Both the position numbers and the translations under genes were made by a program. From Impatiens glandulifera (taxonomy: Eukaryota > Streptophyta > Magnoliopsida > Ericales > Balsaminaceae): a stretch of DNA of 64,000 nt. Where the stretch lies: positions 128,101,641 to 128,165,640 of the forward strand of contig NC_061862.1 in the NCBI RefSeq assembly GCF_907164915.1, in the 5' to 3' direction. The notes under the pieces were generated by a model. The model ran no database searches, was not told where the DNA came from, and saw nothing but the letters and a program-made list of their open reading frames with translations. Position 1 is the stretch's first letter. The number at the start of each line of letters is the position of its first letter. Positions 1 through 64,000 of the stretch are shown here, in pieces.

Positions 1-2190
1 GCTCTTGGAGCCTGTTTTAAACCATAAAGGGCTTTATCAAGCCGGTATACATGATTTATTAGTTCTGGATTTTTAAAACCGGGAGGTTGATCAACATATA
101 CATCTTCACTTAGTTTACCGTTTAGAAAAGCACTTTTAACATTCATTTGAAAGACTTTAAAATTTTTGAAGGCCGCAAATGCCAAAAATATTCCAATGGC
201 TTCAAGTCTAGCCACAGGAGAAAATGATTCTTCAAAATCAATGCCTTCTTCCTATTTGTATCCTTGAGCCACTAGTCTGGCTTTGTTCCTCGTAACTAAA
301 CCATCTTCATTGAGTTTATTTCTGAACACTCATCTTGTTTCTATGACCGATTTATGTTTCGGTCTTGGAACTAGGTGCTAGAATTTATTTCTCTCAAACT
401 GGTTTAACTCTTCCTACATTGCTAAAATCCAATCGGGATCTAGCAACGCTTCATCCACCTTTTTCGGCTCAATTTGTGATATGAATGCCGAGTTTTCATA
501 TACTTCCAAATTTTGTTGCCTAGTTCGGACAAGTGACGAGAGGTTACCTATTACAAGTTCAAGAGGATGATTTTTATTCCTTCTGAGTTTAATTCTGGTA
601 TTGTCTTCCAAGTGCCCGGTTAACTGATCAAGGTTAGACATATCGGTAGGCTGAGCCGAGTCAGTCCGACCGATTTCCTCAGTGGACACTAAGGTGTCAA
701 CTTCCTGCGGTAAAGCAGCTTGAACAGGCTGAGTCTTAGTATTAACCACTTGATCATTGACAAACCGTTTATAAACTTGAACCTCATCCTCATCATCAGA
801 ATAGATATTGAAGTTTTCCATTCTTTTTTGAAGGTCGAAGGGTACTGCAGTATTACATTCAACCGATTCCTCAAAAACAACATTTGAGGTTTCTTCAAAC
901 GTTAATGTTTTAGTATTATAAACTCTATATGCTTTATTTACGGATAAGTAGCCCAACATTATTCATTCATCGGATTTAGCATCAAAAGCGGTCAAATAAC
1001 TTTTGTCGTTGATGTGAACATAACACTTACAACCAAAAATCCTAAGATACCGAATGTTAGGAACTTTGTCATGGTATATTTCGAAAGGTGTTTTAGTAAA
1101 ACGTTTAGTAATTAAACACCGATTTTGAGTATAACATGCAGTATTGATAACTTCAGCCCAAAATGTTTTAGCAATATCCGAATCGGCTATTATTGACCTT
1201 GCGGCTTCCTTGAGAGTTCGGTTTCTTCTCTCAGCCAGACCATTTTGTTGAGGTGTTCTAGCGCTAGACAACTCGTGCCTAATACTAGAATCATCTAGAA
1301 AAGTGGTTAAGGTACTGTTTGTAAATTCGGTTCCTCTATCAATTCTGATTCGGTTAACTCGGATAGATTTCTCATTTTATATCCTTAAAAGTAATTTGAT
1401 CAGTTTTAGTGTAACTTGAGTTTTAGAAGCTAAAAATGTTACCCAAGTGAATCTAGAGTAATCATCAACTACTACCATGGTATAATGCATGCCTCCTAGG
1501 CTTGTGACCTTAATTGGTCCAAATAGATCCATATGCAATAATTTTAAGCATCGTTCGGATTGAAAATTTCTTTTACTTTTAAAAGATGATTTTATTTATT
1601 TTCCCATTTGACATGCAACACATACTTTATCTTTGGAAAACGTGATGTTTGGAAAACCATGAACTAATTCCTTAGAACATATGAAATTTAAAGTTTTGAG
1701 GTTTAGATGGTTTAGCCGTTTATGCCAGAGCTAGTTCGGATCATTCCTAGATATCATGCAAACCGGGTTTTTAATCTTAGTTCTCCAATCTACTTTTTAA
1801 ATGTTTCTTATTCTGTTTCCGGTTAAGAGAGTGTCACTTTGATGGTTTTTAACTAAGCATGCATGTTTATGAAATTCAACCGTATACCCTATGTCACACA
1901 TTTGACTAATGTTTAATAAGTTAAAATGCATGTTTTCTACTAAAAGCACATTGTTTATAGACAGATTGTCATGGACAATCTTACCCTTGCCCACAGCTCT
2001 ACCTTTAGAGTTTTCGCCGAAAGTTATCATTGCTCCGACTTCATTAATGATGTCAGTCAGCAGTCTAGTGTTTCCGGTCATGTGTCTTGAACATCCGCTG
2101 TCCAAATATCACTTCGAGTTTTCTAATTGCTTGCTCATCCTAACCTGCAAAAAACAAATATTTACACCTTTCTGGTACCCACATTCAGTT
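1..2190 (-). pseudogene. pol: Copia pol of copy 1 (protease, integrase, N-terminal RT)
   Basis: In reading order this contains the retropepsin motif MDSGCSRHMTGN (near 2105), the GAG-pre-integrase region, the integrase core and the start of the RT domain. The first integrase aspartate is retained (HMDLFGP, about 1520-1540), and the segment around the catalytic glutamate reads NGLAERRNR. RT covers [10 protein letters not shown] through [13 protein letters not shown] and stops at the window edge. Breaks include frame changes near 960 and 1370 and an in-frame stop after LDPDWILAM. The polyprotein would have processed Gag and carried out reverse transcription and integration in the virus-like particle. 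The pol frame is +1 relative to gag, as in the second copy, but the ATG used there reads ACG here (2196-2198). Confidence 0.85.
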
Positions 2191-4030
2191 GGGTCCGTGG
2201 TTGATTAGTCCTTTAGGGATCTAGACTTTAATAAGTCGGATAACTTTCCCAGTAATGGTTTTAATCGATTTTCCAGTACTCGGCTTGACAACTTCTTGTC
2301 TGCCGAATAATACCTTATGTTGTCGTGGTGGTGATGGTGTATTAGTTCTATATGAACGTGTGTCTGCATTTATGTTTGCTGACCGATTGGCTTTCCTTCT
2401 CTCAGGATGAAGCCATTTCTCCGATTCGGTTGGACCTACATATTTTATTTCATTTTCAAGTTTTGAATCACTTTCTGCATCATTGTCGGCTGAAGAGCTC
2501 TTGACAAATTTTACAAAGGGAAGATTGTCTTTTGTGAGTTTCATCCCGTTGGAGGAGTTCTGGTTGGTGGATCTGTTGTTTCATCCGAGACCGAATTTGC
2601 ATTTGGGATGTCTATTATATTTACACATCTGATTCACCGCTTCACGAGATCTTTCCCAAGCAGCCGTGATATATTTTGTTCTTTCATCTTCTTCAGTTAC
2701 CGGTTGAACTGTCTCCTTGAGCTTCTCATTCTCTAAGGATAGTTCGGCCGGTTCATATACCGTGGTTTCGCTTGGCTCACCAGCGGTACCACTTGACTCT
2801 CCGGTTTCACGGATTGACCGAGCCGGTATATAAGCAGACAAATTTATGAACTCAGCGACCATGTCGTTAAGTGCAATAACTAGATCTTCTATAGTAAATT
2901 CTTTAGAGGAAAAACCAAATACCTCTTCTTCATGTGCCATGAAGAAAATAACTCTTTCTTCGTCATTTTCGGTGTTAGAGTAGGCCCAATCACTTCCACC
3001 GTTAGATGCTATGAGTGCCTTCTGGATTTCATTTCTTTCACCGGTTTCGGTTCGCTATCGGTCATTCCTTTGATATTCATTTCTCTAGTTGTCGTTTCTG
3101 TGGTAGTCGTTTCTCTAGTAGTTGTTTGCTGGTTTCCGTTCATCTCGTCTTGGTCTTCTGCATTCCGACATGTAATGACCAAAACTGTCACAGTTAAAAT
3201 ATCTTACATTGGATTTATCGGCGTAGTTATAGTTGTAGTTGTTGTTTGATAGTTGATTTTTCTTCATGAATCTCCCGAATTTCTGTGCTAGCATGGCCAT
3301 CACGTCTTCACTAATCTGGTCAGTGCTTTTGATGGGAACCGGTACGGCTGATACAGGAACCGCTGGTTCCACCGATGTCACTAAAGTTCTGGTTGCGGTT
3401 GATATTGCTTCTTCGTCTTCGATCCGAGATTTCATCTCGAATTCATAAGATTTCAAGTCCTCAAACACATCGTGCAACTTCATTTGTCCGAGGTTGCTTG
3501 ATTCTCTCATCACCATGGTCTTTATGTCCCATGCACTCGGTAGAGATCTCAATGTTTTCACAATGATCTCCCGATTTTCATATCTCTTTCCAAGTGTGTA
3601 CAGCTCGTTGACCACGCCGGTAAACCGGTCACTAAATTCCTTCATGTTTTCTCCCGGCTTCATCTTGATGTTCTCATACTTTTGAGTTGCTACCAAGAGT
3701 TTGTTTTCCTTGGTTCTTTCGTTTCCTTCATGAACTTGAATGATGGTTTCCAAGCTTCCTTTGCAGTTTGACAATATTTGATTTTGTTGAACGTATTATC
3801 GTCTATTGCTTTGAAGATGTGTCTAATGCAATGGTTGTCCAGGTTACTTCTTCTTCTATCTTCAGTCGTCCATGTTCCACTCTCCTTTTAATTTTTATCG
3901 GCCAATCCTTTACGATGGTTTTCATATCATCATCTAAAGTTATTAGATGTAGATACATCTAAACCTTCTAGTCGCTAAACGCTTCACTTTTTAGCATCGG
4001 TGGCTTATCGTTGTGAGCCATGCTTCCCAT
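2185..4030 (-). pseudogene. gag: Copia gag of copy 1
   Basis: The ATG at 4030 begins MGSMAHNDKPPM, the usual Sirevirus-like Gag start, and the frame ends at a TGA at 2185-2187. The structural region (MKPGENMKEFSDRF, LRSLPSAWD) is typical of Copia Gag. A CCHC zinc knuckle follows, but its first cysteine is tyrosine (YFNCDSFGHYMSEC). An acidic region and a conserved C-terminal stretch (WLHPERRKANR) come next. There are stops near 3975 and 2222 and a single-base loss near 3760 that shifts the frame. Gag would form the particle and bind RNA. This copy cannot make a full-length product. Confidence 0.85.
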
Positions 4031-4060
4031 CTTCTTCGGTTGCTTGACTGTTAAGATTTC

Positions 4061-4073
4061 TACTCTGATACCA
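4061..4073 (-). promoter_or_regulatory. Primer-binding site, initiator tRNA-Met type
   Basis: Read on the minus strand this is TGGTATCAGAGTA, two bases downstream of the 5' LTR end (TAACA). TGGTATCAGAG is the standard complement of the 3' end of plant initiator tRNA-Met, the usual primer of plant Copia elements. Confidence 0.9.
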
Positions 4074-4075
4074 CT

Positions 4076-5282
4076 TGTTAGGATCGGGATGGTCGATAGG
4101 GGACCAGGGTCTAGCTAAACGGTAATCGCTTACACAACAACACACATAAATTGGAACTAATCTGGTTAAAGATTAGAACCGCTCTTAACACTACACAGAT
4201 TGTCATAGACACTTGAACCGGGTTCAAGTGCGGAAATGTCTATTTCAATCTGAAGCAACTCACCCAGTTCGATTTGGAAGGTATTTAGGAGAGATCGGTT
4301 TAAGAAGAAAGCCGATTCGGTCAAGGAAGTTATTAATTATTTTGGTTGAGTTTTTAGGTATTTCGGTTCGGTTATAGAAGGTAAGCCGGAATGTAAAGAT
4401 GAAGAACAAGACACAAGATTTTATGGATGTTCGGAGTTTAATTTCCTACGTCACCCCTTCTTCTCAAACAGTGAGAAGGATATTCACTAACTGGAATATT
4501 ACACAACCCAAAACACAATCCGAATGAGTCTTATTTACTGCTCATCAGTTACACCACTCACACAGAGATGTAATACTTTTACACTTGGTAAAATACCCAG
4601 ATTTCTTCTTAGAACAATTTCATTTTGAGAACAGAATAGCTATATCAACTTAGGATGTTCTTCTGGCTTGATTATATGAAAAGCTTCGTTGATTCTTGCT
4701 TGTGCGCGTTGTATTGTATATGAACTTTTTCGTAGTGATTTCTCGCGTTTGAGTCTTCGGCACCATGAGGTTCTATTTATATGGAAAATATTACAACGGT
4801 CATAATTTTTTCTCTCCGCTGGATTGGTCATCTAAAGCCGCGCCGGTCAGGTTCAGGTGGCGTGCACGCTTTGCCATTTTGGACACATGACAGACATGCA
4901 TTAGTCGACGCCTGTTTCAGAGATCTTGGATAATTAATCATCATTGTTTTTGTTGCATGCTTTTGAATCGGATCACGGACCCTTATTAGGTTCATCATTC
5001 AAGAGATTCATTACGTCATCTTTCACAAATTTCATTGATTTGAATATTTTCCCGTTGGCCTTAAGATCTTTGATTTTTGAGACAGCCGGAAAAAGAATGC
5101 TTCAACCGATTTTTCATTTTAGCCGATCCGGTTTGGAGAGTAGGACTGTTCTTCTTTGACTGTCCGGATTTCTTTGAGACAGTGAGTCTCAACCGGTCCG
5201 GTGCGGTTACCTGCAAAAGAAACATTGAGACTGGTTTAGTTCTTTTGTCCGGTTAAAATTAACTTACTTAGTTTTTCTAACA
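4076..5282 (-). repeat. 5' LTR of Sirevirus copy 1
   Basis: The plus strand runs from tgttaggatcggg to ttttctaaca, giving TG...CA ends and a length of 1,207 bp. Next to the low-coordinate end are the primer-binding site and gag. A TATA box on the minus strand (TATAAATA, 4774-4781) would drive transcription. A perfect 21-bp palindrome with arms CACTTGAACC occupies 4210-4230 and has shorter counterparts in both LTRs of the other copy. Many AACCGG/CCGGTT hexamers are scattered through it. The partner LTR is outside the window, so age cannot be judged. Confidence 0.9.
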
Positions 5283-5560
5283 AAGTGTTATTAGCCTAGT
5301 TGGTTAAAACGTTGATACTTGTTTTGTTAAGTTTAGAGTTTAGGGTTTATTTACTCTCATATATTGTTAGGTTGTAAGTTTGAATCATACCTATAACATT
5401 TTTAATTTTATTTTTAACCGTTTTCGTTTATGGGCGGATCAACCCTCAATCCGACCCAAATATTCATTTACTCTCACATATATATCCAAATTTAACACAG
5501 ATCTCGATCTGGCAATCTGGACATTTTAAAACTTAAGCATCATTATATATATATATTAGT
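5283..5560 (-). mobile_element. Helitron-like fragment (5' end region)
   Basis: Reverse-complemented, this matches the repeats at 59923-60810. It shares the (TA)n-aatgatgcttaa start, the gtgtcc-gattgcc segment, the GGGTCGGATTG-type stretch, gcccataaac and the tail ending in ataacacttt. The start (5' in its own orientation) lies near 5560. The other end is interrupted at 5283 by the Sirevirus LTR. The TC-type 5' end of the better copies suggests a non-autonomous Helitron. No 3' hairpin is present in this fragment. Confidence 0.55.
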
Positions 5561-6694
5561 TATGATATTTAACAATAAAGTTTGTATATTTAAAATAACG
5601 GGTAATGAAAATTTTAAAATAGAAAAAAATTAATTTAAAAATAAAAATAAAAATACATTTTAAATGGATAACCGATTAATTTTTTTTTTTAAATTCAAAA
5701 AAATAATTTTATGTTTATAAACATAATTCGATGACACTCGTAAATGACTTACACGCTATGTCCTTCATGCCTTTCAAAAAAGGCATTTATTTTACAAAAT
5801 TTTGATTATTTAGAAAATTTAATTAATACGTTTTTTATCATAATAATTATCGATAACTTTAAAAGTTAAGACTTTAGTTAGACATATTTTATCTTTTAAA
5901 TTTAAATATATTTTATTTTTGAAATTTTGAAATTTTAAATTTTTGAATTTTTGAAATTTAGAATTTTTGAAATTTAGAATTTTTGAAATTTAGAATTATT
6001 AAAATTTAATTTTATCAAACATTTTTTTATTTTGTAGAAACGGTAACTTTGCCGTCACTTTAAAAAATATTTGACCCGACCCGACATTTTTCCTTCTTTG
6101 CAGTTTCTTTGATTCATTTAAGAAAAAAGTCCAGCACTTCTTTCTCTTTGTTATTTTTTTCTTTTTTATTCATATTCCAATAAGTTTCAGAACATGGGAT
6201 TAAAGTCCTAGTCGATGTTAATTGATTTCGCAACTTATAACCCCGGACGATTTTTCTCCAATGTGTCAGACGTGTCGGTCGTGCCGATTGTGCTGAATGT
6301 GTCGATCGTACCGAACGTGTCGATCGTGCCAATCGTGCCGAATGTGTCAGATACGATGGCGATCTTTACGTTTCCCGAAACCGACTACCAAATCAAACAA
6401 ATCGCGTGACCGTGCTGATTGTGCTGATCGTGCCGATTGTGCCGAACATTTAGTATTTATTTATTTAATGGAATTTTTTTTAATTATTAATTACGAAAAA
6501 TACTAGTGTTTCAAATTATTTAAAAAATTCATTACAGGTTATAAGTAGATATAAAGACATTGTTTACCCGTTTTGCACCCTCTACTCTTTTATGAATAAA
6601 GAGAAAGCTCTAAAAATAACAATAACACAAATTGAACTGTTATTATTATTAGTTACTAAGAAAATATGCATTAATTATAGTTTTATAATCAGTA
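5561..6694 (-). repeat. Spacer/upstream block of the tandem array (unit 0)
   Basis: This noncoding block matches 11420-11872, 48600-49709 and 57640-58514. Landmarks in order are gtttgtatatttaaaataacggg, an AT-rich stretch with gaaattttgaaa microsatellite, gacccgacccgacat, a 9-bp minisatellite (6264-6443), atttagtatttatttattt and the gene terminus tail. It shows no coding potential; the short ORFs seen are translations of the minisatellite. It lies upstream of a gene now lost to the left, by analogy with the later units. Confidence 0.75.
6264..6443 (-). repeat. 9-bp minisatellite (RRCACGATC type)
   Basis: On the minus strand, consecutive 9-mers such as GGCACGATT, GGCACGATC, GACACGTTC, GGTACGATC and GACACATTC run in phase, interrupted by a unique stretch around 6350-6410. 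The same 9-bp motif occurs at 49291-49460 and 58236-58400 in the equivalent spacers, and at the 5' ends of two LINEs (11160-11217 and 31285-31480). Confidence 0.8.
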
Positions 6695-7075
6695 TCACTT
6701 CACAAATTTTCTATAATGGGTTTGCTTGCATTTACATGACTATGGTTGGATGAGTTTGGGAAGATCCTTCATGTCGATCATTTTTATTTTCTTTCTAGAT
6801 TCTCTTATGCCTTTGTATTTTTCCTCCATCTTCCTCTTGCTAGACTCAAAATTCATATACTCAATCGTACTTTTCTTCGAGCACTCTAATATCTTCTTCG
6901 TCGCATAAACACATTTTCTTGGCTTTGTTTTGTCTAAATTTTGACTCAAACTGGAACATGATTTTTCGCCGTCTTTAGAAGAGATTATCGTATTAAAGAC
7001 ATCACCTTTCATACTCAAAACTTGCTCTCTCAACTCAGCCATGGCACGATCTGGGTCGACGGCAAACATTGCCAT
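6695..7075 (-). pseudogene. Unknown array gene, copy a (internally deleted)
   Basis: The ATG at 7075 starts MAMFAVDPDRAMAELREQ, as in copies b and c. The product runs in frame to an early TAG near 6740; the tail that would end at the family stop (6695-6697) is still visible. The middle third of the family protein is missing. The sequence jumps from the N-terminal DVFNTII stretch to SKDGEKSCSS, consistent with an in-frame deletion across the microhomology TTCTA seen at both breakpoints in copy d. The remaining C-terminal part is lysine-rich and predicted helical (ILECSKKSTIEYMNFESSKRK). I do not recognise the family and assign no function. Confidence 0.6.
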
Positions 7076-8508
7076 TTCTTTGTCTATGTGTAAAGTGTAG
7101 TAGTCACGAATTGTTTATAAATTAAGTTTGTATATTTTTTTTTGGAAAACGGTTTAACACCATTTTATTAACAATCCCAAAAGTGGGAGGAGTCAATAAT
7201 CAAAACTAGACAAATCTTAGTTTTGATTGTAAGATGACAAACAAAAGACCCAAAAGCTTCTAAATGGTGGCAGTCAAATCAAATTACAAAACACAGATTA
7301 TAATGAACAAAGACTACAATCTAGCTATCTCAACATATGTTGTCTCCATATCCGCCTTTTGACCATATTGCCTTCTTCCACGTCCCATTCTTCTTGCGTT
7401 ATTCATTAAGGGAGATTGAATTGAAGTTGATGATGATGTTTGTCTGCTCTTATTGTTTAATCTTCCTCTATATGAACTCGTACTAACATAATAAAATGTA
7501 TTTTTCTTTAGGATTTCATGGCTTTTGTCACTACTTTTCTCAATTTTTATTTTACGTGTTTGAGGCTCAATAATCTTAGTTTCCTCTGTGTTTTTCTTCT
7601 CTGTTGTATCTTTGATTTCATCTTCATTATCTTTAGGTTTATCTTCTTTAGTATCCCCTATTTCATCAGTTTAGTTGATTTCTTCATTATTTGATTCTAC
7701 CTTGCTTTCTCCCTCTACATCATTACTTTCTTCCTTCTCTGATTCTTCCTTGATTTCTTCCTCTGTATTTTTTCCTTACTGATTTTCTTTAACTTCCCCA
7801 ATATGCTCTTTGATTCTTGATTCTTCCGTTTCATTTTTCTGCTTTTCTTCTTCTTGGGCTTTTGGGATTTTATGCTCTTCCTCAACTGCTTTTTCACATT
7901 TAGTGCTAGCATGTTGAAAAGTATTATAGAAAACACACATATTTGGCCTCCATTCATATGAGATTTCCATGATTGTAGACTTTCCTTTTCTGTCAACTAC
8001 TGTCATGTTCTTTGGCAGCGTACTTCAAGGATGCACTTCAATGCTTATTCTAGCAAAGGTAAGTTGTTCTCCTCCTTCTCTAAGTGGGTTCATGTATAAT
8101 GGTTTTCCCAATAATCATGCAAAGTGACTTAAAACTTCTGCATTGTACATGTGTGCTGGGATGTTCCAAAGCTTAAACCATAGCTGGGCTGTTTCTTTTA
8201 GTTTGCTTAGCAAGTTCAATTTTTCAGACCATCTCTCCAGCTTCATACAATTTGATCCAATATAAGTATGCCCATATTTCAGGATATCATCCAAGCTTAA
8301 TTCCTTCTTGAACTGCAGAAAATATTTGCAGAAATCTTAACTAGTCCCTTTTGCTCCCATTATTTCATTAAGGCTTCCTTAGTGACTGAGAATGATACTC
8401 TATTATTTCTTATGTAGTTTCCAACAACTACATTTTCCCATTCTTTAACATATTTTTCTTCCACTTCAGTTGGCAGTTTAAATTCAAAAGGAGAATTGAG
8501 CACCTCCA

Positions 8509-10427
8509 TTTTTTTTTTGGGAAAACAGCTTAGTGCCATTTCATTAAAAAATCCAAAAGAGGGGAAAAAATACAAAAGTTTAAGATCAAATCTAAACAAT
8601 TTCTAGATTTAACAATGAAACAATAATTGAATTACATACAATAACAATAATCAATTAGAGCCTACATCGTTTTTACTTTTATTCTACTTGTGACCTTCTT
8701 AAACGAAATATCCCATATCTGGTAGAGATTTCTATTCTCTTCATTCCTTTCATTCCTCTCCAGGATTGAATGAGTGCATTTCCATCTGAAGTTATATCTC
8801 TCCAAATATCTTCAGCGGTTCTACTTCTTCCATTGTGAGTTCTTGATTTTCTTTCTTTCTAGATATTGTAGATTACTACTTTAAAGTAGCATTTCAACAT
8901 ACTTACATAGAAGTCTTCCTTTTGCTTTATTCTTCATCCACTCTTGGACTTCTTCCCATATTCCTGGAAAATTGATGATGTTCATGTTTGCAGCATACAT
9001 CCTCCAGATTTGTATTATAAAAGAGCATTCCCCTAATAAATGGTTTATGCTTTCCTTAACTCACGAACATAGAACACAGTTGATATAAAGAATGTTTATG
9101 TATTTTTGAATTCTGTCTTTTGTTGTCAACCTTTTCCTGTATACCAGCCAAAGAATAAATTGGTGACGAAGAATAATCTTTGGAGACCATACCACATTAT
9201 GCGAATCTACCTCTTGTCCTCTTGTTCTAACCATTTTTCATGCCTTTCCTAGTTTCTTGTAATAAACTTCTCATTGTTTTCTGTTTTCCAGCATATTTCA
9301 TCATTATTTTCATTGAGTTGCTTATTCCTAATTAGGTTTAGGATTTTATTACCTTCTGGAATACGTCTCAAAAGTGAATCACATTTACTTTCATAAACGT
9401 CTCTAAATGAGTACTTGATGTATTCTCTTCTAACTATGTTTCCTTGTATTTCTTCTTTGAATATAATGGGTATATTATTCAGCCAAGGATCATGCTAGAA
9501 TAGTACCCCTCTTCCATTTCCAATTGTAGTTTTCACCATTTGAAAGACATCTTTTCTTTTTTTTAGGATTTTCTTCAATGACCATGCCATTCTTTTATTG
9601 ATGCTTCGTGTCCAGATACTCTTCTCTTCATTCATAAATCTTGTATGTACCCATTTGACCCATTGGGAGTCCGCTTTTTGCTCCAACTCTCATAATCTCC
9701 TGATGGTAGGGCTTTGTTCAATTCAACACAACTTTGTATTCCTAGTCTGCCTTCTTCTATGGGAGTGCAAACATCCTCCCATTTGACTTTTTTCCTCCTC
9801 TGCCTTGTGTTCCCCAGATGTAGTCTCTCATGATTCTATCGAGTTTAGCCATTACTTTCTTTAGGATGACTATCTGTTGTGCCCAGTAGTCAATAATTTC
9901 AAAGATGACTCTTTTAACGAGCTCGATTCTACCTGCATAAGACAGTTTTTTCGTAGCCCAACCCAAGACAGAATTTCTAACCTTTTCTACCAGTTGTCTG
10001 AAGTGATTGTATCAGAGTTGTTTTGATGACAAGGGTACTCCAAGGTATTTCACTGGTAGTTCACCTTCCTTGTTTCCCATAATATTGAATATGTTTTCTT
10101 TCCTTTCCTCATCAACCCCTCCATAGAAATCTTGACTTTTGTCCTCGTTGATGTATAGACCTGTAATATTCGAAAATATTGTTAGAGCTTCTTTGATTAT
10201 ACTAACAGATTCAACATCCTCATAAGCCACAAAAAATAGATCATCTGCAAAACATGTATGGGTTATTGCTTCTTCTTTGTAGTACTGGTGAAATTTGAAA
10301 TGATGACTTCTCAACAGCATTTTTAAAATACAATCAAGAATTTCTATTATTAAGACGAATAGGTAAGGAGATATAGGGTCTCCTTACCTTACTCCCCTTT
10401 CACCCTTGAAAAAGCCTCCATGAATAC
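8509..10427 (-). mobile_element. LINE A: 5'-truncated non-LTR retrotransposon
   Basis: The 3' end is a poly(A) on the minus strand (T run from 8509). The other end is a blunt 5' truncation at 10427. The 8-bp direct repeat cacctcca at 8501-8508 and 10428-10435 is the target-site duplication. The insertion lies inside ORF1 of LINE B. It retains the second half of ORF2 plus a 3' UTR of about 130 bp that shares its terminal sequence with LINEs B and C (AATGG...TTTTC before the A tail). This is the only RT-coding LINE in the window. Confidence 0.9.
8640..10427 (-). pseudogene. LINE ORF2 (reverse transcriptase, C-terminal half)
   Basis: The sequence enters in the RT palm with GDPISPYLFVLIIE (about 10360-10400), then the catalytic FADD block (THTCFADDLFFVAY, about 10220-10260), then LPVKYLGVPLSSKQL (about 10010-10055) and WATKKLSYAGRIELVKR (about 9910-9966). 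Next come the connecting region (QWVKWVHTRF, WSLKKILKKR) and a zf-RVT zinc-binding block (CVLC...ESINHLLGEC, about 9010-9080). This enzyme nicks target DNA and copies LINE RNA at the break, but the endonuclease and first RT motifs are absent here. A stop within VR*GDPIS and frame changes near 9700 make it nonfunctional. Confidence 0.88.
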
Positions 10428-11159
10428 CACCTCCACTTTTGTTTTAACATTGCTCAAGTAGATTTTTCCTTTATAAGAACGATCCTCTGTTTTCTTTCCT
10501 GTGTTATTTTTCTAGACCTCGTTTACTCTCCATCTGGAATTGCTCCTGATAGTATAGGTCTTAGATTTAGGGGACTTCATCAGCTCTTATTGTTTCAACT
10601 GACCAATTTACTATCTTTTCATACTCTTCCTTCTATAGTAAATTCCAATCCTTAAGTTAGTGTACATTCAATTGGACGGTTATTTGATGCATTTTTTCTT
10701 TGTTGAGCACTATCTCTCCTTTCTTTGCGTGCATCAAGAGCTTTGTGATTTGATTTTTCAGTCCAAAGAGATTTGCTCTTTCATTGTAACCAACCTTCCA
10801 AATTCCTTCTTTCTTCCCTTGTTTTCTTACTACATTTTCTTCAGAATTTTTATCAGTAATTGGTTCCTGACCTTTGTTGCAATCCTGTTTTTATTGGATA
10901 ATTTCTTAAGGAATCCTATCAATTTCGATTTCAGCTTCCTCCATTAAACCTTTCATCAAAAATTCTTTGACTTCTTTATTCTTATTGTTTTTCTTTCATC
11001 CCATTTTAATGAATAATAAGAAACAACAACAAAACAGAACAATTATATAACATGATACACTAGAAACCCTAGCTATTGAATAATAGGGTAAAATAGAAAC
11101 CCTAACTTTCCAATCAAGTTTTGCAGCTAAATGAACGACCAATTTATTAAAGTTACCGT

Positions 11160-11217
11160 GTTGTTTGTGTCGTTCGTGTCTCTTGTGACGATTGTGCCGA
11201 TCGTGCCGAAAACGACC
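11160..11217 (-). repeat. 9-bp minisatellite in the 5' region of LINE B
   Basis: On the minus strand, in-phase 9-mers GGCACGATC, GGCACAATC, GTCACAAGA, GACACGAAC and GACACAAAC lie about 20 bases from the 5' end of LINE B. The motif matches the spacer minisatellites of the tandem array and the 5' end of LINE C. Confidence 0.8.
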
Positions 11218-11239
11218 CAAAGCGACTAGCAATCACAAA

Positions 11240-11872
11240 AAGTTTGTATATTTATACTAATTAGTCACGGATTTTTGGAAATAAAGTTTATATATTTAAG
11301 AATATCTTGTCACGATTTCTTGTAAACAAAGTTTGTATATTTAGAATAATTAATAATGAATTTTTAGCAATAATATTTGTGTATTTAGATTAATTAGTTA
11401 CGATTTTTTTACAATAATGTTTGTATATTTAAAATAACGGGTAACAAAAATTTTATAATAGAAAATTTTAATTTTTAAAAAATAAATTAAAAATACATTT
11501 TAAATGGATAACCAATTGATTTTTTTAAAATATTCAAGAAAATAATTTTGTGTATAAACATAATTCGATGACTCTCGTAAATGGAAAACGCACTATGTCC
11601 TTCATGCCTTTTAAAAAAGGCATTTATTTTACTAAATTATGGTTATTTAGAAAATTTAATTATTACGTTTTTTATCAAAATAATTATCGATAACTTTAAA
11701 AGTTAAGACTTTAGTTAGACATATTTTATCTTTTAAATTTAAATATATTTTATTTTTGAAATTTTGAAATTTTGAAATTTTGAAATTTTGAAATTTTGAA
11801 TTTTTAAAATTTAATTTTATCAAACATTTTTTATTTTGTAGAAACGGTAACTCACTTTAAAAAATAGTTGAC
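11240..11872 (-). repeat. Tandem-array spacer upstream of gene a
   Basis: This continues the unit interrupted at 7137 by LINE B and matches 48450-49075 and 57480-58020. It contains about five imperfect copies of a 40-55-bp subrepeat with the core gtttgtatattt (11240, 11285, 11333, 11380, 11427), then the AT-rich block and (gaaatttt)n. Similarity to the other units stops at about 11872, directly before gacatagcg. There a different element with atcgc-type repeats begins. Confidence 0.75.
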
Positions 11873-12110
11873 ATAGCGAATATAGCGATTGATATTAACA
11901 ACAATCGCTATTGTTGTCTTAATCGAGATAGTATTGAAATCCAATCAAAAATATTATCTTAATGTTAGATCAATCGCTACTAGCTTGAAATATAGATGAT
12001 TGATTACAAAACCAATCGTCATAAACCTATTAAAAGACCGCGAATAAATGGTGCCTGCTTTTGCCGTGTTTTTGAAGTCTTAATCGCAATTGGTATATAG
12101 TCACCAATCA
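11873..12110. repeat. Left subterminal repeats (atcgc / gcgattg motif)
   Basis: Short direct and inverted copies of gcgattg and caatcgc lie here (tagcgattgat, caacaatcgctat, gatcaatcgctac, aaccaatcgtcat, cttaatcgcaattgg). They resemble the denser cluster at 33870-34160. Clustered short motifs in both orientations are typical of subterminal transposase-binding regions in CACTA elements. Binding here is inferred. Confidence 0.55.
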
Positions 12111-12448
12111 CTTTTACTTATTAAAACCCTTTCATCCCTCCAGTACTGCTCCCCGCTTTTTCCTATTCTTTCCTCTTCGTCGTGTTGTGCGACGATATTC
12201 ATCAACACCGCGATTGATTCTTCATCGTTATTCTTCTTCTTGCATCGAAAAAATCCCTGGAAAATTAAGAGATTGGAAACAAACCCTCCAAATTCCTGGT
12301 TTACCCTCCTGTGCGGCTAACGATCTTCCCTCGTCGATGATTAATAGGGACTCTTACACATACAACAAGTTTCTCGAGTTCAATTTGTAGATGCATGAAT
12401 CAAGTGGAATCATAATCCAGTAATCATAAATTCTTCTTCTTAATCGAG

Positions 12449-13219
12449 AATGGCGGTGGAGATTGTGGTGTAATATTGGGTTTGGATGGTGGAGCGACCT
12501 CTACTGTTTGCGTTTGTATGCCTTTATTCCCCTTTTCCGATCTCGACCGTCTGCCTGATCCCCTTCCGGTTTTGTCTCGCGTTGTTGCTGGTTGCTCCAA
12601 TCACAATAGCGTTAGATGTACTTTGAATTGTTTGATATTCATTCTAGTGCTTTGAAATATTCAATTTATGTATCGGATTTATGTCTTGTCTATTTTCCTT
12701 AGGATGGTACAACCGATAAGTTAATTTGCAAAAGTGATCACACCCTAAACAGAAATATTGAGTCTTTACAAAATTTTCACTCTCCTTTTGGTGCTTGATA
12801 TTTGCCGAAGACATAGCCTTGGATACTTTAGGACAGGTTATGGATTTAGCTCTTTTAAAATCAGGTTCGAGCAGATAGTTGTCCGAGCTGTTTGTTTGGG
12901 TGTGTCTGGTGTTAACCATCCAAGGGATGTAGAAAAAATATTGACTTAGATGAGGTTTAGTTCTTTGTAGATATTTTTGTTGTGAGAATGATGAATTTTT
13001 TTTTTATGGGTTGATGGTCTAACTTTTCTATAACGAATTTTTCAGGGATAAATTTCTCGGCCATGTTAAGCTCTATGTTTTCAATGATGTTGTAGCATCT
13101 TTGGCTAGGGGGACATTAGGGAAGCTTCACGGATGTGTTTTGATTGCTGGAACTGGAAGCATTTCTTATGGATTCAATGAAGATGGTCAAGAGGCTCGTT
13201 CTTCTTGTGCTGGACCTAT
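12449..13219 (+). pseudogene. N-acetylglucosamine kinase-like gene fragment, exons 1-3
   Basis: Three exon-like blocks match the plant BadF/BadG-type N-acetyl-D-glucosamine kinase family, which phosphorylates GlcNAc in salvage. Block 1 (about 12455-12617) has the nucleotide-binding loop ILGLDGGATSTVCVCMP, then PDPLPVLSRVVAGCSNHNSV. Block 2 (about 12838-12955) has AVCLGVSGVNHPRD after an AG acceptor and ends at a GT donor. Block 3 (13047-13219) has HVKLYVFNDVVASLARGT and LHGCVLIAGTGSISYGF. Introns are retained, so genomic DNA was copied. A frame shift before block 2, an in-frame stop in ILT*MR and an early TAA show decay. LINE C interrupts block 3 after CAGPM. Confidence 0.8.
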
Positions 13220-13280
13220 GTTTTTTTTTTGAGAAATGGATTACGCCATTGTTCTTTCTTTCCTTCTTTCTTGTCACCCT

Positions 13281-16057
13281 TGTAGACACTCATTTTTCAC
13301 ACCAAATTTTATAGTTTATGCTTTTCATAAATCTGAGTCTATAAAATTTTCTCGAATTCATTCACGGACTCATTGCACGATTTATATTAAAGACGATTAT
13401 TTTTTAAAGTAATTGAGTTTTTAAAAATAATTGATTTTGGATTCTTAATAAAGTTAAGGTAGTAATTTGTTTATGTTACAACACTTAGAGAAGTTATTAT
13501 ACTTAAAATATTCAAGGTTTTATTTAATTAATTACCTTGGGTATTTATAAAAAATAAAAATTAAAAAAATTATTTACAAAATATATATTAGCGTTTTTTA
13601 TAAAATTTCGTTAGGTATATTTTGTTAGATTAGTTAGATTAGATTTTGCAATTTGATTAAGTTAGTTAGTATTTTATTATAATTATAATTGTTCCTTAGA
13701 ACTAGGAATAATTAATAATAATACAATTGCTTTTTTTAATTGTTTGTTTTAATTTTATTTCTTTTGTAGGATAAAGGGAAATGGGTCAATCCAAGATCCA
13801 CATGCAAGATCCAGATCAGATTTGTGAATAGAGATAGGAAGATCCAAATCAAAGACAAATCAACCCAAAGTAAGGCCAAGGAAAGGATCCAATTGACGGA
13901 TCCGACCGGTCACCCGACTAATGGACCGACCCATGCCCAAGATTCGACCCATGAAATCAAATGTTAAAAGAGTTAGGTGAAGGCAACGGTCATCTTATTG
14001 ATGGTGACAACCACAAATCTTGAAATGACGATTCTATCATGTGCGGTCAAAAGAAAATAAAAGAAGTTGCTAAAAAAGAGGAGGAAGTGGCAAGAGAGAA
14101 AGTTTCAACTTAGAAGAAAAGATTGAAGACTTGGTTATTTTTTTAATTATAAAATTAAAATGACCAAGTAATAAATCATTATTGAATAAAGATTAAATCC
14201 CATTGGATTGAAAACTTGATTTAGTGACATGTCAAGTGGAGATTGCTCCATTATTTTAAACATTTGTAAATGTTTAAAATAGTTTTCTTTCCAACGGTTT
14301 GTTAAATGGGCCTTTGGGCCTAGGGTTTCATAGTTTTGCCTATAAATATCCCTCTTAACACCCTAGCAAAGGAACTTCAACTTTCGACCTTCAATCTTCA
14401 CATTCTTCTCTCTCTTTACACATTAGGCTGCCGAATTAGACCCTACTTTTCTAAAAAACCTAAGCAAGAGCACCAACTAGATTTGTTGAGTCACAAGTCT
14501 CTTGATTAGGGTTTTCATTTTTTTGCAAGGATATAAAGAGTAACCCTTTGTAAGCTCTTTTTCCTTTCTTTTGTTTATTTAAATTTGAATTTGAATTTTA
14601 CTTTCATTTGATTTTTATTTTCTTTGTACTTTATATTATGCATGATTTCCTTTAAATTTATTGTTTTGATAGGCGTGTAGGTTTATTTATGTACCTTAAT
14701 CATGTAAATAAGTAGAATAGAAATAACATGTAAATAAATAAATAAAAAAGCAGAAAAAGTTTTCAAAAACACTACCAAAATAAAAAAAAAATGTATAATT
14801 TGCCTTATTTTGTATAGTTGATTTTTTTATTCTTTTAAGTAACTAGATCAAAGTTTTTTTTTTATTTATATAAATGTTTAATTGTATTATTATAATCTTT
14901 CTGCAAAGTTTCATGTTAATTGGGATCCATTTGGATCACCAAATAATTTTTTTTTTAGCTAGGATTAGGTGGAAAAACCAAAAAAATAGCAAGTTATTCT
15001 ACAAGGAGACGCATGTTCTTCAGCCTTCCAGCACTTCTCCCAGGGTCTCGGCGCTTTCCAGACGACGCTTGCTCTGCTCCAGCTGCTGCTGAATCAGACT
15101 TCTGACGCACGCTTGCTGCAGTCTTCAACTTTTTTATTTTTTTTTATTTGTTTATTTGTTTATTTTTTTTATTTCTGCATTTTAGATTTAGGTTTATTTT
15201 TTGTTGACATTTTTTTTATTAGTTAAGAGTTTGTGGCTTGTTTGAGCCTAGGTTAGAAAAAAAAATTAAAATTAAATCCTAACTAAAATTGAACTTAGCC
15301 CAAACTTAGACTTAGAATTTTCTTTAGACATAGGACTTTTTTATTTTATTTTATTTTATTTATTATTATTTTATTATTTTATTATTATTTTCATTATTAT
15401 TTTTATTTAAATAAAAAAACCCAAAATAGTAAAATTTTAGACTTTTAAATAATTCACTAAAGTTTCTTAAAAATTAATCTAGACTTAGGCAAATTAATTT
15501 TTGATTAATAACTTGCCTAGTTTTGTTTTTTAGGATAACTTTATGTGTGAATTATTTGCTCTCGTTTTCTTTTATCTTTGCTTATTTGTTTATCTCATGC
15601 AAACTCATTAAATGCTTAAAATGGAAAATCCTAAAATGTAAAGCGTAAGAATGTTTTAAAGAAAGGCCAAAATTAATTAGTAGAGACCTTAGGGGCGTTG
15701 TGGGACATAGCGTCTAAGAAACCCTTTCCCACACGTAACCAAACGCCGAACTCACATCTCTTAAATTCCTAATTTTTGAAATTAGGTGGCGACTCTCTAG
15801 TCGTGAGGTTAATTAATACTGAAAAAAGTTAAAAAAGGCCTATGACATACTTCCCATTAAAAAACTCTCAATCTCTCCCAGATTCGACGGGAAGGTAAGA
15901 TATGGAGTTGTCTATAAAGCCTCGTTTTTAAAACTTAAATTTTTTCAACATTAAAATTAATTCCCCTCACGTTTTCAAAAAATAAATTTTTTAAAGAGTG
16001 CCCAGAATTTTCAAACTAGCTGATCAAAAGTCTTTTTTTTAAAAAAAATCAATCACA
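13281..16057 (+). repeat. 5' LTR of the Tat element
   Basis: It starts tgtagacactca and ends aatcaatcaca, nearly identical to 26481-29261. A TATA box (tataaata, 14341-14348) is followed by a pyrimidine-rich leader (ctctctctttaca). One GC-rich block (about 14995-15125) stands out in otherwise AT-rich sequence and is conserved in the other LTR. Visible differences between the LTRs include a 5-bp indel after ccaacggt and scattered substitutions. Confidence 0.95.
14341..14348 (+). promoter_or_regulatory. TATA box of the Tat 5' LTR
   Basis: tataaata lies in gcctataaatatccctc, with the duplicate at 27546-27553 in the 3' LTR. Position within the LTR, about 1.06 kb from its start, and the downstream leader fit a retrotransposon promoter. 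Transcription start is inferred. Confidence 0.65.
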
Positions 16058-16061
16058 GTTT

Positions 16062-16080
16062 TCTGGCGACTCTGCTGGGA
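16062..16080 (+). promoter_or_regulatory. Tat primer-binding site
   Basis: The sequence TGGCGACTCTGCTGGGA starts five bases after the LTR end. I recall tggcgactc-type primer sites from Tat/Ogre elements, where a tRNA-Arg primer is reported. The tRNA identity here is from memory and should be matched against tRNA 3' ends. Confidence 0.7.
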
Positions 16081-17276
16081 CATTCGACGTTTGACTTGAA
16101 AGTAATTTTGGCCAAGTATTTAAACTTTCTTACGATTTAATTCATACTCCATGTTCACATTACTTGATTATTTGCATGAGACTTGGAGCTCCAATGTGAA
16201 GGTGTGTGGGTATACATCGTTGGATGAAGCTCACACATCTATATTTTATGTGCTAAGGGTAGTCAATGTGAATGACACCCTCAACCCTTGCCTTGAAGGC
16301 TTTTGTGTGATTTGAGAGTTGAGAAAAACAATAGGAAAAAACCCGGATTAACCCTCTCTTCTTTTCAAATATCTCCTACTATTGAAAATGAGGGATTTTG
16401 AAATAGAGGTGAGAGGGATGTCCAATTGAGAGCTCCCCTTACATCAAGAGATCCCTTTGGGATAGTATCCTTGTCGGTGGAACATCTCTCTCTTAAGCCA
16501 TTTCCAACTTTAGAACAAAAATCCAAAAAGCCAATTCTACCAAGCCGTTGCCTCCTCTCGTCTTGTCGAGCAACAAAGCCACGTCACGAAGCCCTTTACT
16601 TGACTACTATATATGATAAATACATGTATGCATATAGATATTTCTAGGCGCTCAGTTTATCCATTCAAAGTTTTAAAATGTCATGAAACATGTGAACAAT
16701 TTCGAAATTTTGAGGCTAAACTTAATAGTTTTAAAGGAGTAAAATCGAGGAAACCTAGAAAAGCTAAAAGAAGAATCTAATGTAACTAGTTTTCTTTCTT
16801 TGTGTCTTTACTACTCAGATTCTAAGCGCAAGATCTAATCAAGAAAGACGCGTGAAACACAAAGACGATCAAGAGAGACGCATGAGGCGCAAAGACGATC
16901 AAGAAAGATGAAAAGACTTGAAGTTAGAAGACTTAGACTAGATTTCTTTAAGCTTGAAATGTAAATCTCCTTATGAAGATACATGAGCGACATTGTAACG
17001 AAAGGATGAGGGGTGCTTGCTTTCTATTCTTATTTTATTTTATGACTTGAGTTTGTGATTTTATCCATGATACTTAGGATTTTAATAAAATAACTCATTC
17101 TTATTTTACTCATCCTTTTCTACATGTTTTACAATGTGAATGGGTAAATTGAGCGTCTATCGCGTGTTAGGGATTATGTGCATACGAGCAACGCATTGCT
17201 TGTTTTACTTGATAAAGGGGTTCGAACTGACTTTGTTCTCTTGAATACAACACACTCATATTCACCATAATTTACA
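16081..17276 (+). other. Tat untranslated leader between primer site and gag
   Basis: About 1.2 kb without convincing coding sequence. It contains a run of similar 20-mers near 16840-16910 (aagacgatcaagagagacgc variants) and an ATG-poor AT-rich background. No domain was recognised. A long 5' untranslated region is usual for Tat-lineage elements. Confidence 0.5.
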
Positions 17277-17813
17277 ATGACTAACCCACCAAGAAGGTTC
17301 AATGAGTCAGTTCATCTAAAGATAGACGATCTTCGTGATATACTGATACAATTGCGGCAACAGCTTGAAGACATCACTGTAGAAATCGAAACTTATGCGA
17401 CAATCGAACCCCTTAATCCGAAGATCATGCGACAAGAAAGAGAAAGGGTAAGCAAGACATTCATGGACGGTTGGAAAGTTGCAGAAAGGTCTATTCAAAA
17501 CAAGAGCCATGCAAGCACGTCAAACTCGAGGACAAAATACTCATCAAAAGAACCCATTTCGCCTAAACAAAGTCAACAATCATCACAAGCAAGGAGTGCC
17601 ACTACTGCTCCACCTTGTAGAAAATTTGACGGCTTGGGGATGTCATTGTCGAAGGCCTTAAGGAACTTGTTGCAGAAGAACTTGATTCAAACGTTAACAT
17701 CAGAACTTGGGAGAGAAGTAATGGGAAAGTTCGCAAATGAGTGGTGCGGACATCACTAGACTAGAGGGCATTCCACTAATTGTTGTTTCCCTCTCAAACA
17801 AAAGATTCAAGAT
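17277..17813 (+). pseudogene. gag: Tat gag remnant
   Basis: The ATG at 17277 opens 160 codons (MTNPPRRFNESVHLKIDDL...). A coiled-coil-prone N-terminus (DDLRDILIQLRQQLEDITVEIETY) is followed by a Ser/Gln/Lys-rich stretch and a C-terminal segment (KFDGLGMSLSKALRNLLQKNL) like the end of Tat-type Gag. After the stop at 17757, another frame gives a degenerate knuckle-like sequence (HHQTRGHSTNCC) running into IQDLIDAKIIP. Most of Gag and the whole protease are missing, and the sequence jumps almost directly to RT. The element therefore could not make its own particle. Confidence 0.7.
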
Positions 17814-18960
17814 TTGATCGACGCTAAGATCATCCCAAAGCTCCGAAGAAGGAAGGCAGACATCGTGTACAAGATCAAGGAGGAAGTTCAGAAACAGCTC
17901 GACGTAGGATTCCTTGAAGTGGTAGATTACCTAGAGTGGATCACCAATGTAGTCTCAGTCGCAAAGATAGATGGAAAGATTCGAGTATGTGTAGACTATC
18001 GAGATCTCAACAAAGCAAGCCCTAAAGATAGTTTCCCACTACCACACATCAACGTGCTAGTGTATCATGTAGCAAGAAATCAACTCCTATCATTCATGGA
18101 CGGATTCTTAGGCTACAACCAGGTACTGATGGCTCTAGAAGACAAGGAGAAGACAACGTTCATCACAGAAGATGGAACATTTTGTTATCGAGTCATGTCT
18201 TTCGGGCTGAAGAACGTAAGAGCAACGTATCAACGAGCTGCCACAATAATTCTTCACGATATGATCCACAAGGAGGTAGAAGTCTATGTCGACGATATGA
18301 TTGTCAAATCAAAAGATCGAGAAGGACACATCCAAAATCTTGACAAATTCTTACAACGCATCAAGAAGTTCCAACTTAGGCTCAACCCAAAGAAGTGCAC
18401 ATTTGGAGTGACAACAAGAAAGATGTTAGTCTTCTTAATCACGCAAACAGGAATTGAGGTTGATCCGAGCAAGATAGAAGCGATCACGGCAATGCCACCT
18501 CCACGAAGCGAGAAAGAAGTGCGAGGCTTTCTAGGAAAGATCCAGTATATAAGTCGATTCATAAACAAGTTGACTATGACATGTGATCCTTTGTTTAAAC
18601 TTTTAAGGAAAAATGAAAGATTCGTTTGGGATGACGTTTGTTAGAACGCATTCGAGAAGATAAAGGGATACATCAAGAATCCTCCCATTCTGATGCCGCC
18701 AAGACCAGGCGTACCGCTAATCCTATACTTAACAGTCACGGAAAACGCAATGGATAGTCTACTAGCCCAAGAAAACGAGGAAAAGATGTTGCAGTCTACT
18801 ACATAAGCAAGCGCATGACGGGCTACGAACTTAATTACTCACCAGTAGAAAAGGTGTGTTGGGCTCTAGCTTGGGTCACTAAGAGGCTACGGCATTACAA
18901 TCAAGCCCACACAGTCAAGTTAGTATCAAGACTCGATCCAATTCTTCATTTATTCTAGAA
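17814..18960 (+). pseudogene. pol: Tat reverse transcriptase and first RNase H
   Basis: The 276-codon RT segment begins about the RRRKADIVYKIKEEV block and shows RVCVDYRDLNKASPKDSFPLPHI, the catalytic VYVDDMIVKSK (about 18275-18310), then LNPKKCTFGV and IEAITAMPPPRSEKEVRGFLGKIQYISRF. All are classic Ty3/gypsy RT signatures. A stop at 18642 and frame breaks near 18700-18800 interrupt the following RNase H, which still shows YISKRMTGYELNYSP and VCWALAWVTKRLRHY. The protein would copy the RNA genome into DNA. It is fused directly downstream of the truncated gag. Confidence 0.88.
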
Positions 18961-18967
18961 AACGCTT

Positions 18968-20865
18968 TTGTCTCCGAGGTTAGCTAAGTGGATGATGATG
19001 ATATCAGAGTACGACATCGTATACACAATTCAGAAATCTATCAAGGGGAGCGTTGTAGCAGATTTTCTCGCAGACCAACCAATCGAAGTTGAAGACGAAG
19101 AGGAGTTAGCATTCCCAGACGACGAAGTGATGACTATTAACCTTACAACATGGAAGCTATTATTCGATGGAGCTTCAGGAAAACAAGGTTATGGCATCGG
19201 GATACTACTCATCGATCCTATGGGAACATACAACCCAATCTCAGTCAAGCTCGAATATCAAGTGACTAACAATGAGGCAGAGTATGAAGCGTGCATCTCT
19301 GGCTTGAAGATTGCTCATGAAAAAGGAGCGAGACGTCTAGAAGTAGTAGGAGACTCAAACTTAGTCATTTCACAAGCTAATGGTGAATGGCATGTCAAAG
19401 GAGACAACCTCAAACCCTACCATCAACACTTATCGACTATAATAGAAAAGTTTGAACATGTAACATTCACACATGCTCCGAGAAGTCAAAATCGATTCGC
19501 ATACGCTTTGGCCACGTTAGCAGCCATGACGCAAATTCCAGAAGGAATCAAAATCAAGCCTTTGAAGATTCGTCAAAAACAGAAACGAGACTTCGAGAAG
19601 AGGACGATTGCCAACACCGAAGTGGCGCCCAAACCTTGGTTCGAACCTCTACAGAAGTACGTTGAGCATGGAGAGTATCCTTCACACTTACAAAAGAAAG
19701 AGAGGAGAGCTCTACGCCAATACGCAACTAACTACGTGCTACTCGCAGGAAAGCTATATCGACGCTCCTTTGACGGTCAGAACATGTTATGCATCGACCA
19801 ACCTCAAGCATCACAAATCATGGAGGAAGTACATGCAGGAACATGTGGCCCACACATGAACGGATCAACACTCGCTAAGAAGATCCTTCGCGTTGGCTAT
19901 TATTGGCAGAATATGGAACAAGAATGTGTAGAATATGTTAAGAAGTGTCATCAATGTCAAGTTTACGCGAACTTGAAGCACACCCCAGCATCTCTACTTT
20001 ACAACATGACTTCACCATGGCTATTCTCGACATGGGGAATAGATATCATTGGGAAAATTTATCATCACGCTTCAAACGGACACGAATTCATCCTGGTGGC
20101 TATCAAGTGGGTCGAAGCTCAATCATATAAGGTTCTCAAGTCATCACATGTTGCCAAGTTCATACGAAACAACATCATTGCACGTTATGGAGTTCTCATG
20201 CTTTGATCTCAGACAATGGTGGACACTTCCGAGGAGAAGTACTCAAAGTACTAGATGAATACATGATTGAACACCACAAATCCTCACCTTATCGTCCCCA
20301 AACGAATGGCACAGTAGAGGCAGCGAACAAGAACACCATCACTATCATCAAGAAGATGACTCAGACATACAAGGATTGGCACAAGAAGCTTCCATACGCC
20401 TTATGGGGATATAGAACAACCATTCGAACGTCAACGGGAGAAACGCCATTTGCATTGGTCTACGGAATGGATGTAGTGCAACCTATCGAAATCGAAGTTC
20501 CTACTTTAAGAGTTTTACTCGAAACACAAGTAGTGGAGGAAGATTGGTGTAAGTCACGGTACAATCAGCTAGCCCTTATGGAAGACAAGAGGTTAGACGC
20601 ATTATGTCACACGCAAGCGTACCAAAGAAGAATGACCAGAGCTTTCAACAAGAAGGTGAAACCTAGGAACATTCAAGAAGGCGATTTAGTTCTAAAGAAG
20701 AACTTACGGATACTAGACCATAGAGGGAAATTCCAAACACCATGGGATGGACCCTACCTCGTCAAGAAGTTCTTTTCAGGTGGCGCCACGAGATTGACCA
20801 CCTTGGATGGAGAAAAACTCTCAGCACCTTTCAATGTCGACATGCTCAAAAGATACTTCATCTAA
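18968..20865 (+). pseudogene. pol: Tat second RNase H and integrase
   Basis: The first 412 codons carry the extra RNase H of the Tat lineage (WKLLFDGASGKQGYGIG with catalytic Asp, NNEAEYEA with Glu, GDSNLVISQ with Asp). Then comes the integrase HHCC finger (HAGTCGPHMNGS...CHQCQVYANLK, about 19830-19975) and the core with TWGIDIIGK. A one-base frame change near 20203 separates ISDNGGHF and the glutamate segment RPQTNGTVEAANKN, so the three catalytic acidic residues are present but in two frames. The C-terminus (GDLVLKKNL...GPYLVKKFFSGGATRL) resembles the usual end of gypsy integrase. A single correction-sized lesion suggests recent decay. Confidence 0.88.
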
Positions 20866-23352
20866 AACATGCGTGTTGAATCCCATACACCAAAGTTCAT
20901 AACTTCACAAGTGGTGAACTACGTAAGACCTGATCTCTCTCGAGAGTACGTAGGCAACCCATCCAGGGTGCGGTCACCACTACCAATTATCGAAAGAAGT
21001 TGATAAACATTTCATTTCACATAACATGCATTCATTGCTCATTACATACACCAAAGTTCATAACTTCAAAAGTTGTGAACTACGTCAGACCTGATCTCTC
21101 ACGAGAGTACGTAGGCAACCCATCCAGGGTGCGGTCACCACTATCAATTATCGACAGAAATTGATAGACATTTCGCATTACATGCATTCATTACACATAC
21201 ATCAAAGTTCATAACCCATAAGTTGTGAACTACGTCAAACCTGATCTCTCTCGAGAGTACGTAGGCAACCCATCTAGGGTGCGGTCACCTCTATCAATTA
21301 TCGACAGAAATTGATAGACATTTCGCATTACATGCATTCATTACACATACATCAAAGTTCATAACCTCATAAGTTGTGAACTACGTCAGATCTGATCTCT
21401 CTCGAGAGTACATAGGCAACTCATCCAGGGTGCGGTCACCACTATCAATTATCGACAGAAATTGATAGACATTTCGCATTACATGCATTCATTACACATA
21501 CATCAAAGTTCATAACCTCATAAGTTGTGAACTACGTCAGACCTGATCTCTCTCGAGAGTACGTAGGCAACTCATCCAGGGTGCGGTCACCACTATCAAT
21601 TATCGACAGAAATTGATAGACATTTCGCATTACATGCATTCATTACACATACATCAAAGTTCATAACCTCATAAGTTGTGAACTACGTCAGACCTGATCT
21701 CTCTCGAGAGTACGTAGGCAACTCATCCAGGGTGCGGTCACCACTATCAATTATCGACAGAAATTGATAGACATTTCGCATTACATGCATTCATTACACA
21801 TACATCAAAGTTCATAACCTTATAAGTTGTGAACTATGTTAGACCTGATCTCTCTCGAGAGTACGTAGGCAACCCATCCAGGGTGCGGTCACCACTATCA
21901 ATTATCGAAAGAAGTTGATAGACATTTCATTTCACATAACATGCATTCATTGCTCATTACATACACCAAAGTTCATAACTTCACAAGTGGTGAACTACGT
22001 AAGACCTGATCTCTCTCGAGAGTATGTAGGCAACCCATCCAGGGTGCAGTCACCACTATCAATTATCGAAAGAAGTTGATAGACATTTCATTTCACATAA
22101 CATGCATTCATTGCTCATTACACATACATCAAAGTTCATAACCTCATAAGCTGTGAACTATGTCAGACCTGATCTCTCTCGAGAGTACGTAGGCAACCCA
22201 TCCAGGGTGCGGTCACCATTATCAATTATCGACAGAAATTGATAGACATTTCGCATTACATGCATTCATTACATATACATCAAAGTTCATAACTTCACAA
22301 GTTGTGAACTACGTCAGACCTGATCTCTCTCGAGAGTACGTAGGCAACCCATCCAGGGTGCGGTCACCACTATAAATTATCGAAAGAAGTTGATAGACAT
22401 TTCACATTACATGTATTCATTACACATACATCAAAGTTCATAACATCACAAGTTGTGAACTACGTTAGACCTGATCTCTCTCGAGAGTACGTAGGCAACC
22501 CATCCAGGGTGCGGTCACCACTATCAATTATCGAAAGAAGTTGATAGACATTTCATTTCACATAACATACATTCATTGCTCATTACATACATCAAAGTTC
22601 ATAAATTCACAAGTTGTGAACTACGTGAGACCTGATCTCTCTCGAGAGTACGTAGTCAACCCATCCAGGGTGTAGTCACCACTGTCAATTATCGAAAGAA
22701 GTTGATAGACATTTCATTTCACATAACATGCATTCATTGCTCATTACACATACATCAAAGTTCATAACCTCATAAGCTGTGAACTATGTCAGACCTGATC
22801 CCTCTCGAGAGTACGTAGGCAACCCATCCAGGGTGCGGTCACCACTATCAATTATCGACAGAAATTGATAGACATTTCGCATTACATGCATTCATTACAT
22901 ATACATCAAAGTTCATAACTTCACAAGTTGTGAACTACGTCAGACCTGATCTCTCTCGAGAGTACGTAGGCAACCCATCCAGGGTGCGGTCACCACTATC
23001 AATTATCGAAAGAAGTTGATAGACATTTCACATTACATGTATTCATTACACATACATCAAAGTTCATAACATCACAAGTTGTGAACTACGTTAGACCTGA
23101 TCTCTCTCGAGAGTACGTAGGCAACCCATCCAGGGTGCGGTCACCACTATCAATTATCGAAAGAAGTTGATAGACATTTCATTTCACATAACATACATTC
23201 ATTGCTCATTACATACATCAAAGTTCATAACTTCACAAGTTGTGAACTACGTGAGACCTGATCTCTCTCGAGAGTACGTAGGCAACCCATCCAGGGTGCA
23301 GTCACCACTGTCAATTATCGAAAGAAGTTGATAGACATTTCATTTCACAACA
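20866..23352 (+). repeat. Tat satellite-like array 1 (150-162-bp monomer, about 16 copies)
   Basis: The landmark caaagttcata recurs 16 times from about 20891 to 23218, at spacings of about 150 or 160 bp. Each monomer has three segments able to fold: gttcataac/gttgtgaac, ctctc/gagag around a tcga centre, and tatcaatt/aattgata. The two monomer lengths come from a variable segment (cattacatgcattcattacac or catttcacataacatgcattcattgctc). Similarity between neighbours is very high. A diverged related segment at 23608-23670 (actacgttggacctgaa...acgtaggca...cggtcc) may be the single-copy ancestor. Tandem arrays upstream of the 3' LTR are known from Tat-lineage elements. Confidence 0.93.
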
Positions 23353-24736
23353 CATCGCATACATTCGATGCATATACATTAAAAAGGGAGTTAATCACAC
23401 TCTGAGTTGACTCCTAAACCAAAAACTCTTAGTCAATACTAGGGGCATTTTTATTAAAATAAAAATGACTACAAGATCCTCACAGAGTCCCACTTGAGAA
23501 AATATAACGCCCAAAGCTAAAGTATTTTTCTCTTCGACTTATGATCTCAAAAGATTTTCAAAACATTCACACATACACAAACATTTTTCACAAGCATGTG
23601 CATGGAACTACGTTGGACCTGAATTCCCCTAGCAATGGGATACGTAGGCAGCTTGTATGAGCCCGGTCCTAAACATTTTCAAAAATCAAACCCTGTATCG
23701 ACACTAGGGGCATTTTATGAAAATGAAATGATTGAAAGATCCCCAAAGAGTTAAAGCCAACGAGAAATTGGGATCACAAATCTATCCAAAACAATCAAAC
23801 CTCTTGTGTCGAAACTAGGGGCATTTGTGGAAGATAAAAAAAAAGATAGACCCCTGATTTTTTTCTAATGCCAAGCGAACTGATGAGAGAGTGCAAGAAA
23901 TAAGTAGGGATGCGGGAAAATACGTTTCTCCCCAATGGATGTCTCTTGACGAACTAATGTAACTTGTGGAATCCGAGTAAAGCGCTTCGCAAATGGATCT
24001 ACCTCGAGCCTAGACGAAAGCTTAAACTACTGATGTTTAAGAGAGAGCTCATAAAAAGATGAATGCCCAAACTCGGAACCATGTCATCAACAAAGACGAT
24101 GTCTCGTCTCAATTGGAGGTCAAGTGCCAAAGATCTAAGACCTCAAGAAAAGTAAAATCAATTAAACAAAGACTGTGTTGGTTGAGATATGAAATACAAT
24201 ATTGTTGTTCATTTAGATTCTATCTAATTGCTAAGAAAGAACAAAGTGTTTGAATCTATCAGATACACCCCGGTCATAAAGAAAAGAGGCCGAATAAAAT
24301 AGAAAAATACTCGTAGAGGTTGAGATATTGAAATCACCATTTGTTGTTCATCTAGACTCTTGTCTAAATTGCCAATGCAAGAACAAGAATCTACCGATTC
24401 TATTAAATATACCCTGAGTATAAAAGAGCCCAAGGCCATAGAATCTTAAGCACACTGACCTCCGAATTTGAGAAGCGATGCTCAACCTCATGACGCGTGG
24501 TTGAAAGATTAAGCATTCGAGCGAACAAATCCATCGAAAAACTCAGGGCAAAACGTCTTGGCGAAAGACAAGTCCCCAAAAGTGACAGCATGAATCTCGA
24601 AGAACATCGATTACATGTGGTTTCCTCTCGACACACACTAAGGAAGAAAGTATGGAACCGATTCTTGAAAGTATTTCAAAACCGTTGAAGAAGACGCTAG
24701 TGTTTTGAAAATTAAGGAAGTCTAACTTCGAACTTA
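23353..24736 (+). other. Tat noncoding region between the two arrays
   Basis: No convincing gene is seen. It holds several loosely repeated blocks with the landmark cactaggggcatttt (about 23437, 23707, 23815), and the monomer-like segment near 23608. At 24185-24430 there are diverged duplicates around gttgagatat-gaaa and gttgttcat-tagac. Confidence 0.6.
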
Positions 24737-26118
24737 AATCACTAAACAAAGTTGTGATTAAAAAGTATTTCGCTAAACTGACCAGCGATACTCAAATCCA
24801 TATAATCACTAAGCAGAATTGTGATTAAAAAGTATTTCGCTAAACTGACCAGCGGCACTTAAATCTATATAATCACTAAGTAGAATTGTGATTAAATAGT
24901 ATTTCGCTAAACTGACCACCAATACTTAAATCTATATAATCACTAAGCAGAATTGTGATTAAATAGTATTTCGCTAAATTGACCAGCGATACTCAAATCC
25001 ATATAATCACTAAGCAGAATTGTGATTAAAAAGTGTTTCGCTAAACTGACCAGCGGCACTTAAATCTATATAATCACTAAGCAGAATTGTGATTAAATAG
25101 TATTTTGCTAAACTGACCAGCGATACTTAAATCTATATAATCACTAAGCAGAATTGTGATTAAATAGTATTTCGCTAAACTGACCAGCGATACTCAAATA
25201 CATATAATCACTAAGCAGAATTGTGATTAAAAAGTGTTTCGCTAAACTAACCAGCGGCACTTAAATCTATATAATCACTAAGCAGAATTGTGATTAAATA
25301 GTATTCGCTAAACTGACCAGCAATACTTAAATCTATATAATCACTAAGCAGAATTGTGATAAAATAGTATTTCGCTAAATTTACCAGCGATACTCGAATC
25401 CATATAATCACTAAGCAGAATTGTGATTAAAAAGTGTTTCGCTAAACTGACCAGCGACACTTAAATCTATATAATCACTAAGCAGAATTGTGATTAAATA
25501 GTATTTCGCTAAACTGACCAGCGATACTTAAATCTATATAATCACTAAGCAGAATTGTGATTAAAAAGTGTTTCGCTAAACTGACCAGCGGCACTTAAAT
25601 CTATATAATCACTAAGCAGAATTGTGATTAAATAGTATTTCGCTAAACTGATCAGCGATACTTAAATCTATATAATCACTAAACAGAATTGTGATTAAAT
25701 AGTATTTCGCTAAACTGACCAGCGATACCTAAATCTATAATAATCACTAAGTAGAGTTGTGATTAAAGAGTATTTCGCTAAACTGACCAGCGATACTTAA
25801 ACCTATATAATCACTAAGCAGAATTGTGATTAAAAAGTGTTTCGCTAAACTGACCAGCGGCACTTAAATCTATATAATCACTAAGCAGAATTGTGATTAA
25901 ATAGTATTTCGCTAAACTGACCAACAATACCTAAATCTATAATAATCACTAAGTAGAGTTGTGATTAAATAGTATTTCGCTAAACTGACCAGCGATACTT
26001 AAACCTATATAATCACTAAGCAGAGTTGGGATTAAAAAGTGTTTCGCTAAACTGACCAGCGACACTTAAATCTATATAATCACTAAGTAGAATTGTGATT
26101 AAATAGTATTTCGCTAAA
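24737..26118 (+). repeat. Tat satellite-like array 2 (67-68-bp monomer, about 20 copies)
   Basis: Monomers begin aatcactaagcagaattgtgatt and continue with agtatttcgctaaactgaccagcgatact. Each can form two hairpins, aatcac/gtgatt and agta..cgct/agcg..tact. Two variants alternate irregularly: agta paired with tact and agtg paired with cact. Six of the seven cact monomers (near 25030, 25231, 25431, 25566, 25835 and 26037) carry the matching agtg. The one near 24830 does not. Confidence 0.93.
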
Positions 26119-26470
26119 AAATACAATCAGCAAACTAAGTCAAGATGTGTACTCATGTACAATCCAAAGACTAGGCGAGGTGTGTAGAAATATGGTCGAA
26201 ACCACCAGGCTCGATCTACACGATCGATAAACCAGGAGCGATGCATATTCTAAACAAAGGTGAATCGTCAACGAGTGGATGATAAACTGACTTTGAAGAA
26301 TGAAGGGTAAATTACACGGGTCTCCCGAGAGACTCGTCAGGTTTGTTCTCTTTTCATTCAAGGAAGCCAAAAATAAACTATAAATTGGGTGTTTTCAAAA
26401 CGCAGTGCCTATTTTCAAGCTTGGACATGCATTTTTCTAAACCGAGTGTTTTCTACAAATTTTGTCCAAG
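26119..26470 (+). other. Tat region between array 2 and polypurine tract
   Basis: About 350 bp without repeats or recognisable coding sequence, leading to the polypurine tract. Confidence 0.5.
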
Positions 26471-26480
26471 AGGGGCATTC
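26468..26480 (+). promoter_or_regulatory. Tat polypurine tract
   Basis: aagaggggcattc lies immediately before the 3' LTR start tgtagacac. The purine run aagagggg would prime plus-strand DNA synthesis. Confidence 0.75.
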
Positions 26481-29261
26481 TGTAGACACTCATTTTTCAC
26501 ACCAAATTTTATAGTTTATGCTTTTCATAAATCTGAGTCTATAAAATTTTCTCGAATTCATTCACGGACTCATTGCACGATTTATATTAAAGACGATTAA
26601 TTTTTAAAACAATTGAGTTTTTGAAAATAATTGATTTTGGATTCTTAATAAAGTTAAGGTAGTAATTTGTCTATGTTACAACAGTTAGAGAAGTTATTAT
26701 ACTTAAAATATTCAAGGTTTTATTTAATTAATTACCTTGGGTATTTATAAAAAATAAAAATTAAAAAAATTATTTACAAAATATATATTAGCGTTTTTTA
26801 TAAAATTTCGTTAGGTATATTTTGTTAGATTAGTTAGATTAGATTTTGCAATTTGATTAAGTTAGTTAGTATTTTATTATAATTATAATTGTTCCTTAGA
26901 AATAGGAATAATTAATAATAATACAATTGTTTTTTTTAATTGTTTGTTTTAATTTTATTTCTTTTGTAGGATAAAGGGAAATGGGTCAATCCAAGATCCA
27001 CATGCAAGATCCAGATCAGATTTGTGAATAGAGATAGGAAGATCCAAATCAAAGACATATCAACCCAAAGTAAGGCCAAGGAAAGGATCCAATTGACGGA
27101 TCCGACCGGTCACCCGACTAATAGACCGACCCATGCCCAAGATTCGACCCATGAAATCAAATGTTAAAAGAGTTAGGTGAAGGCAACGGTCATCTTATTG
27201 ATGGTGAAAATCACAAATCTTGAAATGACGATTCTATCATGTGCGGTCAAAAGAAAATAAAAAAAGTTGCTAAAAAAGAAGAGGAAGTGGCAAGAGAGAA
27301 AGTTTCAACGTAGAAGAAAAGATTGAAGACTTGGTTATTTTTTTAATTATAAAATTAAAATGACCAAGTAATACATCATTATTGAATAAAGATTAAATCC
27401 CATTGGATTGAAAACTTGATTTAGTGACATGTCAATTGGAGATTGCTCCATTATTTTAAACATTTGTAAATGTTTAAAATAGTTTTCTTTCCAACGGTCA
27501 AGTTTGTTAAATGGGCCTTTGGGCCTAGGGTTTCATAGCTTTGCCTATAAATACCCCTCTTAACACCCTAGCAAAGGAACTTCAACTTTCGACCTTCAAT
27601 CTTCACCTTCTTCTCTCTCTTTACACATTAGGCTGCCGAATTAGACCCTACTTTTCTAAAAAACCTAAGCAAGAGCACCAACTAGATTTGTTGAGTCACA
27701 AGTCTCTTGATTAGGGTTTTCATTTTTTTGCAAGGATATAAAGAGTAACCCTTTGTAAGCTCTTTTTCCTTTCTTTTGTTTATTTAAATTTGAATTTGAA
27801 TTTTACTTTCATTTGATTTTTATTTTCTTTGTACTTTATATTATGCATGATTTCCTTTAAATTTATTGTTTTGATAGGCGTGTAGGTTTTATTTATGTAC
27901 CTTAATCATGTAAATAAGTAGAATAGAAATAACATGTAAATAAATAAATAAAAAAACAGAAAAAGTTTTCAAAAACACTACCAAAATAAAAAAAATGTAA
28001 AATTTGCCTTATTTTGTATAGTTGATTTTTTTATTCTTTTAAGTAACTAGATCTAAGTTTTTTTTTATTTATATAAATGTTTAATTGTATTATTATAATT
28101 TTTCTGGAAAGTTTCATGTTAATTGGGATCCATTTGGATCACCAAATAATTTTTTTTTTAGCTAGGGATTAGGTGGAAAAACCAAAAAAACAGCAAGTTA
28201 TTCTACAAGGAGACGCATGTTATTCAGCCTTCCAGCACTTCTCCCAGGGTCTCGGCGCTTTCCAGACGACGCTTGCTCTGCTCCAGCTGCTGCTGAATCA
28301 GACTTCTGACGCACGCTTGCTGCAGTCTTCAACTTTTTTATTTTTTTTATTTGTTTATTTGTTTATTTTTTTTTATTTCTGCATTTTAGATTTAGGTTTA
28401 TTTTTTGTTGACATTTTTTTTTATTAGTTAAGAGTTTGTGGCTTGTTTGATCCTAGGTTAGAAAAAATTTTTTTTAATTAAATCCTAACTAAAATTGAAC
28501 TTAGCCCAAACTTAGACTTAGAATTTTCTTTAGACATATGACTTTTTTATTTTATTTTATTTTATTTATTATTATTTTATTATTTTATTATTATGTTCAT
28601 TATTATTTTTATTTAAATAAAAAAACTCCAAAATAGTAAAATTTTAGACCTTTAAATAATTCACTAAAGTTTCTTAAAAATTAATCTAGACTTAGGCCAA
28701 TTAATTTTTGATTAATAACTTGCCTAGTTTTGATTTTTAGGATAACTTTATGTGTGAATTATTTGCTCTCGTTTTCTTTTATCTTTGCTTATTTGTTTAT
28801 CTCATGCAAACTCATTAAATGCTTAAAATGGAAAATCCTAAAATGTAAAGCGTAAGAATGTTTTAAGAAATGCCAAATTAATTAGTAGAGACCTTAGGGG
28901 CGTTGTGGGACATAGCGTCTAAGAAACCCTTTCCCACACGTAACCAAACGCCGAACTCACATCTCTTAAATTCCTAATTTTTGAAATTAGGTGGCGACTC
29001 TCTAGTCGTGAGGTTAATTAATACTGAAAAAAGTTAAAAAAGGCCTATGACATACTTCCCATTAAAAAACTCCCAATCTCTCCCAGATTCGACGGGAAGG
29101 TAAGATATGGAGTTGTCTATAAAGCCTCGTTTTTAAAACTTAAATTTTTTCAACATTAAAATTAATTCCCCTCACGTTTTCAAAAAATAAATTTTTTAAA
29201 GAGTGCCCAGAATTTTCAAACTAGCTGATCAAAAGTCTTTTTTTTAAAAAAATCGATCACA
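26481..29261 (+). repeat. 3' LTR of the Tat element
   Basis: Nearly identical to 13281-16057, with the same TG start and ending gatcaca. The following bases accct repeat the left flank. Its TATA box is at 27546-27553. The short ORFs inside are not conserved coding sequence but translations of LTR DNA. Confidence 0.95.
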
Positions 29262-29265
29262 ACCC

Positions 29266-30960
29266 TTAGGTTTTTAGGGATATATTTCCGGATAGAGTTC
29301 CGGCTTCTTCGTCTTTGCTAGCTTCTCTTGTCACTTTTTTTCTTTTGGGCTTGTGTTTGGAGTTGAGTGTATGAGTTGTTTCCCTTAAGGTGTTTTTTTG
29401 ACAACGTTGCGGCTTTTTTTGGTTTTGGAGCTCATGGTTTTTTGAAATGTTTTGGCTTTCTCTATCATCCACGTCGACGTCAGGCTTTTCGAACCTAATT
29501 AGTGAGAAAAGGGTCTTGGTTTTAGACTCTGTGGGATCGAGATCAGTTTGGTTCTCGTTCACGTGTTCGTTGTGACTTTCATTTGTTTTGAGGATTTCAA
29601 TATAAGATTTCTTAACCACCTTGAGATTTTCTTGTTCAGGGGTGGCCACAGGTTTCTTTTGTTTTTCACCATCCTCTTTTTTCGGCTGCTCGTACATGAC
29701 CTCAATGGCAATCATGTTTCCATTCTATCATCTTAACTCGAATTTGTCTGGTTTTGTACTCGTTGAATCGATCTCTATCCAAATGCGGCCAAACGTGACT
29801 CGTTCAAACGTGTTAAAGTCGGGATCGAGCTTAAGTGACTTTCCAATGAGTCTGGTGAGGTAGGCAAGTGCTTTGACATTACAAAGGTGCGGTGAAATAT
29901 TTCTTAGTCTCACCCACACTTTTTTCGGATTCTGGCAGTTTACTATTAATGTCCATTTAGCGAGCTTGGAACATAAGTTGAACATGAAGGTGAAATCTGA
30001 GTCAGTAATGGCTTGGGCTTTGGTCTTTGTGCCAAAAGTGAGGAAGAAATAGCCAAAGTCGTTGACTTTGACTTTTTTAAGTCTCTTTGGCGGCCTTGAT
30101 TGCTTGGAATGGGGCCTTGTGGGTGCCCATGAAGTGACTGACGACAATCGCTTCCAATCGTTGACGCATCCCTTTTTAATTTCTAATGGGAGTTCGATTT
30201 GGAGCGGGTGTTCGAGGGTTTTAATTTTTAGGCTAGGATCCACATTGAGCTTCTCTCCATTAGCTGTCCCGTTTTTTCCCCAAACCTTATTGGTTTGCCA
30301 TATTCGATTTACATTTGTTTGTGTAGTGTAGGCATAGGTTTTGGGATACTTGTAGAACTCTCTCATTACACTAACCGACCAAAGAACGATTTCCTCGTAT
30401 TTGTCTTTGTCGGATGAGTTCCAATCTTGCTCGAATCAGATTTTGAATTGGCAAATGATTTGCTCGCTCCTTTCATTGGTCATGACAAGTTCATGCCTTT
30501 GAAACTAGGCGAGAGATTTGAGAATTTGGTTCCAAATGCCCTCCAGATTTGCGATTTCATTTCGTCCCATGGTCCACGATTTATCAGGGTTTTGAGAGGT
30601 CGAGGTAGGGATGTCGTGACATGCCTTAGTGGCTGAGGTGTGTCCGACTAGAAAAACAGCATCGTGACCAGTTAGGGTGGCAGCAACGTGGTCTATCGGA
30701 GGAGTAGTGCTACTGGTTTGGTTGATAGCCGCCAGGACGGTTGGGGTGGAGGATACATGATCGGTCAAGGGAGGGGCGTCATGGTTAAGAGATGAGTGGG
30801 AAGATGGGCACGACCGATAGATAGACTAGCCATGTGAGTGGTCGATGCAACAGTTGGATTGAAGAAAGTGGCATCTTCATCAACAGCGTTGTGACCGGTC
30901 GGACACCTAGAAGAAGTGGCAGCCCTTTCAGCCAATTTCTCCATATTCCCTTTATTTTTC
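29266..30960 (-). pseudogene. LINE ORF1 protein (DUF4283 type) of LINE C
   Basis: One minus-strand frame runs from about 30960 (start uncertain) to a TGA at 29266, broken by in-frame stops near 30503, 30440 and 29725. It contains WTMGRNEIANLEGIWNQI, then the DUF4283 core (LQIELPLEIKKGCVNDWKRL; FGYFFLTFGTKTKA; VWVRLRNISPHLCNVKALAYL; IGKSLKLDPDF; FGRIWIEIDS), matching block by block the ORF1 of LINE B. The tail is lysine-rich (KHKPKRKK). These proteins bind LINE RNA. The stop is almost at the Tat insertion point, so the region beyond it is only a short 3' UTR, with no ORF2. Confidence 0.82.
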
Positions 30961-31284
30961 CTTATGCTTTTAGGTTAGTTGAGGAGATTGGTCGAACGGA
31001 GGTTGGTCGAGTGTAGACTCATCGTGGCTCAGCCTGCGCAGTAGACAACCAAATGCCTTAACAACTATCAACAATTAAGACCTGCATCAGAAATCAACAA
31101 CAGTAATCTATAGCAACAAATGAAAATAAAGGAGCCAGGAAAAAGCCACCCAACCTATATCAGCCTAATTGAGGAGCAAACTGCACATTAAACGACAACC
31201 ACCATATCCCAAAAAAGCCGCCAAAAAATCCAGAAACCAGAAACAACAGTCAAAGTCAACTTCACAACAGAACGTCGCTAGACA

Positions 31285-31480
31285 GTATCGTGTTGTTCAT
31301 GTAGATCGGGTTGTGCCGCTTGTGCCTATTGTGTCGCTCGTGTCGATCGTGTTGTGTCGCCTGTGCCAATCGCACTTCCTTTTATTAATGCTGATTTCGG
31401 CGCCGATTTTATGACTTCCGACTCAAGATAATATCGTGTCGTCTATGTCAATCGTGTCGTGGATGTGCCTATCTTGTCGT
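31285..31480 (-). repeat. 9-bp minisatellite in the 5' region of LINE C
   Basis: On the minus strand, 9-mers such as GACACGAGC, GACACAATA, GGCACAAGC and GGCACAACC run in phase, with a second block at 31430-31480. Between the blocks is a unique stretch (31380-31430). The consensus is that of the spacer minisatellites and of the LINE B 5' end. Confidence 0.75.
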
Positions 31481-31493
31481 CGTGCCGAGTCTA

Positions 31494-31520
31494 GATCTAT
31501 CTTAGGTGATTAGGGAAGGT
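31494..31520 (+). pseudogene. N-acetylglucosamine kinase-like fragment, continuation of exon 3
   Basis: gatctatcttaggtgat continues the exon cut at 13219. It encodes the family motif ILGDWG with the Trp codon changed to TAG. Similarity ends within a few codons, so the captured piece stops or decays here. The remainder to about 32080 shows no recognisable exon. Confidence 0.6.
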
Positions 31521-32082
31521 ATTAACTAGTTTACTTTTATCTCACCATTTATATTTAATCAAGTATTCTTTATTTGAATCTTTGGAACAAAAGTTACATC
31601 AAGGATTGGGCAGAAATTGAAGATAGCAGTAAAATGCTTGTTGTTTCCAAAAGCTAAGATTTCATGTATTGCCTAGAAATGACTTGGGGATAATTTAGCA
31701 TCTATGAATAAACATAAATAGAGGTAAATAAGACACATGTGTCCGAAGCTCATGAAATTTAGGATGAAAGACTTGAAATATCCCACCGATGTTAGCAAAA
31801 TTGGTGATATTAATAAGTAGTCTGAATGTAGCAAACATCTTGAGCTCGTCGTAGTTTCAGATAATACCCTTTTGAAAAAAGAAAAAATATAGCATATATT
31901 GTTTATCTGAGTATATTCACCACAAACATGTAAGTTTCTATTATCAAACTTAAATAATGATTATAGTTTAATTTATCTTAATAATGATTTATGGATAGGA
32001 TCTAGATTATAGTATGATTTTTGTTGCTTTATTTGGTACATAAATTATTTTCTAGATCATTATCCTAGTTATAATGTATTTT
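31521..32082. other. Unassigned stretch inside the CACTA-like element
   Basis: AT-rich sequence with no domain recognised. It may be intron or flank of either captured gene. Confidence 0.4.
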
Positions 32083-32800
32083 CTTTGTTATGGGCATGCC
32101 TTTTGAAGTTATGTATTATCCAAGGGTTGGCCGTTCTGAGTTTGTGGTTAAGGCCGAGTTGGTGGAAGAGTCTCTTCGATTGTACTGGGCTGGAGGAACA
32201 AGAGTGAAGATGGCTGTTGAGACTAAAGATTCATCGAGATGAGATGGTGTTAGGGCACAGTTTTATCTATGGTGTATGACGATTGTCCATGGAGTGTCTC
32301 TCCATGGAGGATCCTTCAGGTATGATATTGAATTTGTTTGTGGTTTATTAGATTGTAAATGTTTATATCTTCTTTTATATTATGTGGGTGCAGGTTCAAT
32401 GGGATAAATCAGATGTCCTGCATAAAGTGAACATAGTAAGCCCTTTGCATGTGGAATACGTTCTGCCCACACCGCATTGCATTCCACCACTCTCCCCCAG
32501 CTAAGAAATGCAGGTTTCCTCTGTATTGTGAATCACAAGTAGTGGATGTAGGAGAAAACGTCTTCTATCACATGACAGGATTAAGTAGCCCAATGAATTC
32601 CAACAACCGTTCATCATAGACGGCTGATTATTCATTTCCTGTTGGCATGCAGGGAGCCATGAAAGATCAGTTATTTTTAACCGCTTTTCCTAACATCATA
32701 GATACCACGAATCATTCAATGGAAAGTAGGATGTTGTATGCAACTCAGAAGTTGGGAACTGTATCTACTGAATTGAGCATTGCTTCCACTTCCGAAATTT
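32083..32800 (+). pseudogene. Auxin response factor fragment (class C, ARF10/16/17-like)
   Basis: Two exons of the auxin-response domain are visible. Exon 1 (about 32098-32317) encodes [20 protein letters not shown], then [12 protein letters not shown], then after a frame shift CPWSVSPWRILQ. A GT donor follows at 32318 and an AG acceptor at about 32392. Exon 2 reads VQWDKSDVLHKVNIVSPLHVEYVLPTP and a less conserved tail to about 32700. ARF proteins bind auxin-response elements in promoters in the nucleus. The piece lacks the B3 DNA-binding domain and the PB1 domain. A stop after DSSR, the frame shift and later stops show it is not functional. The intron is retained, so genomic DNA was captured. 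Confidence 0.8.
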
Positions 32801-33869
32801 TCTCTTGAGAGTCAGAACAATATGCCTTTCTTTCGCAATGGACTGATTGAAGAACCTAACCTATGAGACATGACTCATCAAAAGATATTGCTAATTATTT
32901 CATATTGTTTGGTAAGATGATCCATGTCAAAACTCCTACTAAGAATTGATTTTTATAGAAAAGGGACTCTTGACAAGTATTTGAAACCCTTCTCTTGACC
33001 ATGTTCAAAGTAGTACATAATAACCGGGGTTGGTGTCTGCGGTGAAGGACTCTCAGGTTTTGCCCCAATTAAAGAATTCACAGGTACATATATACCATTG
33101 CCCATAGATATATGCTTAGTTAGCATAATGAAATTCTGAGAAATCTGACTTGAAATTGTGTTATCTATTCATAGCACATGTATGCATAGAATGAAGCCTG
33201 AATTAATTTTAGTAGTTGTGTGGAATATATGTCATATGTGGCAAACTGGCAATATGTGATTTAGAGCTATTAATTCATTTCATTTTCTTAATTGTTCTCT
33301 TTCCATGTGTAATATCAACTATTTGCAATTAATTCATCAACCACAAAACATTATTTTCTCATGTTATCAAAGCAATAAAGATTCTAGATGTTTTAAAATG
33401 TTCTAGGGCCTACACATCTTTTCAACCACACAACCTTCAGCACATCCAAGAACCAAGGGAAAAAATGTTGAATTCACATTGTGGTACTTTCATTTAGGAC
33501 ACCCAAACATCTAGATCATAATTAGATTCTTTTTTAGATCATGTTCTAGATTATTTTTTAGATCATTATAAAGTTCTAAATGTTAGAAAACATAAAGTTC
33601 TAAAGTTTTGGTCTTCAAGTATTTTTGAAAATATAAAGTTCTAAATACTCATGTCCTTAGATTGATTTGTTGTTACAAATCCTTATAAGTGACATATAGT
33701 AGAATGCCTTGAGGTATAAAATGATGTCACACTTTGCTTCTTCAAACGATGGCATATACCTGCTGCACCAAAGAAGGAGATGATCCAGTTTCTGAAATGG
33801 GTGAGAAAGAGACTTGCTAAATGTATAAAATTATAATAAAATTACATTTTTTATTTTTTTTGTTTTCAA
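32801..33869. other. Unassigned interior of the CACTA-like element
   Basis: About 1.1 kb with no convincing gene. It includes degenerate direct repeats with aaagttctaaa near 33570-33650. It may include the non-conserved 3' part or flank of the captured ARF gene. Confidence 0.4.
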
Positions 33870-34160
33870 TAAAGGAAGTGGCGATTTATTAACCAATCGC
33901 TAATTTTTTATTTTTTTGATAAAGGAAATTGCGATTGGTATACTAACCAATCGCCAAAGACTAAAGGGAAATTGCGATTGGTATGCAAACTAATCGTCAT
34001 AGAGTAAAGGGAAATTGTGATAGATGTACTAACCAATTGCCATAGGGAAATTGCGAGTGGACATTCACCAATCGTCGTTGCCAATTAAGGCCACAACGAG
34101 AACACCTTTACCGATTGATGGCGATTGGTTTGGATGTGAATAAAGAATAGTTTACCAATC
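33870..34160. repeat. Right subterminal repeats (gcgattggt / accaatcgc)
   Basis: At least eight copies of gcgattggt or accaatcgc variants occur in both orientations, often as pairs separated by a few bases (gcgattggtatactaaccaatcgcc). Together with the ACTAGTG terminus 20 bases further on they resemble the subterminal region of a CACTA element, where transposase usually binds. Confidence 0.7.
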
Positions 34161-34170
34161 CCTAGAAGGT

Positions 34171-34183
34171 CTTTTTACTAGTG
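34171..34183. repeat. Right terminal inverted repeat of the CACTA-like element
   Basis: ctttttactagtg is the reverse complement of a CACTAG-type terminus. The next bases, catctcgagatcg, resemble array sequence gtcttgagatcg. Confidence 0.6.
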
Positions 34184-34200
34184 CATCTCGAGATCGTGAT

Positions 34201-35256
34201 TGTTAGGATCGGGGACGCACTTGGAGGACCGGGGTGTTTCCGGTTTCAGAAAGGGTGGCCGCTTACAACAACACACAACACTTTGGTGATAGTCCAGTTA
34301 GAGACTATAACCGTTCTCAGCACTTCGCAAACTGTCACACACTCTTGAACCGGGTTCAAGGGCGGAAATGTATGTTTCAATCTAAAGCAACGTATGCGAC
34401 TTAGTTTTGATGAGATTAACAAGGAGTCGGTTAGATGGAGTGTATGAACCGGTTTTTGATTTAAGGAGTAAGATTGTTTTGGTTTGTGGTTAGGTTAAGT
34501 GAGTAAGTAGGAAAATAAAGGAAATAACACGAGACAAGATTTTTTATGGATGTTCGGAGAAAACCCTCCTACGTCACCCCTTCTTCTCAGGTTATGAGAA
34601 GGATCTCCACTAACTTTCAAAGTAACAACAATTCCACAGCCGGTCAAGCCTAACTCGCTACTCGCCGGTTACACCAACTAAGTCTTGATGTAATACAATA
34701 ACACAACACAACAATATGCAGATGCAGAGTCACGCCGTGGGATTGGTTAATTCAGAGTCACGCCGGTGCAGAGAGGTTGCTTACACTTGGCAAGCATGCA
34801 GATGCTCCTCAGGTGAAGATGACGTAGCCGGTTTGCAGATCCGAACACGTGTCAGGCATGCACCCTCCGGCTGTCGAAGTCGGATCAGTAAATCATCATT
34901 GTTTTTCTCGCATGCTTCTGATCGGATCTTATCTTCTTTTATTTCTCCAAGACACGTCTATTTCGTCATATTACGTCATCTCTGTAGATTTTAGTTTCCG
35001 GTTGACTCTTACATAGTATAGTCCAGCTGGGATGTAGACTTTTCTTTGCTAGCCGGTCCCTTGAGAATGTTGAAACTGGTTCCTCTTGATCTTGACTTGA
35101 TCACATAGAACTGAATTTCTTTGAAGTGTTCTTTAGCCGGTTTGTGAGGCTCCAGCCGGTTTATGCAATTCGATCTGTTTCCTACACATAGAAGTTAATA
35201 GTTGTTTAGTTTTTCTGGCCACTTCCAAAATTTAACTTTACTTAATTTTTCTATCA
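34201..35256 (-). repeat. 3' LTR of the Sirevirus element
   Basis: It runs from tgttaggatcgggg to ttctatca (1,056 bp). Compared with the 5' LTR it lacks about 130 bp after caacaat (near 34715) and about 20 bp near 34780. The first gap removes the region with the TATA box (47569-47577 in the partner). The imperfect palindrome cttgaaccgggttcaag lies at 34344-34360. Confidence 0.93.
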
Positions 35257-35440
35257 ATTTCTCCCTTTTTGATTATTTAGAATAAATATTCAAAACTTGT
35301 AATGTGTGGCCGGTTTGAAAATTAACTTACTTAATTTTTCTATCAATTTCTCCTTTTTTGATTATTTAGAATAAATATTCAAAACTTGTAATGTATGGCC
35401 GGTTTGAAAAATATGTTTGACAATTTCTCCTTATTTGATG
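35257..35440 (-). promoter_or_regulatory. Polypurine tract and two or three tandem copies
   Basis: On the minus strand AAAAAGGGAGAAAT abuts the 3' LTR (35257-35270). A block of about 90 bp follows twice (35247-35335 and 35336-35425), so the tract AAAAAAGGAGAAAT recurs at about 35345-35358, with a third variant near 35420. Multiple polypurine tracts upstream of the 3' LTR are a described trait of Sireviruses. Confidence 0.8.
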
Positions 35441-35493
35441 TTTTTCTGTTTAAGAAAAATTTCAAAAACATGTTTTGATTTTTCAAAGGATGT

Positions 35494-38489
35494 TCAGTGA
35501 ACTAAGTACTTTAAAGTATGATAAAGAGTGACTGAGTTCTGAAATAAAGCCAAACACAGATAAATTGTTCTTAAGAAAGAAATGAAACTAAGGTTTGAAA
35601 GGTCCCCCCTTTTCATTTTCTTTTTCCTTCCGCCTCCTTTCTTCTTCCCTTGCCTGTCATTCCCTTTCTCTTCGTTCAGCGTCGAATTGCCAACCGGTCC
35701 ATACACTTGAGATGCCGGGAGTTCGTTTGCCAAATCCAAAATCGCCACTTGCTGGTCTTGTTGGGCGAGACGGTTGAGCAACAATCGGTCTGGGAATTTC
35801 TACTGCTTTCTTCTTTCGCCGGTTGAGTTGTTTGATATCCTCTTCTTCTTCATCGTCAAGAGGTTCTTCGTTTAGTCCGACCGGTTGAATCTCTCCCAGA
35901 CCGCTTCGTTCTGCCAGCTTCATTACGGCCACAACCGCTTTCCGTTTGTTCTTATTTCTTGTCTTCATGGAGTGCGAGGGTTGAGCCGGTGTGGATTCTT
36001 GTAGAGCGGCATGTTCTTCCTCATCGCATTGCTTGGCAAACTCCAGATCTTTTTCCTCAAGTTCCTTCCTTAACCGTTCCCTCTCCTTTTCTTCGTCTTG
36101 AAGTTTCTTTGTAGTTTCGGCATCAGAATTGATTTGCACTTGACTTTTGTTGACTTGAAGTTTGGACAGCTCCTCAATTTGAGCGGCCATAGCCTGCAAC
36201 ATGTCGATTAAAGGAGCGGTTGCGGTTTGAACGGATTCGGCGATTATTGATTTGATTGAGGTTTGCATGGTTTCATCTATCATCGACTTGATCAATGTTT
36301 GGGCGGTGTTGACAGTTTCGGATTGAATGGATCCCCGGATAGTTTCTGTCATGTTGGTTTCAACGGTTGCAATTTTCTCATCGGTAGCAATATTGTACTT
36401 GTGAAGACAGGAGATGATTGTATCAACCACCACTTGCTTTACTTGCTCAAGATCCGGAGTCTTATCTGTTTGAGGAGGATCACTGCTCCGGTTTTCTGCT
36501 GTCATGGAGGACTCTCCGATACCAAAGAAGGGTTTGCTTTGGTAGAGGTTGGCAAAAGTTAAGACATGTTTGCACTTTTCCTTCCATTATGCTTCGAACC
36601 GGTCAACACTTTTAATGAGTCTATCACGCACTAGGTGAAACCGCTCAAACATTCTTGATTCGATTGGAGTTAAAGTTGCTCCTTCTGCCTACCTTAATAC
36701 ATCTTCTACTGCATGTAACCGGGCGTATTCGAGAATCGCCAAGGTTTTGCTGAATGCGGCTTGAATGACGTTGGTACCTGGTAGCTTGAGAGCCTCTTCC
36801 TCTAGCTCCAATAGTTTCTCACAGTGTTTGTTACCGCTCATATCGGGGATCATGCCTGATAGGTTTGTTTCACAACGAAGCTTGACCCATAAGTGGTACG
36901 GTGAGACCAACTCTCCAGCATCCTTGTTCATATCCAGGAGGAGTTGCTCAAACATCTCCTCCTCTTCTTCTGCTGAAATGAGGACCTCGGCTTCGGTTAC
37001 AATCTCAGTTTGTGAACCGGTTTGCATAACACTTTTTCCCTTTACCGCAGAATCCTTAAGTAAAACTTCTTTCCCTTTATTAACCTGAATTGGACCTTCA
37101 GGTGTGAAAGTTGAATCAGCTGGCCCGTCTTGGGCCGATCGGAGCGTTGTGTCGGTTGGAACAGACTTGTTCCCCGCCGAACCGGATGGTTCTTTTTCTT
37201 CAATATTTTCCTCCTATGCCGGAGGGGTGATGTTCTCAGTTTTGGCCGTTTCTTCGACCAGATGGGTTTCACTCTGACCGGGTATCTCAACCTGATCAAC
37301 TAGCTTAAGAAGATTTGTCACGTCGTCTTCGGTTTCAATAACAGTGATTTGGACCGCGTCCATTATAACCTTTGAGGTTCTTAAACCTACTTCAAGCATT
37401 TATCTCATCGAGTTTCTTGTTAGGGGACTTGGAGTTTTCAGAGTGAATACTAACCTCTTCTTCCTCCTTCGATGTTGACTTAGTTTCTTGGCTCCCTGAG
37501 GGTTCGGCTTGCCTTGATGGTGGAGAGTCGACTGGAATGGGATGAACCGTGTTGATGGGAGTGGGCTGAAGGATGTCTGCGGTTCTCTTTGGCGAATTGT
37601 CCGAGGAAAGAGTTTTCTCGGAATCTGTCGGTTTGTTTGAGCTCTTCTTTGCGGATGTCTTCTTCCTCCCCTTTTTCTTCTGAGAGGCCTCGGCTTGAAC
37701 CGCCTTCCCCTTGGGATCTTCTTGTTTCGAACTTTCTCCAGCCGGTGCAGATGAGCTGGTTCCCTTTGATGACTTCGTTCTAGAGGACTTCGGCTTAGCC
37801 GCTTTGGCAGTCTTCTTACTCATTTGCTCAGAGTTAAGAATATTAGCGGATGGAAGCGGTTCACCTTCACCAAGTTCCACATTAAGGAACTTAAGAATTT
37901 TCACGATTTGCATTGCGAAGGCCTGAACCCGGCCGTCCTTCTTCACTACCATTTCGCAGAACTGTTCGAACAGAACGGTTCCCCAGTCTATCTTGTCACC
38001 GCGGACAATCACCATCATCATTTTCAACTTCAGTTTTATCAGGTTATCGAAGTTGCCTCCTCTACCCTGAAGTGATCTGGAGACTATGTTCAGTAACCAT
38101 CTGAACTCCTGCTTAAGTTTGTTCTCCTGGCTTGAGTGAGTCACCAGATCTTTGTCGTCAGCCGATATCACCAACCGGACCGCGTTGGATTCTGCGTCTG
38201 TCAGGCTTGTTTTGAAGTCCAGCCCGGTATTCGGCAAACCGAGTGCTTCAGAAAAGAGCTCCTCCGTGATGTTAACCGTGGCGGAGACCGTCCTTTTCGT
38301 TAAAGTCGCCGTCGCCAAAAACTCCATTACTTCCGTCGGGTGCACAATGAACGGACCAGATAAATATGTTTCCAATCCTGAATCCCTTAGTGATTGCAGC
38401 ACGGCCTTGTTCTCCTCTGCGACGTGTTCGTCGATGTCGTTAAAATCGACCTGTAACATGTATTGAAAGGGTGCTTTGACTAGAGCCAT
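35494..38489 (-). pseudogene. Extra gene C of the Sirevirus: LPTEG-family protein with long coiled-coil tail
   Basis: The start is most likely the ATG at 38489 (MALVKAPFQYMLQVD), 110 nt after a TATA box. The N-terminal domain of about 230 residues matches genes A and B (SGLETYLSG, EVMEFLATA, ELFSEALGLPNTG, then IDWGTVLFEQF). A Ser/Lys/Pro-rich disordered linker follows. After a frame change near 37400 the sequence continues in one frame to 35657 (EDDVTNLLKLVDQVE, EEEMFEQLLLDMNK, then a Glu/Lys-rich coiled coil around 36000-36200). That frame has in-frame stops at about 37214, 36689 and 36588. A final frame change near 35700 leads to a very basic end (GKKKGGGRKKKMKRG). Function is unknown. It is a broken version of a protein of about 990 residues. 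Confidence 0.65.
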
Positions 38490-38597
38490 GATGAATTTGT
38501 GAAAGAGGAAGATGAAGAACAACGATGATCGGAAGTCAGAGAGATTTTTAATATTTTTAGAGAGAGAAAGCTTGTGCAAATAATGAACTGTTTTGCA

Positions 38598-38607
38598 CTT
38601 ATATAGG
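38598..38607 (-). promoter_or_regulatory. TATA box upstream of extra gene C
   Basis: CCTATATAAG on the minus strand lies 110 nt before the ATG at 38489. The leader between is pyrimidine-rich (TTTCTCTCTCTAA) and shares TTCTCTCTCTAA with the leader of gene B. It looks like an ordinary plant RNA polymerase II promoter, inside a retrotransposon. Confidence 0.6.
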
Positions 38608-38899
38608 AGGCGGTTTTTAACGGTTGGAAGATGAACCGTCACTTGGTTGTGTTTTTGGCGCCAATTTTCCCTCCAAAAGTTACTGCAGTAACTTTCGGCG
38701 GTAAATGCGGAGAATACAATGGGCGGTAATTTTTGTGCGCGGTAAAACCGTGAGCGGTAAGTTTTTCAAACTTTTTCAGTTTTGTTTGAGGTTTTGATTT
38801 ACCGGAGGCTTGTTAACCGGAAGTTTCGTTTAACATGGAGTCTTATGTTTATTCAAGTCAAAACCGGAAAGAAAGATATTGTGTATAACCGGAGATTTT

Positions 38900-39112
38900 T
38901 TTTCTTTTTTTTTTAAAAAAATGAGAAATTTTTATTAATAAATCCGAAACATAGAGTAATGAAGTGGTTTTTCGGTCATACAGCAAAATGAAGGGAAAGA
39001 AGTTTTACTTGAGGATGAATAACCGGAGAGATTTTTTTTTAAATGAGAAAATTTTATTAATAAATCCGAAACATAGAATAATGAAGTGGTTTTTCGGTCG
39101 TACAGCAAAATG
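38900..39112 (-). repeat. Tandem duplicate of a 3'-UTR-like segment with A tracts
   Basis: Two copies of about 70 bp (38923-38993 and 39041-39112) share cgaaacatagaataatgaag and gtttttcggtc. On the minus strand each has TTATTAATAAAA, then TTCTCATTT, then a run of 9 or more A. This is downstream of gene B and resembles a polyadenylation signal followed by an A tract. Confidence 0.75.
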
Positions 39113-39139
39113 ACTAGAAAATCGGAAAGTACAGATAGA

Positions 39140-39901
39140 TTAAACTAGATCGAACCAATCCCCCTCGATCATTCTAACAAGCCATTTCGTCACGGTGTTA
39201 TCAGGTGTCCGTTCCTCAATCCTCGATATCCATCTATCTAGCATGGATAGAGTCAGAGTGTTGGCCGGTCCGACAGGAACACCAGGCCCGAGGTTGCGGC
39301 GATGATCTTCCAAGAATCGAGTGATTTGTGGAGCAAAACCGATCCTTCCCCTTGGAGTGGTTATAAGCTGCTTCAAATTGTTGAAGAGGTGGGAAGCCCA
39401 GTTGATGGGTGATTTTCGGATGATGGCTATCATGATGTCGAAAGCCTCTAGGTTATAATTTTGGTTGGGCATTCGGCCCATGATAGACCGCTGAACCAAG
39501 TCATGAAAGACTTGGTATTGAGGAGCGAGTTTTTCTTTCTTCTCGTGGTCGGCGACCGGTTCAATGGAAGAGGAGAAGATATGGGCGTAGTCTTCCTTAG
39601 CCGGGAAGAATGGCGTTGGGAAGTCTGAGAATCCTTCGGTTGGAAGGTCAAAGAATAGAGTAAAGTGTTCTTCGGTAAGCCGAAGAAATTTCCCGTCAAT
39701 GATGGTCCAAATACTACCATCATTAATAATATGCCCGTTGTTGAAGAACTCGTACACCTCCTCTTCGAGGATGGTGTCTGAACCTTCAAGAAATTCTTGA
39801 AGCCCCGATTCTACGATCGGTTGGAAGATGCTTTCATGAAACCGGCCATTTCTTATTTCTTGGAAGTTGACTATGATTGAGTTTCGTAGTTCAGCATTCA
39901 T
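39140..39901 (-). CDS. Extra gene B of the Sirevirus: LPTEG-family protein (about 253 aa)
   Basis: The ATG at 39901 (MNAELRNSIIVNFQEI) is preferred over an in-frame upstream ATG at 40078, because a TATA box at 40006-40014 lies between them. The frame is intact. Key blocks are SGLQEFLEGSD, EEEVYEFFNNG, TEEHFTLFFDLPTEGFSDFP, QYQVFHDLVQRSIMGR, PINWASHLFNNLKQLI and IGFAPQITRFLEDH. The spacing matches gene A and the N-terminus of gene C. No signal peptide or membrane segment is seen. The protein is predicted helical and soluble. I recall similar sequences among uncharacterised Gesneriaceae predictions, without known function. Confidence 0.72.
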   Translation of the reverse strand: MNAELRNSIIVNFQEIRNGRFHESIFQPIVESGLQEFLEGSDTILEEEVYEFFNNGHIINDGSIWTIIDGKFLRLTEEHFTLFFDLPTEGFSDFPTPFFPAKEDYAHIFSSSIEPVADHEKKEKLAPQYQVFHDLVQRSIMGRMPNQNYNLEAFDIMIAIIRKSPINWASHLFNNLKQLITTPRGRIGFAPQITRFLEDHRRNLGPGVPVGPANTLTLSMLDRWISRIEERTPDNTVTKWLVRMIEGDWFDLV

Positions 39902-40005
39902 TTTGGATAAGAATGAGATTGATGATCGAAAAGAGTTCTTTGAATTTTCAAGCTTAGAGAGAGAATAGTATAGGAAGCGTGTTTGAAGAGGAAGGATTAG
40001 GTCCT

Positions 40006-40014
40006 CTTTTATAG
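40006..40014 (-). promoter_or_regulatory. TATA box upstream of extra gene B
   Basis: CTATAAAAG on the minus strand lies about 105 nt before the ATG at 39901. The leader contains CTATTCTCTCTCTAAGC and GATCATCAATC, similar in content and order to the leader of gene C. Confidence 0.6.
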
Positions 40015-40339
40015 CGTGAGCGGTTGGGTGTATTAAATGAGAATATTTTGAAAAATCAGACCGTTTATGTCTGGTCATAAATGCCTTGTCATTTTTTAAG
40101 AGGATAAGGGTATGTTTAGTCTTTTCGGATCAGGCATTCTTCTTGAAAGCGAATATTTCTGTTTCCAAGAGTGATTTGATTTGGTTTGATACGACGCATT
40201 TAATGTTGGTCATTTACTTTAGGATTTCTTTGATTTTTGAACGAAAGAGGAAAGAAATGATCTTCATTAATGCAAAGTACTAAACCGGTAGTACAACAAA
40301 ATTACCGGTTTATGAAAGGATAAAGGAGATGAGGAAGAG

Positions 40340-41101
40340 TTAAACATTTGATGACCCGACCGCTTGATTCCTCTTGGCCTTAGTTGTTTCCCACCGGTCA
40401 ATCAGCTCTTGGATTCTCTCCTTCGTGAGCACATGCTTCGGATGGAGAGTGACGAAGGGTTCAGAGTGGATATCCAGGCTAGCACAAAAACCGCTTAGCT
40501 GAGGAGCGTAGCCGGTTTTGTTTGAAAGAATCATCTTCTTCAGGTTGCTGAAGATGATCCAGGACCAGTTTACCAGTGTCCCAACCGTAACAGCAATCAT
40601 CATCTCGAAGAGCCTTTGGGTGTAGTAGTAGCCTTTCTCTCTGCCCAGAACAGACTTTCCCAGAATCTCACAAAGAAGCTGGTACTTGTGAGAGAGTTGG
40701 ATTTTAGCACTCCAGGGTCTAACCGGGATGTCAGAGTTGGAGAACCGATGACACATTTCTTCAATGGTCACCGGAGAGTAGGTTAGATCGGTTACCCCTT
40801 CAGTGGGCAAACCGCAGTATTCAGCGAAATTTGTCTCGCTGAATAAAAAGGACTGACCGTAAACACGTGCAACGATTATGTCTCGGTGCACTTCCTTTGC
40901 GGTCTGGAAGAATTCATCGACTACTAGGTAGTCGAGGATGAATCTGTTTTCCAGAAATTCTCTTAGCCTGCTTCTTTCAACGGCTAAGAACATTTCTTTG
41001 ACATCGTGATCTTCGTATTGATAGATCGAGTTGAAATCAGCCAAGAGAATTTTCTTTGCTAGTGGGTCGGAGTTCATGTTCTTGAGGTGATTTGAGCTCA
41101 A
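40340..41101 (-). CDS. Extra gene A of the Sirevirus: LPTEG-family protein (253 or 245 aa)
   Basis: The open frame is intact. ATG codons at 41101 and 41077 are both possible; the TATA box at 41157-41165 gives a very short leader for the first, so the second (MNSDPLAKKILLADFNS) may be used. Blocks shared with gene B are SRLREFLENRF, VDEFFQTAKE, SETNFAEYCGLPTEGVTDL, KYQLLCEILGKSVLGR, LVNWSWIIFSNLKKMIL and GYAPQLSGFC. The C-terminus has HPKHVLTKERIQELIDRWE, similar in position to LDRWISRIEERT of gene B. No membrane segment is seen. Function is unknown. It is the gene closest to pol, in the place of the env-like ORF of other Sireviruses, but it does not look like an envelope protein. Confidence 0.72.
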   Translation of the reverse strand: MSSNHLKNMNSDPLAKKILLADFNSIYQYEDHDVKEMFLAVERSRLREFLENRFILDYLVVDEFFQTAKEVHRDIIVARVYGQSFLFSETNFAEYCGLPTEGVTDLTYSPVTIEEMCHRFSNSDIPVRPWSAKIQLSHKYQLLCEILGKSVLGREKGYYYTQRLFEMMIAVTVGTLVNWSWIIFSNLKKMILSNKTGYAPQLSGFCASLDIHSEPFVTLHPKHVLTKERIQELIDRWETTKAKRNQAVGSSNV

Positions 41102-41156
41102 GATAGTTTTTGTGAATAGTAAATTTTGTGAAGAGTTGTGAGGATTTGAGGGTGGT

Positions 41157-41165
41157 TTATATAGC
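41157..41165 (-). promoter_or_regulatory. TATA box upstream of extra gene A
   Basis: CTATATAAA on the minus strand, 56 or 80 nt before the two candidate ATG codons, followed by a C/A-rich leader. It is the third TATA box placed directly upstream of an extra gene in this element. Confidence 0.6.
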
Positions 41166-41792
41166 CAGGGGTTCGGCTAGATCAATAGGTTAAGCATGCT
41201 TAGTGATGTCATCAATTAGTTAATAGGCTTTAACTTGTTGAAGTGTATAATGTTTATTTCCAATGCAAATGTAATTATTACTAAGATATTCATGAAGACA
41301 AAAATCTGTTGACAAGATGTGAGTCTCCCTCTCTTGATGATGGACACATGTCGTCATCTCAATTGAGGTAAACTATTTTATTAATTACAGGCTTCATTTC
41401 TCAAGGTATGCATGAAAACGCGGATAGCTATCTCAAGTTAACCAGAAAAGTTCAATCCATCGAAACCAGAGTGTATTTGTACTAATCGGTTTTCCATGAC
41501 CGGTTTTAGTTTGATATTTTATTCCGATTATGAAGAAATGTTGAGACATATCAACGTATGTTTAGATTTGGATTAAGTATATCCACTTCTACCAGGTCAT
41601 TTCGACTGTGTAGTAAATATACACGTGATTTGACATCATGAAGTGATCAGGCATAACCGGAGACTTCCTCCCAGTTAGCATTCTTGAATTTTCAATGGCC
41701 TATTTGAATATGGTTTTAGAAGCGAGAGCTTCTCCCTGAACACATATCCCGGTTTTTCATAATTGTTATATGTAAGTAGTATGCATGCATGA
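41166..41792 (-). other. Sirevirus intergenic region between RNase H and extra gene A
   Basis: About 630 bp with no ORF of note. It contains several AACCGG/CCGGTT hexamers like those in the LTRs. It would hold any further upstream promoter elements of gene A. Nothing else is recognised. Confidence 0.45.
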
Positions 41793-44700
41793 TCATGAAA
41801 TAAGTTGCTTAACATCGGTAATTCCTAGAATATTTCTGAAATGAGAAAACTTAGCTTCCTGTAGCGGTTTGGTGAAGATGTCTGTTACTTGTTGCTCAGT
41901 TGAGACATATTCCAACCGGATATGTTTCTCCTGAACATGCTCCCGGATGTAATGGTGTCGTATATCAATGTGCTTCGTTCTTGAGTGCAACACCGGATTG
42001 TATGTAATCGCTATCGCGTTGGTGTTGTCACAAAATATTGGTGATTCCTTAGCTACTACGCCAAAGTCCCTTAGTTGTTGTTGGATCCAGAGTAGTTGTG
42101 CACAGCAGCTTCCGGCTGCTATATACTCTGCCTCTGCGGTTGATGTTGCGATTGAGGTCTGTTTCTTGCTGCTCCAATTAACTAGTCGGTCACCCAGGAA
42201 TTGGCAGGTTCCACTTGTACTCTTTCTATCGATTTTGCATCTTGCGTAATCCGCGTCTGAGTAGCTTATGAGATTGAAACTTGAGTATTTTGGATACCAA
42301 GTCCCACTTCTTGAGTTCCCTTCAGATATTTTAATATTCTTTTGGCCGCAGTGTAATGTGATTGCTTTGGATTGACTTGGAATCTCCCGCATACTCCAAC
42401 CGCAAACAAGATGTCCGGTCGGCTGGCTGTTATGTAAAGCAGGGATCCAATCATTCCCCGATATGTTGTGATGTCAACGGCTTGACCATCCTCATCTTTG
42501 TCTAACTTTACGGAAGGACTCATTGGTGTAGCCGCCTCGGCGCATGTATCCATTCCAAACTTCTTCAGTAGTTCGGCTGTGTACTTTGGTTGACTTATGA
42601 ACGTTCCGGCTGCAATCTGCTTAACCTGAAGTCCTAGGATGAAACTCAGTTCTCCCATCATACTCATTTGAAATTTGTCAGTCATCATTTTTGAGAATTT
42701 ATCACATAGTTTTGGATCGGTTGATCCGAAAATAATATCATCGACATATATTTGAACAAGTAATATGTGTTCCTTTTCTTCAAATTTGAAAAGTGTTTTG
42801 TCAACTGAACCTATTGTAAATTTGTGATCAAATAAGAATTGTGTTAACGTATCGTACTAGGCTCTTAGAGCCTGTTTCAAACTGTAAAGGGCTTTGTTCA
42901 GCTGGTAAACATGATTTTCGTGTTCTGGATTTTTGAAACCTGGAGGTTGATTAACATATACCTCCTCATTTACCTTACCGTTTAGAAAAGCACTTTTAAC
43001 ATCCATTTGAAAAACTTTGAAACTTTTGAAAGTTGCATATGCTAAAAATATTCTAATGGCCTCAAGTCTAGCTACAGGGGCAAATGATTCTTCAAAATCA
43101 ACGCCTTCTTCCTGTTTGTAGACTTGAGCCACTAACCGGGCTTTGTTCCTCGTAACTAAACCGTCTTCATTGAGTTTATTTCTGAATACCCATCGTGTTC
43201 CTATAACCGGTTTATTTTTCGGTCTAGAGACTAGGTACCAGACTTTATTTCTCTCAAACTCGTTTAATTCCTCTTGCATTGCTAGGATCCAATCGGGATC
43301 TGAAAGTGCTTCATCCACCTTTCGGCTTAATTTATGATATGAAAGCGGAGATTTCATAGTGTTCCAAATTTTGTTGCCTAGTTCGGACGGGTGAGGATAG
43401 TTTACCTATTACTAGTTCAGGAGGATGATTTTGGTTCCTTTTGAGGTTTATCCGAGATGTGTCTATCAGGCTTTCGGTTAGCTGGTCAAGGTTAGACTGA
43501 TCGGTAGGCTGAACAGAGTCAGACCGACCTATTTCTTCAGTCGAAACTGAAGAGTCAACTTTCTGCGGTAAAGCATCTTGAGCAGGCTGAGGTTCAGCAT
43601 CAACCGCTTGGTCATTGACAAATTGTCTAAAAACCGGAACCTTGTCTTCATCATCATAATAGATATTGAAATTTTCCATTCTGTTGTGAAGGTCGAAGGG
43701 TAAAGCAGTGTTTCGTTCAACCGATTCATCAAAAACAACGTGGGCTGTTTCTTCAACTGTTAAATTCCTAGTATTATATATCCTATAAGCTTTACTTACA
43801 GCTGAATATCCCAACATTATTCCCTCATCGGATTTAACATCAAAAGCGGTCAAATAATTTTTTCCGTTGTTGTGAACAAAACATTTACTACCAAAAATTC
43901 GAAAATACCGTATGTTTGGAATTTGATCATAGTATATTTCAAAAGGAGTTTTGGAAAATCGTTTAGGTACTAAGGATCGGTTTTGAGTGTAACATGCGGT
44001 ATTGATAGCCTCAGCCCAAAACTTTTGAGCGATACCCGAATCGGCTATCATTGACCTTGCAGCTTCCTTGAGAGTTCGGTTTCTTCTCTCAGCCAGGCCG
44101 TTTTGTTGAGGAGTTCTGGCACTAGACAACTCGTGTCTAATACCGGAATCATCAAGAAAAGTAGTTAATCTGTTATTTATAAACTCAGTTACTCTATCAC
44201 TTCTGATTTTGTTTACTCGAATGGATTTTTCATTTTGTATTCTCAAAATCAATTTGATCAAGTTTGGAGTTGCTTGGTTTTTAGAGGCTAGAAATGTTAC
44301 CCAAGTGAACTTAGAATAATCATCAATAACTACCATAGTATAATGCATGCCTCCTAGACTGGTTACTCTAACCGGACCAAACAGATTCATATGCAAAAGT
44401 TCTAAGCACCATTCAAATTGATAATTTCCTTTACTTTTGAAGGATGATTTTATTTGTTTACCCATTTGACATGCAGCATATACTTTATCTTTTGAAAACT
44501 TAACATTTGGAAAACCGTAAACTAGTTCTTTGGAACATATAAAGTTAATTGTTTTGAAATTCAGATTGTTTAGCCGTTTATGCCAAAGCCAGTTTGGATC
44601 ATTTCCAGCTATCATGCATACAGGTTTTTCAAAATCAGTTTTCCAATTAACTTTGTAAATATTTCTCATTCGGTTACCGGTCAAAAGAATGTCATTTTGA

Positions 44701-45056
44701 TGATTCTTAACTAAACATGCATTCTTATGAAATTCAACTTTATAACATACATCGCACATTTGACTTATGCTTAATAGGTTAAAATGCAAGTGTTCTACCA
44801 GTAATACTTTATTTATGGATAGATTACCATGGACAATCTTACCCTTGCCCACGGTTTTACCTTTCGAGTTGTCACCGAATGTTATTACTGCTCCGGTTTC
44901 AAACTTGATGTCGGTTAGTAGTTCATCATTACCGGTCATGTGTCTTGAGCATCCGCTGTCCAGATACCATTCCGAGTTCTTTAGCCGGTTGCTTCTCCTA
45001 ACCTGCAAAAGAAAGTTATTTACACCTTTTTGGTACCCACATTCAGTTGGTTCCAT
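41793..45056 (-). pseudogene. pol: Sirevirus pol (protease, integrase, RT, RNase H)
   Basis: The frame opens at the ATG at 45056, 14 nt before the gag TGA and six nt after a TAA in its own frame. Protease shows WYLDSGCSRHMTGN. The integrase zinc region is damaged (LNNLNF in place of an expected His; YAACQ). The first catalytic Asp is Asn (LLHMNLFGP, about 44380), while IRSDRVTEF and NGLAERRNR keep the other two. RT contains [44 protein letters not shown] and the active site YVDDII (about 42735-42750). RNase H ends SKHFRNILG-like at 41793. Frame changes near 43335, 42850 and 42300 break it. It would replicate and integrate the element. Confidence 0.9.
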
Positions 45057-46904
45057 GGTTGATTAGTCCCTTTGGGATCCAAACTTGGATAAGTCGGATC
45101 ACTTTCCCGGTATCTGTTCTTATAATGTTTGGCTTAACTTCTTGATCTTTGCTCAAGAATGCCTTATGTTGTGGTGATGAGTGTCTTTGAGACCTAGATT
45201 TACTTGTTTTATTTTGTTTATTTTCTTTCCGGTTAGCTTTCCTTCTCTCAGGATGAAGCCAGTTTTCTTATTCAGTCGGACCTACATATTTCAGTTCTTT
45301 TTCCGGTTTTAGATCATGTGCTTCCTCATTTTCGGTTGATGAACTCTTGATAAATCTTATGAATGGAAGATTGTCTTTTGTGAGTTTCATCCCGTTAGGT
45401 TGTTTTGATTCGTTTTGTTTATTTTGTTCATAACCGATACCAAATCTACATTTAGGGTGTCTTTTATAATTACACATCTGTTTTACGGCTAGACGAGATC
45501 TCTCCCATGCAGCCGTAACATACAATGCTCGTTCATCAGTTTCAGTTACCGGTTGAATTGTCTCTTCATTATCTAAGGATAGTTCATCCGATTCATACAT
45601 TGCGGTTTCGCATGACTTGTCTGCAATACCACTTGACTCTACGGTTTTAGGTTCTACCGGAGTCGGTATGTATGCAGATATGTTTCTGAACTCAACGACC
45701 ATTTCGTTGAGTCCAGAAATCAAATCTTCCTTAGTAAACTCGTCAGAAGAGAAATCAAATACCTCTTCGTCGTTTGCCATGAAGCATGTCACTTTTTCTT
45801 CATTATCTTCGTTGTCGGAGTACGCCCATTCGCTTCCACCGTCGGATGCAATGAGTGCTTTCTGTATTTCCTTCCCTTCGTCGGCATGCTTCTCGTCGTT
45901 TCTCTGGTAGTCGTTCCGTATGTTGTCATTTCTCCGATAGTTGTTCCCTTGGTAGTTGTTACCCTGGTACCGGTTACCTTGATAGTTGTTGCCTTGATAG
46001 TTGCCTTCCGGTTTTCTGTCGTCTCTTCTCGGTTTCCTACACTCTGACCTGAAATGTCCAAAACCATCACAGTTATAATATCTTTTATTTGATTTATCTA
46101 CATAATTATAGCTAAAGTTGTTGTTAGATGGTGGCTGGTTCTTCTTCATGAATCTCCCAAATTTCTGAGCTAGCATCGCCATCACATCTTCACTGATCTG
46201 ATCAGCGTTTTTGACTGGAGCCGGAACGGTTGATACTTGGACCGTCGGTTCCACCGATGTAATCAAAGCTCTGGTTGCGGTTGACGTGGATGCTTCATCT
46301 TTGATCCGAGACTTAATCTCGAACTCATAAGCTTTTAGATCCTCAAACACGTCATGCAACTTCATCTGCCCGAGGTTGCTTGATTCTCTCATCACCATGG
46401 TTTTGATATCCCATGTGCTCGGCAGTGATCTTAAGGCTTTAATGATTACTTCTCGGTTATCGTATTTCTTTCCGAGTGTCGGAAACTCGTTGACCACACT
46501 GGTGAACCGGTTGCTGAATTCCTTCATATTTTCCCCCGGTTTCATCCTTATGTTTTCATATTTCTGTGTAGCCACCAAGATTTTGTTCTTTCGTTTCCTT
46601 CATGAATCTGAATGATCGTTTCTCAGGCTTCCTTTGCATTATCACAGGCTGATATCTTGTTCAAGGTATTATCGTCTATAGCCTTATAGATGTGCCTCAT
46701 GCAATGGTTGTCCAGGTTACTCCGTCTTCGATCTTTAGTTGTCCATTCGTCTAACTACTTGTTGATCTTGATTGGCCCTTCTTTCAGGACTCGGCTCGTC
46801 TCATCATCTAGCGTGATCAGATGTAGATACATCTGTTTCTTCCAACTGTTAAACGCTTCACTGTTTAGCATTGGCGGCTTGTCGCTGTGGGTCATGCTTT
46901 CCAT
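45043..46904 (-). pseudogene. gag: Sirevirus gag
   Basis: The ATG at 46904 (MESMTHSDKPPML) follows the primer site. In order: N-terminal capsid-like region (LNSEAFNSWKKQMYLHL), a TGA in AK*A*ETII near 46625, a deletion of about 10 nt near 46590 that shifts frame, then 436 open codons with MKPGENMKEFSNRF and LRSLPSTWDIK. The zinc knuckle has Tyr for the first Cys (YYNCDGFGHFRSEC). It is followed by at least four YQGNN-type repeats, an acidic segment and the conserved C-terminus with a TAA in GPTE*ENWLHPERR. The frame ends at the TGA at 45043. It would assemble the particle around the RNA; this copy cannot make it whole. Confidence 0.88.
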
Positions 46905-46931
46905 CTTCTTCGGTTGTTTGAGTGCTAAGAA

Positions 46932-46947
46932 CCTCGCTCTGATACCA
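46932..46947 (-). promoter_or_regulatory. Primer-binding site of the Sirevirus (initiator tRNA-Met)
   Basis: TGGTATCAGAGCGAGG on the minus strand, two bases after the 5' LTR end. It fits plant initiator tRNA-Met better than copy 1 does. Confidence 0.92.
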
Positions 46948-46949
46948 CT

Positions 46950-48151
46950 TGTTAGGATCGGGGACGCCCTTGGAGGACCGGGGTGTTTCCGGTTTCAGGA
47001 AGGGTGGCCGCTTACAACAACACACAACACTTTGGTGATAGTCCGGTTAGAGACTATAACCGTTCTCAAAACTTTGCAAACTGTCACAGACTCTTGAACC
47101 GGGTTCAAGGGCGGAAATGTTTGTTTCAGTCTGAAGCAACGTATGCGACTTAGTTTTGATAAGATTAACAAGGAGTCTCTTTAATGGAGTGTATGAACCG
47201 GTTTTTGATTTAAGGAGTAAGATTGTTTTGGTTTGTGGTTAGGTTAAGTGAGTAAGAAGAAAAAATAAAGGAAATAACACGAGACAAGATTTTTTATGGA
47301 TGTTCAGAGCAAACCCTCCTACGTCACCCCTTCTTCTCAGGTTATGAGAAGGATCTCCACTAACTTTCAAAGTAACAACAATTCCACAGCCGGTCGAGCC
47401 TAACTCGCTACTCGCCGGTTACACCAACTCACTCTTGATGTAATACAATAACACAACACAACAATAATAGCTCTCGGTAAATGACACAACGGTTTTGGAT
47501 TGCGCGTGAGATTTCTTTATCTCTCTAAGATTTTCGTAACTTGTTATTAATGAGGTCGCTTCGTCTTCCTTTTATAGTGAAGATGATCCCAACGGTCACT
47601 TTCGTCTCTCACCGTGGGATTGGTTAATTCAGAGTCACGTCGATGCAGAGAGGTTGCTTGCACGTTTCAACTTCCTAACACTTGGCAAGCATGCAGATGC
47701 TCCTCAGGTAAAGATGACGTAGCCGGTTTGCATATTCAAACACGTGTCAGGCATGCACCCTCCGGCTGTCGAAGTCGGATCAGTAAATCATCATTGTTTT
47801 TCTCGCATGCTTCTGATCGGATCTTATCTTCTTTTATTTCTCCGAGACACGTCTATTTCGTCATATTACGTCATCTCTGTAGATTTTAGTTTCCGGTTGA
47901 CTCTTACATAGTATAGTCCGACTGGGATGTAGACTTTTCTTTGTTAGTCGGTCCCTTGAGAATGTTGAAACCGGTTCCTCTTGATCTTGACTTGATCACT
48001 TTGAACTGAATATCTTTGAAGTGTTCTTTAGCCGGTTTGTGAGGCTCCAGCCGGTTTATGCAATTCGATATGTTTCCTGCACATAAAAGTTAATAGTTGT
48101 TTAGTTTTTCTGGCCGCTTCCAAAAATTAACTTTACTTAATTTTTCTATCA
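46950..48151 (-). repeat. 5' LTR of the Sirevirus element
   Basis: It is 1,202 bp, with TG...CA ends (tgttaggatcgggg to ttctatca). The TATA box CTATAAAAG is at 47569-47577 on the minus strand. A 17-bp palindromic core cttgaaccgggttcaag is at 47093-47109. This LTR keeps about 150 bp missing from the 3' LTR. Its outer end abuts the target duplication gtgat. Confidence 0.94.
47569..47577 (-). promoter_or_regulatory. TATA box of the Sirevirus 5' LTR
   Basis: CTATAAAAG on the minus strand, about 620 bp upstream of the LTR/primer-site junction. The same region is deleted from the 3' LTR. Confidence 0.65.
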
Positions 48152-48388
48152 GTGATCCTTCATCTCCTCCGTCCTAAAAGAAAAGAAGGTGGCAGATTTG
48201 TTCTGTTTTGATGGGAATAGAAGATGCGTCAATATTTGATCCCTTCTTAGTGAGAATTCTTGTGGTCGCATCTTCGCCGCCATTGAAATAGAAGCGATTG
48301 TCGTATGAAATACATCACCTTTCATACTCAAAAGTTGCTCTCTCAACTCAGCCATGGCACAATCAGGGTCGACGGTATGCATTGCCAT

Positions 48389-49709
48389 TTCTTTGTCTAT
48401 GTGTAATGTGTAGTAGTCACGACTTGTTTAGAAACTAAGTTTGTATAATTTTACTAACTAGTCACAGATTTTTGGAAATAAAGTTTGTATATTAAGGAAT
48501 ATCTTTTCACGATTGCTTGGAAACAAAGTTTGTATATTTAGAATAATTAGTAATGAATTTTTAGAAATAATGTTTGTGTATTTAGATTAATTAGTTACGC
48601 TTTTTTTACAATAAGTTGGTATATTTAATATAACGGGTATTGAAAATTTTATAATAGAAAAAATTTAATTTTTTAAAAAAAATAAAAATACATTTTAAAT
48701 GGATAACCTATTAATTTTTTTTAAAAAATTCAAGAAAATAATTTTATGTGTATAAACATAATTCGATGACACTCGTAAATGACTTATGCGCTATGTCCTT
48801 CATGCCTTTCAAATAATGCATTTATTTTACAAAATTTTGGTTATTTAGAAAATTTAATTATTACGTTTATTATCAAAATAATTATCGATAACTTTAAAAG
48901 TTAAGACTTTAGTTAGACGTATTTTATGTTTAACATTTAAATATATTTTATTTTTGAAATTTTGAATTTTTGAATTTTTGAATTTTTTAAATTTTGAATA
49001 TTTGAAATTTAATTTTATCAAACATTTTTTATTTTGTAGAAACGGTAACTTTGTCGTCACTTTAAAATATAGCTGACCCGACCCAACATTTTTCCTTCTT
49101 TGCAGTTTCTTTGATTCATTTAAGAAAAAGTCCAGCACTTTTTTCGCTTTGTTTTTTTTATTTTATTCATATTACAATAAGAATTCATAATAGGGGATTA
49201 AAGTCAGAGTAACAATCTTGAATGATGACCTTGTTCAAACCCTGGTAATATTTCTTAATTTCGCAACTTATAACCCTAGACGATTTTTCCCCGATGTGTC
49301 GAATATGTGAGACGTGTCGGTCATGTCGATTGTGTCAAACGTGTCGATCGTGTCGGTCGTACTAAACGTGTCATAAGTGATGATGATCTTTACGTTTCCC
49401 GAAACCGACTACCAAATCAACCAAATCGCGCGACCATGCTGATTGTGCCGATTGTGTCGAACATTTAGTATTTATTTATTTAATGGTGTTTTTTTTAATT
49501 ATTAATTACGAAAAATACTAGTGTTTCAAATTATTTAAAGAATTCAATACAGGTCATAAGTAGATATAATGACATCGTTTATCCGTTTCGCACCCTCTAC
49601 TCTTTTGTGAATAAAGAGAAAGCTCTAAAATTAACAATAACACAAATTAAACTACTATTATTATTAGTTACTAAGAAAATATGCATTAATTACATTTTTA
49701 GAATCGGTA
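48389..49709 (-). repeat. Tandem-array spacer between genes b and c
   Basis: The only uninterrupted spacer in the window, about 1.3 kb. It carries the gtttgtatattt subrepeats (48440-48600), ataacggg, the AT-rich block with gaattttt runs, gacccgacccaacat (49074-49090), the 9-bp minisatellite (49291-49460), atttagtatttatttattt, and the region just past the gene c stop. It is the best reference for locating insertions in the other units. No gene is seen. Confidence 0.8.
49291..49460 (-). repeat. 9-bp minisatellite, spacer of unit b
   Basis: Same phase and consensus as at 6264-6443 (cgtgtcgat/cgtgtcggt/cgtactaaa on the plus strand), more degenerate, with the same interrupting unique stretch (tttacgtttcccgaaaccg). 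Confidence 0.75.
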
Positions 49710-50091
49710 TCACTTCACAAATTTTCTATAATGGGTTTGCTTGCATTTACTTGAGTACGGTCGGATGAGTTTGGGAAGATCCTTCATGTCGATCATATTT
49801 ATTTTCTTTCTGGAATCTCTTATGCCTTTGTATTCTTATGCCATGTTCCTCTTTCTAGACTCGAACTTCATATACTCAACCGTACTTTTCTTTGAGCACT
49901 CTAATATCTTCTTCTCCGCATAAACAAATTTTTTTGGCTTTGTTTTGTCTAATTTCTGACTCAAACTGGAACATGATTTTTCACCATCTTTAGAACCCAT
50001 GTTACGATTTTGATCATTTGTAGGAGCATTGTTATCATGATTAGCATTGTTTTCATCATGTCTATGAATGGTAGTTGTTTTTGTTGGAATT

Positions 50092-50575
50092 AATTAAAAT
50101 AATTCCATAATAAACATAAATCATAAACTATAATACCCTAGATCTTCATTCTTCTTCCTAAGATATGAAAGACAAAAGTGGAATATATATACCTGGATCC
50201 TTAGACATGATTAGATGAGATGGTCTTCCAAAAAGGCATAAATCCTTTAGCCTTATTTCTCCGATGATAGGGATTCAGAGAGAGAGCGTGTGATAAAAAA
50301 TAAGTTTGTTCTTATTTTTTATCAATCAACCTCCCTTTTATAACTTCTTCTGCCTTTTAGGGACCATAACCGTCATAACTGCCTCATTACGATAATTTCT
50401 AATTTAGCCCCTCATCAAATTAGAAATACTGCAAGGTATCCACAATTTAACATTCATAACAATAATGTCCTTAAGTCAAATCTCAAACATCCTTATATCA
50501 CATAATATTGACTTATTATAATCAATGACCATATATATTCATTTAAATATATAAACGTCCCTTTAAATTCTAACA
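50092..50575 (-). repeat. 3' LTR of Copia 3
   Basis: tgttggaatt to aattctaaca. The following atctcccactgg gives on the minus strand the polypurine tract CCAGTGGGAGAT. Compared with the partner it has a shorter aacaat stretch near its end. Confidence 0.93.
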
Positions 50576-50587
50576 ATCTCCCACTGG
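50576..50587 (-). promoter_or_regulatory. Copia 3 polypurine tract
   Basis: CCAGTGGGAGAT on the minus strand, touching the 3' LTR. Confidence 0.75.
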
Positions 50588-50983
50588 ACATATATATTTA
50601 AAAAATGAATAATATATCCTTATTGTGCACAGTATTGTCATCGATTTCGAGAACATTAACAATCTCGTCCATTAATCATATTAACATGGATCAAGGCGGT
50701 CTTCGTTGTATCAATCACAACTAAACCTTCAATGGTCACAAATATCAATATGACTAAATGACATAGATAAATCATGAATTTGTGGCATGCAAAATTACAT
50801 GCAAGGTGATCTATTCATGTCAATTTTCAATTGGTCTTACCTTAACTTTAGTGAGATCAAACTTTAACTTTATTGTACAAAATGCAATAAACCGTATAAT
50901 ATTTTATCTGATCAGAAACTGAATTACATAAATATCCATAAAACAAACTGAAAGACAACTGAATTTACAAACTCCCACTTAAC

Positions 50984-53900
50984 CTAGAGATCATTCATCT
51001 CTAAAACACTCATGTTAGTAGTGTGTTCATGAAAGACATTAGACGGCAGACCCTTTGTCAAGGGATCAGCTATCATGGAGTTTGTACCCAAGCATTCTAT
51101 AGAAATTTGACCACTTTGTACCCTTTCTTTCACAACTAGGAACATTATATTGATATATTTTGACTTAGTCGAGCTCCTATTGTTATTCGAATATAACACA
51201 GCTGAATTATTGTCACAAAATAACCTAAGGGGTCTTTCAATCCCTTTAAAAATACGCAGCTTAGTGATAAAATTCTTTAGCCATATTGCTTGATTTGATG
51301 CCTCATAATTAACATGCTACAAACTCTGTTGCCATGGTGGAGGAAGCTGTAAGTCCTTGTTTGGAACTCTTCCAAGAGATCGCTCCACCAGCCAACAAGA
51401 ATACATAGCTCGAAGTGGATCATAAACTATATTGGCATCCCGCAAAATCAGAGTCAGAATACCCAATGATCTCAAGATTATCCGACCTCCGATATGTGAG
51501 CATGTAACTTCTAGTTCTCTTTAGATATCTCATAACCCTTTTAGCTGCATCTCAGTGATCCAAACTTGGGTTTCTCAAATATCTTCCTAATACGCCAACT
51601 ATGTACGCAATATCTGGACGCGTACAAACTTGAGCATACATTAGACTTCCAACTGCCGAAGCATATGGAATCTTTTGCATTTCTTGAATTTCCAAATTTC
51701 CTTTAGGGCATTGTTGAAGACTAAATTTGTCTCCCTTAGTGACCGGGGTATTTCCAATTTATAATCTTTATGCCATATCTTTTAAGTACTTTATCGATAT
51801 AGCTCATCTGTGACAATTCAAGAATTCCTCGAGAATGATCTCGATGTATTTGGATCTATAATACAAATGAGGCCTCACCAAGATCTTTCATCTCGAAATT
51901 TCTCAACAAAAAAGTCTTAGTTTGGTGCAATAAGCCTATATCAATTGAGGCAAGCAAAATGTCATCAACATATAAAATTAGATATATATATGTTTACTCC
52001 CACTAAATTTGTGATACACACAATCATCAATTAAATTCCCTCCAAAACGAAATGAGAGAATTACCTCATGAAATTTATGATACCACTAACGAGACGCTTG
52101 TTTGAGCCCATAGATGGATTTCTTTAATTTGAAAACCATATTTCTTGAATCTCCTAACACAAAGTTTTCTGGTTGTACCATATAAATTGTTTCATAAATT
52201 TCTCCATTGAGAAATGTTGTCTTTATATCCATCTGATGTAGCTCCATATCAAAATGTGCAACGAGTGCCATGATTGTTCTAAAAGAGTCTTTAGTTGAAA
52301 CCGGAGAAAAAGTCTCTTTATAATCAAACCCGTATTTTTTAGTAAAACCTTTAGCCACAAGACGTGTTTTATACTTTTCCACATTACCTTTAGAATCCTG
52401 TTTGGTTTTAAAAATCCATTTACAACCAACAGGCTTCACCCCTTCTGGTAATGGGACAAGTTCCCAAACTTTATTGACTTGCATAGATTTATACTCTTCA
52501 TTCATTGCATCAATTCACTTTGCTGAATTAGAACTATATATGTCTTGATGAAAGTTTATTGGATCATCTTCCATAATGCCAAGATTATCCTCATGTTCTT
52601 GAAGAAATACATATTCATCTGACATAGTACTTCTCCTTACTCTTGTGGATCGTCGTAATGGCACTTGTTCCTTAATAATACTTTCTTCTTGAGGTTGTTG
52701 AGTTTGTACCTCTAGGAGATCAACATCATCTTGATTTTCTGGAATTATTCTAATATTATCAATGATCAGATGAGAATCTTGATCATTGTCCATACAAATC
52801 GGAACATGAGTCAACTCCTTGTTAACATAATTAGAAGTTGACTCTTCCTCAAAGACAAAATCCTTTATTTTATTCTTCACCCCAAACTCAACATCCTCAA
52901 AGAATACAGATGTTCTTGTCTCGAAAATTGACTTTAAGTTGGGATCCGACATAATACTGCTCCTTACTCTTGTGGATCGCCGTAATGGCACTTGTTCCTT
53001 AATAATACTTTCTTCTTGAGGTTGTTGAGTTTGTACCTCTAGGAGATCAACATCGTCTTCATTTTTTTGTGGAATTATTCTAATATTATCAATGATCAGA
53101 TGAGAATCTTGATCATTGTCCATTCAAATCGGAATAGGATTCAACTCCTTGTTAACCAAATTAGAAGTTGACTCTTCCTCAAAGACAAAATCCTTTATTT
53201 GATTCTTCACCTCAAACTCAACATCCTCAAAGAATAAAGTTGTTCCTGTCTCGAAAATTGACTTTAAGTTGGGATCATAAAATTTATAGCCCATTGATCG
53301 ATCAGAATAGTCATTAAAGTAACTACTAACTGTTTTAGGGTCCAATTTATCCATATGAGGCTTATAAGGCTTTGCCTCTACTGGACATCCCTAAACATGA
53401 AAATGTTTTAGACTGGGTTTTTGTCCTGACCAAAGCTCATAAGGGGTTTTAGTTGTTGCTTTTGTTGGCACTCTATTCAAAATGTATGCTGCAGTCTTTA
53501 GTGCTTCAACCCAGAATGACTTTGGTAAGGATGAATGGCTAACCATACTCCTCACCATATCTTGTAAAGTACAGTTTTGTCTTTCTGCTACACCATTCAT
53601 GCTTGGAGAGCCCGGCATGGTGTACTGAGGAACGATACCACACTCCTCTAGGTATTTAGTAAAAGGCCCTAGACGTTGTTCACCTGAACCATCATACCGA
53701 CCGTAGTATTCACCACCACGATCAGATTTAACTTTCTTTATCTTTTTGTTGAGTTGATTTTGAACTTCAACCTTAAATGACATGAACACATCCAATGTTT
53801 GAGCCTTTTCTGAATAAGAAAAATGTATGCATATCTAGAGAAATCGTCTATGAATGATAAGAAATATTGTTGACCATTCCAAGACAGAGTCGGAAACGGC

Positions 53901-54560
53901 ACACAAACATTTGTATGTATCAACTCAAGTATTTATGTAGCTCTATATGCATTCAATTTTCTATCTTTGGTTTGTTTTCCATTAATACATTCAATACAGA
54001 CATTAAAGTCCGTAAAATCAATGGAATTTAGAATCTCATCTGACACAAGACGTTCAACTCTATTTCTAGAGATGTGACCTAAGCATTTGTGCCATAATGT
54101 ACCCGAATTATTATTATTCAGCTTTCGTTTAGTACCTCTTGATTCCACATTTAGGGTTTCATTATATAAAGCTATTTTATCAAGTAAATAAAGATTGTCA
54201 TAATGCATTAATGAACCGGTTCCAACATTCGAAGTACCAATAGATAACTTAAATTGACCATTTCCAAACAAACTAGAATAACCATGTTTGTCCAAATAAC
54301 GAATAGAAACCGAATTTCGTTTAAACGAAGGTACAATAAAAGTATCCTATAAGTCCAAATAGAATCCAGAACTAAGCAACAATCTAAAGTGTCTAATTGC
54401 ATCAATTTCTACCGATTTTTCATCGCCCACAAAGATACGTCTTTCAGCATCACTTGGCTTTCAGTAGCTCAGGCAACCCAGTATTGAAATACTGATGTTA
54501 GTAATAGCACCGGAGTCTAACCACCAAGTATTTCCAGGTAGTGATGCTAAATTAACTTTA
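50984..54560 (-). pseudogene. pol: Copia 3 pol (protease to RNase H)
   Basis: Protease begins NTWWLDSGAITN (about 54515). GAG-pre-integrase includes LWHKCLGHISRNRVERLV (about 54065) and CIECINGKQT. The integrase core shows [11 protein letters not shown] and [12 protein letters not shown] (about 53600-53730). RT has VNKVWELVPLPEGVKPVGCKWIFK, GFDYKETFSPVSTKDSFRTIMALVA, QMDIKTTFLNGEI and VFKLKKSIYGLKQASR. RNase H ends with SKYINIMFLVVKERV and NSMIADPLTKGLP at 50984. Between integrase and RT is a duplicated segment (52620-53275). Frame breaks near 53930, 53390, 52090 and in the RT-RNase H interval disable it. It would copy and integrate the element. Confidence 0.88.
52620..53275 (-). repeat. Tandem duplication of about 325 bp in Copia 3 pol
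   Basis: Two adjacent copies encode the same peptide order: DPNLKSIFET, FFEDVEFxVKN, IKDFVFEEESTSN, then DNDQDSHLIIDNIRIIP, LLEVQTQQPQEESI and VPLRRSTRVR. They lie at about 52950-53275 and 52620-52949 and differ by few substitutions. This is the linker between integrase and RT, where length is tolerated. Confidence 0.85.
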
Positions 54561-55381
54561 GAACAAACCAGATTAAGAAATGTACCTTTCTTTTCGCGCC
54601 ATGCACGATATTTAGTACAATCCTTCTTTAGATGTCCAGCCTTATTGCAAAAGAAACAGTCATTGTTAACATTTTTCTTTGCATTTGGACCCTAAGTAGC
54701 ATCAACATTCTTCCTTTTTTTTCCCTTATCCCTAGAGGTGCTTGTCAGATGAGCACATTTTGTCATTTCTTGCTTTAATCTCTCTTCCTCTTGAACACAA
54801 TGAGAAATTAGTTCATTCAAGTTCCACATTTCTTTTTGACAGTTAAAACTGACCTTAAAGTGGTTGAATTGAACCGGAAGAGAAATCAGAATGAGATGCA
54901 CAAGTAAATCCTAATGCAAATAAAGCTTTAGTGCCTTAAGTTTTGATGCAAGATTAGACATCTCTATGATGTACTCCCTTATATTACCATTGCCCTTATA
55001 CTTCATTGAAATTAAGATATTAAGAATAGTGCGTGTTTCAGCTTTATCGCTTTTGACAAAGCGCTTTTCAATTTCTGCAAGGTAATCTTTAACATTGGTG
55101 GTGTCTTCAGACACAGCACCCCTGAACACCTCCAGAATTGCACGCTTTATGATCATAAGACTCATGCGGGTAGAGCGTTCTCATTTCTTAAATTTAGCCT
55201 TCTCTTCAAGAGAGCTAATAACCGTAGGAGTAGTGGGTTGCTCTGTCTGTATCGTAAAGTCCATGTCCATGCAACCGAGAACTATCTAAATGTTCTCCTT
55301 CCAATCCTTAAATTTAGAGTCATTAAAGACTGGGACTGAACTTAAGTTGGCATTAATATTTACAACATTAGATGAAAACAT
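54561..55381 (-). pseudogene. gag: Copia 3 gag
   Basis: The ATG at 55381 (MFSSNVVNINANL) starts a typical Copia Gag with KFKDWKENI, then DYLAEIEKRFVKSDKAET, EYIIEMSNLASKL and NLNELISHCVQEEERLKQE. It ends with a complete CCHC knuckle CFFCNKAGHLKKDC (about 54615-54660) followed by YRAWREKKG, directly upstream of protease. Stops near 55287, 55180 and 54690 and a frame break near 54905 inactivate it. It would form the particle shell and bind the RNA. Confidence 0.82.
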
Positions 55382-56529
55382 AATTTAAACTGTAACTAAC
55401 ATGCTCAATTCTATATTTTTCAATCAAATTTAAAATAATCAGCAAATTCCATCCAAAATATATAGTGCACCATTAAATTCAAGTCTTTGGACAATGAAAT
55501 TTAATTGCTAGTGATATTTTGTTGCAATAATCAAACACTAACAATAATACATGACAAATAACAAACCTTTCTTTGGAATGATTTGATATTCTCATGTAAA
55601 AATCTTTATAATTGTTACGTGCTTATTATCACAGGTAATTGTGAACTTCGGTCAACTAGTAACCTTCCTTTGGGCCGATTATTTAGTCACATTAAAATTC
55701 ACCATTACAAACATTCAAAATTCAAACTTAAACAAACTAAATTAGAGAGGTCACTACGTCATAACTTAACTTATTTAATTTAAATAAAGAACAATCAGCT
55801 TAATTATTTAATAAGATTAAAAACCTAAATAAAATTAAAAGAGTTGGAATCTTTCATATATTAATTTAAGTAAATAAATAATAATATTATTTAGAATCTT
55901 AACTATGTTAAAATAAAATCAAAATTTTATTTTTCTTAAAATTTTATTTTCTTATAAAATAATTAAATAATATTATTTCTTAAAAAATCCTAAATTGAAT
56001 AATATTATTTTATCCGAATATTATTTCTTAAAAAAATCCTTAAATAAAAAAAATTATTTTCCAATGAAATAATTATATAATATTATTTCCTAATGATCCT
56101 CAATAATAATATTATTTTCCAAAAATAAAATATTTTACCAAATTTTCTTTTAATAAAAGATAATAAAATAAAATTATTTTCTTTAAAATAGGAATTAAAA
56201 TAATATTATTTCCCAAAAAAAATATTTTACCAAATTTTCTTTTAATAAAAATAAAAGATAATGAAATAAAATTATTTCCTTTAAAATAGGAATTGAAATA
56301 ATATTATTTCCCAAAAAAAGTATTCATCATACATTTCAACTTATTACGGTTTTCACGTTGTTAAACCGTTACCTTTCAATTTATGATTGCAGAACTTCAA
56401 TTTAGGGTTTCTCTATACAACAAAATCAAAATTATGAAACCGATTATTTATTTTCCCCTAAATTCATTTCATGACAAGAACAAGTCTCCTAAATTGTATA
56501 AGAATAAGTTTTTCTAATTCAAGAAGGGC
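55382..56529 (-). other. Copia 3 untranslated leader
   Basis: About 1.1 kb, very AT-rich, between primer site and gag. It contains many taatattattt repeats (55860-56330) and a direct duplication around aataaaattattttctttaaaatagg (about 56160 and 56265). There is no coding sequence. Confidence 0.6.
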
Positions 56530-56540
56530 TCTGATACCAA
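56530..56540 (-). promoter_or_regulatory. Copia 3 primer-binding site
   Basis: TGGTATCAGAG on the minus strand, one base after the 5' LTR end; initiator tRNA-Met type. Confidence 0.9.
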
Positions 56541-56541
56541 T

Positions 56542-57040
56542 TGTTGGAATTAATTAAAATAATTCCATAATAAACTTAAATCATAAAGTATAATACCCTA
56601 GATCTTCATTCTTGTTTCTAAGATATGAAAAATAAAAGCAGAATATATATACCTGGATCCTTAGATATGATTAGATGAGATGGTCTTCCAAAAGGGCATA
56701 AATCCTTTAGCCTTATTTCTCCGATGATGGGGATTCAGAAAGAGAGAGCGTGTGATAAAAAATAAGTTCGTTCTTATTTTTTATCGACCAACCTCCCTTT
56801 TATAATTTCTTCTGCCTTTTGGGGACCATAATCGTCATAACTGCCTCATTAAGCTAATTTCTAATTTGTCCCATCATCAAATTAGAAATACCGCAAGGTA
56901 TCCACAATTTAACATTCATAACAATAACAATAACGTCCTTAAGTCAAATCTCAAACATCCTTAGATCACATAATATTGACTTATTATAATCAATGACCTA
57001 TATTCATTTAAATATATAAATGTCCCTTTAAATTCTAACA
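56542..57040 (-). repeat. 5' LTR of Copia 3
   Basis: tgttggaatt to aattctaaca, 499 bp. It has a likely TATA box on the minus strand (TATAAAAGG, about 56805-56813). Confidence 0.93.
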
Positions 57041-57420
57041 GTTTTTCCATTGCTGATTGTGAGATTGTTCTTCTTTATTCGAATAACGAGGTGATTCGAT
57101 TTCTTCTTTAATTTGTGGCTCCATGTACTTTTGTTGCTGCGGATTATCATCATCATCAGGTAAGGCGTGGATGTCTTGAGATCGGGATCCTTCATCTCCT
57201 CCGTCCTAAAAGAAAAGAAAGCGGCAGATTTTTTCTGTTTTGATGGGAATAGAAAATGCGTCAATATCTGATCCCTTCTTAGTGAAAATTCTTGTGATCG
57301 CAACTCCTCCGTCAATTAAATAGAAGCAATTATCGTATCAAAGACATCATATTTCATACTCAAAAGTTGCTCTCTCAACTCAGCCATGGCACGAGTAGGG
57401 TCGACGACAGGTATTGTCAT

Positions 57421-58514
57421 TTCTTTGTCTATGTGTAATGTGTAGTAGTCACGACTTGTTTAGAAACTAATTTTGTATATTTATACTAACTAGTCACGGA
57501 TTTTTGAAAATAAAGTTTGTATATATAGGAATATCTTGTCATGATTGCTTGGAAACAAAGTTTGTATATTTAGAATAATTAGTAATAAATTTTTAGAAAT
57601 AATGCTTGTGTATTTAGATTAATTTGGTACGATTTTTTTACAATAATTTAATTTTAAAAAAGTAACACATTTTAAATGGATAACCTATTAATTTTTTAAA
57701 AAAAATCAAGACTTTAAACATAATTCGATGACAATCGTAAATGACTTACGCGCAATGTCCTTCATACCTTTTAAAAAAGACATTTATTTTACAAATTTTT
57801 GGTTATTCAGAAAATTTAATTAATACGTTTTTTTATCAAAATAATTATCGATAACTTTAAAAGTTAAGACTTTAGTTAGACGTATTTTATCTTTTAAATT
57901 TAAATATATTTTATTTTTGAATTTTTGAAATTTTGAAATTTTGAATTTTTGAAATTTAATTTTATCAAACATTTTTTATTTGTTGAAACGGTAACTTTGT
58001 CGTCACTTTAAAAAATAGTTGACCCGACCCGACATTTTTTCTTCTTTGCAGTTTCTTTGTTTCATTTAAGAATAAAGTCCAACATTACTTTTGCTTTCTT
58101 GTTTTTTCTTTTATTCATATTCCAATAAGATTTCAGAACAGGGGATTAAAGTCAGAGAAACAATCTTGAACGACGACCTTGTTTAAACCTTATATTTTCT
58201 TGATTTTGCAACTTATAACCCTTGACGATTTTTCCCCGATGTGTCGAACGTGCCAGACATATCGGTCGTGCCGAACATGTCAATTGTACAGAACGTGTTG
58301 ATCGTGTCGAACGTGTCATACGTGATGACGATCTTTATGTTTCCCTAAACCGACTACCAAATCAACCGAATCGCGCGACCATGCTGATTATTCCGATTAT
58401 GCCGATCATTTAGTATTTATTTATTTAATGGATTTTTTTATTATTAATTACAAAAAATACTAGTGTTTCAAATTATTTAAAGAATTCAATACATGTTATA
58501 AATAGATATAAAGA
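57421..58514 (-). repeat. Tandem-array spacer upstream of gene c
   Basis: It follows the order of 48389-49709 up to aatagatataaaga, where similarity stops at about 58514 and a composite insertion begins. The segment around ataacggg and the neighbouring gtttgtatattt copy are deleted near 57640-57660. The minisatellite is at 58236-58400. No gene is seen. Confidence 0.75.
58236..58400 (-). repeat. 9-bp minisatellite, spacer of unit c
   Basis: Plus-strand 9-mers cgtgccaga, catatcggt, cgtgccgaa, catgtcaat, tgtacagaa, cgtgttgat, cgtgtcgaa keep the same phase as the other spacers, with the same unique interruption. Confidence 0.75.
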
Positions 58515-58549
58515 TAATCCTCCTTCTTTTATAATTATTAATATCTTTT

Positions 58550-58960
58550 TTCTATTTAATATTTTATCTCTTTTATAAATATATATATATATATATTCTT
58601 TATCTTCATTTAATTATATAATCTTATTAACAATTTTTATATTTAATATTAAATATATATATATATATATTAGGTGAGAGAAAATAATAAAAATTAACCA
58701 CCTGTTTAAAATAAATGGTCAAAAACTTATATATATATATATATATATATATACTTCGAGTTTAACAATGGTAGTGATATTTATGAGATTAAAGATATAT
58801 TGGGTATAAGACTAAAATGAGATATGGTGATATAAGACTAACATGAGTATGACAATTGTAGTGGTATATATGAGATTAAAGATATATTGGGTATAAGACT
58901 AAAATGACAATGGTCATTGGTGGTGGTATATATATATATATATATATGGATAAAATATGA
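58550..58960. repeat. TA microsatellites and a local 100-bp duplication
   Basis: (TA)n runs occur at about 58580-58595, 58650-58670, 58725-58752 and 58930-58948. Between them, two or three copies of a segment containing gatattgggtataagactaaaatga and tatatgagattaaa occur (58785-58930). Confidence 0.75.
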
Positions 58961-59176
58961 TAAAATATTTTGTTAATTAAGTAGAAAAATCATTGAACAA
59001 AAAATAATTTTGATTAAATTAACTTTATTTGGTCTTGCTCTTCAGTTTGTTTATAAAATAGTTTTCTTTAATTTGTTGTTGAATTCAAATTATTACTGGT
59101 TCACTTAAATAAAATCTAATTATTTGGAGGTGGTCATTACGCCATTCACGCGTTATCTATATATGGTTGTCCGGGT

Positions 59177-59503
59177 ATGATGGATCTACGTAGTCCATTT
59201 ACATTTCACTGTAAATTTAAAACTTCGATTAGTTTCTTCTTAGATACAGATAGTGTTTTAGTGGTTTCGGGAGAAACAACTATGGAAAAGTGTGATTTTC
59301 TAGATGGACCAGTACATGTTCAAGTGATTCGTTTCTTTTTAGATGAAGACTATGGTTTGATTAGGTGTTCATTGTTATCTGAGTTAAGAGAGAGAAGCAA
59401 CCATGGCTTCCAAATAAGCCGACATCCACTTGAAGTTCATTTCAGAACGAAAAATTACGATTTGCAGATGGAGCGATACGTTCTGACGCCGCAACGACGG
59501 TAA
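59177..59503 (+). CDS. Hypothetical 108-aa ORF in the composite insertion
   Basis: An open frame MMDLRSPFTFHCKFKTSI to VLTPQRR lies in sequence less AT-rich than its surroundings. The last codons are directly followed by gtaattat, which could be a splice donor. A possible acceptor (ccttttgtag) occurs near 59700. It might be a captured host exon, but I recognise no domain, and the phrase VQVIRFFLDEDYGLIRCSLL gave no family. It could be chance. Confidence 0.3.
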   Translation: MMDLRSPFTFHCKFKTSISFFLDTDSVLVVSGETTMEKCDFLDGPVHVQVIRFFLDEDYGLIRCSLLSELRERSNHGFQISRHPLEVHFRTKNYDLQMERYVLTPQRR

Positions 59504-59922
59504 TTATCTTGAATATTATTTTACATTGTAAATTATATCTTCTTCTTCTTTTTATTATAGATTCATTTATGTTTACAAGTCTAGATAGTTATGTTATTGA
59601 ATCTCTAACTTTATTGTTTATATGAAAAGAGAGTATAATTAACTTGATATTGTTGGTTTATGATTGGATCAATATTTCAGGTTAACTTTTCCTTTTGTAG
59701 ACCAAAATGAGATTCAAGTCATTTTGGGAATTTTTTTATTCTGTTTTATGAAATTTAGATTGAATTTTATACACTAAGGTCTACTAATGACTCTTTAATA
59801 TTGATTGCATCTCTTTGTAATTTTTTTTACCTTTGTAGCAATATCCATATGACATACCAACTAAAACTTTTCATTTTGAGATTTTTATAAAATATTTTGT
59901 TGTCGTACAAAGTCTTGTGTTA

Positions 59923-60814
59923 TCTATATATATAATGATGCTTAATTTGTAAAGTGTCCGGATTGCCGGGTATGGTTCGGAGTTGCAACCTAAAAAAACA
60001 AGTACAACCCTTAACTAACTACGCCAATAACACTTTATATTTTAAATTCAACACCAAATTTGATAAACACGGGATATTTTAACAATATAAGTTCAACTTT
60101 TTAACTAACTAATATATATATATATACAATGATGCTTAATTTTTAAAGTGTCCGGATTGCCGGGTCGAGAGTTGTAGTTAATTTGGATATATATGTGAGA
60201 GTAAATGGATACTTGGGTCGGATTGTGGGTTAACCCGCCCATAAACTTAAAACGGTTAAAAATAAAATTAAAAATGCTTTAGGTATGGTTTGAACTTGCA
60301 ACCTAACAAAACAAGTATAATCATTTAACCAACTAGGCTAATAACACTTTATACTTTAAATTCAACACCAAATTTGATGAACGCATGACATTTTAACAAT
60401 ATAAGTTCAACTTTTTAACTAACTAACTAATCTATATATATATATAATGATGTTTAATTTTTACAGTGTCCGAATTACCAGATCGAGAGCTATAGTTAAT
60501 TTGGATATATATGTAAGAGTAAATGGTTATTTGGGTCGGATTGTGAGTTAATCCGCCCATAAACTTAAAACGGTTAAAAATAAAATTAAAAATGTTATAG
60601 GTATGGTTCAAATTTTCAACCTAACAAAACAAATATAACATTTAACCAACTAGGCTAATAACACTTTATATTTTAAATTCAACACCAAATTTGATAAACG
60701 TGGTGGTTCATTAATAGTTTTTAATCGGTCATAATTCTCTTTTGACTTTGCGCTAAAGATTTCACTATTATCAGTGAGAAATAATGAAAGAATTCTGTCA
60801 TATTTATAGAGATA
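59923..60814 (+). repeat. Tandem Helitron-like 5' ends (about 2.7 copies)
   Basis: Three starts share (TC)TATATATATAATGATG followed by TTAATTT and gtgtccg: at 59923, about 60111 and 60431. The second and third continue through ggatatatatgtgagagtaaatgg, gcccataaacttaaaacgg and ttaaattcaacaccaaatttgat. The first has a deletion of about 150 bp. The third runs until the CACTA element at 60815 and its tail resumes after 62590 (gtgagagtaaatt at 62759). A reverse-oriented fragment is at 5283-5560. Confidence 0.7.
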
Positions 60815-61289
60815 CACTGGTAAAAAATCGACCTTTACCGATGGTTTTTACCGATGGTTTTTACCGATGGTTTTTACCGAAGGTTTTATAAAACTCTCCT
60901 AAATACGCCCGAGAGGAACAAATCTTTCGGTATTAAAAACAGATTCCGAGAAGGTTGTAAAACCTTCGGTTTTACTAATTAGTACCGAAAGTTCTTTGTA
61001 GAACTTTCGATTTTTACCTTCCCAAAAAACCAAAAATAATTCTAAGTGTTAGATGTGGGTTAATTGCGAAGGTCTTTAAAAAAACCTTCGGTTTTGAAAT
61101 TCCGGAGATTTTTAATTGCGAAGGTTATTCAAATAACCTTCGGTTTTAACACCTCCCAAAAAATAAAAAAATATTCTAAGTTGGAGAATGATTAATTGCG
61201 AAGGTTTTTTAAAGAACTTTCGGTTTTACCTTTTCCTGAAATTGTTAATTGCGAAGGTTTATCCTATAAACCTTCGGTTTTGACTCATC

Positions 61290-61406
61290 CACGGGGTAGT
61301 GTTCGGAATGGGATCAGGCGTTCAAAAACACGGGGTAGTGTTCGCAATGGGATCAGGCGTCCAAAAATACGGGGTAGTGTTCGGAATGGGATCAGGCGTC
61401 CGGCCC
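61290..61406 (+). repeat. 39-bp triplication inside the CACTA element
   Basis: Three direct copies start at 61290, 61329 and 61368 with cggggtagtgttcg-aatggg-atcaggcgt. The length is a multiple of three, so the copies encode the same 13-residue unit (RGSVRNGIRRPK-like), and the frame stays open through all of them. Confidence 0.85.
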
Positions 61407-61463
61407 ACACACTTTCGTGATGATCGTCGAAGTGGAAACAGTTCACAATGAAACAATGAGCGA

Positions 61464-61742
61464 TTGTTTGAAGACAATCAAAGAATGAAGCTCAAGTTGG
61501 AGGAACTGGAGAAGAGGGACGAAGAAAGAATGCGCACAATTCAACAAATGCAAGCGGAAAAAGAAGAAACAAATACAAGAATGGAGAGAGAGAAGTTAGA
61601 AATGAATGCAAGAATGGAGAGAATCGAATTGTTTATGAGGCAACAACCACCACCTCCTCCTCCCCCACAAGCTAATTCTAGTACGTTTTCATTGGTTGTT
61701 TCAATTCAAAACATGTTTTCATTAATAGTTGTGTCGATTTGA
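61464..61742 (+). pseudogene. Coiled-coil fragment, likely from a CACTA-encoded protein
   Basis: The ORF begins MFEDNQRMKLKLEELEKRDEE. About 55 residues of Glu/Arg/Met-rich heptads are followed by a polyproline run and a short unrelated tail. CACTA-encoded plant proteins often end with such a Met/Gln/Glu-rich coiled coil before prolines. This suggests the last exon of the parent element's second gene, used there for protein-protein contact. There is no catalytic part, and the start codon is probably not original. Confidence 0.5.
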
Positions 61743-61916
61743 ATTTATAACAGATTGTTCGGATTAATAGTTTGGTTGCGAATTTTGTAATGATAATGAT
61801 CATTTAATGTGATCGTTTAATGTATGTGTCATTTCTTTTATTATTGATATATTGGTTTGGCTGAACAGGTTTTGGTTGCGAGCTAAATAATTAGCATATT
61901 TTTAAACTTTTACAAG

Positions 61917-62580
61917 AAAAAACCGAAAGTAATATTGAAATCTTTCGGTTTTTCTTCAAATGGAAAAACCGAGGGTTATATGAAACTTTCGGTTTTTCCA
62001 TTAGAAGAAAACCGAGAGTTAATTAGAAAACTCTCGGTTTCCCCATAGGATTATAACCGAAAGTTTTCATATAACCATCGGTTTTTCCATTTGAAGAAAA
62101 CCGAGAGTTAAGTAGGAAACTTTCGGTTTTTCCCTCATGAGTAAAACCGAAAGTTTTCTAATTAACTCTCGGTTTTCTTCTAATAGAAAAACCGAAAGTT
62201 ATATGAAAACTTTCGGTTTTTCTCTCATGAGTAAAACCGAAAGTTTTCTAATTAACTCTCGATTTTCTTCTCATGGAAAAACCGAAAGTTATATGAAAAC
62301 TTTCGGTTTCCCCTCATGAGTAAAACCAAGAGTTATTTGTAAAACTCTCGGTTTTCCTCTTGGTGGAAAAACGAAAGTTTTTCAATTAACTTTCGGTTTT
62401 ACTTTATGGTATCTAAACCGAAAACTCTACGATATCTCTCGGTAAATGCCCAATTGTTTTTAACGAAAGAGTCAATACCGAGGGATGGCGAGAGTTACCA
62501 AAACTTTCGGTGATGGGTCAATACCGAAAGTTATAGGGTCAAAACCGAAAGTTTTTACTCTCGGTTTTGACCCCTTTTTC
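61917..62580. repeat. Right subterminal hairpin array of the CACTA element
   Basis: About 12 alternating accgaaagtt and aactttcggt motifs (with accgagagtt/aactctcggt variants) occur at regular spacing, each pair able to form a 9-10-bp stem with a loop of about 7-9 bases. This probably reflects transposase binding sites in both orientations, as known for En/Spm. Confidence 0.85.
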
Positions 62581-62920
62581 ACCAGTGATAGGGGACATAA
62601 TTTATATGAATATAGTAAGTCTCGCATGAGCTACTTTAATGTTAGTCTTTACATTTTTTATTTCACTCGTATTATGGGGAAGAAATGGACTCTAGAGGTC
62701 AAACTAATTGAGTTTAAGAATCAAACTGTATCAATTGTTTTAAAGATCGTTCTGCAATGTGAGAGTAAATTAATATTTGAGTCGGATTGTGGATTGACCC
62801 GCCCATAAACTTAAAACGATTAAAAATAAACTTAAAAAGGCTATCACATTTTTACCGTAATATTTTTTTCATGGTTTTTTTATTATTATTTATCGTGCAA
62901 ATGCACGAGATACATGCTAG

Positions 62921-63297
62921 TTTTAAGAATAATGATTAATTTTATATTTAAAAATATTTTATTTTCTTCTTACAAAAAAATCCTTAACTAAACTAATTAT
63001 GATAGCTAAAATGTTAAGAGTCGGATTAAGACGTCATTTACTGATTTACATTAAAAATGTCTTAAATTGAAGTATATTATGATTATAAATATTTTTTTAA
63101 CATTCTAAATTTTTTTTTTAAAAAGTGTGAAAGATAAATTTTAAGATATATAGAATGTTCTTATGTATTTTTAATTGTTTCATTTTTTATAACTACTTAT
63201 GATTGAGATAATTTTATAAAATATTTTTATTTATGTCCTCTTTATCTTTATTTTATAACTATAAGCGCGCGCGTTCAACGCATGGTATCTTAACTAG
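62921..63297. other. AT-rich tail of the composite insertion
   Basis: About 370 bp of AT-rich sequence with no gene, ending in the Helitron-like terminus at 63271-63297. Confidence 0.5.
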
Positions 63298-64000
63298 TTT
63301 TCTATAATGTGTTTGCTTGCATTTACTTGAGTACAGTTGGATAAGTTTGGGAAGATCTTTCATGTCGATCCTTTTTATTTTCTTTATGAAATCTCTTATG
63401 CCTTTGTATTCTTTTGTCATCTTCCTCTTGCTAGACTCGAACTTCATATACTCAACCATACTTTTCTTCGAGCACTCTAATATCTTCTTCTCCGCATAAA
63501 TAAATTTTATTGGCTTCGTTTTGTTTAAATTCTTACTCAAATTGGAACCTGATTTTTCGCCATCTTTAGAACCCTGGTTACGATTTTGATCATTTGTAGG
63601 AGCGCCTAATATTATCCCAACGTTGTTATCATGAGTAGCATTGTTTTCATCATGTCTATGAATTGTAGTTGTTTTTCCATTAATGATCGTGATATTGTTC
63701 TTCTTTATTCGGATAACAAAGTGATCTAATTTCTTCTTATTTTGTGACTCCATGTACTTGTGTTGTTGCATCATCATCATCAGGTTCAGGCGTGGACGTC
63801 TTGAGATCGGGATCCTTCATCTCCTCCGTCTTAAAAGAAAAGAAGTCGGCATATTTGTTCTGTTTTGACGGGAATAAAAGATGCATCATTATCTGATCCC
63901 TTCTTAGTGAATATTCTTGTGGTCGCATCTCCGACGCCAATGAAATAGAAGCGATTATTATATCAAAGACATCACCTTTCATACTCAAAATATGCTTTCT
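63298..64000 (-). pseudogene. Unknown array gene, copy d (cut by window end)
   Basis: The sequence runs from beyond the window to the Helitron-like insertion, which replaced the last three codons, so the 3' end reads into the insertion. It shows MKGDVFDIIIASISLASEMRPQEYSLRRDQIMMHLLFPSKQ, then SFKTEEMKDPDLKTSTPEPDDDD. A frame change near 63760 separates this from IRIKKNNITIINGKT, DENNATHDNN, SKDGEKSGSNLSKNLNKTKP and ILECSKKSMVEYMKFES. It matches copy c throughout. The start codon is just outside. The product is unknown. Confidence 0.6.

What the first reader, a model, noticed from the sequence alone, without database searches (positions are those of the whole stretch)
35494..41165. Sirevirus carrying three tandem relatives of an unknown protein, each with its own TATA box
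Seen: genes A (40340-41101), B (39140-39901) and C (N-terminus at 38489) share ordered blocks (SGL.EFLE, .VxEFF, .LPTEG., a K.QYQLL-like block, NWA..LFxNLK, GxAPQI..FL). Genes A and B are uninterrupted frames in an element whose gag and pol are broken. Each has a TATA box 56-110 nt upstream, and B and C share leader motifs. Known: Sireviruses may carry one env-like ORF here. Inference: whole transcription units were acquired and duplicated inside the element and kept open by selection, perhaps acting outside the particle. I know of no description of such a triplicated, self-promoted set.
Basis: partly seen in the sequence, partly recalled or inferred. Interest (0 to 1): 0.88.

Follow-up and report, generated by a model that had tools for sequence, protein, structure and literature searches.

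The report
Retrotransposon with three anti-silencing-like genes
A plant retrotransposon carries three related extra genes in a row, each with a TATA box in front, whose shared domain is predicted to fold like a known transposon protein that strips away silencing DNA methylation, and which would likely act on a six-base motif repeated all through the element.

The parts
34201..48151 (-). Ty1/copia LTR retrotransposon, flanked by the 5-bp duplication GTGAT
   Evidence: LTR ends TG..CA, flanks and LTR alignment; gag, INT, RT domains
46950..48151 (-). 5' LTR, 1202 bp, TATA box at LTR position 576
34201..35256 (-). 3' LTR, K2P 0.048 to the 5' LTR; segment with the TATA box lost
46936..46947 (-). 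primer binding site TGGTATCAGAGC, two bases after the 5' LTR
   Evidence: junction CA/AGTGGTATCAGAGC read
45063..46904 (-). gag region, interrupted; Retrotran_gag_2
   Evidence: PF14223 1.6e-11 in the piece 45268-46599; frames
41793..45062 (-). pol region (integrase and reverse transcriptase recognised), interrupted
   Evidence: rve, RVT_2; frames
41156..41163 (-). TATATAAA, 86 nt before the ATG of A
40340..41077 (-). gene A, 245 aa from ATG, open; model matches VANC21
40006..40013 (-). TATAAAAG, 112 nt before the ATG of B
39140..39901 (-). gene B, 253 aa, open; PF20167 1.5e-4; C-terminus also in an Impatiens glandulifera protein
38598..38605 (-). TATATAAG, 116 nt before the ATG of C
37395..38489 (-). 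gene C, N-terminal part: PF20167-like domain then basic Ser/Lys-rich tail; broken after this point
35657..37399 (-). remainder of C in one frame with three in-frame stops; ORF E (35657-36505) is its last open piece
   Evidence: a related protein, P0003, runs on past C's break (compared by eye)
38910..39120 (-). 89-bp direct repeat, two copies 89% alike, between B and C
35257..35270 (-). purine tract AAAAAGGGAGAAAT next to the 3' LTR, inside an 89-bp tandem repeat (35238-35415)
34201..48151 (.). 62 AACCGG/CCGGTT motifs dispersed through the element, densest in the LTRs
   Evidence: single-strand count with shuffles

Best explanation
A copia-type LTR retrotransposon carries, between pol and its 3' LTR, three paralogous genes, each with a TATA box upstream, whose common domain is predicted to share the fold of the anti-silencing protein VANC21 and would likely bind the AACCGG motif repeated throughout the element to keep it free of silencing methylation. 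Shown: the paralogy, the TATA placement, the motif excess and its borders, and a structural match of one model (A). Inferred: that each TATA box starts a short mRNA even when the LTR promoter is weak; that the proteins enter the nucleus and bind AACCGG; that binding removes DNA methylation, as VANC21 does for VANDAL21; and that three divergent copies divide the work, by timing or by motif variant. C, with its long basic tail, looks like the classical single env-like gene of such elements, and A and B are domain-only relatives.
Confidence: 0.43

Rival explanations
1. They are env-like / movement-type accessory proteins of the element, expressed late, with no role in chromatin; the VANC21 match only reflects a fold shared by plant transposon proteins.
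For: [quoted passage not shown] MASiVEdb text says Sirevirus ENV-like genes share transmembrane and coiled-coil domains and names stop-codon suppression and an internal promoter as expression routes (PMC3414828, passages). A has one moderately hydrophobic stretch (19-residue mean 1.56, borderline for a membrane segment).
Against: B, C, the middle piece and E stay below 1.2, and A's stretch lies inside the conserved domain. An env function does not explain the AACCGG excess or the VANC21 match.
Confidence: 0.17
2. Nuclear accessory factors of another kind (RNA export, integration-complex import or target-site choice), as proposed for Grande gene23 and other additional ORFs.
For: Grande's additional ORF is nuclear and has its own promoter (PMC7264820, parts 1-2 of 3); basic stretches in C (KKKGRKKTSAKK) and E.
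Against: Does not predict a DNA motif repeated all through the element.
Confidence: 0.25
3. Decaying relics without function in any recent copy; the TATA boxes and open frames are leftovers of captured genes.
For: C, gag and pol are broken; A and B open by chance is plausible (P about 0.1).
Against: Long divergence with coding-type constraint; gag-pol of the family evolved at dN/dS 0.15-0.18 between the two copies here; related proteins exist in Impatiens glandulifera.
Confidence: 0.1
4. The AACCGG excess is unrelated to A/B/C: it is a binding site for a host transcription factor, or a product of biased mutation or gene conversion, like the unexplained repeated motifs of Sirevirus LTRs.
For: Densest in the LTRs, including upstream of the LTR TATA box; PMC2829016 reports similarity of such motifs to stress-related plant sites.
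Against: ACCGG/CCGGT also runs through gag, integrase and linker genes above codon-shuffle means, which a promoter site would not need.
Confidence: 0.3

Closest known systems
VANC21 / VANDAL21 anti-silencing system (Arabidopsis; PMC5735166, PMC10398659, passages)
   Same: Predicted fold of A; transposon-encoded protein family beside a short motif over-represented in the same transposon; relatives diverge fast with different motifs.
   Different: VANDALs are DNA transposons (MULEs) with a VANC gene and motifs in tandem non-coding repeats; here an LTR retrotransposon, three genes, motif dispersed also in coding DNA; no sequence similarity found.
PF20167 'putative plant transposon protein', as in the sunflower Athila 3' additional ORF (PMC11728184, passages)
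   Same: B and C-N align to most of the profile; same location between pol and 3' LTR.
   Different: Scores below the Pfam cutoff, A unmatched; that element is Ty3/gypsy and has one such ORF; here Ty1/copia and three.
Sirevirus ENV-like gene / SIRE eORF-3'F (PMC3414828, PMC6317226, passages)
   Same: Sense gene(s) in a long linker of a copia element; C with a long charged tail; repeated CCG/CGG-cored motif in LTR and linker.
   Different: Described as one gene, here three; defining polypurine octamer not found here; no hydrophobic segment in C or E.
Grande gene23 (cited in PMC7264820 and PMC11963269; the original paper not seen)
   Same: Additional gene in an unusually long 3' region, transcribed from its own promoter (there shown, here only a TATA box).
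   Different: Antisense, single, Ty3/gypsy.
Sirevirus repeated motifs (RM; PMC2829016, section 9)
   Same: High-copy CCG/CGG-cored motif, specific to the family, in LTR and linker.
   Different: RMs are longer palindromes; only 6 of 89 CCGG sites here are perfect 8-base palindromes, and the motif also fills gag and pol.

Membership tests
Sirevirus (definition of PMC2829016) | 5' LTR/PBS junction CA/A(T or G)TGG TATCAGAGC | tested here: met
   CA/AGTGGTATCAGAGC (rule)
Sirevirus (definition of PMC2829016) | PPT octamer AGGGGGAG (or last G to A) 10 bp before the 3' LTR, several identical copies | tested here: not met
   Neither octamer occurs in the element; the terminal tract is AAAAAGGGAGAAAT
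Sirevirus (definition of PMC2829016) | inverted repeat round the terminal PPT | tested here: inconclusive
   Best local match score 17, no arm bordering the PPT; absent from 3 elements of the paper's set too
Sirevirus (definition of PMC2829016) | TATA box near mid-LTR | tested here: met
   Position 576 of 1202
Sirevirus (definition of PMC2829016) | high-copy CGG-CCG repeated motif in LTR and before the ENV-like gene | tested here: inconclusive
   AACCGG/CCGGTT 12 times in the 5' LTR and in all four linker gaps, but mostly not palindromic
Sirevirus (MASiVEdb, PMC3414828) | multiple zf-CCHC motifs in gag | tested here: inconclusive
   One, below cutoff (E 0.049), in the gag piece 45268-46599; gag is interrupted
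SIRE lineage by RT phylogeny (PMC6317226) | RT/INT cluster with SIRE references | not testable with these tools
   No plant reference elements in the collections used; RT scan of viral contigs confirmed none
PF20167 Transposase_32 | score at or above the gathering cutoff (45 bits) | tested here: not met
   B 22.2 bits, C-N 15.7 bits, A none; distant relationship, not formal membership
VANC proteins | VANC fold | tested here: inconclusive
VANC proteins | DUF1985 / DUF287 domains by sequence | tested here: not met
   No such Pfam hit up to E 10 for A, B, C-N
VANC proteins | motif-specific DNA binding and methylation loss | not testable with these tools
   needs bench work; only a motif excess is shown
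ENV-like proteins | transmembrane segment | tested here: inconclusive
   Highest 19-residue Kyte-Doolittle means: A 1.56 (borderline), B 0.75, C 1.17, middle 0.86, E 0.87; a crude test

The most novel reading that the evidence does not exclude
Plant copia retrotransposons have their own VANC-type anti-silencing system: the genes long called envelope-like encode sequence-specific DNA-binding anti-silencing factors, the family-specific CCG/CGG repeats of Sirevirus LTRs and linkers are their binding sites, and in this element the factor has been triplicated into three self-promoted, diverged genes that mark the whole element through AACCGG.
Probability: 0.33. Interest if true: 0.93.

Novelty: new variant of a known kind. 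Interest (0 to 1): 0.8.

Why it matters
The role of additional and 'envelope-like' genes in plant LTR retrotransposons is described as unknown or controversial in the texts read here (PMC7264820, PMC3414828), and that of the Sirevirus repeated motifs as unconfirmed (PMC2829016). If the domain is a VANC-type DNA reader, both have one answer, and it can be tested with a gel-shift and a bisulfite experiment. It would extend transposon-encoded, sequence-specific anti-silencing from DNA transposons to retrotransposons and offer new sequence-directed demethylation domains.

Tried and rejected
Protein searches for wider relatives gave only four Impatiens glandulifera proteins: 1 of 123 candidates, 4 of 7589, 4 of 4329. 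So dN/dS of A and B over genomic copies could not be measured. Viral contigs: 8 and 184 pattern matches, none confirmed.

The window's own genome was asked for seven times, always the same request, and never answered.

Papers: passages only of PMC11728184, PMC11963269, PMC6317226, PMC3414828, PMC5735166, PMC10398659, PMC13317346, PMC12859917; passages and sections 9, 12, 13 of PMC2829016; parts 1-2 of 3 of PMC7264820. Gomez-Orte 2013 and Havecker 2003 were seen only as cited. PMC155253, PMC1315901 and PMC9016345 are not held. All else in the search listings was seen as title and start of abstract.

Full report
What is there. The window holds a full-length but decayed Ty1/copia element on the minus strand, 34201-48151, with GTGAT duplicated at both ends and LTRs of 1202 and 1056 bp that differ at 49 of 1056 aligned sites (K2P 0.048). 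Gag, integrase and reverse-transcriptase domains are recognisable but interrupted by stops and frameshifts. The protein records found are all from Impatiens glandulifera, so the host is probably that species or a relative (inference).

The three genes. Between pol and the 3' LTR lie A, B and C, all in the element's sense. Pairwise BLASTP E-values are 2e-27 (A/B), 2e-18 (B/C) and 9e-13 (A/C). B ends where an Impatiens glandulifera gene model ends: its last quarter is 64% identical to the tail of P0001, a chimeric ABC-transporter model. C is longer. After the shared domain comes a Ser/Lys-rich basic stretch. P0003 reads on past the place where C is broken (compared by eye), and C's second frame runs, with three in-frame stops, to the end of ORF E at 35657.

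Promoters. On the sense strand the pattern TATAWAD occurs 9 times in the element (shuffle mean 6.3): once in the 5' LTR, five times in gag-pol and three times in the 6.5-kb linker. The three linker hits sit 86, 112 and 116 nt before the ATGs of A, B and C. Three randomly placed boxes do this with P 7.5e-6 (criteria set afterwards). Leaders of B and C are at best weakly similar (P 0.06), and A's is not similar to either. No transcript data were available.

Selection. The three proteins diverged far (dN 0.74-0.95, dS saturated), yet second codon positions differ least and third most in all three pairs, so they diverged as working protein genes. In this copy, the open state of A and B is not strong evidence: stops alone would spare each in 51-56% of simulations. 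With the break rate of gag-pol (6-8 in 5.1 kb, two of them possibly the natural gag-pol boundary) and C-E (4 in 2.8 kb), about two breaks are expected in A+B (P about 0.1; my count and arithmetic). Gag-pol of the family has been under purifying selection: dN/dS 0.15-0.18 in three pieces between this element and the second copy at 1-4584, which is itself broken.

The motif. VANC proteins bind a short motif that is over-represented in their own transposon and cause loss of methylation (PMC5735166). In this element AACCGG/CCGGTT is the most over-represented hexamer by z-score: 62 against 4.7 expected. The six segments of the window outside this element and the second copy hold 0-4 each, and the second copy has the same top hexamer (11 against 1.2). 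Density is highest in the LTRs (8.5 and 10.0 per kb against 2.4-6.2 elsewhere in the element). Even inside coding frames ACCGG/CCGGT exceeds synonymous-codon shuffles (6 of 6 frames tested above the mean, 3 of 6 with P below 0.02). Between the two copies only 2 sites are shared out of 15 and 10, at 79% identity, a rate like that of control hexamers (10 of 55 and 59). So single sites turn over while density stays high, as expected if number rather than position is selected, or if a biased process makes them.

Link to known systems. PMC2829016 (section 9) described in 13 Sireviruses a family-specific repeated motif in the LTRs, in 12 of 13 with a CGG-CCG core, and copies in the linker only in the nine elements with an ENV gene, 77 of 79 of them upstream of it. 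That coupling of motif and gene is what a motif-reading env-like protein would predict; this is my inference, not the paper's. The element meets some Sirevirus criteria (PBS junction, mid-LTR TATA box, long linker with sense genes) and fails the polypurine octamer, so I do not file it as a Sirevirus.

Novelty. Additional ORFs, an internal promoter and PF20167 in a retrotransposon are each known. Three self-promoted paralogues, PF20167-like genes in a copia element, a VANC-like fold in a retrotransposon and an element-wide hexamer were not seen in the listings and passages from ten paper searches. These cover open-licence papers only, and no search had terms for a triplicated set or for AACCGG, so prior description is not excluded.

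Noticed in passing
56001-64000: A different but related hexamer, AACCGA, is strongly enriched (30 against 4.2 expected, 27 of them after 60 kb) while AACCGG is absent; possibly another element with its own motif variant, or a simple repeat.
   Followed up: no
1-4584: Second, truncated copy of the same family, 77% identical to 42861-47454; its A/B/C region, if any, lies beyond the window edge.
   Followed up: partly
34201-48151: GCATGC (10 against 1.3) and CATGCA (17 against 4.7) are also enriched; CATGCA resembles the RY element read by seed B3 factors (recalled, not from a call).
   Followed up: no
34716-34735 versus 47466-47612: The 3' LTR lacks the segment that holds the LTR TATA box, in a complex deletion.
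   Followed up: no
38910-39120: Two 89-bp repeats after B, each with AATAAA followed by an A-run, read like a duplicated polyadenylated 3' end; no test made.
   Followed up: no
13281-16057 and 26481-29261: 2.8-kb direct repeat, 97.9% identical, on either side of tandem arrays at 20884-23365 and 24737-26118.
   Followed up: no
P0001 (Impatiens glandulifera): Gene model annotated as a pleiotropic drug resistance transporter ends in a B-like tail, apparently a chimera with a copy of this element family.
   Followed up: partly
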